Origin: Lunularia cruciata
Taxonomy: Eukaryota > Streptophyta > Marchantiopsida > Lunulariales > Lunulariaceae
Direction: 5' to 3'
Assembly: GCA_948567375.1 (NCBI GenBank)
Contig: OX419756.1
Location: 6,205,001 to 6,269,000 of the forward strand
DNA: 64,000 nucleotides
Position 1 is the stretch's first letter, and every line of letters starts with the position of its first letter. Shown here one piece after another: positions 1-64,000 of the stretch. Under the pieces are notes generated by a model. That model saw nothing but the letters and a program-made list of their open reading frames with translations. It ran no database searches and was not told where the DNA came from. A program made the translations under genes and the position numbers.

Positions 1-695
1 ATCTTCAAGACGAGCGGAAACAAATTCTCTTGGCTTCTAGCCAATTGGATGGCGTGGCAAAACTTTGGTGGCAATTCCGAGTAGAAAGAGCTGAATGACA
101 AATTGTTACACCAATTTTGACATGGGCAAAAATCAAGGATGCAATACTTGGTCGATTTCAAACTATAAATGCCACCCAAGCCGCACGAGATAAATTGGCG
201 GAGTTGAGGCAGATTGGCTCAATGAGAAGCTACATCACACAATTTCAGAACATCATCATGCAAATTCTAGATATCCAAGAAGGTGAAGTTATGGATTGAT
301 TTGTGCAAGGATTGAAGTCACGAACCAAATTGGAGGTGACCATGCGGGAGCCACAAAATGTAGAAGAAGCCATGCAATTGGCTGAGCGTTTTGATTCCTT
401 GGTTGCAATAACTTGGTCTCGACCTTGACCTACACAAAGCCTACCAGTACCACGAGTGGAAGAACTAGTACCAATGGAGATTGATGCTATCCAACGAAGA
501 TGACTTGGCACAACAGATAAAGAAAGATTATGACAAAATGGAGGTTGCTTTTATTGTCGCCAAGTTGGACATCGCATTGCTGAATGTCCACTTAGGAATG
601 GGCGACCTTGACAAGTTGCCCAGATGGAGTTTGTGGAACAGAATGTTCAAGGAAATGAAGAATCCTAGTAGGAGATTTCGAGCCGCCTACTAGGA
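1..695 (+). pseudogene. gag of the chromovirus, partial
   Basis: This is the capsid/nucleocapsid part of a gypsy polyprotein, cut by the window edge. The first 300 bases read as a retrotransposon gag domain (WWQF, then TWAKIKDAILGRF and a conserved LRQIGSMRSYITQFQ stretch). At about 545-590 a CCHC zinc knuckle is intact, CFYCRQVGHRIAEC, spaced C-x2-C-x4-H-x4-C. In-frame stops at about 298, 427 and 690 separate the pieces, so no full-length protein can be made. It runs directly into the protease. It would bind and package element RNA; this is from the family, not from anything seen to be functional here. Confidence 0.85.
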
Positions 696-697
696 GC

Positions 698-1462
698 TTG
701 ATTAGTTCCAATGGGATTGAAGGCTCAACCTATGCAAGTTTGCTTCACTTGCAAGGTACAATATCTAATTGGGGTTGTAGGATTCCGGTTGATTTTGGAA
801 GTTCAAAAAATTACATGTCTATGCAAGTAGCAAAGGAGTTGGGTATTCCTATCAAGCCAATGTTTGGAAGTAGTTTGATGATGGCGGATGGTAGAAAGGG
901 TCCTGCATTCCGCACCTCACATCCTGTTACCTTCAAGATTGGGAATGAGTATTTGGAGTGTATGAGGTTTGTAGTGGCACCTCTACACTATGATATCAGT
1001 CTAGGTCTACCTTGGCTTGAACATCGTAAGGTTCAATTTGATTGGACCCGACGACAAATTCAAGTACAACACCAAGGTAGAAATTCCCGTTTAGGTTGTT
1101 TGGCACCTCTGAGTAAGACGCCTAAGAATAGTCAGTCCCAAGATGGGAAGTTTATCGAGAAGGTAGCCATAGAGCAAATCTGGAAGAGAGATGAGTCCCA
1201 AGATGGGGAGTTTGCCAAGAAGGCAACCATAGAGCAAGCTTAGAAGAGAGATGAGTCCTTGGAAGGGAAGTTTGTTAATGAAGCGGCCATAGAGCAAGAT
1301 TTGGAGGAAGATAAGTCTATATTTGCGGTGTGGGTCAAGCCGATTGCACAAGAACAATCTGAGGAGGGCCAAGAGCCTCATCAAGCAATGGTTGATCAAA
1401 TAGTTCAGGAGTTTGCAGATGTGTTTCTGGATGATCTGCCAAAGGGATTACCCTTCAATTGA
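698..1462 (+). pseudogene. aspartic protease region of the chromovirus
   Basis: A retropepsin-type domain follows gag. The active-site segment reads VDFGSSKNYMS, where the family has D-S/T-G, so the catalytic serine or threonine is replaced by phenylalanine. Further on, HYDISLGLPWL matches the second conserved hydrophobic-Gly motif of gypsy proteases. The tail (about 1120-1300) holds an acidic stretch with three imperfect repeats of about 60 bases around the reading SQDGKF-EKVAIEQ. A stop at 1241 and another at about 1460 break the frame just before the reverse transcriptase. The domain identity is clear; the altered active site means a dead enzyme. Confidence 0.8.
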
Positions 1463-1465
1463 GGT

Positions 1466-2680
1466 ATGCCCTTCAAGATAGAGTTATTGCCAGGGAGTAC
1501 TCCAATGAGTAGACCAATCTATCGGCTCTCACCAAAGGAGTTGGAGGAGTTGCGAACAACACTTATAGAGTTGTTGGAGAAGGATTTCATACGACATAGA
1601 ACCTCTCCTTGGGGAGCACCGGTACTATTTGTTCCAAAGAAGGATGGAGGACTTCATTTTTGTATTGATTACCGTGGACTCAATAAGAAAATTGTGAAGA
1701 ATACATATCCCGTGCCTTGGATTGATGACCTGCTTGATCAACTAAGTGGAGCACGCTACTTTTCCAAGTTGGATCTTTGTAGCGGCTATTGGCAAATTTC
1801 TATTGAAGGAGAGGACGTGCAAAAGACTGCCTTTCGCACAAGGTATGGACATTTTGAGTAGAGAGTTCTACCTTTTGGACTCACTAATGCTCCAGTAGTC
1901 TTCATGGATCAGATGCATTGGGTGTTGGAGGGACTATTGGATCGGTCCGTGGTGGTGTTCTTAGATGATATTCTAATCTATAGCAGGATAGAGGCAGAAC
2001 ACGTGAATCATGTGCAAGAAGTCCTAAAACGACTACGACAGTGGAATTTCTACTGCAAGAAGTCAAAGTGTGCTTTTTGGCAGAAGGAGGTTACCTTCTT
2101 GGGTCATAAGATCTCATCAGAGGGGATCAAGATGGAAGAAGAGAAGATCAAGGCCATTACTGATTGGCCTACCCCAAAGGATGCTACAGAAGTACGAGCA
2201 TTCAATGGATTGGCCAGTTTTTACCGAAGGTTCATCCACTATTATGCTCACGTGGTTGCACCATTGACTGACCTCTTGGGAAAGAACTCGAGCTTCCAAT
2301 GGACCACCAAGCATGAAGAAGCATTCTAGAAGTTAAAGCATATGGTGTCTTCAAGACCCATTCTTCAACCATATGATCCTCAACTACCTTATGTGGTTGA
2401 TTTTGATGCTTTTAACTTTGCGATTGGAGCTGTGTTGCAACAAGAATTTCCAGATGGACTACATCCTATTGCCTTTGTGTCTTGCCGACTAAATACAACT
2501 GAAAGAAACTACTCTGCTTGAGATTGTGAACAACTTGCAATGGTATATGCCACCAAGGTATGGAGGCATTATCTCTTGGGGAAACAAGTGATCATGCAAA
2601 CTGATCACAAACCATTGTTGCAGACCTTACACTTGGAGCACATGAAGAGTCGGCATCATTGATGGGAAGAGCAACTCCAA
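1466..2680 (+). pseudogene. reverse transcriptase and RNase H of the chromovirus
   Basis: The fingers-palm region is nearly complete: [25 protein letters not shown], then [13 protein letters not shown], then LPFGLTNAP, then the catalytic VVVFLDDILIYS box (FLDD, the plant gypsy form of YxDD). The connection and RNase H follow (PYVVDFDAFNFAIGAVLQQ, DGLHPIAFVS, VIMQTDHKPL). Stops lie at about 1859 (TGG to TAG likely), 2328 (CAG to TAG), 2520 and 2662 (CGA to TGA). The catalytic aspartates are still readable. The role in a living element is to copy element RNA to DNA and to remove the RNA strand. Confidence 0.92.
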
Positions 2681-4281
2681 TTGTTTGACATCAAACTTGA
2701 ATACAAACCAGGTTGGTTCCATGTCATCCCCGATGCTCTATCACGACGACCTGATTTGAAGGATCTTCCTCTCATCACGACGGCAATTACAATGGTGTCC
2801 ATTGACCCTAAGGTCCATAATGAGTTTCAATCAGCTCGACAACAAGATCCCTTCTTCCAAATGGTACACGGTCGTCTGATAGCACGCAACAAGGAGTACA
2901 ACACCTTCTCCTTCAAGGAAGGCCTTTTATTCCATGAAGACCAAATCTATGTTCCAGCCAAAGGTGATCTTCAACTTGTGCGCCTTCAAGAAGCCCATGA
3001 TTTACCAATAGCTGGTCACATGGGAGTGGACAAGACCTTGGGCACCCTCCAACGCCAATGGTGGTGGCCCAACATGACATGAGATGTTCGAGACTTTGTC
3101 CGATCATGTGAGAGTTGCCAACGGAACAAGGCCAACAACCAGAAGCTGAGTGGACTCCTTCAACCACTCACCATTCCATCCGCTCGTTGGGAGCATGTGA
3201 GCTTGGATCTCATCACATCCTTGCCAAAGACAAAACAAGGACACACTGCAATTGTGGTGTTTGTGGATAAGCTTAGTAAGAAAATCCACTTGGCACCAAC
3301 TTGTGATACCGTGGATGCTCCAACCTTAGCGCAAATCTACTTCAACAATGTCTTCAAGCATCATGGGATGCCACGTGTACTCATCTCCAACCGTGATCCT
3401 CGATTTACCGGGAAGTTTTGGCAAGCACTCTTCCAGATACTCGGTACCAAGCTTGCTTTGTCCACAGCCTATCATCCTCAAACTGATGGACAAACCAAAC
3501 ACGCCAATCGTACATTGGAGGATATGTTGCGGGCCTTTGTCAATGTCCACCATACCAACTGGGATGAATGTCTTGCAGTTGCAAAATTTGCCTACAACAA
3601 TTCCAAATAGGCAAGCACTGGATTTTCTCCCTTCTTTCTCAATTTTGGCCAAGATCCGCTTGTTCCAGATTCTCTTCTTGCTCCCCCTCCCTCTCAGGTT
3701 CCTCATACTTCTACATTCTTGACCACTATATCCCAATCTCTCCAACAAGCCAAATCTCACCTCCTTGTTGCTCAAAATTGCCAAAAACAATATGCGGACC
3801 ATCATCGTCGAGATCTCACCTTTGAAGTTGGTGATAAAGTCATGCTATCCTCTAGTAACCTCCCTCTCCCACTTGATACCCAAGTTCGTAAACTTGCTCC
3901 TAATTGGATAGGACCCTTTGATATCACCCACATTATCTCTCCTGTTGCTTATCGACTTGCCTTACCTTGTCACATGCGTATCCATCCTGTCTTTCATGTT
4001 TCCAAGTTGAAACCTTTTGTTCCTTTTCCTCTCGAGTCCAACCTCCCCCTCTTCCTATCCCTATCAATGATCATGAGGAGTACAAAACTGATCGTATCCT
4101 TGCGCGTCGCCATATTCAACGAGGCCGTCGCCAACATACGGCGTACAAGGTCCTTTGGAAAGGGTATCCCCTTCATGATGCCACATGGGAACCTCTTTCT
4201 CACCTCCAGAATGCACAGATGGCCATCAAGGAATTCAAAGCTTCATTGGCAACAAGGACGTCACCAACTAGCGGCGGGTGA
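2681..4281 (+). pseudogene. integrase with C-terminal chromodomain
   Basis: The zinc-binding part shows the HHCC arrangement (HDLPIAGHMGVDKT, then CESCQRNK at about 3110). The catalytic core follows: LDLITSLPK (first Asp), SNRDPRFTGKFW (second Asp) and TDGQTKHANRTLED, where the family has GQTE; the third catalytic acid, Glu, is replaced by Lys, which a single G-to-A change explains. Stops occur at 3080 (CGA to TGA) and 3608 (CAG to TAG). The C-terminal GPFDITHIISPVAYRL module is followed, after a frameshift near 4035, by a chromodomain at about 4100-4250 with YKVLWKGYP and ATWEPLSHL. Chromodomains target such elements to marked chromatin. The enzyme is dead. Confidence 0.92.
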
Positions 4282-4284
4282 ATA

Positions 4285-4747
4285 TGTAACAATATGGAGT
4301 TGAGTGACGAAGTTAGTTGGGCTTACAAAGTAGAGAATAAGACAAAATAGCCTAGAATATTCTAGAAGCATCTAAGAAGCTTCTGAGGAAGCTTCTCAAC
4401 TAGTTAACTTGCGCCCTAAGCAGGTAGCTTCTAGAAGCTTCTAACTAGCTTAGCTTACACGCCAAGTAGGCGGCTTCTAGAAGGAAGCTTCTTGAGAAGC
4501 TTTCTAGTTAACTTGGCTTGCACTCCAAGAAAGCGGCTCAAGGAAGTTTCTTGAGAAGCTTCAAGGGTCTTGTATGCTACCTATAAATACCAAAGCCGAA
4601 GCTCATGCTAGGCATTCGGAGTTTTCCTTCATTCAAATGCCCCAATGTGAGTTTCCATTCTCCTATTTCTCTCCTCAGTTTTGGTCTTTTACATTATAGA
4701 TCCTTGATCTGTTGATTTCATCCAAGAAATTATGTATATCTACAACA
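4285..4747 (+). repeat. 3' LTR of the chromovirus
   Basis: The sequence starts TGTAAC directly after a purine tract and ends ACAACA, the usual TG...CA ends. It contains several copies of an AGAAGCTTCT-like palindromic word (TTCTAGAAGCTTCT and variants at about 4365-4560). CTATAAATACC at about 4580 is a good TATA box for the LTR promoter. Its partner LTR lies outside the window. The minus-strand copy at 24.79-25.26 kb matches along most of its length, which supports these borders. Confidence 0.75.
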
Positions 4748-4749
4748 GA

Positions 4750-5034
4750 CAACACCGACTACACTTGATGTTTCGACAGGCTGCACTATCTTGAGAGTGC
4801 ATGAGGTTTTTCCATCTGGAGTCCTTGTGTTAGAAGGATGTGATGGTGTTTTTTGGAAGGATCATGTGCACAATTGTGCACCATGCCACCTCCCAAACAT
4901 TGATGGTACTATGGACCCAAGCTTGGCACTTGTACGTGCAGGCTTGAGGTGTGTGTTATGTGGCTCTTCTGGTGGAGCTGCTACTATGTTAGTGTGTGAT
5001 AGTTATTCAAGAGGATAGCATATGGCATGAATGT
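4750..5034 (+). pseudogene. PHD-finger fragment of a gypsy polyprotein
   Basis: An open stretch right after the LTR reads VHEVFPSGVLVLEG, then NCAPCHLPNIDGTMDPSLA, then CVLCGSSGGAATMLVCD and a degraded end. The spacing C-x2-C ... MLVCD-x2-(S/C)-RG-(stop)-HM is that of the first half of a PHD zinc finger, C..C...CD.C..GWH..C; the third-pair cysteine now reads Tyr and the Trp codon reads TAG. From memory, this linker-plus-PHD arrangement sits downstream of integrase in a class of plant gypsy elements. It does not belong to the chromovirus, which ends at 4747. It may belong to the methyltransferase-bearing lineage found at 9.4-14 kb, but this is an inference. Confidence 0.6.
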
Positions 5035-6240
5035 ATCCTTCAATTATCACACTTGAAATTATTATGAGACCTACTATGCGCACTGAGTTAGAATTTTTGA
5101 AAGTTGATAGGGTAAACTGCTCCCACAACTTCATGCTCTCTAGAAAATTGTACAGAGTTTGCCATTTCTTCAATTTTCAATGGAATTTTTTGAAAACTTC
5201 CAAGAAAATTCAATGCATTATATCCTACATTTTGACACAAAATCTAGAGAGAGATCATTCTTGCACAAGGATTAATGAGTTTTTAAAGTTAGGGGGGTGG
5301 TTTTTAGACCAAATCTGAAATATGTGTGCTGAATAGAAAAATACCTAGGCCAAATTGCTCAACAAAAAGATCTGAAATTTTGCAGGAAGAGACTTCTTAT
5401 AGTTGTGATCAAGTGTGCAGAATTTCAAAGGACTTTGACTTACCAATTGAGAGATGTGACTGACATTGTGAGAAAGGGTAAATTTTGCAAAGTTTAGATC
5501 TTATGCATGAGGAGTGTGAGAGCAACAAAAAGCATATTTGAGTGTTTAGACTCATCTTGGGAACATGGAGAGTTACAAAGAGTGTAAATTGAGGCTATGA
5601 AAGGTTCCCCAAGGGTTTGAGGTAATTGTAAAGGTAGATTTGAGAAAAAGAGAATTTAGAATAAAATTTGAACAGAGTGTTGAGAGGATCCAAAAACTTA
5701 CACCACTTGGAAGAAAGAGTGAGTCTAAGTGCTTTTATGTGGAGAGAAGGGACAAAAGGCAAGTTCATATCCATTGACTTTTGAGAGCAAAATATTGAGG
5801 GAAAGGAGAGGCTTACTTGACTTGTGTTTTCATGTTGGACCTTCTTTACCAAGAGAGAAGATCTAAGACCAAGGAGTTATGTGAGGTTTGTGGAGTGGAA
5901 GGACTTCCAAAAGGATGTGAGTGTAGTAAAAGCACTTTGGAGACTTTGGTGAAGGATCTTGGAAAGAGTTTAAGTATACCTACTGAAATACTACCACCTT
6001 CATCGGCTAGTTCTCAAGATTAGTGATGGAGATAATGTTTCAACTTATGGATAAATTATCCATGAGAGTTTGATTAATATGCACTCTAGGATTTGATGTT
6101 GCTATAGAAATCTTGGAGCAACCTGAAATTTTTGTGTTCCCTAGGATGGATTACTTTTAAATGGTGTCAATCATGTATATACTCTATTATTTATAGATTG
6201 AGAGAAAAAAATTGAGAAAAAAGAAACATAGTGAGGGGTT
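5035..6240. other. AT-rich stretch without a recognisable gene
   Basis: No conserved protein is visible on either strand; the longest open frames are under 100 codons and look random. The stretch lies between the PHD fragment and the gag of the next element, so it may contain a decayed LTR and leader, but I could not find a pair of matching ends. A GGGGGG tract at about 5292 is the only purine-rich candidate. Confidence 0.5.
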
Positions 6241-6243
6241 AAG

Positions 6244-7470
6244 ATGGGAAAGCTTCTAGTTTTCTTTGGCAAGGATGGAGGAGATGTGGAGGCCTTTGTG
6301 AGAGAATTCAAGAGAGCTTGCACAATGAGAGGAGGAAGAATGAGTGGGCCTCATTATTACCAAATTTCTTTGAGGATGCAGCACTTACATGGTATGAGTC
6401 AGAATACCAAAAGAGAAAGAGGAAAGATAGGCAAGAAGAGTCTTGGGAGAGTTTGACTTCAACACTCATTGAGAACTTTCTTCTAGATGAGAGTTCTGAG
6501 AGATTGATGAATGATGTTACCTTCCTCAAGCAAGGAGAGGGAGAGAAAGTGAAAATCTATGTGGAAAGAGTGGAAAAGTTAAGAGTCCAGATTTTGTATA
6601 GTGTTGAGGAAAGGTGAGGATCATGTGGAGACAACTATGATTGGCATAGGGGCCATGCTCACCAAGAAATTTATGGGAGGATTGAGACCACAAATTAAAA
6701 ACTAGGTGAGATGAGAAACCTTCTTCCAAGGTTGAAGCTATCAAGATCTCAATTCCTATGGAGGAGAGTTTGGAAGGAGATGAGAGTGATTTGGTGGTGA
6801 ATGAGGTTTTGCATCCTCCTCAAGGCTACAAGTATGGTGGAACTTCTATACTTTGGTGGCAAGAGTTGCACCACAAGTAGTAGTTGCTCCAATTCTTACA
6901 CCTCCACCAAAAAATCCACTTCAAACTATCACAAAACAACTTGCAAATCTTAAGATCAATGTGGTGCAACTATGGGAGAAAAGAAAGGTGGATTAGAATG
7001 TAGGGAGAGGACCTAGGAGTTATGGAAACTATCCATATAGAGGAGGCCAACCAACCAACAATTTCAATGATAGAAATTGTTTTTGGTAGTGGAAGAAGAG
7101 GACATATCCAAAGGAATTGCCCAAATTCCATTTACCATGGAGGGAGCCAATAGAGGGAAAGAGGGAGGTAATGAAATCCAAGTGGCTCCTAATCCAAACA
7201 AAGGTAAGGGGATAGTATCTATCAATATGGTTGAGAGCAAGTATGAGAAGGGGGAGTGCTCAAACTCCAAAGGTCTTCATCTGGATCTTTTGGCACAAGA
7301 GAAAAAGAGAGCTTGTTTTGCAAAGGGTGTGCATTCTTCTCATAGATTTACTCCTAGCCAAGATACTCCTATGCCTACAAGGAGCACTTGCACAAGCATT
7401 TCAACACCATCAACAACGAAGACTCCAAGGAAGAAGTTGGGGATGGAGGACTTCTTGATCTCAAAGTAAA
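6244..7470 (+). pseudogene. gag region of the second gypsy element
   Basis: The beginning reads FFGKDGGDVEAFVREFKRA, followed after a frame change near 6340 by WASLLPNFFEDAALTWYES and ESWESLTSTLIENFL, typical of a retrotransposon gag capsid domain. Near 7076-7125 a zinc knuckle can be read in two frames: CFW, then GRRGHIQRNCP one frame over, so the second cysteine is lost by a small indel. A long low-complexity serine, proline and lysine-rich stretch follows to about 7470. The pieces cannot form one protein. Confidence 0.75.
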
Positions 7471-7484
7471 AATGAAACTACAAT

Positions 7485-7980
7485 ATGGAGGATATTGGTA
7501 GTCACAAGAGTAACATCACAGTGGGCCAATTGATTGCTTTGAATCCTAGTTTGAGAAAGGGGCTTAGAGGTAGTTTGATTTTTACAAGGAGCAAGAGGAA
7601 GAAGGAGGAAAAAGCTCCAGTATCAATGGGGGTGGTGGATGCTAAGCTAGCACCATGGGAGGCTTGTGAATATGCCTCCAAGATTGATGTGAGAGTGAAT
7701 AGTTGCAACATCAAGGATGCATTGGTTGATGGAAGATCAATAGTAAATGCCATGTTTGAAAGGTTGATGAAGAAGTTAGGTATGATACCCTCAAGACCTT
7801 CAACATTTGTGGTGAGTATGGCAAACAAGCAACAACTTTGACCAGTAAGGGTGATGGATAAGGTGGTAGTTTTAGTTATGGGAGTTCAGAATCTCATGAC
7901 TTTCCAAGTCTTGAAGGATTCAAGTTATGACTTACTTCTTGGGAGGCTATGGTGGAGAGCAGCATGTACAACTGATTGAT
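7485..7980 (+). pseudogene. aspartic protease of the second gypsy element
   Basis: The segment IKDALVDGRSIVNAMFERLM matches the gypsy retropepsin active-site region, where related elements have D-S/G-G-A/S; here the reading is D-G-R-S, so the catalytic triad is not canonical. Downstream, VLKDSSYDLLLGRLWW matches the second conserved motif (D-x-L-L-G-R-x-W). A TGA at about 7840 interrupts the frame between the two. Identity is good, function is not. Confidence 0.7.
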
Positions 7981-8394
7981 GACACAAAGGGTACTTGAGG
8001 ATTGGGCTATCAAACCAAAGAATCATAGTTTCTCTAACTAACACCACCAACACTTCACACTTAGATACACCATTTTTTGATTGTTGGGAATCAAATTCTG
8101 AAGAAGGACCTTCAGGTGTGGATACAAGCATGGAAGAGGAGACTTCCAAAGAGGAGGATAAATCTAAATCTGATTCAAATGTGTATCTCTTGTGTGCTAT
8201 AGATTTTGCACCTAAGCCAGAGGTTTTTGAGAGACTCAAATAAATCACCATTGATACTTGAGGAGATAGAGAAGAAGTTATCTACCCTCAAGTATCATCC
8301 AAATGTTACCAAGGAGGAGAAGGTGAGATTTGAGGAGATTAATCTACATGTTTGCTTTTAGTTACAATGATCTAAAGGAAGTCACCTTGGAGGA

Positions 8395-9440
8395 GCACAA
8401 GATAGAGGTGGAGTCACATGCAAGACTAGTACGCCAAAAGCAACATCACATTAGCCCACCTATAACTTTGGTTGTGAAGGAGTAGATTGATAAGCTCAAG
8501 GAGACTGGGTTTATCTTTGAGATGGAGAATTCAGAATGGGTATCTCCAGTTGTGATTGTGAAAAAAAAGAATGGCAAGCTTTGGGTATGTGTGGATTACA
8601 AGAAGCTCAACATTATTACTAAGAAGGACTACAACCCATTACCATTCATTGATGAGATCTTGGAGGAGGTTGTAGGTCATGAGAGGTACAAGTTTGGAGA
8701 TGGTTATAGTGGATATAACCAAATCAAGATTGCACAAGAGCATCAACAACTCACCACATTCACCACACTTTGGAGAACTTATGCTATCAAGGTCATGCCT
8801 TTTGGGCTTTGCAATGCTCCAGCCACATTCCAACCATTCATGAACAAGATATTTGAACCTTTCACTGGGAAATTTGTGAGAGACTTCATTGATAACTTTT
8901 ATGTCTATGGGAGCAAGGAGGAGCACTTTGAGCACCTAACTAAGGTCTTATAAGTGCTTGGATGAGGCAAATGAATCATTTAACCTAGAGAGGTGCATTT
9001 TTGGATGTGAAGAAGGTCTACTTTTGGGGCATATCATTTCCAAGGATGGAATAACAGTTAATCTTGAGAAAGTGAGGAAAATCTTAGACCTTCCATTCCC
9101 TTCAAGCTTGACAAAGTTATGCCGATTCTTGGGGATGGTTGGGTACTATAGGAGGTTCATCTTCTCATTTTCCAATGAGGCTTATGCATTGACCATCTAC
9201 ATGAAGAAGGGTGTAGATTACATGGTGATTTTGGAAGACAAGGAGGCTCTCAAAGATTTTGAAGAGCTCAAGCAATCCCTTGTTGTAGCTCTAATTCTTG
9301 CTAAACCCACTTGGACTAAGCCTTTCATCCTCCACACTAATGCCTTTAATGTTGCTATATGATGCACCTTAGTCAATTTTACCAAGATAGGCATGATCAT
9401 CAAATAGCTTATGCTAGTAGGCAGATGATTTCAACAAAGA
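8395..9440 (+). pseudogene. reverse transcriptase and partial RNase H of the second gypsy element
   Basis: The order is ETGFIFEMENSEWVSPVVIV, then VKKKNGKLWVCVDYKKLN, then YNQIKIAQEHQQ, then VMPFGLCNAPATFQ, then the catalytic box FIDNFYVYG, where the family has FIDD/FLDD (second Asp changed to Asn, one base). A stop at 8951 is followed by FLGMVGYYRRFI and the start of RNase H (PFILHTNAFNVAI, IAYASRQM). The usual S-D in RNase H (LHTDAS) reads HTNAF. The reading stops at the junction near 9440. Confidence 0.88.
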
Positions 9441-9790
9441 GATGCCCAATTGTATCAAAGATCACATGCCCAATTATATCAAAGATCTCCTCAGGTGTAG
9501 GCATGGCATACCAATCAAACCTAGTGTGTTGGTTGATACAATGATAATCTCTACACAATTGCCTATTTGTGTAGTTGCCATGCATATCCTTCTTGGCGGG
9601 CATCACTGTCACTGATGCATACTCTCTATGTGAAATCTCCACCAAACCAGCCTCAAAAGGTCTCTACTCCAACTCTGAATCAATGTCCTCTCCATATCAC
9701 TATATTGATAAGGACATAAAAAAACTCATGTATTTCTAGTCAGCTCAATCCAAATACAATGTCCTTTTAGAGCACCCAAATCCTTCATAT
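9441..9790 (-). pseudogene. N-terminal reverse transcriptase of the methyltransferase element
   Basis: The minus strand reads NTxVFLCPYQYSDMERTLIQ, then GLVEISHREYASVTVM, PAKKDMHGNYTNRQLCRDY, and YAMPTPEEIFDIIG, matching the fingers region of gypsy reverse transcriptase (PxxKKD-G-xR-C-DYR-IN and the PTPEEIFD motif). A 24-base tandem duplication (9442-9463 and 9466-9487) repeats the IFDIIGH reading. The polymerase stops there; palm, RNase H and integrase are gone, replaced by the second gypsy element in the opposite orientation. Confidence 0.75.
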
Positions 9791-9798
9791 TGAGGCAA

Positions 9799-10081
9799 AA
9801 CAACTCGTATAGCTCCTCAAGAATCTCCCAACTCTCTGTCGTTCCTCTCTTGTAAGCTTGGGTCCAAGATCTAGCTCCAAAGTATCCACTAAAATTGTCG
9901 TAGGAGTGGAAGACATACTGACTAGTTGCTACACTTGTTGAGGGCAAAACAACTTGTATAGCTCCTCAAGAACCTCCAAACTCTCTGTCTTTCCTCTCTT
10001 GTAAGCTTGGGTCCAAGATCTAGCTCCCAAGTATCCACTATAATTGTCATAGGAGTGGAAGACATACTGACTAGCTGCTAC
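9799..10081. repeat. 149-base-period tandem duplication
   Basis: About 134 bases at 9799-9932 recur at 9948-10081 with few differences. Both copies read on the minus strand as SQYVFHSYDN-SGY-GARSWTQAYKRG and EELY-LFC. The repeat lies in the linker between methyltransferase and reverse transcriptase. I do not recognise the encoded segment. Confidence 0.85.
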
Positions 10082-10369
10082 CCTTGGGAGCAATAGTGTC
10101 ATGCTCCTAACCACTAGAGGTTGTGACCTTTATATGAAAAACTCTCTCTACTTTGGCTACTAGCTCTACATGTCCTCTAGCATCATCCCAAGTAGACCAA
10201 GGGTGTAATCCAAGTAGCCCACCCTCACCTAGATAGACTCCAAGTAGACCACTCTCCCTAGTAGCTATTGGTTGTGTCCCAAGAATACCATCTCCACTCG
10301 GTCCATTGCTCCCAACATGTGCTTGAATCATCTTGATAGGCACAAGGCTCACAAGTGTCCAAGTGGTGA

Positions 10370-11400
10370 TACTTATCAACTGCATCCAACGCTGCTCTGC
10401 CAAGCCAAGGCTCACAATCTAGGTCAAACAGTTTAGGTCCATAGCCTGACCTAACATATGATGCTTGGATGCCTCTAACACTATTGGAACAAAGGTAATA
10501 CAAGTGCAAAAACCCATCGCCCATTCTCCCTCATCGACATTGGGCTCCACCAATTGTTGTAATTGTGAGTCCAAAACTAGTCCAAGACCTCCCTCTCAAA
10601 AAGCATGAGAGCTTCAAAAACTCATAAGTGTGGGAAAAGTGGCTTTAGGCTGTCCAACTAGATTCAACACTACCATAGATGACCTATCAGCCAATACCAC
10701 CGTTTGAGATAGACGCCCAACATCCAAGATGTCATTAAAAATGATATGATCTAGTCGCTAAATCTTGTCATACGTGCATTGTAGAACCTCTCTAGGCAAG
10801 AGGTTTGTCCACCAAAGACAAAGACAATGAGCCCGTGATACCACTCTGACTGCATCTAACAAAACACCAAGTCCCATCCAAGAATGGACCTGATCTATAC
10901 TTGCTACCACTCAAGTGCAAGAATCACCCATCAAAGTGACATTCTCCAAAATATAAGCTAGAGAAATGGACTGATGAACCTGGAGATGTCATAATATCCG
11001 TAACATCCCCCAATACACACCAGAATGGAGATCCTAAAGACCCAAACCTTGGCAAGCATGTGTATGTCCCTAACATGGCCATCCCAAAATCACCAAATGA
11101 ATAGGCCCATGTCTCTCCAAATCATGCTCCCCCAATAAGGAAATGTCTACTTGTAGGGCTTTCTGGTAACCCATGATTGCTAACATATTGTTGGTAATCC
11201 CTGACTGTTGATGGTAAAAACTCAAGATACCAATAAGCCAAGTGTGTCACATGATGTATAGAGACTCAACTCGCAATCTCATGTCTCTCCATATACAAGT
11301 ACCTTTGTACTTGTATACCCGTTTATAGAACCGTAGCTAGTCCGGTGCTAATTTCACCAAATAACTCCAATGGACATACTCCCTCTATTAGATACTACCA
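10370..11400 (-). pseudogene. DNMT3-like cytosine-5 DNA methyltransferase domain of a gypsy element
   Basis: The motifs occur in the right order on the minus strand. Motif I is PLELFGEISTGLATVL (about 11373-11326), followed by QRYLYMERHEIAS (motif II region). Motif IV is HLVILGWPC-stop-GHTHACQGLGL with the catalytic Cys codon at 11073-11075; the next codon, where PCQ is expected, is TAG. Motif VI is AYILENVTLMGD (ENV at about 10938-10946). Then come SRAHCLCLWWTNLLPR, and at the end EWAMGFCTC and HHMLGQAMDLNCL, which resemble the RLLGRSW-type end of DNMT3 enzymes. Motifs IV and VI share a frame; motif I is in another. In a live element it would methylate cytosines in DNA; the substrate context cannot be told. 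Stops make this copy inactive. Confidence 0.82.
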
Positions 11401-11775
11401 AGCAATGAGTATGGTATCCAGAGGTGTCAAGGTAACGACTCTGGAGGCTCATCCTCACACTTGTCTCTTGGTGGTACAAAGGCTCCACTCCAAGCCTGCT
11501 ACACCAATTGATCTGCATGTTGCTATAATGCCCCCTCTGAACTCCGCAATGGGACATGCAAGGTGGATAGAACAATCTCACTTGTACTCTAAATCCAAGT
11601 GATCTCTTCTAGTATTGGAGTATCCTTTGCATAGGCGTTCCTCTCCAATAAGTCACCAGGCCAAGTAATTGCACCATTAAAAGCTAAAATTGATGTTATC
11701 AATAGTCCCGGATTGTAGTGAGCCAAGACCGCCACTATTGAAACATATTAGTATGCGACATACTCTTCCCTCACC

Positions 11776-12381
11776 TTATTGCCAACCTGGTCTATAAGAG
11801 GTTGTCTCTTCCCAATAGTCAATATTGAAACCTACGGGGTATAACACTGCTCTCCCAACTAGCACATCATATGACTTAGCTATTGTTGCAATAGCTTGAG
11901 CTCTTACCACCAAGCTATCAGTTGGGTGACCAGGCTGAACCTGGACAACAAGCTCCCTATGTGTGATGTATTGTGTCAAACCACCACCTAGAGATGTCTG
12001 GATCTGAAATAGACACCTCTCCACATTGGTTTTTTGTAACTCAAGACCAACAACTACAACCTTCTCCAACATAAAGGGTTGCACACCAGAGTCAAGTAAG
12101 ACCCTTTGTGGTGTATAGACCTTCCCTAAAGGTCCCAACAAAAAAAAATTTCCCCTCTGGTTATCCAACAAGACAACCCCAAGTGTAAATTGTGCTTGCT
12201 CAAAGGCCAGTCTAGTTGGTAACTCCTCTAGTCTAGTTGCGACTGCTTGCCATAAACCATTGGTTGCTGAGCGGATCCCATGCTCCTCAACTAAGTCAAC
12301 TCCACTATCAACTACCTTTGCTCTAATAGTGGGGATCACATCATCCTTACTCTCACAAAGTATGGTAGCCAACCAAAACAC
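11776..12381 (-). pseudogene. protease region of the methyltransferase element
   Basis: A 201-codon open frame on the minus strand contains PQRVLLDSGVQPFMLEK, with an intact D-S-G retropepsin active site, and further on KSYDVLVGRAVLYPVGF, the second conserved motif. It is bounded by stops on both sides (YRPGWQ then stop). This is the longest intact piece of the element. It lies directly upstream of the methyltransferase reading, with about 370 bases of broken linker between them. In a living copy it would cut the polyprotein into gag, methyltransferase and polymerase parts; the cut sites are not identifiable. Confidence 0.75.
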
Positions 12382-12559
12382 TGGGGTTGGTCAACTCCTA
12401 ATCTATACATGTAACTAGTTGAAAATAATGGATATCGCATAATTAACTGAGCCACCTCCAAAATTGTGCTAGACTTAGTCTATGTAGTAGCAGGTAGTTG
12501 ACTAGTAGGTAGTCCATCATGCACCCCATCATTAGCTACCACACTTGCACTAGGACATC

Positions 12560-14000
12560 TAGGAGCCATGGATGACATCTGTAGGGCCTCAAAGAGTGTG
12601 AAAGACTGAGAAATCTGACCTATCTCTCAACCTCTCCTCTCTATGGGTCCAACTTCATTAATACTCCTCTAGGCTATAGAGCACGTACTGCACTCCTAGT
12701 CATTACAGAAAATGCATCCACTTGTGTTGCTCCGCACATGAAATCCAAGGCATCTTTATCACCAAAATATGAGGTGGAAGCCTCAACACCCGAATCTGAT
12801 CTCCTTTGAGCAAGGGCCATACTAGCCAATCTTTGCTCCAACTACTCAATCCAAGTAGCCATAGATATATCAGAAGTAAGGGCAGGTATTGCACCCCTAG
12901 GTGTAGATCCTCTACCATCTTGTCCTCCATGACCTAGAGCTCCTCTACAACATGCCATAATAGCTCTACCACTCCGTAACTCCGAGTGTAGGTCAAAGCA
13001 CCTATCACTAGTGTGACTAAATTTGTAGCAATGCTCACACTACCTCTATGTAGGTTGTGATGCACTAAAGGTATCAAGTCTGCTGCCCTGAGGGCACTCT
13101 TTCTTATGGTGAGGTTCACCACAAGTCCAACAAGCAACACCAACACTAATTGGCTATTGTTGACCCAAAAATGAAGGTAAGGGTCTAGCTCCACTAGGCC
13201 TTCCACTCGCTCCCTTGGATCTGGGTTGTCCACCTTGTCCTCAAAAATCAACAAGGTGTGGTGCACTCTGTTGCACTCTAGAAGAAGTCACAATTGTGGA
13301 TGAGGTCTCCCTACCAAATCCAAATGTCACCACTCTCTCCTCCACCATGTTGAGCTCAATATGCTCAGCCAAACCAAAGACCACCGCCAAAGTAGCATGT
13401 AACAATGTAGTATCACGAGCTCTACATTGTAACTCCTTGTCCAATATCCCATACCAAAACTAGACTACTTGGATTTCATTAATTCCTTGAGTATAACTGA
13501 TCAGCCATTTCATGTGAGTGTATGCCTCGCATAGGCTCTCTCCAGCCTTCTATTGGAACTTTTGCAAGCTCCTCAACTTGTTAGTACGCACTCCTTGGTA
13601 GTTATGCCTCAAACACAGGAAGAACTCCACCATGGGATTAAACCCTAGTACTAAACCACCTCCTATAGAGGTACCTCCACTCGTAGTAGCACTATCTCTA
13701 GCTAGTGCATCTCCAGTAGCTTCACCAACACTTCTTGAGCTAGAACTTGTGGGTATAGTTGATCAACACCTAGCAACCAAGCCTAAAGTAATGGAGACAT
13801 AGTTCAAAGACCAATATTTTCTCCATAACTCAATCTCCTCCAAGTGAGTTCTCTTGAACTCATGGTAATGGTCCATTGGCGGACCCTCCAAATGCTGAAA
13901 CAAGCTCTTCCAGCCATGAAAGTGTGAACAAAGTTGGGTTCTGCATCTATTGTAAATCTTACCAACTAGTAAACTCTTGGATGAAGTCATCCAACTCAAT
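12560..14000 (-). pseudogene. gag with two zinc knuckles, methyltransferase element
   Basis: From about 14000 downward the minus strand reads a retrotransposon gag capsid domain (GVRTNKLRSLQKFQ, AGESLCEAYTHMKWLI, FWYGILDKELQ, LAEHIELNMVEERVV). Two CCHC knuckles follow: CWTCGEPHHKKEC at about 13105-13150 and CEHCYKFSHTSDRC at about 12985-13040, both with spacing C-x2-C-x4-H-x4-C. A coiled, glutamate-rich tail extends to about 12700. Several stops (CAG or TGG derived) interrupt. The first residues near 13999 (MSWMTSSKSLL) are probably not the true start. Confidence 0.75.
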
Positions 14001-15100
14001 GGTATCCACTATACCCAAGTAAAACCTAAGGCCTTTAAAGGCCCCATAAATCTTGTCCATGTCCCACAACAATGGTGCGGATACACCAAGGGCACTCTCA
14101 ATGAATCAACTCATGTGTCAAACTCTAACTTAGAGTCAATCTCTCCCTCATTGGGACCTTAGATATAGGCTGATATCGAGCATCACTCCAAGTAAACCCA
14201 CTACGTATTGCAGGTCTATCTCCTTTGGAATTCCCAAATAACTCCTCATGACAAAGTAACCACAAATTGCCAACCACAATTGCAACCACAAGTACCCCAC
14301 CAAGAACCAACACCAACTAAGCACCACCAAGTGCCAATACCAATGGAAGAGTAACTACAAATGTAAATCTAAATGAGACAACTACACTAGGGGAAAGTGC
14401 AACATGTAACCTACCAACACAACACACACTCTCATGGTCTGCAGGTCATCACTTCCTACCTCACTGAAGAGAAACAAAGAAAGTCTAACTGGTCATCATT
14501 CCAATCTCACCACCAAGAGCATACCAAAGTACCAACAATCTAAATTTAGTGCATCTCACACAAACATGATGCACAAACATGCAGTAGAGAAAGGAGAGGG
14601 TCCAATCACAAGAAATTTAAACAACAATCTATCTCATAAAGCAACATGGAGCTGACTTAACCACCATTTGGCATTTGATATAATAGATATTCTTATCTAC
14701 GGTTTACGTTACCAAGATCACCAAGAATGGAATCAAACTGCATCTCCTAGCCAAAGCTACAAGTGTATAGATAACCATGGAATAGTCATTAGGATAACAA
14801 GTGAGGGTGGACCAGTTGGCTAGGACACCAATCTAGGAACCAGAGATCTAAGGGTCAAACCCTATTACGCACAATCTAATAGGATGGGTAGAATTTGCTA
14901 AACAATGACCAAGATCTACTCTAAACTAGCAAGCTGGCTTGTTGGCCTTTCTAGTCCTTCATAGCCTCTCATAGCCCACATCCCTAAACCTCAAAGCCTC
15001 TAAATGCTAAAAATTGATGTAAAATTTGACATAAACCCTAAAGTTGGCTGGCTGCCAAATCCTCCATTAACTCTTCACTTGAGCCAAATTGAAAAAATAG
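14001..15100. other. leader or spacer between gag and the LTR-like repeats
   Basis: No conserved protein is readable here. Given the minus-strand element on its left and LTR-like repeats on its right, this would be the 5' untranslated leader of the methyltransferase element plus decayed gag start. I could not find a convincing primer-binding site. A plant-initiator-tRNA-type PBS was looked for and not seen. Confidence 0.4.
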
Positions 15101-16540
15101 GTTTCTCCAAATCACAAATTCACAAGGATAGGTTCACAACTCCACCTTGTATTTCACTTTTTGAGCTCAACTCGCAACAAATTGGTCTTGCTTTCACCTC
15201 TTGAACTCAAAATCAAAACCATTGCTAAAAAATTGCTTCTCTTTGCTCAAAATTTGGCCGTCACTTCCGCACACCATCTACCTCACTGCCTAATTTGTAT
15301 CAATCAATGAGCTTCTACACACCAAAGAAAACCTAAACTTTGATCAAGCTACCAACGACCTACCGAGTTTGGAGATACCACCAACACTCGTAGTTCTTGC
15401 ATCCAAATTCCCTTGATCTCACTTCTTTGATACAATCAGTTTGTTACACCACTCAAATCAACTCAACTCAGATCAGTACTTGATTTGTCACTCTATAAAT
15501 TACCAATAATTGGACACGGATGATAGTCAAGCTACACCCACTCTAGCTAAGAGAATCCAGGTGACGCTCGCCGGCCTTTGTCCACCATAGCCAAGAACTT
15601 GAAGGCTCAACTCCAGAGAAGTTCTCTAGAGTTGCACTTTGAAAGTGTACCCTAGACTCGAGTTAAGTCTGAAACCCTAATGGTCCCATTGACATCACAC
15701 CCAATGGTGCAACTGGTGCAAAGTGATGGTGGGCCCCACCATGAAGTCAGTACTCCAAACACAAAATCTGACCTTCAAAAGTAGTCTACAAGTAACTGCT
15801 AAAATACCTCTAACCACTATCACTGCAACTCTAGTGTCCGAGCAATCTAGACGCGATACTACAAATGGCATGACACTTTCTTCAAATCTTTAATTTGTGG
15901 GAATACGTTCCCAACTCCACCTTCAATTTTCCCTTCGAGCTCAATTTTGTACCACATTTGTTCTACTTTCACCTCTTGAGCTCAAAACAAACACCACAGC
16001 TTGAAATTGATTCTCTTCTCAAGGAAATTTGGCCAGCCCTTCCATACATCGTCTGCCTCAATACCAAATCTGCATCATTTAGAAGAGCTTTTGAACACGA
16101 GTTTGCTCTCAACTCAAATCACACTCAATTAGGTTAGTACTTGATATGTCCCTAAACAATCTGCCAACAATTGGACACTAATTACAATCAAGCCACACCC
16201 ACTCTAGCTAAGAGACGCCAGATGATGCTTGTCGGCCTTTGTCCACCATAGCCAAGAACTCAAAGGCTCAACATCAAAGAAGTGAGCTCTCTAGAGCTGC
16301 ACTTCAAAAGTATACCCTTTGATCTTGACCTAAACCTCCAACTCTAATGGTCATATTGACTGCACACCCGATGGTGTGAACGGTGCAAGTGATGGTGGGC
16401 CCCACCATGTAGTTAGTACCCCAAACATGAAATCTGACCATCAACAGTAGTCTATGAGTAATTGCCAAAATACCTTTGACTACCAACACTACTACTCCAA
16501 TGTTCGAGTAATCTAGGTGAGATGCTACAAATCGTGACAT
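15100..16540 (-). repeat. two tandem LTR-like copies
   Basis: Two copies of a roughly 0.66-0.77-kb unit lie head to tail. On the minus strand one begins near 16540 with TGTCACGATTTGTAG and the other near 15874 with TGTCATGCCATTTGTAG. They share AGCCAAGAACT (15590 and 16250), ATGGTGGGCCCCACCATG (15725 and 16391) and a CAACTCCACCTT block near 15137 and 15911. The spacing differs by about 110 bases between the two halves, so one copy carries an indel. Starts with TG and the position upstream of a minus-strand gag suggest LTRs, possibly a tandem formed by LTR recombination. Confidence 0.6.
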
Positions 16541-16714
16541 GCATCTCCATTACTCACTTGTGAGTATGGTTCTACACTAGATGTAGTAGCAGTCCATATG
16601 ACATGGTGTCTTTTTGGAGGATAGAGGATAGATACCCATGATGTTATTAGGGACATAGTGTTTGCTATGGCATGATAGAGTGGATACTTGGTTTGGAAGG
16701 ATCGTTCGTATACT

Positions 16715-17010
16715 TTGTAGATGACACGTATCAAGGTAGACTTATACTTGGTCCGAGATGATCAGGTGCCAATAGCGGATGTTGTGGTTATGGACCCTAT
16801 GCATGGTCCAATTCTGGCGAGAGTGATTAACCATCCCCAAGGATGGGCGGCAAGTGCAACAACAACTCACAAGGTCTCCAGGTATAGGAGTATGTAGCAA
16901 GGTCACCTCTTTGTTCCTCTAGCCTTGGACTTATATGGAGCGCGGTAGACATATTTGTCAAGGAGTGCATGAGAGCTTATCATGTTAGACAACGTGTGTC
17001 TTTACGGAAA
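16715..17010 (+). pseudogene. retroelement-like coding fragment, possibly non-LTR
   Basis: The plus strand reads KVDLYLVRDDQVPIADVVVM, then INHPQGWAASATTTHKVSRY, then QGHLFVPLALDLYGAR before decaying. The last motif, RY....FVPLA.D.YG, resembles a segment often seen downstream of reverse transcriptase in non-LTR-type plant retroelements. Without more of the polymerase the class is uncertain. Stops split the frame at about 16890 and 16945. Confidence 0.35.
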
Positions 17011-17149
17011 TAGTGGTTGTTGTAATCCATAGGATAGCAATCACACTAGGTAATGCTTCTCCAAATGCTCCCGTTGTTTGTAGAAGGTACGACTTGCATA
17101 ACTTCAATATCTTAGGTCCATAAAGGACAGATTTCTCATATCTACTCTA

Positions 17150-17262
17150 TTGGGACTTACCTTTTACTTACATTTTACCTATTTTATCTCACCCTTGTAC
17201 AGATTGATGGGGTCTTCCAGCCCTTCAGGATTTCTAAGCGGTCCCCTATTTTCCTTTGATTT
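17150..17262 (+). repeat. short interspersed element, copy B
   Basis: The core TTGTACAGATTGATGGGG followed by TCTTCC and, 20 bases on, a GCGGTCCCC block matches the sequence at 32798-32885 and 45682-45777. In this copy the 3' arm of the GATGGG/CCCATC hairpin is degraded (reads CCAGCC). I see no clear target-site duplication here. Confidence 0.6.
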
Positions 17263-17364
17263 TGATGTATGCAGTGACACATAAAGGGAGAGGGCCGAGT
17301 GCCCAAAGGCTCGTGGGGTTGGGGTCTCGTGCCCTTTGGCACGAGACAACTTGCAAAATAGCAC

Positions 17365-17607
17365 TTGTGATATCCAACTTGTATTAGAAACAACATTCTT
17401 GACATTTATATCAATTCTGGTTAAGGTTTGAAGAAAAAAGCACATTGTACCTATCTTTTGAAGTTTTAACTTCTCTAGAGCGTCCTGAATTTGATCTATC
17501 TCTTGTTTGTCGTCATTTTTATCTTGTTCTATTGGCATATCTCTTCTATTTTGACCTTTGATACATGTTTTGAGGCTTTCCCGTGAATTTCTCTTCTAAG
17601 GAACCAA
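17365..17607 (-). repeat. dispersed repeat, first copy, gag-like coiled region
   Basis: This stretch matches 42930-43268 along its length (shared GTGATATCCAACTTGTATTAG at one end and CTAAGGAA-CAATA at the other). On the minus strand it reads IDQIQDALEKLKLQKI, a charged, possibly coiled segment that could come from a retroelement gag, but no diagnostic motif is present. The other copy carries a minisatellite expansion in the middle. Confidence 0.6.
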
Positions 17608-17847
17608 TACCTTCCCTGGTCCCTGATTTCCCATCTTTCTTTCTTGTTATCCTACGCGGTCTCCTTTTACCCATATTTAAATTTCTGAGGATCCCATACA
17701 ACACATTATCCGTGCTGAAAGGAGCGCGTCTTGATAACGTGACACAATAAGAATAATTCACAGTGACGGCGGAGAGTGCATAGGCAGGCCATACGGTAGT
17801 CAGTTTTCGAGGGATGGGTTTCTTCCACGCCCGATGCGATAGGCGCG

Positions 17848-19052
17848 ATGGGATTCAACAAGTTCCTGAACAATGTTCTCGGGACCCAGTTCATTAGTAA
17901 GAAGGATCTGCGACCCGGGCAGCATATCTATGTGTACAGAAAAGAAAAGGCCACATGTATACGCACCACGGTGAGAACTATTTTCTGAACTACTCTGGAT
18001 CTATGTACGAAAGTTCACCTCGTTGCTCGTGAGATTAGTTGGTATACGCATCCCGAATGAAGCATAACCAGAACTGAACGATGGATGTATTTCTTGAGAA
18101 GCTCAAATTTCCAATTCTCCAGGCAGTTCTAAACCCCATAAATGCTTCCTGTGTCTGGATTGAACTCCAAATTGTCTGGCTAGGTTTGTTAAATTAGCAA
18201 GTAAGCATCTGATTGATCCGCTCAACAGTCGTTCATCTTAGCTATTTCCGGTTTTCAAAGAAATCAGCAAGCGATAATACTCGACGAAATGAGTAAGAAA
18301 ATTATCAATGACGAGAATTCCTTCCCATGCTGTAGGATATGTCCACAGACATCACAGGCGAAGAGCTCCAGTTAAACGCCCCACATACTGCGTCGATAGT
18401 CATTTGAAATCAGAAGATGATATAGAACACGAATGTGGATGGTACGTTGGAGAAGAGAAGTGCGGTGTAATCAAATCCTGCGTCGACTGTTTTGCCGCCG
18501 GGCACAATCTCCATCTTTATGGTTACGGACTCGATTGGGAAAGGTGTAGCAGGACCCGAGGTGGTAAGTTTCCACTATATGGACTTCCAGAACTTGTTTA
18601 ACTGATTTCATTGTACATGTTGTGCTTCTTGAGCTCGTGTGCTTCGCAATCATAGACTCAATTGCAAGTACATTCTCGGTGTCATCATAGGTCTCAAAAT
18701 TGTTGATCCGATTTTGACTAACGTACTTCTCTTTTTCAATACGATACGTCTGCTTGATACGGAATTATATCTTTTGTCGCCTAGATATCGATGTCTGTGG
18801 TTGCACTAATAAGATAAATGGCATCAATTTGCAGGAACAAATATCACGCATTCAAAAGATAGTTCGGAATCTGCAATTCTGAGACGAGCTCAAAAGCTAC
18901 TGATATCAGACGGCTTCGGACAGTAAAACTTTTTGACAAAAAATTGCGAACACTTTGCGCTCTACTGTAGCACTGGGCGCACTGTACAGAGCGAGCAAGT
19001 TGTGGGATTGGGGGCCCTTCAATGCTTAGTAGGATGGGTATCAGGCTCGTAA
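17848..19052 (+). pseudogene. NC/LRAT-domain gene, dead copy
   Basis: It matches the intact gene at 46019-47676. Exon 1 starts with the same ATG and MGFNKFLNNVLGTQFIS reading, but an AAAAG-type insertion near 17940 shifts the frame before the GHMYSHHG motif. The second exon is absent. Exon 3 remains open (KSCVDCFAAGHNLHLYGYG). The last exon (from 18835) has TAA at 18924-18926 where the intact copy has a Tyr codon, before the catalytic NCEHFALYC motif, which is itself still readable. Three independent lesions make function impossible. Confidence 0.9.
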
Positions 19053-22000
19053 TGGTCATGAGTGCCTAGGATTAGCTCATTCTCTTAGCCAAACCAAGGT
19101 ACGAAACCTGTGAGGCCGCAAGAACAGGCCCCCGAGAACTTGTTTCTTGGAAATACAAACCGCCCAGGTCATTGGAAAATGTAGATAATGGATTATGCAT
19201 TGCATTATGTGTACGATAGAAAGCATTCATACGCGCAGAACATGCATCTCTGGTGGAAGAAGAATTGAATATTATCTACAGCGATGTGTATATTTAGTGC
19301 TGTTGTAAGCTGAAGTCTCGTCAAGCTCACTCCTCTGTTATTTCAGAATCAGTGCCTTTCTAAATGGTTCGCACTACGCTCCCGTTTCTTACAACATTGT
19401 TGGCTAGGAGACGAATTCCTCCCGGGTGGCGTACGCGTGCACGTGGTTGCATGTTTGCTTGGCATAATTGGTCAGCTTGTACAGCATGCAAGCACTTCCT
19501 GATGCAGATAACGTTCATATAGCTGAGTCTTAGTCGTTTTGAGGTGTCTCTCCCGAGTAAGAGCAGGATTAGATCTAGTTTCAGCCTCCCGACCTTAATT
19601 CCAGAATCCAGGACCTCTCTATCCTCAAACATACTCTCAATGTTTGGTTCCCATGTACTCATTATATTCTTATCGATCAAATCTATGGCCCTGGCTTCTG
19701 GCCACGGTATAAGCCTGTCGGGGCAAGCATCGTCAGCTATGTATGCATTGGGCATGTACATGTTTGAAGGCATCCAATATTGGGGGCAGTCACACTAAAG
19801 CATGAATCCTTGAACTACAGAATACAGCGAATTCCACCATCATGTTGGTCTGAAGTTAACTTTTTGCGGTTCAAGTGAAAAATATAGTGGTGGAAATATT
19901 CACCCTATCCTGTCACTATCATTGATTAACTTGTAGGTATTACCAAGTGCCCCCTTTTCTGCTCAAGTACTGTATGATAGATATATACGGCTATACATAG
20001 CCGTAGGCGGTCACTCCTACACAGCAAAGGTGATCCTCCACTACGTAATCTCCTTTCTATAGCCATCACTTCCAACTGCGTGTCAATCGTATTCTCCTTT
20101 CAGCTGCAGGAAAAGCCTCGAGAGACCGATGGACGAGCAATTATACAGGATTCTGTGACTTCAATGGGATGGATTCTTCGAAATGCAGAATCTCGTTAAG
20201 TAAGATGAGAGAAATTTCAGACAAGCGATCCCGGTCACCCAAAGAGAAAAGAGTAGCACCTACTGATCATGAGAAGTAAAGAATAGTCTGAGCACCATCT
20301 TCATTGTACGGACTAATACTGAAAGATTCGGATCACCTGTAGCTAGAGGAATACCATTTACTGATCATCGGAAGTCGGATAATTTTCACTTGCATAGTCT
20401 GAACACGTAAGGGCACCCTCATCTTAAGCAATCAGAACTTCATGCGTCGAAAGTGGAGTTCATATTTCGAATCCCCTAAAATCCAGCACCATCTCACGGG
20501 ATCCAGTACAAAATTTTCACGTCACAGATGTTTGAATTTCTGCCCGGGGTTCCCTGACATCGGAAATCTTCAGATAGCGTCGATATAGAACCACAATATT
20601 GAAGCATGGTTTGTCTATTGCCATAAAACTCTCGACTCAATCCTCGTGGGCACATTAGACTGCAGACATAGATTGAAACGGAAACGCGTAAAAGGATAAG
20701 CATTTTATCCGTGACAGAAAGTGTTGAGATTTTGTAACCCCAGAGTCGCTCAACATGGCACGTGGATGCAATACCCATACATTTATTATCCAGTGGCTCG
20801 TGAATTATACCCAGTATAACTCGTATATGCAGAAGTTGTTCTTACGAGGGACATTTTGATCTGTGAACCTCTAACAGGCGAGCCCCAGTACTGACTTGGA
20901 TATCGGTGCGCAATGTTGCGGACAGTCCGGCTCAATCTCGAGAAGCTTGACCTCTTGTTGAATGTTCTTCTGCGCTCAATCCACCAATGGCGAGGGCTTG
21001 AACGATTCCTCAAGTGCTCTATCAGGTAGCATCCATTTCCTTTTCGCTGAAGTTTCTGTTTCGGCGACGTTTCTTGTTCCCGAGTCCACAGTCAAATCCA
21101 TTAATGTATCTCGTTCTGCCGATATTGCGAAGTTTGCATACATGGTCATGGTGTGGTTTTAGTATCGTTTGGCACGTAACAATTGGTCTGCAAGTGAAGC
21201 ATTGTAATAGACCTGGAGAAGACTTCCACCCCGCAGTCTGAGAAATTAGTTCGCAGTCATGTGTACACTTTTATCTATTCTCATCTCCAGAACTTTTGAC
21301 TTCTGGCCCTCTTGTCTTTCTTTCTCGTGATAATGTCATGATTACAGAATTGGATACAGATCCGTAGATACACGAGGCGCGAGGGTGATTTCCCCAACCA
21401 AACAGTAAGCGTCGATCATCAGGAGAGCTGATGACAGAGAGAACCACTCGTGTAAACTTTTACTTACTCTCATCTAGAAAACTTTAACTCGGTACCTCTT
21501 GTCTTTCTTTCGCATGATAATGTCATGATTACAGAATTGGATACAGATGCGTGAGGCCTGGAGATGACTTCCCCAACCAAACAGTGAGTGTCCACCATCA
21601 CGAGAGCTGATGCCAGGAGGAACTACTCATTTTCAACTGGCTCCCTGTTTAAGAAGTACGGAACTTCCATGTGATTGAAAATGGAGTGCATAAACTTCAA
21701 TATATGTTCATCATCTGCTAGGGGAAGTGCAGCAAGGGATTTCACTCCGTGTGGCCCTGGACTGGAAATTGATAAACGGTGAATTAAGTTATTATTCATA
21801 TTGGATATGTATCAAGTGCTGTATATCTTTTCCTCTGTGACGACTTTACTTGAACAGGATCTGTTCTATAGTACGTACATCTTAATGTGTGAATACTCTC
21901 ATAGACATGCCCCACAAACCGGAAGACGAGAAATGGAAGCTTTATCACCGTTCCTTCAGAATTTGGTGCGTTTGAGAATCCAAACTTGCGCAAATTCTAA

Positions 22001-23356
22001 AAAATCTCACAGATGACATTTTAGACAGACTTCTCTCCGTTAAACTGATGCTTTGGAGTGCTGTAGTGTCCAATTCTTGAAACAAACGAAGTTACAAGTC
22101 TATGTCGTTCATTTGGAATCTAATCCTGTTCATGATGCAGTATGCTCATTAGACATCTGTGACAGGCAGAATCCATTTTCACCAAACGAAAGTAAAGCCA
22201 TGTCATGGCCTTGCGTAGAACACTCTTGCCGATAGACTCCGTCCGCATGCCCTTTAGGGACTGCCTGTCGACTCCCTTATAAATGGCCTAGCTCATTGTC
22301 ACCGATCGTATAACCTCAACACATAATTTCTGCACCTTTCGAACTACCTTTGTGAGACCAATTGGAGTCGGTAACTGTAGGTAGATACTTAAACAAAATG
22401 CTTTCAGGAGCAATCAGCTGTGGCCCTCACGGCGGTGATCACGATCATGATATCAAAATGCTATGGTTTGAGATATATACAGCAAAATTCTTCCAACTTC
22501 AGAGTACTCAAGATCATTACTTTGAGTACTTCACAACCGAAGAAGTAAGGGTAGCAGGACGGCAGAATATCCAATCCAGCTTGCATTAGACAAACATGCG
22601 GTGTCGAAACAGACGCAAATCTACTATTCCACGTACTGAATTCATCTATTCACAACATGAAAGGCCCACGCCACAACAGTGCACCGCCTGCACGAGAGAA
22701 GAATAAAAACATTTGCTGAAATGTTCGTGTGGGTCGTAATCAATACAGTTGAAAGATGCCCAATCTGACACAAAGATTCGTGCACGTGATATGACCAATC
22801 GGGTTTCAGAGCACACTTTTTGAAAGGGCACAACCTATAGTCTGGAAGAAATCCAGTTTAACTTATGCTAATCTACGTCTGGTCATATCCGAGGAGAATG
22901 AAAATAGCGAGTTTTATGTATACAGAATAAAGGCAGTACAGGAAAACTGCAGGTTCCAACGTATGCAAGATTATATTGTGGGCTATAGGTATGTTTTCAA
23001 CCATAATCTTATAAAGGTTAACTTCGTTCTTTACCACTTCTCTCTCCACGTTTGTTCACTGAAGAGGTTGTGACACAAGTTCTTCGCAAAGGCAACGATA
23101 CAGACCTTACGTGGACACATAAGATCTCAATGAATTAGGGGTGAAATCATCCTAAATGAAGGGCTCCAAGTAAATGCCTTTCCCAAACAAGATAAGACCC
23201 AGTACGTGAGTCTGGAATCCAGCAATAAATATTTGGTTACATCGCTCTACGTAAGTGCGGTGCGGTTTGTGTCCTCGTGGCATAGACCATGAGTTGCTTG
23301 GAAAGATCGATCAGATCATAAAGAGGATGATAATGCAAGAAATCATCGACAAGAAA
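19053..23356. other. duplicated non-coding DNA, no gene recognised
   Basis: This is the middle of duplication copy 1. It aligns with 47677-52590, but the open frames in the two copies do not keep a common reading: where both are open (for example 22053-22235 against 50928-51131) most differences change the amino acid. I therefore see no coding gene. A 65-base word near 20950 recurs at 49610, 50670 and, inverted, at 36420. Near 21290 and 21480 a CTCTTGTCTTTCTTTC...GATAATGTCATGATTACAGAATTGGATACAGAT block occurs twice, also in copy 2. Confidence 0.55.
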
Positions 23357-23899
23357 TCATCTCCTGTATGCAGGAACAATATCCCCTGTTTCTGGTTGCA
23401 CCGTAGCCCAGCTAAACAACCCATGGTTCTTGGCGAAATCAAACAGTGCAGAGTGTAACTCTCCCGTCTCCTCCCTTGAGACCATGTCCACAACAACATT
23501 CTCATCCAGCCTCCCATAATAGTCCTTCCCAATCGAGCTCATACATTCATCTTCTTAAGGTTGCATATACTTTTCTACAATCCTGGATAATTGTTGTCCT
23601 TTGGTGGAGTCACTCACGTGATCACCGTAAAATTTGTAATCGTGAAGATCCAGCAAATCAGAGGAGTAACCAAGAAGAACAAATTTGTTGGAATCTCTCG
23701 ATCCAATTCCTAGAAGAATCGGACAGATCCTTTATTTCGTGCTCAACAAGGCCATCGCTTGATCCAAGTTGCCTGCACTCTACATAAGATCTCGAAGAAC
23801 GAAGTGCCAAGGCATCCTTTTCCTATTGCTCGAGCCAGTATAATTCATCCAATTTTTTCAGGAATCCCCAGTCGACCAGAGTGCCCAGTACCACAACCG
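23357..23899 (-). pseudogene. C45 acyltransferase-like gene, 5'-truncated copy
   Basis: The minus strand matches the 3' part of the intact gene at 52517-53884. It begins abruptly at 23899, where the duplication ends, so the signal peptide, the N-terminal half and the nucleophile Cys region are missing. The C-terminal part reads DYYGRLDENVVVDMVSREE, then LHSALFDFAKN, FSWATVQPETGD and IVPAYRR then TGA at 23357-23359. The intact copy runs on for 27 further residues, so a deletion removed the end here. Frameshifts occur between 23600 and 23850. Confidence 0.88.
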
Positions 23900-24789
23900 C
23901 AAGCACTTCATCTTGACTTTGATAGAATTGTTCCAAAAAAAGTTTACTTTTTTGCTCAAGTTTGTATTAATATGAGAACAAACATCTATAGCAAACATTG
24001 TTCTTTTGACTCCAAAATTTTAAATAAATTACTCTTTAAAGTCTACTTGTTAAGAGATAATCTACAACGTAGTCCGAGTTTTGTGTGACGTTACATTTTT
24101 GTCAAAATGGCAATATCTTGAATACGAAAAGACAGAATCCAAACCAAGGCTACTTTATTGTGATAATGAAAGAACTCTGGTTATCTGAAAGGTATCGGTT
24201 AGCAATATCGGTGTGAGGACTTTAATTATATTTAAATAGATGGATTTCTGAGTAAACATTTGATCCATACAGTTATGATTGTGGTCAACTGTAAAAATTT
24301 GAGCTTCAATGATTTTAAAATTCTCTTGAAAGGAGCATTCAGATATGCAAACAAGAAGGAGGTTTTGTTTTTTCGAACTTTATTGTAGAATTAAGGTAAA
24401 GAATACGAGAATGTAGTATATTTTCTCTGTCAAGATATAGCTTAACAATGTGATTTTCAACTATGGATTGGATGTTAAATTAATAATTTAGCATCCAATC
24501 CATAAATGGAAAAAGGAGGTTTGATTTCAAATGGTAAATGATAGCTCCAGTAGATTTGAAACATATTTACACTAAAACATATTCCACTAAGAATGAATGG
24601 TCTACATTTTGAGCACAACTTTTACACATATTCCGCTAAGAATGAATGGTCTACATTTTGAGCACAACTTTGAATCAATTGCTTTTCTAGCGGAAATAGG
24701 CTTCTAGAATATTTAATATCATATCTTCAAGCCTTGAGGATGGACTTGCGGCATCCTTGTAACCTATCATGTAATGCAATCTACCAATC
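23900..24789. other. AT-rich spacer with small repeats
   Basis: There is no gene. At 24462-24504 lies a near-perfect 43-base palindrome (TATGGATTGGATG ... CATCCAATCCATA). At about 24579-24675 a 49-base unit containing CTAAGAATGAATGGTCTAC is tandemly duplicated. The right part may belong to the LTR-bearing fragment that follows on the minus strand. Confidence 0.6.
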
Positions 24790-25290
24790 AAGTGAAGATT
24801 CTAACTACATACATACACATCCAGGAACTTCATGTACCTAAAAGAAATAAGATAATGGAAGATCACATTTGAATTTTCAAATGAGTAAAAATTTGAATGC
24901 TAGACATTAGCTTGGGCTTTGGTATTTATAGAAAAGCTAAGTATAAAATTTCCAAAAAGCTTCCAATGAAAGTTCCTTTTGGAATTTGCCTTTCTTGGAG
25001 TGCAAGCCAAGCTAGCCATCTACTTGGCATACAATCTAAGGTAACAAATTATTCAGAGTATAAATTATTCTATCTCTAGTAAATTCCTAGAAGCTCCTCA
25101 CCAAGAAACTTTCTAGATGATTCTAAAATATTCTACCCAAAAGGCTTCATAGATATTTTAGAACATATAATTCTTAGATGTATGCTAGTTCTATCTCCTT
25201 TTGTTAAATTTAGTTTATTCTACTAACTCATTAGCTTTTGTTAACTCAATAGTATTACATATTCCTCCACTGCTAGTTGGTGATGTACTC
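24790..25290 (-). repeat. LTR plus adjoining internal end of a chromovirus-like element
   Basis: Read on the minus strand, ACATCACCAACTAGCAGTGG and GGAATATGTAATAC (25290-25250) match the internal end, purine tract and LTR start of the chromovirus at 4250-4290. Downward, GGCTTGCACTCCAAGAAAG and TATAAATACCAAAGCC match the LTR at 4510-4590, including its TATA box. The LTR starts at 25259; its far end is unclear beyond about 24840. Because internal sequence is attached, it is not a clean solo LTR. Confidence 0.75.
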
Positions 25291-25299
25291 ATCATCATA

Positions 25300-27770
25300 G
25301 ATTTTTCAAACTCTTGTAGGGCTATTTGAGGATTTTGGAGATGAGAGAGAGGTTTGCATGTGGTGTCATTTCAAAAGACCTTATACTCAACTTATCATTG
25401 GATGTCTCTTTGTGTAGGAATATGATTGAATTTGTACTCTTATGATTGTTAACAAGGTGATACAATTAGATAATGGTTGATTGTATCGTAGCAATGTGTT
25501 CAAAGAGTATTGTGTAGAGAATAGGATCAAAATGATCAAAATTGTCCTTGAGACATCACAAAAAAATGGTGTGGCTGAACATTTGAATAGAACTATCAAT
25601 GAGAGAGCCAAGTGCATGAGACTATAAGCAAGGTTACCAAAAACTTTTTGGGTCGATGTAGTCAGCACAACTGCATACCTCATAAGTCAAGGACTCTCAA
25701 TGCCTTTGAGATTTAAGATCCTTGAGGAGAATGGTCAAGAAAGAAGGTGAATCTCTTGCACTCAAGAACCTTGGCTATATCTCATATGTAGGGATTCAAG
25801 ATAGTGATAGAGACAAGCTTGATTCTAAATCAAGAAAGTGTTTCTTCATTTGATATGAAGCAGATGATACGTGTTATTGTCTTTGGGATGAAGATGAAAG
25901 AAAAATGTTGAGAAGTAGAGATGTCATTTTCCATGAGAATGTTATGTACAAAGATAAGCTTGAATCAAGTTCTGAAGTTATAAAAGAACAAGTAGAACAT
26001 CAAGAAGAAGTAGTGTCGGAAGACATCTTTGAGAATGATGTTGTAAGAAATAGGAGTTTGGTGGGAACCAAGGAGGTCATATCAAATCCAATCATGCCTA
26101 TAACTGATTTGAGGAGATCTACTAGATTGCAAGAACCAGTAGAGAGGTATTCCCCATTTATGTATTATTTACTCTTGACAAAAAATAGTGAATTTGAGTG
26201 CTACTCAGAGCCAATGCAAAAGGAGGACTCGTTGCAGTGGTAGCTTGCAATGAAGGAAGAGATGTCATCCTTAGAAAGAAATGAGACTTGATCATTGACC
26301 AATTTTCCAGAGGAAAAGAAGGCATTGCAAAACAGAGGGTGTACAAAATCAAAGAAGAACATGATGGAAGCAAGTAGTACAAGACCAGACTTGTGGCAAA
26401 GGGTTTTCAACATACAAAAGGTATAGACTACAATGAGATTTTCTCTCCCATAGTTAAGATGATTACTATCAGATTGGTCTTAGGTCTTGTGACAAGAGAG
26501 GATTTGCATCTAGAACAACTAGACGTAAAAACAATGTCTCTACATGGAGAGCTTGAGAAGGATGTCTATATGGCACTACTTGAGGAATTTCAAATCACAA
26601 AAAAAGGGAACTTGGTTTGAAGAAGAGTCTCTATGGTTTGAGACAAGCTCCTCGGCGGTGGTATTTGAATTTTGATGGCTTTATGGCCAACAATGGTTAC
26701 ACTAAATGAAAAATGGACTATTATTGCTACATTAAGTCATTTGGTGATTTATATATCATCTTGTTGCTTTATGTTGGTGATATGTTGGTTTTTGAATCCA
26801 ACATGAGGGAAATAAACAAGCTAAAGTGCCAATTGTTTGATGGATTTGAAATTAAAGATCTAGATCTTTCAAGATAGGTACTTGGAATGAGGATTATACA
26901 AGACAGATCTATAGGTACTTTCAAGTTGTCTCAAGAGAAGTCCATCAAGAAGTTGATGGAAAAACTTGGTCTTTAGACTGTTACAATTTGAACCACTCCC
27001 TTGGGAAGTCACTTCAAACTCTCTCAAGAGCAATCACCAAGAATCGATGCTAATAGAGAGTACATGAGTACACTATGCATCAGCAATTGTAAGTTTTGAT
27101 GTATGCAATGGTATGCAATAGGCCAAACATTGCTCGTGTAGCTGGAGTTGTATGCAGATTCATGTCAAACCCAAGAAGAGAAAATTAGGATGCAATGAAA
27201 TAGATGTTAAGCTATTTGAAAAGTACCTTTGATAAAACAATTTTTTTCAAGCAAAAGATGTTATTTTAAAGTGCTCCACTGATGTAGACTTGGAGAATCA
27301 AAAGAGAACTATAGTGTATGTGTTTACCTAGGGTGGTACTGCAGTTAATTGGATGTCTAGCTAGCAAAAGAGTGTTGCTCTTTCTACCATAGAACTTGAG
27401 TACATGGCCATCTCAAAGGCTACCAAGGAAATGATCTGGTTGAAAAAATTTATGGTAGAGCTAGGCAAGAAATAAAATGACCATATAATCTCTATAGTGA
27501 TAGCTAGAGTGTTATCAGTCTTGCAAAGAATCCTATATTTCATTCCAAGACAAGTATATTCAATTGAGGTATCACTTCATTGTGAATTGATAGATGGTGT
27601 ACTATATTGGCTTTGGTAAAGATTGCTTTAGTAAGAAATCCTGCAGATATGTTTACTAAGATAGTCACAATTAAGAAGTTCAAGCAAAGCATAGTTGTAG
27701 TTGGACTTTGAAGTTAAATCTTTTGCCTTGTACATTCTAGTGACAAGTAATGTAAAACTCCAAGTGGGAG
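25300..27770 (+). mobile_element. Ty1/copia retrotransposon, 5'-truncated and decayed
   Basis: Integrase, the variable linker, reverse transcriptase and RNase H occur in the copia order. Integrase: IVLETSQKNGVAEHLNRTI and WVDVVSTTAYLI (about 25530-25690). Linker: RDVIFHENVMYKDK and RRSTRLQEPVERYSP. Reverse transcriptase: AKGFQHTKGIDYNEIFSP, IRLVLGLV, EQLDVKT, HGELEKDVYM, then LLLYVGDMLVF, where the catalytic YVDD reads YVGD. RNase H: KSVALSTIELEYMAISKATK. The end reads NPADMFTKIV, the usual copia terminus. Gag, protease and the 5' LTR are missing. Multiple stops and frameshifts show an inactive copy. Confidence 0.92.
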
Positions 27771-27774
27771 ATTG

Positions 27775-28345
27775 TTAAGTTTAAAGTCTGATTAATTACA
27801 AGAATGTTGGAGAGCTAGTACGGGACAAATCTTGACATTATGTGATTCCCTTTATGGGTGTAATACCAATAGCTACACATATTATTTGGCTTGGTAACAT
27901 ATGGAAGGATGTTATGTATGATGGGCTAGGTAAATCAGATAGAGGTATCACCAAAAGAGTACTTATACTAATAGTGCAAAAATCATAAACGACTTGAAAA
28001 CTTTAGAGTCAACTTTGGAGGCCTAAATAGATGAACTAGGCCTTGAAAATATACAAAGTCTCCCTCACCCCCAAATAGGACCAGAACAGATTTGACCAAC
28101 CAGATAGGACTAGAACCAATATGTCATCCATGCATACAACTAATCTAGGGTAGAGTGCACTGACATGTCACCTATCTATTTATCTGATCCAAGGGTGAAG
28201 GTTCCTTTGAGTGAATACTCTTTGTTATAAAATAAAGTCAAGATGCTCCTTTAAAGCATCAGAGTATTGAAACTTGAAATTTTGTATTGTTTCTCTTGTG
28301 TTTCTCTTAAGGTCTCCTGTCCTTAGAAGATTACCATGGGATTGA
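27775..28345 (+). repeat. 3' LTR of the copia element
   Basis: The polypurine tract AAGTGGGAG sits immediately before TTGTTAAG, the standard copia 3' end. The unit shares blocks with 28530-29020: AGATAGAGGTATCACCAAAAG against AGATAGAGATGTAACCAAAAG, GGAGGCCTAAATAGATGAACTAGGCC against GAAGGCCTAAAAAAATGAAGTAGGCC, and the CTCCCTCACCCCC tract. The right border is approximate. Confidence 0.65.
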
Positions 28346-28529
28346 ATAGAAAGATAGTCCACATCTAGATTCATATCTTTATGAATATAGATGAAAATGA
28401 GGAGTGCTTTATTCTGTTTGAAGTAGTTTTCTCAAGGGCTTTCCATAGACACTAACATCATGGGAAATGAAGCTTTAAAAAAGAAATTATGCTCACTTGA
28501 AGTTCAAAACAAATGTGTCTTTGAGGGGG

Positions 28530-29020
28530 GTTGTAATACAATTAGCTAGACACACTATTATAGGTGTAAATTAGTTTGATAGAATCTTTAGTGAATTTAT
28601 ACACAATGGTCTAAGTAGATTAGATAGAGATGTAACCAAAAGAGGACTTCCATTAATAGGGTAGAGGCCAAAAACACACCAAAAATTTTAAAGCCAATTT
28701 TGAAGGCCTAAAAAAATGAAGTAGGCCTCAGAAAATAGAAACTTCCTCCTCCCCCAAAATGCCTTCTCCCCAAAAGATTCTCTACAATCAAAGTCATAAA
28801 ACTAACCCATGGATCGATCTCAAGGTGTAGCTTGCAGACATATCACTTATCCATGTATCTAATCTAAGGGTGTAGCTCCCTTGGAGAAAAACTTCTCCAT
28901 TACATAATAAAGTAGAAGTGTTCCTTTGGGGTATTAGCGTATTGAGGAATTCAACCTTGTGTTTTTTTTGTATTTTTCTTAGGGTTTCTCTAGTCCTTGA
29001 AACATTACATGGAGCTACTG
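28530..29020 (+). repeat. second, diverged copia-type LTR
   Basis: A purine tract (TTTGAGGGGGG) precedes a unit starting TTGTAATACAATTAGC that matches the LTR at 27775-28345 in several blocks, including the CTCCTCCCCC region and the TAAGGGTGTAGCTCCC segment. Divergence from the first LTR is considerable. It looks like the 3' end of a second, related copia element whose body is lost, with about 185 bases between the two LTRs. Confidence 0.55.
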
Positions 29021-29639
29021 AATTTTACTGCAAGAGCTATGAGACCTAAGAGCATGGCATGGGACCTATAGGAAAGCTCTTGGACTATGGGAATGTACTT
29101 TATGAGAAGGCTATGGACATAAATCACACTTTTAGAATTGTAGAATTGAGTGAATGATGTGTGTCAGTTGGTACCAAAAAATCTAGGATTTAGATACAAG
29201 ATCAAGCTACACAAAAATTCTAGAACTTGATTAGGGTCTCCACGTGCAAGTGTATTTATAGTGTAAGTGTTGGTATTCATTGTGACTTTGATAGTTCTTT
29301 TTTTACAATTCTTAATCGACAGTTCAAGAGTGAATAAAAATCTCATGCAATTATGGATGTAGGCAGATATTGGCCAAATCACATAATATTTGGCATAATT
29401 TGTGTGCATATTTTTCTTGACCAGATTGATGAATGATTTCTGCTACATAGCATAGCCAGATTTGGAATGTTTTTGCTTTCCCAAATTCATGGTTGCATTA
29501 TTTTCTCCCAAAATTTATGTGCTCCAAATGTATTATGATTGGTCTCCAATTCATGGTTGTATTATTTCCTCCCAACATTTCTGGGATCCAATTGTAAGAT
29601 ATTCAACAAGGGTTTATGATTTGTATGTATTATTACTTG
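29021..29639. other. spacer with a small tandem repeat
   Basis: No gene. Around 29483-29528 and 29549-29594 a block with ATTCATGGTTG-ATTATTT-CTCCCA is repeated once. The rest is AT-rich and unassigned; part could be copia internal sequence, but no motif is readable. Confidence 0.5.
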
Positions 29640-30290
29640 TTTCCCCAAGATAATGTCTTCACATCTTTGACATGTATTCCATTGCAAGTCATTCTTGATC
29701 TCAAGCGGAATAATTCTTCTCTATTGCATTTAATAATCAAGATACAAAGGCAATGGGATGCAATCCATCCAAAACTCTTTTTGCAATACAACGCTACTTA
29801 CAAAGTTAAAAGCATCAAAATCCACCACATATTGTACTTGAGAATCATATGGTTGACTGAAAAATTGTGAAGACACCATATCCTTAAGTTTCTTGAATGT
29901 TTTCCTTTTTTGGTGGTCCACTCAGAACTTTTTTCACCAAGAGATTAGTCCATGGTGTGCTCACATGAACAAATTTTATGGAATCCTCTCGAGTAAGCCA
30001 ATTGGTAATACATTTGATTTCCTACTCTTCCATCTTGATTCCTTCTATTGAAACCTTATGGTCCAGGAAAATAACTTCTTTTTGTGGAATGGTACACTTA
30101 GATTTCTTGTAGTAGACCCTCTATTGTCAAAGGTAGATTAAAACTTATTGTAAATGGTTCTTGTGTTCTATCTATATCTTATTGTAAATTAAAATATCAT
30201 TTAAGAACATTATCCTGTATCAATTGAATAGTATCTCTAACATCTAATGAATTTGATCTATAAAAATCACCACAGCATTTATCATGAGTA
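29640..30290 (-). pseudogene. gypsy reverse transcriptase and RNase H fragment
   Basis: On the minus strand it reads, in changing frames, KKSKCTI-PQKEVIFLDHKV, then SIEGIKMEE, then DMVSSQFFSQPYDSQVQYVV and DFDAFNFVSSVVLQKEF, then GLHPIAFVS and KNYSA. The chromovirus at 1.4-2.7 kb has the very similar VDFDAFNFAIGAVLQQEF and DGLHPIAFVS, so the two are close relatives. The fragment covers the end of reverse transcriptase and the start of RNase H. It is riddled with stops. No LTR adjoins it. Confidence 0.75.
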
Positions 30291-31951
30291 GTATGGATCA
30301 TAGCAAGGCTAAGTGAAGTCAAGATTCATTTGTGTGATATTGAAGAAACTAATCATTCATTGCTTGTGCATTGATATTGAATAAAACAAAAGAAAATGAT
30401 GGATTTGGTTAAACAAACCTTGTGTCCTACTTATAAGTTATTTGAATTTGATACCAAGATTAAAATAAAATAAAAACCTATATTAACTGCCAAGTGAGAT
30501 ACTATGGATAGTGAATCTGCCTTACACTCCGAAGGACAAGGTACAATGGGCCAACTTCCCTTATTTAAGTACAGATGATTTGCTTAATTGAGTAGTAGTG
30601 TGCACTTACATAGAGTTTGACCTCCACATTCATAAGTATTATGAATTATGAAAGTACAATTATGAAAGTACATTGTAAAATTGAGACCTTATATCCCTAT
30701 TTAAGAAGAGAAGGGAACTAAGAGTAAATCAAATAGTAAAATTATTGAAGTATTTGAACATAATAATGCCAATTGAGTGAAAATATTAGAGCATAAATTG
30801 ATAAGAATAGATTCTTATCAGTAAAATAATAGATATAGTAATAATAGTTGGATGTGTTATAACATACCTTTATACAATACAACAGAATCTTATTCAACTT
30901 GGTCATCTTAAAAAGTCATAACTTTCATTAAACCTGTTTCAGTGTTAATCATCTTTGGTCCTAACCTTTACCATCTACACTACATTCTTTTATTCTCGTA
31001 TCCTTTGAGGTCTAATACTAAAAACAGGTGCTGCTTTTGCTCACAAACGCTCTTCCTTACATTTCTAAATTTCTTACAACTAGAAACTGCCACACTCAAT
31101 CAGGGCAAAGCCGTTAGACATTCAACAGATCTTACTGACTGAATCATACTAACCTGGACAAATTGAACACATTGAGCTCTAAGCGCTAAGTCAAAGATTA
31201 CCGGAACATGCGTTGCGAATATGCGCAAAGTGAACTAGGAGAGGAGTACTGAATTTTCTAGTCTTCAAGGTCAGCTAATTTTCTTGGGAAATAATGTCTT
31301 CTGCCTAGGCCGTACGTTTGGTAAAGATGCAACAGACACGAGATACTTACTCTTGGACGAGGTTCACTAAGTGGCCATGTAGCTAAAGCGATGTGGACAG
31401 AAGCTATGACGAGTCCTTAACTCAAACTTCGTACCAAAGTTTAGGAATTTCTGTCAGAATCTAGATGCGCACTCCTCCCGGGGATGTGCAATTTTCCCCT
31501 AAACAAAGCAGCAAAGAAAGAAGAACGAGAATCGCACCCACTTTATTGCGAACATTGTGGAACAATGTTCAACAACAGCTCGCGGCACTTGAGAGGAAAG
31601 GGGACACACATCAAATAGCAGAAAGGATGGGATGGATCCATCATGCAGGGATAAAACCTCGTACAAGGATAAGACCCAAGGAATAAGATAGGACTAAACC
31701 CCATCTTGAGTGCTCTCAATGTGCCTTGAGAGCACTTGTTAACATCGCCTCTCACGGACTTGTGAAGCGGACCTGTCTGTCAACTTGTAGAGCCTATAGA
31801 ACACTAGCTCTTCCAATCTCACTTTGGGGTGCCTACTCTAATTGCATCTAAACAACGCGAACTACAGGTGCAGCTACTCAGAGGATTCTTCTAAGTTCAG
31901 TGTGTTTGAATTCAGCGTCATAATCTGAAACGGATTGACCAGTGCGGAACA
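30291..31951. other. AT-rich then mixed spacer, no gene recognised
   Basis: Bases 30291-31140 are strongly AT-rich without coding signal. Bases 31150-31950 have normal base composition and short open frames on both strands (the longest about 73 codons) that I do not recognise. Confidence 0.5.
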
Positions 31952-33576
31952 ATGAACAGAGTGAGATCTGATGGAGCATTCGGAGGCCGCTATGAACAAG
32001 TTTGCGGAATCTTCTTTGTCGATGTTGGTCCATCAATGGAGTCGAAGGTCCAAACCTGGTTGCCACTGTTATCTCGATTCGCTCAGGTCTCAATTTCTCA
32101 GACGTCCTCTCGTGTGACCTTGAAGCAGTCTTTCTCCAGCCCGGCACTGAAGAAAATTGACGAAGTTGCTTACTCCTTTCCACTTTACGACAGCGCCTCT
32201 GTGGTGGCATTCACCTGCAAGATAGGAGAGCGCACCATCCATGGCATAGTATAGGAAAAGCACAAAGCTAAAAGGACTTATGAAGCGGCTAAATCTCGAG
32301 GACAGAGCATTTTCACCATTCCTCCACTCTGCCCCTTCTCCAGTAGTGCAGTGTACGTCTTCATGTCTTCCGCGGAGCAAGTCCAAAATCCCTTACCCTG
32401 CGTGGCTCTATTACTTCTGGCGAGATATTAGAGCTTGAAATTCCTTTGAACGACATCGGAGTGGGCACGACTGTACACCAGTTGGCAGCAAGAAAATTGA
32501 TGCGAGAATTAGAGGACGGTGATAGCTATCTTCACGCTGGTAAATTTGGTATCGATCCAGTGAAGGACGAAGGGAAATTCATGGACTGGGTCGAGAGAGA
32601 AGGCGTACGAGTTGGAATTACATGCGGAGTGGCAGGCAAGTGGACAAGTTTTGTAGCTGTTGACAATCATGAAGGGAGATTGCAAGGAGCCGACTGATGA
32701 CGAGAATGATTGTGCCGCGGACGAGAGTATGCACATGCCTGAGATGCGACAGAGACTAGCCTCGCCAACACTTTTCTGCTGACCGAATAATGGCAAAGCC
32801 CCATTTTACCTTTTTCGTCTCTCCCTTGTACGGCTTGATGGGGTCTTCCCATCATTCGTGTTCTCTACGCGGTCGCCTTTTTCGTATAATGGCAAAAAGA
32901 AGAAGTGTTTCAAGTAAAGCTGTTACCACTTCAGATGATTCATATTCTGTTCTGGTAACTGCAGCTTCATCAGCGAGTCCACTTTTTAGCATAGCTCCTA
33001 GCACATCCCTGGCTGAAACGGAGAATCGAATGTCCACTGGACCCCAGAAAGAGTTGCAGACAACCACTATATCACTAAAAAGCTTACGGCTGCAAAAAAT
33101 GTTCAGAATACGTCGGTCGTCGTTCGTCTGCTATCTCCAGCTCTCCACATGTAACTGGTCTTGATGATCTACAGTTCGCCGAGTACACACGAGTATCGAG
33201 GGATCCAACAAACCAAGTACCCGATGGAGAAACAGAAGAAACAAAAACTTACCATTTGATGCAGCAACAAGCATATGACGGAAGTTTCTCATCCAACACT
33301 GGCGATACTACAGAACGTTCGCGACGTTTTGCCGGTTTCACGACGTTTGTGCAGCAAGAACAAGACTTCTCGTCTATCCTAGCTTTGACAAGCCAGAAAA
33401 TCGACAAGCTGTTGTGCATAGCTCTAGCCATCTGCATGTTTCAAGCCATGAAGAATATGAAGGATGTTTGGAGTCTTGTCGTAGAGAAGGCCGAAGAATG
33501 GGCTCTCGGTGTAGCAGGAGATAAGGCGTGGACCTTAGTGACACAGTGGGCTTCGGAAGATCTAGCCAATAGATGA
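31952..33576 (+). pseudogene. VIT/VWA-type protein pseudogene lacking the VWA domain
   Basis: The start reads a VIT domain: VSISQTSSRVTLKQSF, then KKIDEVAYSFPLYDSASVV, AFTCKIGERTIHGIV, stop (TAG at about 32252), EKHKAKRTYEAAKSRGQ. The frame then changes and the reading jumps to the C-terminal part: SLTLRGSITSGEILELEIPL, VHQLAARKLMRELEDG, GVAGKWTSFVAVDN. The von Willebrand A domain with its MIDAS motif, which should lie between, is absent. After a small insertion (32798-32885) the tail continues (QQAYDGSFSS, then KNMKDVWSLVVEKAEEW) to a stop at 33576. Related proteins (VWA5A/B type) have about 800-1000 residues. The identity rests on these motifs; function of plant members is not known to me. 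Confidence 0.75.
32798..32885 (+). repeat. short interspersed element, copy A, with target-site duplication
   Basis: An 88-base insertion is flanked by an exact 11-base direct repeat, ATAATGGCAAA, at 32787-32797 and 32886-32896. It contains TTGTACGGCTTGATGGGG with the hairpin GATGGGGTCTTCCCATC (6-base stem, 5-base loop) and, further on, CTACGCGGTCGCC. It sits in the tail of the VIT/VWA pseudogene. Related copies are at 17150, 17628 (partial) and 45682. There are no terminal inverted repeats and no coding capacity. Confidence 0.75.
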
Positions 33577-36409
33577 CAAAGTTAAAAGGATTCTGTTTTA
33601 GAGCTTCCTTGAATGTCGAGTATGTAGACTAGGTCCTGAGAAAACCACGCAAATGACAACTCTGTGTTTCTAAGTAGGAGACTACCACCGGGTAAGAATC
33701 ATGTACAGTGGCCCAAATCTTATTGGGATAATTTAAATCAAAGCTACGCATTATCAAATCTGATGGTTGTACTCTCAAGTGGGTATTGCAAATTCTTCTC
33801 TTCGGATGAACTTGGCAGTGCTCTCATTACAGATATCTTCCAACGTTACATCGTTAGATAATACGCATACTTAGTATAACTATATTCTCTGTAACCGTTG
33901 TACTTAACAAAAAAATTTAATAAATGTGTGAAGTGAGAAAGGAAATTCCAGCTGAGAATGAACAATCTGAATAATTACACCAACTAATGGAGCATTACTT
34001 TGCAACAGTAACGCAGGAGTAACATGGCCTTCCCAAGGACGACCTTAGACTTGTTTACTATTTTTAATTGAATGCAGGACTTTCAGGCAGATAATGGACT
34101 GTAAGTAAATATTTTAAGTGGCTCTCGTCAGCCTCAGGCTTCTCATAAGCTCTGCTCTTCACTATTCAAGGATGCCTCTCTTGACCTGCAGTGGTTCGAA
34201 TCTCGCAAAGCTGATCTTTTTTCAACGATAACCAACCCGAATGTTGTCCAAGATGCCAACAGTCGAGTGCCTCCTGAGTTCGTTCGTTCGAGGTACTTTC
34301 GGGAGAGCGAATGCAGGTGGGAATCTAGGCTGGGCAGAGTGTTCTCCTCCTTGTGTCTACATCCAGGAGCTACCACTCCACAAGAGTATTACAAATTCTT
34401 TGAAACTATATGAGAAACTATATGATCAGTTTTGAATCTTAAAAGAGGACAAGGTTACAGGATATAATAAATGTATAAAATAGAATATGAATAGAATGGT
34501 AGAAAAGAATAGGAAGTGAAATTTTGGTACTTTACAGGATATAGAAGCTCATCTGGACACATTTCCCATGAAATCTATCCATGATAACACGACAAACCTT
34601 TCATCAACCATAGTGAGCAAGACACTGGAATTTCACAGCGTCTTGTGATTTCTCTCCATGTGCGAGTTGTAAGTCAAACCGGAGAAAGCACATTAGTTGT
34701 TACACGTAATTGCTCATTCAGATCCAGAATGCGAAATTGGACGTCACATATACGGTATGCAATATATACTGAAATACAGAACATTTAGTGTGTAATATTG
34801 GGTACAAGTCCAATAATGATCGGATCTGCACTGACAGTAAGGTTTATGCCATATACGTATTGAGGAATCAAGCATCGATGAATAGTTCTTGCATAATGGT
34901 AAGCAGGGAAGAGCTAGTGGTTAATAATTACTTCAAAGCAAAACTGCTCAGATGTTAAGTGGCATTAGGAATGAGCGATTTTATTTTGAATATTCTCATC
35001 CCTTAACCTTTGCTCTTTGACTAGGAGAATACGGGATGTCCAAAGATGGACTAACAGTACCCTAATTTTACAACCTGGACTTAAAGGCACCCCAAAGTTG
35101 AGTTGGAATTAGTCAGTAGAATAATATTTAATTGCATACTATGAAGGCATGTCTTAACATTCTCATTCAACTATTATTATTACTCTCTTACTTTAGTAAT
35201 TTAGCTTCTATTTTTGTAAACTGCTTTAATATTTCAGTCAACTACCATCATCATATTCAAATAATTTAATGATTTTAGCATCTCATTTATTATCGGTTCC
35301 CTTGTTTTCTTAGTTATAATAATATGGTGAAGTCTCTCAAGTATACAACATACTTTCATAATTCATAACACTTATAAATAGGGAGGGCAAATCCAACTAC
35401 TATGCGGAGGTTACTTGTCTATAAAATAATCATCGCTTATTAAAAGAAAATGCAACCGTCCAAAAATGCTTAGTGCCAGCACGGACTGACTAATTCACGT
35501 CAGAATTGGCGGTACTGTCAAGTCGTTCTACCAACTTGGTGCCGTTAAGGTCGAGTGCCTAAGTTCTGGTACTGTTATGCAAAACATCGAAATTTGATTC
35601 ATTTGAATGGTATGTTGAACCTCAATGCACTTTGTACAGTAAATTCTCCATACACATAGTATTATATTGGATGATGTAATTACGTTTTGCGTTATGATTG
35701 AGGTGCATCCTGCTTTAAGTAATTGCGCGTGGATATTCGCTTGTAGGCTCTTCTTGCTCTGACAGATTGACGTCACTCTATTTGCACGGAAGTTTTTGAT
35801 CGGCTTAACATTATAATTCATCTTGCTTATTATTTTCTAAGTTTCCAGTGCACATTGCTTCCCAATACTGGCAGAGCTGGACTTCATATCGACATGTCAT
35901 TCTGGAAAGAGTTTTAAGCCAAGTGAGGAAAAACCCAAAAACACTTGTATAGTAGAGTTAAAATATTGCAAACCAGTTACCGTTGTCAAAATCAAAACAC
36001 AAGTAATTAAACCGTGTAAATCGACAATTTTAACATTTAATTCACTCCGTGGATATTGAACCGAGTTATAGTGGTTTCTCGCCACTTCATACTATAAGCA
36101 CAGCCCTTCAAGTGCACAAACTAGAGGTTATCGTTGACCAATCATGTAATTATTACAAGATCTGCAATTTCAGATACTGTACATGTAACAGTTGATAAAC
36201 CACGGAGTAAGGGAGCCAAACAGGTTAAGTTACAGCAAATACGTGTGCTCGCAGATTGTCTAGGGTCGGGTTGTTTGAACATCCATGTAGGATCTGCAGT
36301 TTGAGATACGATCGATGAACCATGGTGTGAGGCAGCAAGAAAGTTGACAACAGCAAACTACAAGCACATTGTCAACCGCAATTGTCTGGATAAAAAGGGA
36401 AACGACCCG
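33577..36409. other. spacer, mostly AT-rich, no gene recognised
   Basis: Except for the open stretch at 34105-34413 listed separately, I see no coding signal. Bases 34900-36100 are AT-rich. No repeat shared with other parts of the window was noticed. Confidence 0.5.
34105..34413 (+). other. unassigned open stretch, possible old exon
   Basis: About 100 codons are open on the plus strand, from just after TAA at 34102 to a TGA at about 34411. The reading has a protein-like composition (SLDLQWFESRKADLFSTI, then VPPEFVRSRYFRESECRWES and TTPQEYYKFFE). A possible splice acceptor, CTCGTCAG, lies at about 34123-34130. I do not recognise a family, and there is no start codon near the beginning. It might be an exon of a lost gene or chance. 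Confidence 0.3.
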
Positions 36410-36655
36410 TCAGATCGCTTGCGTGCCTTCACCGCTGGTGGAATGAGCGCAGCAGGACGTTCATCAAGCAGGGCAACCTCTGGCCGTGAAGCCGACATTG
36501 CCCGCAGCATTCGCGCACTGGCACCCAAGCCGTTTCTCGTCTTCCGGGCTGTGAGACTTGTCTGTGTTAGTGCTCACAGATCAAGATGTACGTACTATAG
36601 AACAGATCCTGTTCAAGTATAGTCGTGACATGGGAAGAAGATACAGCACTCTATA
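36410..36655 (-). repeat. inverted third fragment of the duplicated segment
   Basis: The reverse complement matches 50518-50740 of duplication copy 2 almost throughout, from GCCTTCACCGCTGGTGGAAT through TTTCTCGTCTTCCGG to CGTACTATAGAACA and CTGTTCAAGTA. It contains the 190-base stretch missing from copy 1 (near 21935), so that stretch is ancestral and copy 1 lost it. No coding function is evident. Confidence 0.85.
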
Positions 36656-36908
36656 CATGCCCATCATTGCTCACAACCCAGTGTACAGTTTATCAAGTCT
36701 GCGCCATATGGAAGAGAACACATGCAACCGAACGAGTTCAATCTCAATTAATGAACAGTGTTTTTCATTACATCAGTTTTCTGGTTAAAAAAAACACTGA
36801 CAAGAACTTCCCCCTCTCGATAGCTGGACATTACAGGACCTGCAAGTCGAAGTCGCCCCAGCCGATACTCATGACATTTATAATATAATATCCTCCGTTA
36901 ATATGTAA

Positions 36909-37076
36909 ATTTTCTATTTGGCATACTATCAGAAACGGTAGAAAAGAATTTAATGTATATGTCAACAAGTACTTTAAATTAGGACGATGGTTTTCATTAT
37001 GCACAATAGCATATAGATATTTTGAGATATTATTATTCATATTGAAATCGTCCTCATTTGCAATACTTGAATCTAG

Positions 37077-37137
<61 letters not shown>

Positions 37138-37757
37138 AATGATGCTAGATTCAAGTACTTCATAATAGGATATGCGCAACCATGCTGCCATTCTTCGGTG
37201 TTGGTGAAGATTTGATAAATTGGCAATGTTGGAAGGATGAATGTCAATCTGCATTACATTTTCTTTTGTCAGCGCAAGTATCAAGCAAACCATCTCAATA
37301 CTCATTCCTTTCCTCTACATGTTCTTCTACCAATTGGACCACTTGACCTAAATTTTGGTTCAATGCAAATTATAGATTCAATTTTGGTACCAATTTCAAT
37401 TTTGATTCAATGCAAATTACAAGAATCAATTTTGCTTGTTGAAAACAAGATTACAAGAACCAAATTACAAGAATCAATTTTGCTTGTTGAAAACAAGATG
37501 GAATTATTGCTTTCAATCATTTGGTTTGCATAGACCAAAATTTAGGTCAAGTGGTCCAATTGGTAGAAGAACATGTAGAGGAAAGGAATGAGTATTGAGA
37601 TGGTTTGCTTGATACTTGCGCTGACAAAAGAAAATGTAATGCAGATTGACATTCATCCTTCCAACATTGCCAATTTATCAAATCTTCACCAACACCGAAG
37701 AATGGCAGCATGGTTGCGCATATCCTATTATGAAGTACTTGAATCTAGCATCATTCT

Positions 37758-37812
<55 letters not shown>

Positions 37813-37980
37813 CTAGATTCAAGTATTGCAAATGAGGACGATTTCAATATGAATAATAATATCTCAAAATATCTATATGCTATTGTGCATAATGAAAACC
37901 ATCGTCCTAATTTAAAGTACTTGTTGACATATACATTAAATTCTTTTCTACCGTTTCTGATAGTATGCCAAATAGAAAAT
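36909..37980. repeat. 1.07-kb foldback palindrome with (AT)n tracts
   Basis: The left arm 36909-37359 and right arm 37534-37980 are reverse complements of each other with hardly a difference, apart from the length of the (AT)n tract in each arm (37081-37135 and 37761-37808). The 174-base centre (37360-37533) contains a duplicated CAATTTTGCTTGTTGAAAAC word. The near identity of the arms implies a recent origin or gene conversion. The sequence could form a very long hairpin. No transposase is inside it. Part of the inner arm edge (37353-37404) is repeated directly at 38002-38055, just outside the right arm. Confidence 0.9.
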
Positions 37981-38055
37981 TGTAATTCTTGTAATTTGCA
38001 ATTTTGGTTCAATGCAAATTATAGATTCAATTTTGGTACCATTCAATTTTGATTC

Positions 38056-38616
38056 AAAATGTCACCAACAAGCAAAACTCAAAAGGCCAAGATAGTCTGC
38101 ATACAATCTTCATTGATTGGTCTATAATGCACCACTTCTATTTTGGGTTAAATTAGCAATTTATTACTTCATAATAAAAAAATAATAAAAAAATTTACCA
38201 GTAGATAAAACCAAGTACTAGAATTCTATAATTAATATAGAATGTAGGTATTGGAATGATATCAAAGAGGATAACAAGCTCCAAACTTCTAGCTAGGCAA
38301 ATTTGTCCTTTAGTATCAAGGATTGTATGCAGGGATGAGAGGAGATATTATAGCCCAATGGCTTGGAATTTTTGTGATCAAACATTCGTCGATAGTAGCA
38401 AAATATTACTTTGAATAAATCAAGGTGATACTATGAAAAATGTCATAAAGTTTACAAAGCTCAAATAATCCTTTTTGATACTCATAAAAATGACAAAACA
38501 TTAATACCATACTGGTCAAACATTAATACCATACTGGTTTCAAATTATCGACCAATCAATGAAGATTGTATGCAGACTATCTTGGCATTTTGAGTTTTGC
38601 TTGTTGGTGACATTTT
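38056..38616. mobile_element. 561-base element with 67-base terminal inverted repeats
   Basis: The ends 38056-38122 and 38550-38616 are reverse complements (AAAATGTCACCAACAAGC ... TTCATTGATTGGTC) with a single visible mismatch. The interior is AT-rich and non-coding. The structure is that of a non-autonomous DNA transposon (MITE). I could not see an unambiguous target-site duplication. Confidence 0.7.
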
Positions 38617-39339
38617 CAAGAGTACATAGTATTCTTATGACCATTATATAAACCAAAAATATTAAAGATAATTTGGTTACAAAATCATTAAAATGGATGT
38701 TTGCAATTATAATAAGGTGTCTACAAAAAATCTTACTGGATGAGTTTACCACTTGATTTGGTATGGATCATATGAATTTGACATCATCAAGTTCATCTAG
38801 AAGACCCTTGTTAGAGCCTTAATAAAAAATTACAAAGTATAGCTTCAATTATTGACTATCAAAGAATGAAATATGTAAAGAAAATATGTAATTATATCAT
38901 TTATCAAAAAAAATCCAATCATCATTACAATGATTATCAATGGGTTTATGTCTTCACAATTAGCTATATAATCAGCTATTGCTATAATGTACCCATCACA
39001 TGTTAATTTTTCATTAGTCCAATGAAGTCTAATCCTACATGAATATGAAACTATGGTCAATGGCATTATTATAAGAGCTTTGTTTATTGATAATTATCAT
39101 AAGATTGCTTGTGGATCTATGCATACTCATGCAATATGACACTCTAATGTTCATTGTTTAATTACATTAGGTCTATTGCCTTTTGTGTGCCTCATAGAGT
39201 ACGTCTCTACTCTTTCATTAGAATTCTCCTACTATTTTATTGATATTGAGTTGCAATAAATGACTTGTTTAATTATCTTGACTTGACCATCATATTTGGT
39301 CTTGCCTTCTTGATGAGTATTTTTCAATGGTTATTATGA
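38617..39339. other. AT-rich spacer
   Basis: Nothing recognisable; it lies between the TIR element and the 3' end of the MULE transposase pseudogene and may contain the terminal part of that MULE. Confidence 0.5.
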
Positions 39340-41060
39340 CAATTCTGAAATTATTGTCTCATTATTGTAAAAAATTGGATAATTCTTTTGTGTACTTGAA
39401 GTGGGAGGAGTCTCGCTACATTTGACTCTGGTGTGACAAGGATTGGAGTGATTGTGGTTGCAATGATGGTCATACATGGCCCTTGGTAATGCACAAAGCT
39501 CTTGGACACCATAGATATCTGGGTCAAGCAATCCATCATCTTGTTGGTGCCACCAATGGTGGAAATCTCCAAGTGCAAGCATGTCCTTGGTGGCAAAGAG
39601 CTTTGCAATATGATGTTGACAAGGAATGCCTCAAACCATTGTGAAGTGGCCAGAGCATTCTGGTGTCATTGATGTACTTTTCTCATTGACCTCCCACCCG
39701 CCTTGCAAGCTTGTACTGGTCATAGGTCTTGTCAAAGCAAAATGTGACAAGACAAAGAAGTTTTCCAGATATGGCTAATGGAAGGGATACTAGCACTTTC
39801 ATGCATTTGAGCTTGAATCTTTTGTCTGAAGTGCAAAAGTGTACACCTTTGCATTTCAATTGCTTGGAAGATGCATTGGTAGACATTCAGCAAGGAACCT
39901 TTTTGGTGAAGTAAATTGACCTTGACCAACACCCAATGTGCATCCTCTACATGAGAGATGATTGTGTCTTCAAAATGGCCATATTTATTGATGGCATAAG
40001 AGGTGTAGTAATTACAGAAGGGGATCCTTTTTTTCTTCATGTACTCAATCATTGCTATAGATGCAAGCAAGAGGCCATCATTCCAATGCTCAAAAAGTTG
40101 AGTCTCCAAATTGGCATCCATTACAAGCTCTCATTGCCACAAGAATGCACTCTAAGTGTCATGATCTTTGAAGTACTTCTTGCAATGAGCGGTGATGTTC
40201 TTCTTGATGTGCACTCAATGTGACCCCAATTGTTTGCCATTGAACATGAATTGTAATGATCAAGGCATCTTCACATCAATCACAACCACATAGGGGTATT
40301 GTTGTTGTAGGATTGTTGCCTCAATTTGATCTAGGGTCCAATGGTAGGTTGCTTCTCACTTGTTGGGAAGGAAAGCAATCAATGACTTGAATGTGTGATT
40401 TGTTTTGGTCATGCCTATGACATGCAGCATTGGCATGGAAAAGTGGTTAGTTTGTAGTTCTAATCTATAATCACCAAGTCTGAGTACTGTTTTGCCAGCT
40501 CTTGAGATGCACGGGGTTGGTAAAATAAGTGTGAAACCTTAATTTGCTTGTCTATCTCAATGGCAACATTGACTTTGTAATCATATTTGAGAGTATCCAT
40601 TAGTACATATGCTTGGGTTAAACCACCCAATTGAAGTACCTTCACCACTTGGATGATATTCTTGATTTATTTTCTATTTGCAACAATGGAATGAATGCAT
40701 ACTTGTTGCATATCTTGGTGTAAATAACCTATGGCAGACTCTTGGAGAGATACATGCACTTGATTAAATCAACAATTTCCTCTGTTTTGAAAAAGCATCA
40801 AATGGTAGGTATGGCATTGGTGAATCATTTGGGTCTGGGACCACTTGGCATCATGGCATCTCAACTTGAGCTTGTATTGGCAATCAACCATCAAAGTTGC
40901 ACGTTTTTGCACAAGTTTCTCCTCATCCTACTTACATTGGATGCTTCCTCCTTATGCACAGAAATCATCTGTTTTTGAGAGATCTTACAACAGTAAGGTA
41001 AGAGACAAACCATGGTCAATAGAAAAGTGTTGCAACTGTAAGATAGTAATATAAAAATCA
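39340..41060 (-). pseudogene. MULE (FAR1-type Mutator-like) transposase
   Basis: The minus strand reads a FAR1/MULE transposase in order: KRATLMVDCQYKLKLRCHD (N-terminal region), then HLFYQPRASQELAKQYSDLV with IID (first catalytic Asp, about 40460), then MPMLHVIGMTKTNHTFKS, then QQQYPYVVVID (second Asp, about 40280), then ISHVEDAHWVLVK (catalytic Glu, about 39960), and near the end HHIAKLFATKDMLALGDFHH, the SWIM-like tail. Stops and frameshifts break it. In a live element it would cut and move DNA flanked by long inverted repeats; I did not find such ends here. Confidence 0.82.
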
Positions 41061-42929
41061 TCAAAGTGCAAAGATGGGAGAGAAAAGGAATACCAGCCAA
41101 TGATGGAGTACATGGTTGTTATGGATTGAACAGTGGTTGGATGCTTTAGGTAGAAGGCAATGTCTTAGTGCACTGAAAAGGTGTCACTACCTCTAGGCCA
41201 ACCCAAATGGTACCATGGTTACATGACTATACCATGGCAATCCCAAAAATTCTAGTCAAGCAAGCGACAACTAAAAGTAAACTTTATATGTTTAGTTGTC
41301 CCATGTCTTTATATGCTTTGTCATCTATGGATATTTGTGCTTTGTAAGCTAGAAAATAATGAAAAATCTTTTGTACAACATAATGAATGAGAGATACTCT
41401 TTCTACGTTATATATAAATTATTCTCTACTTCAGATAGGTAACAACTTGAATATGCTATTGATTAATCTATCCCATCCAATTTTGGTTATGCTAGCATTA
41501 CACCAAGGTATAATAAGGTTCATCTATGAGTAAGTGAAGTGATTTGCTCTTATTTGAAGTAACTTCAGCTAACCATGATAGAAGATATTTATATTTTAAA
41601 TTTTACTTAATCAAAAGTCCTATAGCATAAGATTTACCTATCATATTCATGGTTTTTTGCAAGTAAATCCAATAGTGGTATGCCTAATTTTGCAAAATCT
41701 ATATCAATGCATCTAATCATTATTGTGTAACTTATAATTCCCTTGCACCATAGGTATATATCACTAGGTAGTTTAATTTTCATATTGCTTCAATTTTTGC
41801 TTGATTTTGTATAATTATATCAAGGCTCATGATATGTCCCAAAAGATGCTTGAAATGAAACAGAATATGCATTTCTTTGGGCTGAGAAATATATGAATCT
41901 GATGGCTTATAGAAAGCATTGGTTCAACAAATTAAATAGTTGCTCTTCAAATTATGTATTGTAGAATAATCTAAATAAAGTTATTTGGATGTTTTATGAA
42001 TATATTCACGATGATTTACTAAAATTTAGTTTTTGTGTTCTATAACAAAATGGTATTACCCAATATACAAGGGTTGTACTCTTTTTTATAAAACTACTTT
42101 CTTCTTATCTACTTGTTCCATTTTCAACTAAAAATTTATCCATGGACAAGTAAATTTTGTGTCTTACCATTATACATGTTGTTCAATTTTTATATTGTAA
42201 GGAAAAAAAAATTATGACCATATGAATTTTTTTATAATCCATTCATACTTGTAATTGCACATTTTCTTGCATTTGATGATTATTGGTTGTAACCAATTAC
42301 GAGTCTCGATGGAATAAATGAATCTAACAATAGAGAGTTAATTGAGTCTTACCTTGACTTACAAAATTTAATTCTGATTCATCTTGTTACTTCCTCTTTC
42401 TCATCTTGCAAGCACCTTTTGTCAACTTGATTTGATGTTTGCATAACTCAAATGCAATTCTTTCATATTTCTTAAGCTAAATATCCTAAGACCAATCTAG
42501 CTTTTGGATCAAGAGTCTTTCAAAACCATCTATTGTAGCCTTGATCTTTATGCATTAGATCTTTTTGAGGACTAGAGGTAATTTTATTAGCAGGTTAGTC
42601 ATTATTTGGCCATTGAGTCCTTATTCTTTTGTTGATGGTTCTAATTTATATCATTGTCCAGTTAGTTTATGCTTTGAAATGAGCATTTTCAAGATGTGAG
42701 TGAGGTTGGTAGTGGTGCTACTCCTATTCAAGTACTAGTTTAATGGTAACTTGATCTTTCTCTTCTCTTGTTAATTCTATTAGATTGTGATAGATTTGCT
42801 CCATTGTCCTATGCCTTGAAAGGTTTGATATACATTATTAGACATGGTTGGGGATGCTTCTCCACTTCAATTTATGATTTGATCTTGATTTTCTATGAAT
42901 AAAACTTTTTTAATTAAAGCCAAAGTTGT
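41061..42929. other. AT-rich spacer, no gene recognised
   Basis: No open frame longer than about 70 codons and no conserved motif. It may hold the 5' end of the MULE, but no inverted repeat partner was found. Confidence 0.5.
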
Positions 42930-43268
42930 GTGATATCCAACTTGTATTAGAAGCACCATTCTAGACAATTATATCGATTTTGGTTAAAGTTTGAGAAAAA
43001 TGAGCACATTACACCTATCTTTTTTGATGGTTAACGTCTCTAGAGCATACTCGATTTACTCTATTATATCTCTCTTGCTTGTCTTCTTTTTATCTTGTCT
43101 TTATCTTTGTATCTTTTTATCTTGTCTTTATCTTTGTATCTTTTTATCTTGTCTTTATCTTTGTATCTTTTTATCTTGCTTGTCTTTTTATCTCTTCTAT
43201 TTTGACCTTGATAGATGTATTGAGATTTTCCTATCAAATTTCTAGTCTAAGGAAGCAATAACTTCCAT
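42930..43268 (-). repeat. dispersed repeat, second copy, with a minisatellite
   Basis: This matches 17365-17607. It differs by an expansion at 43086-43181: a 27-base unit (CTTTTTATCTTGTC-TTATCTTTGTAT type) occurs three full times and once in part, where the other copy has one degenerate unit. Twenty-seven is a multiple of three, so the expansion would not shift a frame. The region is probably a retroelement remnant. Confidence 0.75.
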
Positions 43269-45670
43269 AGGCTTGATTAAAATTTTTATACCTGGTCACT
43301 TCTTCTCTAGACTCATGATAATCAACTTGAAGTTTTGGTCGGTGGGAATTTCATCTACTAAGACTAGACATTGCACAGTCCACCTTTTCTACTAGTACAA
43401 GTACTTTGTCTAAGGTGTTTTCACCACTATTTATAAAAAGAGTTGTTGAATGTTAAGTTTATCCCTAATTTAACATTGAGGTAATATCTTTTCCCTATCA
43501 TGGTATGTTTCTTTTTAATTGATTCATTATAAGTTGAAAGTGTATAATATATTGATTTATTTCTTTTCAAGTGCTTTGTTGAGTTCTTGCTAGCCGATCT
43601 AATTTTTCATAAACCAATTCTTCTTAAGGAATATTTTCTTTAGATCTTGTAAGTTGTTGATTTCCTCTCATCATTACCTCTTGTAGAAATGAGTTGACCC
43701 CTCTATCATTGTGTCCAAAATGTTTTATATTTTTCCTCCTCTATGCAATAAAGCATTAACCTTATCCACACCTAATGCATACAACTATCTAATAGTTGTA
43801 TGCATTCTCATATATTCTTCTCTAAAATAATTGCATATGTAGTGTTAGTTAGACCTCTCAATCATTATAATAAGACAAATGCGTCTTTATGTTCTTCTTC
43901 TGCTCTCTCTCCTCTTCATCTAATAGTTGATTTCATTTGGTTTTGCTATATGAGATTGCAATACCAACTCACCAAGTAAGATTTCTTTATTAGATGGTAA
44001 GGTTGCACAAAAACCTTGATATCCTTGATCTAGCATACCATTGGATTATTAGATTTCCAAATGACTGAGCATGTACATAATTGGTCACTTCCCTATCCAT
44101 TTTTCTATTTATGATCAAAGGTTCTTTGGCTATTTTGTCTATCTTGTAGCTTGCAGATGGATTTATTCTCATCAACTTTAACAATTGGATGAGGTTCGTT
44201 GATGAATACACATTGTGGTTGCTAAACATTAAAGATACAATTTTATTAAATAAGGACTAGGTGGATGTAGAAATCCATCCCCTTCTTTCTCGCCCTTGAC
44301 AATGCTTGATTTAATACTACAATCATACAATTCATCCAATGCCTAGAAATACATACAAAACACAAGAAGAAAAAAACACAAGAAAAAGAAATGTTTCTTG
44401 CCATAATGTCATTATGGGTAAGTCATTTTTGAATTGCTTATCTAATGCGAAGTTTCTCAATTCCCCATCATCAAGTTTTTATCAATTGCTTCTCTAGTAC
44501 AATGTTCCCTTTCGTAATTATGATTATTAGTTCTATCTGCACTCTCCAGTCTTTGCTATCAGATTATATAGCTGTTACTGTATTAGTGTCTGATAGCTTT
44601 TCTCCTCTGCTTCATAAACGGTGTCTATCTTATCCATGGCGGCTAATAAGCTGCGCCTGTATTTAGATGAACGTCTAGATGCGCTACTAACATATAATGA
44701 TAAATTCAATTCTAGATATGCTCATGTTGATGCTTAGGCGATTCTGAAGGAAATGGCATTGTAGTAAATTAGATCTACTCATTTAAAGAAACACTCTTGA
44801 CATTATTTAGAAGTTGCTAGCTTCATAACATAATCAAGTTTCTAACTGTAGAAACTGCTCTGCAACACCCACATATGCAAACATGTCAACGAGAGAAAGA
44901 GGTCGTTCAGAACTGCCTTCTTTCGGCGCTTAACGTGCTAGTGAACTTCACCTTCCCCTGCATGACTTCAAAGTCAAATGCACATGAAAGTCTACAGCAA
45001 CACCAAGGAAGAAACCCTTCCGTTCTAAATATGATTACCGTGGTACCCTACCTGACAACCGTGAACTAGCTCGACACGGTAAGCGAATCTGCAAGGTGAT
45101 ATTCAGGTAGACTTTGTGCACCAGAAGGGCAGACCAAGTTACTGCGGATTTTCCATGCCCTGACAAAATCGCCGTCTTCTCAAAGGAAAATTTGTTAATT
45201 TGGAAGCTAGAAAACAAGAATGGTTTTATCTCTTGCTTAGTTTTTACCATGGTCTCCTGCCTTCTCCTGATGGATACACATTACGCGAAGTCCAATACGA
45301 AGCAATGGTTATCAAGGTTGAGCGTCACTGTGCATGTTACAGGAGATAACCAACACGAGGCTCCATACAGAACAGATTTAGTTTTAGTAATCAAAACAGT
45401 AGCATCCCTTTACAATTGAGTTCGAAGGGCACATGATGTTTCTTGTAGGTGACCGGTCAATAGGCGACGTCAATTTACACCCCATTCTGACCAGTTGCAA
45501 AGACCATGGTCTTATTTGTTACAAGATTCAAGGCAGGACATGCGGAAAATGCCCGACACCCAACCCCAAGGATCTTATGGGAAGTGCTTGACACCCAATT
45601 CTGTTGGGTCTCCTCTTGTTCCGTGAGAAAGACCTCACCAAAGCAAAGGTACGAATGTACTCAACCGCAT
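43269..45670. other. spacer with possible retroelement gag remnant
   Basis: The minus strand between 43300 and 44230 has scattered readings that could be a copia-type gag (for example NRKMDREVTNYVHAQSFGN), but no zinc knuckle or clear motif was found. Bases 44300-45670 hold short open frames of normal composition that I do not recognise, the longest 101 codons at 45114-45419. Confidence 0.35.
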
Positions 45671-45681
45671 ATTTAAATTTT

Positions 45682-45777
45682 ACCTCTTATGTTTTAGCCT
45701 TTATGTTTTACCATTTGATTGATGGGGTCTTCCCATCCTTCCTTCTTGTTATCCTTCGCGGTCTCCTTTTCCCCATG
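45682..45777 (+). repeat. short interspersed element, copy C
   Basis: This 96-base stretch contains TTGATTGATGGGG, the hairpin GATGGGGTCTTCCCATC and TTCGCGGTCTCC. It is flanked by TTTAAATTTT at 45672-45681 and 45778-45787, a possible 10-base target-site duplication, although an AT-rich word is weaker evidence than in copy A. The left border of the large duplication falls inside this element: copy 1 has only its 3' part (17628-17668). Confidence 0.68.
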
Positions 45778-45927
45778 TTTAAATTTTCGATGAGCCCAGA
45801 AACCACATCATCCGTGGTGAAAGGAGCCCTTCTTGTTAACGTGACAAACTAAGGATAATTCTCAGTGACGACGGACAGTACATAGGCAGGCCATTCGGTA
45901 GTCAGATTTCGAAGGATGGGTTTCTTC

Positions 45928-46060
45928 CACGCCCAATGCGATAGGCGATTGGATTCAACAAGTTCTTGAATAATGTTCTGGGGACACGGTTCATCTTCCA
46001 CGCCCAGTGCGAGACGCGATGGGATTCAACAAGTTCCTGAATAATGTTCTCGGGACACAG
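45928..46060 (+). repeat. 66-base tandem duplication at the start of the NC/LRAT gene
   Basis: The leader and first codons of the gene (TTCCACGCCCA-TGCGA ... GGGACAC-GTTCATC) occur twice in tandem. In the upstream unit the start codon position reads ATT instead of ATG, so only the downstream ATG at 46019 can start the protein. Confidence 0.8.
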
Positions 46061-47676
46061 TTCATCAGTAAGAAGGATCTGCGATCCGGGCAACATATCT
46101 ATGTGTACAGAAAAGGCCACATGTATTCGCACCACGGTGAGAACTATACACTGAACTACTCTGGATCTATATACGACGAAGAGACTGAAGGTCATCTCGT
46201 TGCTCGTGAATTAGTTAGTCATATGCATCCCGAGTGTAGCATAACCAGAACTGAACGATGGATATATTTCTTGAGAAGCTCAAAGTTTACAGTTCTCCAG
46301 ACCGTTCTAAGCTCCATAAATGCTTCCAATGTCTGGATTGAAGTCAATATTGTCTGGCTAGGTTTGTAAGATTAGCAAGTAGCATCTGGTTCATCGGCTC
46401 AACAGTCGTTCATCTTAGCTATTTCCCGTCTTTCGAAGAATTCAGCAAGCAAGTGATAATACTCAAGGAAATGGTTCATCGTACTTACTGAGTAGAGTAA
46501 CGGTCAGACCTTTATATATCCAGGAGTTCTCTCCATGATTTGGATTCTAATCTCCTCAGTAACGTTGGATTTCTGTTTCCCGGCACGTGTTTGCAGTCTT
46601 GTGACTTAACGAAACAATTTGTCGCCAACGGCGAGATCATCTCCTTATTTGTCTCTAATGTAGGAATCATAGAAGGCGATGGTCGTCGAGGTACTCCTTA
46701 TATCATCCACTACGTGAAATATCGGAGTAAATATCGAAAGTGTTCCCGCAGCAATGAGGCCGCAGTTGCAAACGTAGAATCTGATTCTTTCTCATACGAT
46801 AAATATGGCAACCAGGGTGGTACGCTTTCCAATATCTTTGGCTTGGTACTTGAATGGACAAATCTACTTGACTCTGCTTGCTGCCTTTCGGTGCCTAGGG
46901 TTTTGTGCACAATCGAGGGGCGAAGAAAAAATTGTCACTGACGAGGATTCCTTTCGATGCTCTAGGATATGTACACAAACAGGCGAAGAGGCGCAGAGCT
47001 CCATCTAAACGCCTCACAGACTGCGTCAATAATAGTGCTTTGGTAAATATAGAACAACAATGTGGATTGTACGTTGGAGAAAAGAAACACGGTGTAATGA
47101 AATCCTGCGTCGACTGTTTTGCCAAAGGGCACAATCTCCATCTTTATGGTTACGGACTCGGTTGGAAAAGGTGTAGCAGGACCCGAGGTGGTAAGTTTTC
47201 ACTATATGGACTTCCAGAACTTGTTGAACTGTTTCATTGTACATGTGCGTCTTGAGCTCGTGTGCTTCTCAATCGTAGTGACAATGGTAACTACATTCTC
47301 GGTTTCATCATAGATTTCAGGATTGTTGATTTCCGATTCAGCTAACGTACTTTTCTTTTTCAATACGATTTGTCTGCTTGGTACGGAATTAAATCTTTTG
47401 TCGCCTAGATCACGAAGTCTGTGGTTGCACTAAGAAGACAAATGTCATCAATTTGCAGGGACAAATACCACGCATTTAAGAGATAGTTCGGAATCTGCAA
47501 TTCTGACACGAGCTCAAGACCTACTGCTATCAGACGCCTTCGGACAGTATAACTGGCTGACCAGAAATTGCGAACACTTTGCGCTCTACTGTAGCACTGG
47601 GCGCACTGTACAGAGCGAGCAAGTTGCGGGATTGGGAGGCCTTCAATGCATAGTAGGATGGGTATCGGGCTCGTAA
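46019..47676 (+). CDS. NC/LRAT-domain protein (NlpC/P60 superfamily), intact, 4 exons
   Basis: Exons 46019-46136, 46664-46816, 46966-47190 and 47459-47676 join in frame (GT-AG at every junction) to 237 codons plus stop. The product is a plant NC-domain protein of the LRAT/H-rev107 type. The thiol-hydrolase fold shows its catalytic parts: HIYVYRKGHMYSHHG in exon 1 (two histidine positions) and RNCEHFALYC in exon 4 (nucleophile Cys). Exon 2 reads YIIHYVKYR and exon 3 KSCVDCFAKGHNLHLYGYG and CSRTRG, as in plant NC proteins. Animal relatives are phospholipid acyltransferases; the substrate in plants is unknown to me. There is no signal peptide. The dead copy lies at 17848-19052. The exon-2 splice sites are the least certain, but the phase fits. 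Confidence 0.85.
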
Positions 47677-50600
47677 TGGTCATGAGTGCGTAGAATTAGC
47701 TCACATGTAAAGCGATTTTCATCCCTCGTACCAAAACAAGGTACGAAACCTGTGTGGCCGCAAGAACGGGGCCCCGAGAACTTGTTTCTTGGAATTACAA
47801 ACCGCCCAGGTCACTGGAAAATGTAGATTATGGATTATGCATTGCATTATGTGTACGACAGAAAACATTCATACGCGCAGGACATGCATCTCTGGTGGAA
47901 GAAGAATTGTATATTATCTACATCGACGCGTATATTGAGTGCAGTTGTAAGCTGAAGTCTCGTCAAGCTCACTCCTCTGTTATTCCAGAATCAGTGCCTT
48001 TCTAAAATGGTTCGCACTTCGCTCCCGGTTTTCACCACATTCTTGGTGAGGAGACGAATTCCTCCCGGGTGGCGTACGCGTGCACGTGGTTGCAAGCTTT
48101 CTTGGCGTTATTGGTCAGCTTGTACAGCATGCAAGCACTTCCTGATGCAGGTCACGTTCATATCTGTTGAGTTTTACGCGTTTTGAGGTGTTCATATCTG
48201 TCTTCCCCGAGTTAGAGCAGCATCAGATCTAGTTTCAGCCTGCCGACCTTATTCCAGAATCCAGGACGTCTCTATCCACGAAAGTGATCTCAATGATGGG
48301 TCTCCATTTACTCATTCATTATATTCTTATCGATCAAATCTATGGTTGCAGCTGGCCATGGTATATGCCTGTCAGGGCAAGTATCGTCAGCTATGTATCA
48401 GATCACGTTTGAAATGCACCCAATATTGGGGGCAGTCACACTAAAGCATGAATCCTTAAACTACAGGATACGCGAATGTCACCACCATGTCGGCCTTAAG
48501 TTAACTTTTTGCGGTTCAAGTGAAATTACATATAGTGGTGGAAATATTCACCAAATTCTGTCACTATCGTTAATTAACTTGTAGGTGTTACCAAGTGCCC
48601 CATTTTCTGCTCAAGTACTGTATGATAGATATAACAGTAGGTGGTCAGTCCTACACAGCAAAGGTGATCGTCCGCTAAGTAATCTCCTTTCTATAGCCAT
48701 CACTTCCAACTGCATGTCAATCGTATTCTGCATTCAGCTGCACGAAAAGCCTCGAGAATTCGATTGACGAGCAATTATACAAGATTATCCAACTTCAATG
48801 GGATGCATTCTTCGAAATGCAGCATCTAGTGAAGGAAGACAACCAGAAACCTTCAGGACAGCGATTCCGGTCACCTGAAGAGAGAGGCGTAGCACTTACT
48901 GATCATGAGAAGTCAGACAATTCTCATAAAGAACAGTTTGAGCGCCATCCGCATCGTACCATAGTCATCGTACGGACTAATACTGAAAGATTCTGATCAT
49001 CTGTAGCTAAAGAGAGGAATATCATCTACTGATCATGGTAATTTTCACTTAGATAGTCTGAACAACGTAACGCCACCCTCATCGTAAGGAATCAGAACTT
49101 CGTGCATCAAAAGTGGAGTTCAAATTTCGAATGTCCCTCAAATCGAGCACCACCTCATTGGATCCAGTACAAAATTTCCACGTCAAAGATGGTTGAATAT
49201 CTGTCCGGGCCTTCCCTGACCACGGAAGTCTTTGGATAGCGTCGATATAGTACCACAATATTGAAGCATGGTTGTCTATTGCCATAATACTCTCGACTCA
49301 ATCCTCGTGGACACATTAGACTGCAGACATAGATTGAAACGGGAAGGCGTAAAAGGATAAGCATTTTATCCGTGACTGAAAGTGTTGAGATTTTGTAACC
49401 CCAGAGTCGCCTCAACATGACACGTGGAAGGAAAAACCCATACACCTCGTAAAATATACCCACTGGGACCAGGCATGTGCAGAAGTGTCTTCTTAGGAAG
49501 CACATTTTGATCTGTGAACACTCTAACAGACGAGCCCCACAACCTGGGCGACCAGTACTGACTTGAATGCCGGTTATGAATGTTTCGGAGAGTTCCGGCT
49601 CAATCTCCAGAAGCTGGACCGCTTGATGAACCTTCTGCTGCGCTCAACCGGCCAGTGGTGAGGGCACTCAAGCGTTCTTGCAGGTGGCCTCCATTCCCTT
49701 TTTGCTGAAGTTTCCCTTTTCGCGACGTTTCTTGTTCCTCCACTCCACAGTCAAATTCATTAATGTATCTCGTTCTGCCGATATTGTGACGTTTGCATAC
49801 ATGGTCAAAGCTCCCGTGTAGTTTTAGTACTGTTTGGCACGTATCGATTGGTCTGTCAGTGAAGCATAGTAATAGATCTGGAGAAGAATTCCACCCCGCA
49901 GTCTGAGAAATTAGCTCGCAGTCATGTGTACACTTTTATCTCATCTCCAAAACTTTTGACTTCTGTACCTCTTGTCTTTCTTTCTCGTGACAATGTCATG
50001 ATTACAGAATTGGATGCAGATCCTTAGATACATGAGGCGCGGGGGTGACTTCCCCAACCAAACAGTAAGCGTCGACCATCAGGAGAGCTGATGCCAGAGA
50101 GAACTACTCTGTTTTACTTTTACTAATGTATGTAAACTTTAACTTACTCTGGTCCAAAACTTCAACTCTGTACCTCTTGTCTTTCTTTCGCACGATAATG
50201 TCATGATTACAAAATTGGATACAGATGCGTGAGGCCTGGAGATGACTTCCTCAACCAAACAGTAAGTGTCAACCATAAGGAGAGCTGATGCCAGAGAGAA
50301 CTACTCATTTTTAACTGGCCCCCTGTTTAAGAAGTAAAAAAACTTCCATGTGATCGAGAACTTGATGGAGTGCGTAAACTTCAAAAGATCATTTGATGGG
50401 TCAAGTGCAGCAAGGATTTTACTCCATGTGGCCTATACTGGAAACTGATAAACTGCGAATTAAGTTATTGATCATGTTGGATATACTGTATATCAAGTGC
50501 TGTATATTATTCCTCTATCATGACTCTACTTGAACAGGATATGTTCTATAGTACGTACATCTTGATTTGTGAATACTATCATAGACAAGTCCCACAACCC

Positions 50601-52516
50601 GGAAGACGAGAAAATGGCGCGGGTGCCAGTTGCGCGAGTACCGTGGGCAACTTCGCCTTCACGGCTCAGAGGTTGCCCCGCTTTATGGACGTCCTGCCGC
50701 GCTCATTCCGCCAGCGGTGAAGACACTCAAGCGTTCTGACTCCTTGTAGCTTTTTTCTTACACTAGTTCCCGAGAGCTGAATTGTAATCAGTTCACAGGA
50801 AGCTTCATCACCGTTCCTCCAGAATTTGGTGCGTTTAGGAATCTAAACTTGCGCGATTTCTAAACCGATTTCTAAACCGATTTCATAGATGAAGTTTTAA
50901 CAGACTGCTCTCGGTTCAACTGATGCTTTGGAGTGCAATAGTGTCCAATTCTTGAACCACACAAAGCTACAAGTCTATGTCGTTCATTTGGAATCTAAGC
51001 CTGTTCATGATGCAGTATGCTCATCAGACATCTGTGACAGGCAGAATCAATTTTCACCAAACGAAAGTAAAGCCAAGTCATGGCCTTGCGTAGAACACTT
51101 TTGCCGACAGACTCCGCCGGCATGTTCTTAAGGACTGTCTGTCGACTGCCTTATAAATAGCCTAGCTCATTGTCACCAATCCTATAACCTCAACACGTTA
51201 TTTCTGAACCTTTACAACTTCCTTAATGAAGAAGAATTGGAGTCGTTAACAGTAGGTAGATACTTCAACTAAATGCTTTCAGGAGCAATCAGTCATAGCC
51301 TTCACGGTCATGATTTCAGAATGCTATGGTTTGAGATATATATATCAAAATTCTTCTTCCAACTTCAGAGTCATAAAAAATGACGTTGAGTACTTCACAA
51401 CCGAAGGAATGAGGGCGGCAGGACGGCCAGAATATTCTGGTCCAGTTTGCATTAGACCCTAAACATTCGGTATCGAAACAGACGCAAATCTACTATTCCA
51501 CGTACGGAGTTCATCTATTCACAACATGAAAGGCCCATGCCACAACAGTGCACTGTCTGAAAGAGAGACGAATAAACACATATGCTGAAATGTCCGTGTG
51601 GTCGTGATCAATACAGCTGAAAGATACTCAATCTGACACAACGATTCGGCACGTGATATGACCAATCGGGTACCACCCACATGATTTCCAGAGCACATCT
51701 TTTGAAAGGACACAAGCTATAGAATTCCTGTATAGTCTGAAAGAAATCCAGTTTATCTTATGCTAATCTACATCTGGTCATTTCCGAGGGGAAGGAAAGT
51801 AGCGAGTTTCTGTATACAGAATAGACAGTACAGGGGAACTGCAGGTTCCAACGTCTGCAAGTTTGAATTGTGGGCTATGGGTATGTTTTCAACCCTAATC
51901 TCATTCGTTCTTTACTACTCTCTCCTCCACGTTTGTTCAGGTTGTGACAAAGTTCTTTGCAAAGGCAACTATACAGACTTTTCGCGGACACATAAGATGT
52001 CAATGAATCAGGGATGAAACCATCCTAAATGAAGGCCGCCAAGTAAATGCCTTCCCCAAACAAGAAAGATTGAGCTAGCATGTGAGTCTGGGATCCGGCA
52101 ATAACGAGATATATCTGGTTACATATCTCTACATCATTGCTGTGCAGTTTGTCTCCTCGTGGCATAAACCATGATTTGCTTGGAAAAATCGATCAGATCA
52201 TAAAGAGAATGATAATGCAAGAAATCATCGACCTGTAACCTTTTTGAACGCGGTTCCGATGAAGTATGAGATGTATACTTCAGTGACACAACTGTGGGAA
52301 CACGGAATCAAATTTATTTTACAGACTACCCTAAGCATATGACAGTGGAAAATGCATCAGCACCAACGAATAGGAGCTGGAGATTCGAGAGAAACTTAAC
52401 GAGCTCTCTTTAATATGTGCAAGAAAGTAAAGGAGCAAGTCGCTAGAACCTCAGGTGAATGCCTAAAGGGATTCGTTCTGTGCTCGGCTGGTACCATAAC
52501 AAAGGCCTTGAGAAAA
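47677..52516. other. duplicated non-coding DNA and 3' flank of the C45 gene
   Basis: Conserved with copy 1 at the DNA level but without a shared reading frame. A GC-rich block at 50617-50740 is shared with the inverted fragment at 36.4 kb. No gene or RNA gene recognised. Confidence 0.5.
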
Positions 52517-53884
52517 CTACATGCAAGATATATCCCTCTGAGAATGGGGAGGACACCGAGGTACTTGACTGGAAAGAGAGCTCATATTAAGTCTGACATA
52601 GTTTCTCCTGTATGCAGGAACAATATCCCCTGTTTCTGGTTGCACCGTGGCCCAGCTAAACAACACAAGGTTCTTGGCGAAATCATACAGTGCAGAGTGC
52701 AACTCTCCCGTTTCCTGCCTTGAGACCATGTCCAAAAGGACATTCTCATCCAGCCTCCCATAATAGTCCCTCACAATCGAGCTCATACATTCATCTTCTG
52801 AAGGTTGCACATACTTGTCTACAAAAACTACTCCTGGATGATTGTTGTCCTTTTGTGGAGTCACCGACGTGATCATCGTAAAATTCGTGTCATCGTGAAG
52901 CTCCAGCAGATCAGAGGAGTAACCAAGGAGAACAAATTTGTTATCTTCTCTCGACCCAATTCCGAGAAGAAGCGGACAGGTTCTTTGGGTCGTACTCAAC
53001 AAGGCCATCGCTTGATCCAAGTTGCCAGCATTCTGCAAAACATCTCGAAGAACGAAGTGCCAAGGCATCCCTTTCCTACTGCTCGAGCCAGTATAATTCA
53101 GCCAAACTTTCTCAGAAATCCCCAGTCGACCAGAGTACCCAGTAACACAACCGATAAATCCTGCCCAAGTGAAAATCGCGAATGCATTCCCATCCGCTGG
53201 GTGATAATAAATAACGGTATGGTAATCCACAATAGGTGTGGTCAAATCCCAATCTAGTGCCCGCATCTGGTAGAGCCCACAATTTGAACATTCTCTCAAC
53301 GTCGGAGACCGCCATATTGCTGGACCCCAGGAACCCAGCATGGAACACGAGGCCTGCATGAGCTCCGGCACCATTTGAATTCTGACAACATCGTCGAACT
53401 CCACCCCGGCTCCTTGAGCAAGCCCAATCATCTCATCCGCAAAACGGGCTGGAGTATACATCAGTGTGAGTAAATAGGTTGCATCCAGAGCAGCATTTAA
53501 GGCCAACCGGGCAATTCTTCTAGCTATGGTATCTGGAAATAGAGTCAAGTGCAGGGCGGTGATCCATTGATCTTCTAAGTGCTTGAACAATCGAAGGTAC
53601 ATGGTCTGAATCTCCTTGCGCATGAGGACTCCATGAGCTCGCCCCAACTCATAAGGGGATCCACGGATGTGGAGAACTGCGAGTGTATCGCTTGGACTTC
53701 CAACTTCATACCTCTCACCGCTGCGATCTTTGGAAATTAAACGAAGATTTTCCTCCACCACCTTCCCGCCCCAGCCTTCACCTGGACACGGCTGAGCGCC
53801 ATCTGAAGTCGTCTTTTGTAGCCCCAAACTCAGCGCCAGCCAGAATACCATCCATATCGATAACCTTCGATTCTCCATTGTCAC
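52517..53884 (-). CDS. secreted C45-type (acyl-CoA:6-APA acyltransferase-like) Ntn-hydrolase
   Basis: A single uninterrupted frame of 455 codons. A signal peptide follows the start (RRLSIWMVFWLALSLGL, residues about 6-22), so the protein is probably secreted or vacuolar. Residues 74-86 read RGSPYELGRAHGV, the usual opening motif of the C45 family. QASCSMLGSWGPA places the presumed nucleophile at Cys180, followed by YQMRALDWD, also conserved. The family are self-processing amidases or acyltransferases of the fungal penicillin acyltransferase and Dictyostelium dcd1 type; the plant substrate is unknown. The start is ATG at 53884 or the second Met at 53878. The last 27 residues are absent from the dead copy at 23.4 kb, where a deletion gives an earlier stop. 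The duplication border at 53153 cuts the gene in the middle, but this copy runs through it intact. Confidence 0.82.
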   Translation of the reverse strand: MTMENRRLSIWMVFWLALSLGLQKTTSDGAQPCPGEGWGGKVVEENLRLISKDRSGERYEVGSPSDTLAVLHIRGSPYELGRAHGVLMRKEIQTMYLRLFKHLEDQWITALHLTLFPDTIARRIARLALNAALDATYLLTLMYTPARFADEMIGLAQGAGVEFDDVVRIQMVPELMQASCSMLGSWGPAIWRSPTLRECSNCGLYQMRALDWDLTTPIVDYHTVIYYHPADGNAFAIFTWAGFIGCVTGYSGRLGISEKVWLNYTGSSSRKGMPWHFVLRDVLQNAGNLDQAMALLSTTQRTCPLLLGIGSREDNKFVLLGYSSDLLELHDDTNFTMITSVTPQKDNNHPGVVFVDKYVQPSEDECMSSIVRDYYGRLDENVLLDMVSRQETGELHSALYDFAKNLVLFSWATVQPETGDIVPAYRRNYVRLNMSSLSSQVPRCPPHSQRDISCM

Positions 53885-55062
53885 TCACATCTGGGGTTAT
53901 ACAACCCTACACAACGTCGTGCCCGTGCAACTTCACTCCGACCATCGTCTCCGAATCGATTCTATTCCTCCTTGCGCAAGGAAACCCAATACACTTCACT
54001 GTTCAGCCTTCGCAACTGTGGTTTATCATTTATGCTTTCTTAGCGTCCCGGCATCTCTCCGTCTCTTCAAATGTTGGACAGACTCCGGCATTATTATTGT
54101 TATCTTTCCTACATGGTAAGTACGGACAAGGGGCATCTGAACCATGTAAACGATGAAGTAATCCACTTTGCAAGCAACAGATAGAGATGAGGAGAAGTAG
54201 CCTCAATAGAAGTCCACTCAAGCTAACGTACAGAGGAGTCAAGGTGGGCCATTTGGTCATTAGGCTGTGGGAATGCGAGACACGTTGTTTGTTTTCTTTA
54301 TCGACGACTGTGGAGCAGAAGTGTGCACTGGCGTCTCACTGAAGTAAGATGATATAGCCTTCCATCTGATCTTGATCATTATCGCTTGGATTTGGTTGTC
54401 GCTCGGTCTCTTCGCCTGTTCTAGTGTTGGAGACTGAAGGATGATGGGCATGTACACTGACCATTGCTCGGACATCAGTTGATGATCATTAGGTGGAGTT
54501 CTTTTGATGGTTGTAGTTGATGAGAAACAGTATGCACGCTCAGTCCTTCAGAATTTGTGGGCTGGTCAGGTGATATTTCTCAAATAGAGATCTCCAACCT
54601 CTTACATACCTCGTACACGGCTAGCACATGTACGTTAACAAGCTGATAATTTTCTAAAGTCCTTAAGTGGTGCCCTTATGGAAGACTAGACACGCGCTTG
54701 CAAGGTTGAGATCTCATACGACTTTCTTCTGTTTAATGGCCGGAATCTTGCTGATGATGCAACATTCCAGTATCGCTGATTCAGTTCCAGAAGTACCACT
54801 GACAGTGAAGACTTCGTGTCTCATGCTTGCCTGCCATTCAATTGCGTATTATGAAGCAGAGTTGTGCCAATGTGAACAAGCTTGGATATATGCCATGAAT
54901 GAGCTTGAATGAGGGCTTGGACGATACTGAATACTCATATACCTAGAAGAGACGTCTGAATGACTCCGTATCTTACAAGCACGGTTTATGAATTTACAGG
55001 TGTCTTCAGCACTGAACCTCCAATGCAGAGGCACAAATGAAAAGAATCAGAAATACTCGAAT
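53885..55062. other. intergenic region between two minus-strand genes
   Basis: It holds the promoter of the C45 gene on its left side and the 3' untranslated region of the pantothenate kinase gene on its right. Short open frames (up to 81 codons) are unrecognised. No clear TATA box could be assigned. Confidence 0.5.
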
Positions 55063-58000
55063 CTATACTTGCTGCGCTGGTTCATAGCGACACACACAGT
55101 CGTATAGGGAACCCTGCACCAATTGTTCTGCCAACCTTTGATTTTTAATCATGGCAAGCTGCACACACAAAATGAGGACATTAAGGTACATCAGACATGT
55201 CTTTCTTTTGTAATCACTTGAAAAGTAACAAATTTCTGACAAGATAACCGCTTCATACCTTCAAGGCCTCGCATTTGAATTTCGCATTATAGTTAGTGTG
55301 CAAAGATCGACCCATTCCTTCCAGAACAATCTGCAGACCATACACATTTAAGCATGGTTACAAGTCTGTAATTTGCTGCAAGTCTCAAATCACAAATTTA
55401 AAAATGAGAAACGATTCCAAAAGGAGGTGGTCTTAAAGAAAGATCTTGTTCATCTTACCAGATCCGCGTCTATGGCTAGTTCAGCGAGCTCAGAGCTAAC
55501 TTGTCTGAAGTCAATACAGGGACTCCCGCTTCCGCTGGCCACTACGTACAGCGGGGGCACAGATCCATTTTGATTTCCGGTGCTGGAACCGTTGGAGGAA
55601 GAGACAGCATCGACCAACAACTCTCCCGCTTCTGCTGCCCTTCTGAGGATGTCACAGTGCTGCACGACGGATCCACGCATAGACTTAATCACTACTTGCA
55701 AACGACCCTGAATTCTCATCAAGGATCTGTCTGCTTATGTATCAGTGAATGCTCGAGACAAAACCACTTCTCCAAGATTGCTGGTCTTCAAGATATGCAA
55801 ACCTTGAGACTTGACACACTAAGTTCACCTTTGCAGCAGCCGCAACTACGGCGGGAAGTTCGGCAGCAACAACGTCATTGATAGCAGGAAGGGAGTTCGC
55901 AACAAGGACAACCTGCCAAGAGAAGTCCGTTCCTTTAAGTTTTAGCAATTCTGTGATTGAACTGAGATTACAACCAGAAAAGTAATCTCCAAAGCTCATT
56001 TGAAAGGACTTATCTCTGCACCGGCCAAAACTAATCAAATCCAGAGAGATGAATATAGTGGTGATCAGTCTGCCAAGTCAAATCCCCCTTCACATGAAAG
56101 TTCTCAGGGGAAGCACACCTCTGTTCCACGCATCAGAAGTTCCCTGGCGAATGGCAGCATTCCAAGCACAATGTCGGCACCAGAATTGTCCACAAACAAA
56201 AGCGCTCGTTTATGGGGCTTTGGTGGTGTAGTAACACCTTCCTCACCAATCCACCTCTTTCTGAATAAATCGAAGTCATCTACCTGTTCAGAACAGAAGA
56301 ACAGAACATAAGTACAAGTAATTACACTCGTACACGGGTACCATGAACAAAGCACTGAAGCACGAAAGAACATTGGAGTGGTAGTAGAGATTTCACCCGC
56401 CAAGGTCGCTGCATTTTGTTGCGGCTCATTCTGTAAATCTCGATTATCGTACCACTTAGATAGAGCTCCACACACGCTTTCGATCCCCAGTCAAATATAT
56501 TTGCGGCTAGCAGTCCTTCGATTAGAGCAAGTATCCTATCACTCTGCATATAACCAACTCTATGAGCACATAGCCAAAACTCGCAAGTTGGTATTGCCAA
56601 CCAGTGGAGTTCAAGGATCCAACAGAGTCCACGTAAGCCCCAGGCATCATGTGATACTGCAAAAGGACTACATACCGGGTTCATGCTATCAAGCTCCGAG
56701 AGTAAATCGGGTAAAACCTCAAGCGATGCTTCATTTTCCCTGAGATCAAATTCCCACAGATGTAAATAGGTGAACTCTGGAGACAACCATGCACCTTTTC
56801 CCCTTGTTACAAAGCTAGTCATTCTTTGCATCACATATTGACGTCGCCTTTATACCAGATGTTCGCAATATTTGATGCCAAAGACACTCTCGACATTACA
56901 ATATCTGCTAGCTTGAGTACTTGACAACGTACCTCTGTTTAATAGCTCGATATGCATCCCTGAAGTGGAACTCCCGCAAGCATTCCTCCCTCATTTCCAG
57001 TAGGTTTGCGAGACCCAATTTCCCGTAGGCAGCTGGTTCTTCTTGTAGTCTATGACAAACAAGTTAATTTAGACCTTCAGAGTCCAATAACTCTCAGAAC
57101 AAAGCAATTTTCTAGATATAAGGCAACTTTGATAAGATCACAGTTTGAAGCTATTCTTTCAAATGGTGACCTAAAGATAAATGCGAGTACACCGAAGATC
57201 CGTATCGAATGTCCACACGAGAACCAGGAGGGCATTAAACAAGAAATTTTTCCGTGTGAATCAACAAGTCACAATCACTAGCCAATGAGAAAGTGGTCCA
57301 AGCCGAAGTGGCTGCTAAAAGGGACTGGTCCAGAGTAGCATTTCGACTCTATTTACCTCCGTTCTAGGCTTGAACTTGGTTCACATGCAGCGTTCTGATA
57401 AAACGTAGCATGCATCATCTACATCTTCAGCGACAATAAGTTTGATGTATTGAAGGTGACAAACCTGGCCAGGTGAGCTCTAAAGGCTTGAGAAAACGCA
57501 TCGCCTCTCCTCTTGGCGTTATCTGTGGCTCCCTCACTGGCAACAGCCTGCAACGGTTTGATATCCTTGATATAACGGAAAGCTAGGCTCATGGGAAAAG
57601 AAATAAAACCAAACTTAACTGAAAGTCAGCAAGGATCATTGCAATTCTGTAGTTGGCAGCACGTTCAATAAGGGTATGAGAGCAGAAGCCGTTCAATAAG
57701 GGTAGCTTACTTTCTCAACAAGATCAGGCAAATTGTTCGCCAGTATGTTGAACCAATACCTGTACCATGGAGTACATTGCACGAACATCAGACAAAACAT
57801 TCCTAGCTCCATTAGACTGCACAGTCAGACTCACCGCATATTCAACTTCAAGATACACTGCTGATCAATGACATTTCCCACTACTTACTCTCTTTCTCTC
57901 GAGTCACTGAGGTCCACAGTGTTGGGTTCATATCTGCAATCAACAGATAAAGTCTGTCAGCTCCTAACGTGCCAATAGTCGAAGCAAATTGGACCCACAG

Positions 58001-61000
58001 ACGACGTGCTGCTCTGGTGTATAAGAGTAAACTAGTGGACTTCTTAATCGCAAGATTGAATGCTTCCATATTGCATGTGCAATATCAAGTGTCCCACCAG
58101 TCATCAAGTCCGCAAGCAATGCCTACCAAAGATAACCTCACATACAATCTGGAAAACTGATAAAGTATAGCGTAGGGATTGCAACATTTTCTCACCCGTC
58201 TGGATCAGCAAGGAGAGGAAATAGTTCCAACGAAGGTACGAAGTGCAGCACACCGACATTCAGAGCAGCACTGGAATCTGAGCGTAGTGACAAGTTTCGT
58301 GAAAGCGGGCGGTCAAAGCCACCAAGGCCAGTTGTCATAGGGACTGCCGCCATTGGTGTTGGTGCGGTGATTTCAATTCCTTTGCGAACGAATTTGTCCA
58401 TCCAGGTAATCTGCATACAGCACCAAAGTTTCACACTTAAAAGTCATCCTCAAATAGAAGCGTCAAAAGTGTCCCTTCAAATCTGGCCGTTTCATTTCAC
58501 CAATTAAGGACTTTCGCATCTATTTGAAATCATCAAGATCGTATTTTAAGGAGATGAGGGGGTATATTATGACCGGATAAAAGAATGGATAACTAATACA
58601 TGCGCATTAAAGCCTTGATGCTAAAGTGGAGTCGTCGCGCTAGTCAGAATGATTGATACCATTTTGCACGCATGCAGTAATAAGCTTCAACTTTCACGAC
58701 TATCAAGTTCTCAGCGGTGAAATCCAAGAAGACATCATGGCTAATTGATCCACGAGACTACTGAAAGATATTACTTAGAGAATATAATGAAATAATGTTC
58801 ACCTTCTCATTGAGGTCTCGGATCGGAGGACCGTGTATCTCCCCTCCTGCATAAGGAGCACCCATCGGAAATCGCTCGACAAATTGATGAGAGGTCAAAG
58901 TGGTGAGTCCATGTTTATCATAGCTTAAAAATGCTCCTAGAGCACCAAGATACCCTTCATGTCGAAGAAACATGGCTTGAGCCTCTCCTTTGGACCTGCA
59001 TATGAAAGCAAGAAGGTATTTCATGACATCAACAGCCCACAGAAAGGATGTGGCCTATTAATTCAGTTTAACCCAACGACCTCAATGCGTCACGAGCTGA
59101 GTGACTATACACGTGTCTAGTATATCTGGACAACGGAGAAAACAAGGAATATGCTTTTTCTATTGTGGAAAGATGTATTGGTGTGGCCAAAACAAAGACA
59201 TTACATTTTCTGCAAGCAAACTAACCACAACCAACCTCAGCTTCTCTATCTGCTAACCTGCTAATAAAACTAGTCCATTGCCGCATTGAATCCCCCCAGT
59301 TTCTCTACTATCATAATCGGGACGAATCAGTTTCTACATGGTAAGCATACCAGAAATTAATTGCGAAGGATATTGTGTCCATTGTGTACGCATGACCACG
59401 AATGAAAAATCCCCCAAAAAAAATACGCTTCAGCCCATACTGAAGAGCGTTCAAGTATGCAATCTGTGCCAGTCGTGGAAAAACACTGGTGAATAGAAGT
59501 ATGACCAAGTAAGAACAACATATATCTCATGTCGCAGGTAATACGAATATGACGACCACGCTACAAAAGGATCGATGCTCACCGCCTTGTAAAGTACATA
59601 CTAACACCAAACAAAAGAACTTGAGATGCCACGGTAGAGAAATAAGAACAGCCATACAACCTGCAATTTTTTCTTCATCAGAGCAGACCATGAGAAAAGA
59701 CACAAAACTATCCTTTAAGTCTACCAAGTCTTTTTCTCATGGGCAACCATTCGTGCTTGCAAGTATGGTAAACCTGTCCAATGTTGTAAGAGATCATCCG
59801 AAGAAGGGAAAGCGCAAGATCTTCTCGTCTGTAGTCTGACAGGTCCTTGTCTCCGGATATGACCTTGCCAAAACTTGATGCGATAGTCGAGGCCGAGAGG
59901 CCAATCTGCATCATTTCACCCAAGGATCACCATCTTGAGTTTATTATAAGCAACACAGAATGAAAACAAAGTAGATGTTTCTTTACACTGAAAGCTTCCA
60001 GTGATTTACGCATCTCTCAAGAAGATTAGGCAGTCCACGAGTTACAGAAATCAGCTATGGCTGGCAACTTATATAGACAAGCACCCTGTCTCCCAAGCTT
60101 TGTTTAGGGGTAACACCTAGCCACTCAAATGACGGCTAAACTGCTGATCTCTGGTTCAGTCCTCGGCATTTTCTATGCCATTCGGTCTTCAAGGGCCTCT
60201 AGACCAAGATAGATTTACCTTGTTGTAATCAAGGCCGCCGTAGATGTCTCCCACAAGCATATCTACACAACTGTTGTCCCCTCCCTGACTTAACTCCAAT
60301 ATTTCATCGAATCTGCGGTCAAAATTTGGTACATAACAAATTTCAGCAGCTTGAAAGACATATTGTGCCCAGATAAAATGGACAAGCTCCATACACTTCT
60401 TCACTTACGTCTTGCACTTCATAAGGAGACGACCAAGTCCCCAGAAAGTTCCACCACCTACATTCGTTCCACTCACTCGTTGATAGACTCCATCTCCATC
60501 AACCTGCAGCACTTCAGCCGGACCATGCCGGATGATGAGCTTCCCCAGGATCACGAATCACTGCAAACTCAACAAAGTCTTTGGAGCAATATGCTTTAAT
60601 ACTTCAACCCGAGCAAAGCCTGCGATACCTTGATCATGCTGACACCAGAGCCAATATTGACCAGGAGGTAAGGAAATAAATCGTTTCGATCCATCTGCAC
60701 GAACTGCTTGTGACCTTCCATATGAGTAAAAGCTTCATAGCGTATTGCCTGAGCAGTCAAACGGAAGTCCTCATCAAAAGAGTGATTATATTGAAGACGG
60801 CAAGTATAGCTGCTAAAAGAGATGTCGTCTAAGCTGGGTCTAAAATTCACTCATTGCTGCTACTGCACTCAGATTCTGATCTTTTGATCTTTTGTACCTG
60901 CTAAGTTCTCATGAAATCAAAGACATGACATAGGTCATGTCTACAGGAATCCATGTTCGTTATATGCCTATAATGTAAGAAGACATAAGTCAGAAGTACA

Positions 61001-63027
61001 GGTTGCCCTTTGTTCCCAGGGGTCATGGTGTGAGACCGTAAATTATCTGATCTCAAATCCGTAGCCCCGTACGATCTAGACGCAATGATTTCCTTGACTG
61101 GTATATGAGGTTTCCTAGATCATTTATCGTTAGTTTTATTCCGTGCAGCTATTTCCTAATCTCTTTGGCCCTTCTCACGACCCTAGGTTGCTCTATTCAT
61201 GGACTTACTCGCAAAAGGAAGTTCGCTCCGGCAACCAAGCAATCCATCTCATCCTCTTTGTCGAAAGTTACACCAAGTCTTTCTTTGAAAACTTCTGCAT
61301 ACTTGAAGGCCCCACCCCCTGTGGCCTTGCAAAAAAGAAAAGACCGATCAAGAGATGTCAGTGACGTTCTTGAACATATAGACAGTGCAAACCATATGAG
61401 TCCAAGCACTATGTCACGCAACGCAACTAGCCCACTTCAGTAAATGTTCTCCCACATATTCGTCATGAAATACTTCATCCTTGATGCCAAACCCTGTAAA
61501 CCTAAGCTCTCTACCATCGACAACATATTTCAGCGATAGGAACTAAAGAGGAAGATGGTATCCTAATTACTGCTCTCTTTTGCATTCTCATGATTTGTGT
61601 TTCAGCAATCTCTCATACTGTAATAATCTCTAATCTCCAATAGTCCTCTATTCAGCTGTCTCCGTTTATGCGCTGAGATTAGTGTGAATAAGCTCATCGG
61701 AGTAACATTTTAAACTCCGACTGGCTGTACTACCTTGATGGTGGCCCCTTCCGCACATCCACTATTAGCAGGTGAAAAACCGTCCGGAACATCAATGCCT
61801 GCAGTTGGCAACACGCGCAGTTGGTCAAGGAATATGAAGTACGTAGGATAAGGATCGATGTTTGATGCACTAGAGAGTGGAACTAAGTCCTAATCAGTAT
61901 TCTCTGAAAATTATATCACAAAATAGGCTGAATACACTACTTACTTCATCGGTCAATTACATGCGTAAAGGCATATCCAGCACATGTAGATCATCTTCGG
62001 CAAAAGCTTAACTTCCTGTGAGCCTAATCAATGCTAAGAGATAAGCCGGGATCCGAATTCTCACCTGCTGGATTTGAGCAGTGTAGCTTTTTCGACTGAA
62101 TGAAGTCCAAGCAGTCGTTCAATTTCGATGACTCAAATTTCACAAAATGAAGCCGACCACCAAGAATAGGATGTTTCCGCCAGCCTTCATATGCCTCTTT
62201 TTCACGATCATGTTTATTTGAGGCCCTACGTGTGGGAGATCCAACACTAGCAACAGCACTCTCTTGTCTGGAAAAATACACTAATTTCACCAGTGAACCT
62301 GAGAAGAAGTCAAGAGACTTGATACTCAGCCAATGCACTTCGAACAAGCGCACAAATTTCACAAGAGCACGGATGAACTATCCTCGTCCTTCGGGGTCAC
62401 TAGGATATTGCAAAAGTAGCGCCACGTAACCAATAGACTGAGGATACTTGATTCATAGATGTTTGTCTTACCGCTATTGGATAAAGAGGGTCACTTAAGT
62501 CACCATTGGACAGTAGGGAAAGTCGACTGCAAAGAAAATTTTCGAATTTCTTGTCTGGAAGGAAATTCACGACTGTAAGGGAAGTCTTGAATTTCTCTCG
62601 TCCTACTGGATTGCTAGGATATTACAAACCTGGCTTCTCATATTTAACAAAATCTGAATGGTCAATTGTCAGATGAATTAGGTACCGCTAGTTTAGTAGA
62701 CAGAGTGCAGACATCCATTTAAGCTCTCACGCAGTACAGTCGTTAGTCAGAAAGTCTTGGGTTGTGACACCATCAAAAACTACAGAATTTGGAAAGGCTA
62801 TACTCCAAAGTGTGGAAATATTAGCTCCTAAAATTGGATCGGAAGTACGTACCACCAATATCGATAGCAAAATGGCTCAGTTCGTCACTCTGGTTAGGCA
62901 ACACAATTGCGGGATTTTTATCCTCCGTAGATCCCTGTATGAGTGCTCCACTCAGATCAAGCTGAGGTCTCGATGGTGACCTATGAATTGTTGTAGCTGC
63001 AGTAGAAGCTGCTTCATCCCCTGCCAT
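55063..63027 (-). CDS. PANK2: bifunctional pantothenate kinase / DUF89 phosphatase, 22 exons
   Basis: The first step of coenzyme A synthesis is fused to a phosphatase, as in plant PANK2. Exons (high to low): 63027-62853, 62298-62065, 61798-61734, 61325-61209, 60748-60629, 60503-60409, 60312-60219, 59905-59774, 59463-59351, 58995-58803, 58410-58196, 57933-57889, 57759-57711, 57547-57465, 57049-56933, 56739-56676, 56543-56397, 56283-56119, 55912-55829, 55659-55459, 55330-55259, 55158-55063. All introns are GT-AG, and the sum is 2676 bases, 891 residues; the Arabidopsis protein has about 900. Kinase part, residues about 50-450: [29 protein letters not shown] with the catalytic Glu, [30 protein letters not shown]. 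Phosphatase part, about 510-891: [51 protein letters not shown]. The start ATG is the first in an open exon. The phosphatase half is thought to act on phosphopantetheine or damaged forms of it. Confidence 0.93.
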
Positions 63028-64000
63028 AACTGGCGACGCTTAGTGGTACTTAATTTCGCCAACAGTACGGATCCAATCCTCGACGCTCGTCCGATACTTA
63101 TGGCTACAGACCTTTTCACCCCGCACGCTTCAGAGTATCGTTCCCTGAGCCTTCACGGTGGTCCTCCTCTGATATTACAGTGCTCGTATCTTCTCCCTGG
63201 AGCTACAATGTGCTCAATACGTCTAGAGAGGGACTCCTGACTGCAGAAGAATTCAATTCTGTCACCTACAAAGCTTTCCCGGTCAACGCAGCAACCTTTT
63301 ATCCACATACGACATCACAGGGAGGAAACAACTTGACATCTCCCTCACACACAGACAATTTGATCGCCTTTGAACCTAGTTGCCGAACGAGGAGACCCAA
63401 CCGCGATGCTTCATTCTTTGTGGTGAAAGTCGCCCGTGCAGGTGGATTCCTTCCTGTAGGGCTGCATACAACGTCGGGCCCACTCATCTGTGTCACTTCT
63501 ACGACACGAGTCAGCGGACATAAAAGCTTATTACTCCAGGAGATCTTCTCTACGTTACGTAGTCTCCTTTCTCTGCAGTCTGAGTGGTCTCGTGCACCGC
63601 GTAAGCACACAACTCCGCCAAACTAGATCTGAGTATACATAACGACTTTGGGTAGCATAATCTGCCTTTTACCATTATTTGCACACTTCTTTCAAAGTGT
63701 TCATGCTGCTTGTCATTGATACGTACTGTCTAATGTTTGCTTCTTTATACTAATTAGGGTTTAATTCATGAAGTTTGAGATGAGGAATCGATAGTAACAT
63801 TCAACCAGGTTCCAAAACTTTAGGGTTCTTCAATTTGTAGATCATGACGATCAATTTTGCAACTAGTAGCAAGCTAACTTTGCATTCCAGCTAACGTGCA
63901 TGTGCGACACAGGTATCAGACAGTATGAAACATTATCGTTCAGGGCGTCACATTTGTTTGCTATGTAGAGTCTTGGTAGTTGCGGTTCTTCCTCATTCGT
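63028..64000. other. upstream region of the pantothenate kinase gene
   Basis: Probably 5' untranslated region and promoter of the minus-strand gene. Overlapping open frames of 148 codons (63180-63626, plus) and 103 codons (63299-63610, minus) have no recognisable content. The last 350 bases are AT-rich. No TATA box could be assigned with confidence. Confidence 0.45.

What the first reader, a model, noticed from the sequence alone, without database searches (positions are those of the whole stretch)
10370..11400. A gypsy retrotransposon with its own cytosine methyltransferase between protease and reverse transcriptase
On the minus strand, gag (two zinc knuckles), protease (D-S-G), then a full set of cytosine-5 methyltransferase motifs (ELFGEISTG, GWPC, ENV, LGQAMDLNC), then reverse transcriptase occur in one element. 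The enzyme end resembles DNMT3. A transposon that methylates DNA could mark its own or host copies, help it hide from or tune silencing, or bias where it survives. Capture of methyltransferases by retroelements is known to me from a few algae and dinoflagellates; the protease-methyltransferase-polymerase order in a land plant may be new or little described.
Basis: partly seen in the sequence, partly recalled or inferred. Interest (0 to 1): 0.88.

Follow-up and report, generated by a model that had tools for sequence, protein, structure and literature searches.

The report
Jumping gene carrying its own methyltransferase
A dead copy of a plant jumping gene contains an enzyme of the kind that puts chemical marks on DNA, and intact, recently inserted relatives elsewhere in the same genome suggest that the enzyme is a kept, working part of the family and not a fluke.

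Summary
Minus strand 15875-9465 is a decayed Ty3/gypsy element (84% to an intact copy) ordered gag, protease, cytosine-5 methyltransferase (about 11391-10407), start of RT. The window's own frames give no Pfam hit; relatives settle it. In the same genome 62 of 62 scored places carry protease plus methyltransferase, 26 without a stop, and an exact 19-base element junction occurs 546 times. By sequence and predicted fold the enzyme is nearest DNMT3A/3B. Intact copies add: the enzyme lies on the Gag side of a UAG in a tobamovirus-type readthrough context (TAG 30 of 30); the integrase ends in a PHD finger; repeats are split A-genes-B-A-B; ends are TGTC...GACA with 4-bp target duplications (11 of 11). 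The A|B joint varies like end-joined DNA, suggesting a circle reopened inside one LTR. Shared variants in the methyltransferase are mostly synonymous, as in RT. Precedent: KnitGypsy-Dnmt3 of the alga Klebsormidium. Relatives are named from Marchantia, Calypogeia, Riccia, Sphagnum and Closterium, against a 2019 statement that land plants lack such transposons. What the enzyme methylates is inferred, not shown.

The parts
15433..15875 (-). left repeat arm A (split LTR)
   Evidence: blastn to A of L033: 82.7% over 450 columns; mapped ends
12391..14343 (-). gag region, decayed; knuckles at 13132 and 13039; outer limits approximate
   Evidence: mapping of the L031 open frame
11776..12390 (-). protease region, still one open frame of 204 codons; D-S-G at 12099
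   Evidence: 47% to P0007 over 205 columns, E 5e-61
10407..11391 (-). cytosine-5 methyltransferase (DNMT3-like), broken
10072..10080 (-). TAG CAGCTA, counterpart of the UAG readthrough context
9465..10077 (-). start of the RT frame, containing a 144-nt tandem duplication (9794-9937, 9943-10086), then cut off
15877..16539 (-). older second left end of a related element
   Evidence: 78.9% to A (16539-16107) and 72% to leader (16101-15877)
4694..5039 (+). fragment of another copy: C-terminal integrase to PHD region
   Evidence: 91.6% to L032 564-909

Best explanation
The window holds a dead copy of a recently active family of Ty3/gypsy retrotransposons in an unnamed, probably bryophyte, genome. 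The family encodes a Gag-protease-methyltransferase polyprotein and, by readthrough of a UAG, a longer product with RT, RNase H, integrase and a PHD finger. The DNMT3-type enzyme would thus be made at Gag level and carried in the particle; most likely it methylates the element's own cDNA before or at integration, and the PHD finger guides insertion. Reverse transcription would give a linear cDNA with LTR = B+A; its ends are joined (A|B), and integrase cuts the GACA-GC-TGTC palindrome inside one LTR and inserts A-genes-B-A-B with a 4-bp target duplication. Shown: anatomy, frames, UAG context, copy number, small divergence of repeat arms, silent bias of shared variants, ends, target duplications, joint variation. 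Inferred: readthrough, packaging, cDNA methylation, PHD targeting, circular intermediate.
Against: No activity, expression, packaging or methylation data. CG scarcity (0.40-0.53) is no proof of self-methylation: a gypsy in the window for which no such enzyme was seen has CG o/e 0.45, and no young enzyme-free family was compared. Only one of two sequence-equal palindromes seems ever to be cut, which the circle model does not explain. A1 and A2 of one copy are each other's nearest in only 4 of 8 copies, and their lengths differ by 9 bases in L031/L032 and L041/L042. Primer site not identified. The protease scored below its Pfam cut-off in P0007 (20 against 24.3 bits) and was not listed for L031.
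Confidence: 0.62

Rival explanations
1. The enzyme acts on something other than the element's cDNA: host genome or rival elements, element RNA, or as a structural extension of Gag. The gain is then through the host methylome, RNA stability or assembly.
For: Gag-level dosage fits a structural or trans role as well. PMC5890265 (Discussion) itself leaves the role open and discusses RNA as a substrate for its LINE enzymes.
Against: Closest fold and sequence are DNA enzymes of the DNMT3 type, and PMC5890265 reports de novo CG methylation of DNA by a retrotransposon DNMT.
Confidence: 0.27
2. The methyltransferase is an idle passenger, carried along without use.
For: The window copy is dead, and 36 of 62 scored places have at least one stop.
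Against: Shared variants are mostly silent, as in RT; five compared copies from this genome, Calypogeia and unnamed sources are 70-79% identical with the motifs kept; 26 of 62 places are open.
Confidence: 0.06
3. The split repeats come from a DIRS-like templated cycle in which the A|B junction is copied from RNA, not from end joining and reopening of a circle.
For: Same repeat order as DIRS elements (PMC5890265 figure legend).
Against: Integrase zinc-binding and core matches and no tyrosine recombinase hit; 4-bp target duplications; PPT-like stretch before B; one-base additions and joins to inverted sequence exactly at A|B. One-base changes could also be inherited through RNA.
Confidence: 0.25
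4. Two unrelated elements, or a host retrocopy, lie side by side and only look like one.
For: The window region is nested and broken.
Against: One open frame in intact copies of the same genome and protease plus methyltransferase in single Calypogeia, Sphagnum and Marchantia proteins.
Confidence: 0.01

Closest known systems
KnitGypsy-Dnmt3 of Klebsormidium nitens (de Mendoza et al. 2018, PMC5890265; parts of the text and passages read)
   Same: Gypsy domains, DNMT3-type domain, repeat order like DIRS, reported purifying selection on the domain
   Different: There the domain is described in the Pol ORF; here it ends the Gag-protease frame before a UAG. PHD finger, target duplications, palindrome and joint variation were not in the passages read (PHD: 0 occurrences). 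The Klebsormidium methyltransferase sequence was not found, so kinship was not measured.
SymbioDIRS-Dnmt3 of Symbiodinium (same paper)
   Same: DNMT3-type domain in a retrotransposon, A-genes-B-A-B repeats
   Different: Tyrosine recombinase there; integrase with 4-bp target duplications here
DNMT3A/3B methyltransferases
   Same: Best sequence and fold matches
   Different: PCQ in motif IV where DNMT3A has PCN (alignment); no other companion domain listed by Pfam in the frame besides a sub-threshold gag match; fused to gag and protease
Tobamovirus-type (type I) stop readthrough (PMC5382211, passages)
   Same: UAG followed by CARYYA in 29 of 30 loci
   Different: Context only; readthrough not measured; here in a retrotransposon

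Membership tests
Ty3/gypsy LTR retrotransposons | RT, RNase H, then integrase in that order | tested here: met
   Pfam on L031/L032: RVT_1 8.7e-20, RT_RNaseH 6.7e-37, Integrase_H2C2 5.3e-18; rve 8.8e-5, below its cut-off. In the window only the RT start remains.
Ty3/gypsy LTR retrotransposons | whole LTRs at both ends | tested here: not met
   Ends are A on the left and A-B on the right, 10 of 10 copies with the inner B in range
KnitGypsy-Dnmt3 kind | gypsy domains with a DNMT3-type domain and A-genes-B-A-B repeats | tested here: met
   definition from PMC5890265
KnitGypsy-Dnmt3 kind | DNMT domain within the Pol ORF | tested here: not met
   It ends the Gag-protease frame, before a UAG, in 30 of 30 loci
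KnitGypsy-Dnmt3 kind | common descent of the DNMT domains | not tested
   No Klebsormidium methyltransferase sequence was in the listed hits
DIRS retrotransposons | tyrosine recombinase | tested here: not met
   No such family listed for the four stretches scanned at E<=0.1; integrase families listed instead
DIRS retrotransposons | A-genes-B-A-B split repeats | tested here: met
DNMT3 family | nearest sequence and fold among cytosine-5 methyltransferases | tested here: met
DNMT3 family | groups with host DNMT3 genes in a tree | not tested
   No host DNMT3, DRM, CMT or MET1 sequence was available; the tree holds retrotransposon-type rows only
DNMT3 family | de novo cytosine methylation of DNA | not testable with these tools
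   needs an assay

The most novel reading that the evidence does not exclude
A retrotransposon of land plants with a life cycle not described before: it ships a DNMT3-type enzyme at Gag dosage to methylate its own cDNA, reads chromatin with a PHD-finger integrase, and integrates from an end-joined circle by cutting a palindrome inside one LTR, so that the LTR is split at each insertion. The same split-repeat gypsy line would run from streptophyte algae to bryophytes.
Probability: 0.38. Interest if true: 0.92.

Novelty: new variant of a known kind. Interest (0 to 1): 0.8.

Why it matters
[quoted passage not shown] bryophytes contradict its broad form. The finding gives a young, high-copy family, with near relatives annotated in the tractable liverwort Marchantia, in which one can ask why a transposon would carry the very mark used to silence it. 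Its split LTR together with an integrase offers a direct test of integration from circular DNA.

Tried and rejected
Pfam on the window's own frames gave nothing convincing: the copy is too decayed. A scan of viral contigs with P0007 found no relative. (N:S test) is superseded: four of 30 loci (L008, L024 in gag; L015, L023 in RT) run into other sequence and had been force-aligned, which inflated single changes there; one search drops these four. Searches read minus-match loci in the wrong orientation; replace them. CG depletion as proof of self-methylation: rejected as uncontrolled. tRNA primer: a 7-nt likeness to the acceptor stem of initiator tRNA (recalled) just after A1 lacks the CCA part; not claimed. 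A1 and A2 of one copy are each other's nearest in only 4 of 8 copies, although 9 rare variants are found in both arms of one copy and nowhere else among the 16 arms. Copies counted by protein are lower bounds: 62 were scored of 16941 first-look candidates, which are not copies. The 12 copies read at both ends were picked from those 62 for long open frames, not at random. Host species: not named by any tool. The genome has 566 Mb in 74 contigs; the eight contigs that gave loci sum to about 558 Mb. That would suit a complex thalloid liverwort such as Lunularia cruciata, whose genome grew by Gypsy bursts (PMC9985172, passages); a guess. Literature: 10 searches in open-licence PMC papers; one search was badly posed. 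None of the listings showed a land-plant DNMT gypsy by title or abstract. Six papers were opened: PMC5890265 (parts 1 and 2 of 7, Discussion, passages), and passages only of PMC6338049, PMC9861306, PMC12344493, PMC5382211 and PMC9985172.

Full report
OBSERVATION. The element lies on the minus strand from 15875 to about 9465. An alignment to the copy L031 of the same genome gives 84.4% over 6286 aligned bases. The methyltransferase maps to about 11391-10407, the protease D-S-G to 12099, two knuckles to 13132 and 13039, and the counterpart of the stop before RT to 10080-10078. The window's own frames give no convincing Pfam hit. The stop-masked frames find 26 relatives of 6206 candidates, best E 8.8e-101, named where a name is given from Sphagnum, Calypogeia, Riccia and Marchantia. 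The copy is dead: relative to L031, 38% of CG, 33% of CHG and 11% of CHH sites show a transition, against 4% of A/T sites, the pattern expected when methylated cytosines decay. At about 9465 it is cut off; plus-strand gypsy-like pol frames (by eye) follow at 8486-9362.

THE FAMILY IN ITS OWN GENOME. P0007 (protease plus methyltransferase) matched 62 of 62 scored places at 63-65% identity; 26 have no stop inside, and the stops listed in the other 36 are TAG and TGA only. The 19-base B|A junction occurs 248 + 298 = 546 times exactly, with 0 in the reversed control. Left and right A arms of one insertion differ by 0.004-0.020 in 8 of 12 copies (four were skipped because the script did not find an arm's ends), so insertions are recent. 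Rare changes (in one or two of 26 copies) are transitions at 1.75% of CG and 1.77% of CHG sites, 0.24% of CHH and 0.07% of A/T sites: copies appear to be methylated at CG and CHG after insertion.

ANATOMY. In the copy L031/L032 (C2, about 54.27 Mb) one frame of 1428 codons holds gag, protease and methyltransferase; a UAG follows; RT, RNase H and integrase go on in the same frame, with one further stop in this copy, and the product ends in a PHD finger. A second copy has the same order with a stop at another place. The UAG is present in 30 of 30 loci, followed by CAGCCA in 28, CAGCTA in 1 and CAGCCT in 1; 29 of 30 fit UAG CARYYA, the type I readthrough motif used by tobamoviruses (PMC5382211, passages). 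If so, the enzyme is made at Gag level, not Pol level. The PHD finger resembles those of CHD4, KMT2D, KDM5 and PHF21A among others; its ligand is not predicted. A search with the RT-RNase H part gave 1104 hits; of the 120 listed, 31 carry a PHD finger, 3 carry PF00145 as well as RT, among them Marchantia Mp_2g26090 (P0039), and some are named Closterium and Klebsormidium.

CONSTRAINT. Among 26 copies, changes seen once are 59 amino-acid changing to 26 silent in the methyltransferase, those shared by three or more copies 8 to 14 (p 0.006); RT 78:38 against 5:16 (p 0.0004); protease 15:10 against 1:7 (p 0.039); gag 95:39 against 19:14 (p 0.15); the linker before the enzyme 32:12 against 1:3 (p 0.08); the stretch after it 22:13 against 2:0 (p 0.53). 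The lineage that spreads thus keeps the enzyme much as it keeps RT. Shared counts are small and copies are related, so p values are approximate.

SPLIT REPEATS AND INTEGRATION. Insertions read A (about 449 bp) - genes - B (107 bp) - GC - A - B, with TGTC and GACA at the outer ends and a perfect 4-bp duplication in 11 of 11 copies with both ends read (12 fetched, chosen for long frames). Inside, B meets A as GACA-GC-TGTC, a perfect palindrome (10 of 10 with the inner B in range). A G-rich, polypurine-like stretch lies directly before the inner B in 40 of 40 junctions read that far. By ordinary LTR rules plus-strand synthesis would start at B, making the replicated LTR B+A and the linear cDNA B-A-genes-B-A. 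The integrated form is that molecule with its ends joined (A|B) and reopened at the palindrome in the left LTR. The A|B joint behaves like end-joined DNA: of 100 junctions, 83 exact (19 of them with substitutions), one more exact by eye (L091), 6 with one extra A, T or G, L145 with a small change, L058 and L063 with larger ones, L078 and L151 joined to inverted element sequence, and five (L087, L113, L114, L118, L129) running into other sequence. None of the 100 was classed as A followed by the interior, as the other isomer or an unsplit left LTR would show. Why only one of two equal sites would be used is unexplained; its 107-bp distance from the joint is one possible cue. The 100 are the places listed (C1 and part of C2), all with an intact B|A site, so insertions without that site are not sampled. 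That both arms are renewed together is supported by 9 rare variants private to both arms of one copy, though A1 and A2 are nearest in only 4 of 8 copies.

FUNCTION. PMC5890265 (abstract and Discussion) reports that retrotransposon DNMTs can methylate CG de novo and proposes methylation of cDNA. The same is the most likely role here, with Gag-side dosage as new support. CG is scarce in the coding part (o/e 0.40-0.53) while CWG is not (1.37-1.68), although both contexts decay equally after insertion. This would fit CG methylation in the transmitted phase, but a plus-strand gypsy in the window for which no such enzyme was seen has CG o/e 0.45 too (with CWG 0.54), and no young enzyme-free family was compared.

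KNOWN AND NEW. The Klebsormidium element is the clear precedent, including the DIRS-like repeat order. [quoted passage not shown] PMC12344493 (passages) mentions retrotransposon DNMT3s in streptophytes and dinoflagellates, citing the 2018 paper. None of the 10 search listings showed a land-plant case. New as far as these searches go: occurrence in bryophytes and as a young high-copy family here, the Gag-side enzyme with its UAG context, the PHD integrase, and the ends, duplications and joint variation that suggest how the split repeats arise.

Noticed in passing
36404-36626 minus, with 36831-37253 minus and 37579-38052 plus: Plant U3 snoRNA gene (105.8 bits); beside it two frames on opposite strands share the same peptide stretch, an inverted duplication.
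   Followed up: no
52517-53884 minus: Open frame of 455 codons; by eye like a C45-type acyltransferase/peptidase (recalled), not tested.
   Followed up: no
659-4303 plus: Gypsy-like element with long pol frames; no methyltransferase seen; CG o/e 0.45.
   Followed up: partly
5900-9400 plus: Decayed gypsy-like element that ends at the truncation of the methyltransferase element; CG o/e only 0.02 over 6240-9360.
   Followed up: no
4694-5039 plus: 346-base fragment of another copy of the family, 91.6% to L032.
   Followed up: partly
P0114, P0117, P0138: Motif IV reads ECQ instead of PCQ in Closterium and metagenome relatives; the catalytic cysteine is kept.
   Followed up: partly
L031:1337-1785 against L032:1237-1694; L041 against L042: The two A arms of one insertion differ by 9 bases in length in these two copies, while variants elsewhere are shared by both arms; template switching is possible.
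   Followed up: no
P0030: A 1083-aa RT-to-PHD frame with a transcriptome-assembly name from EukProt, so a relative seems to be transcribed in some eukaryote.
   Followed up: no
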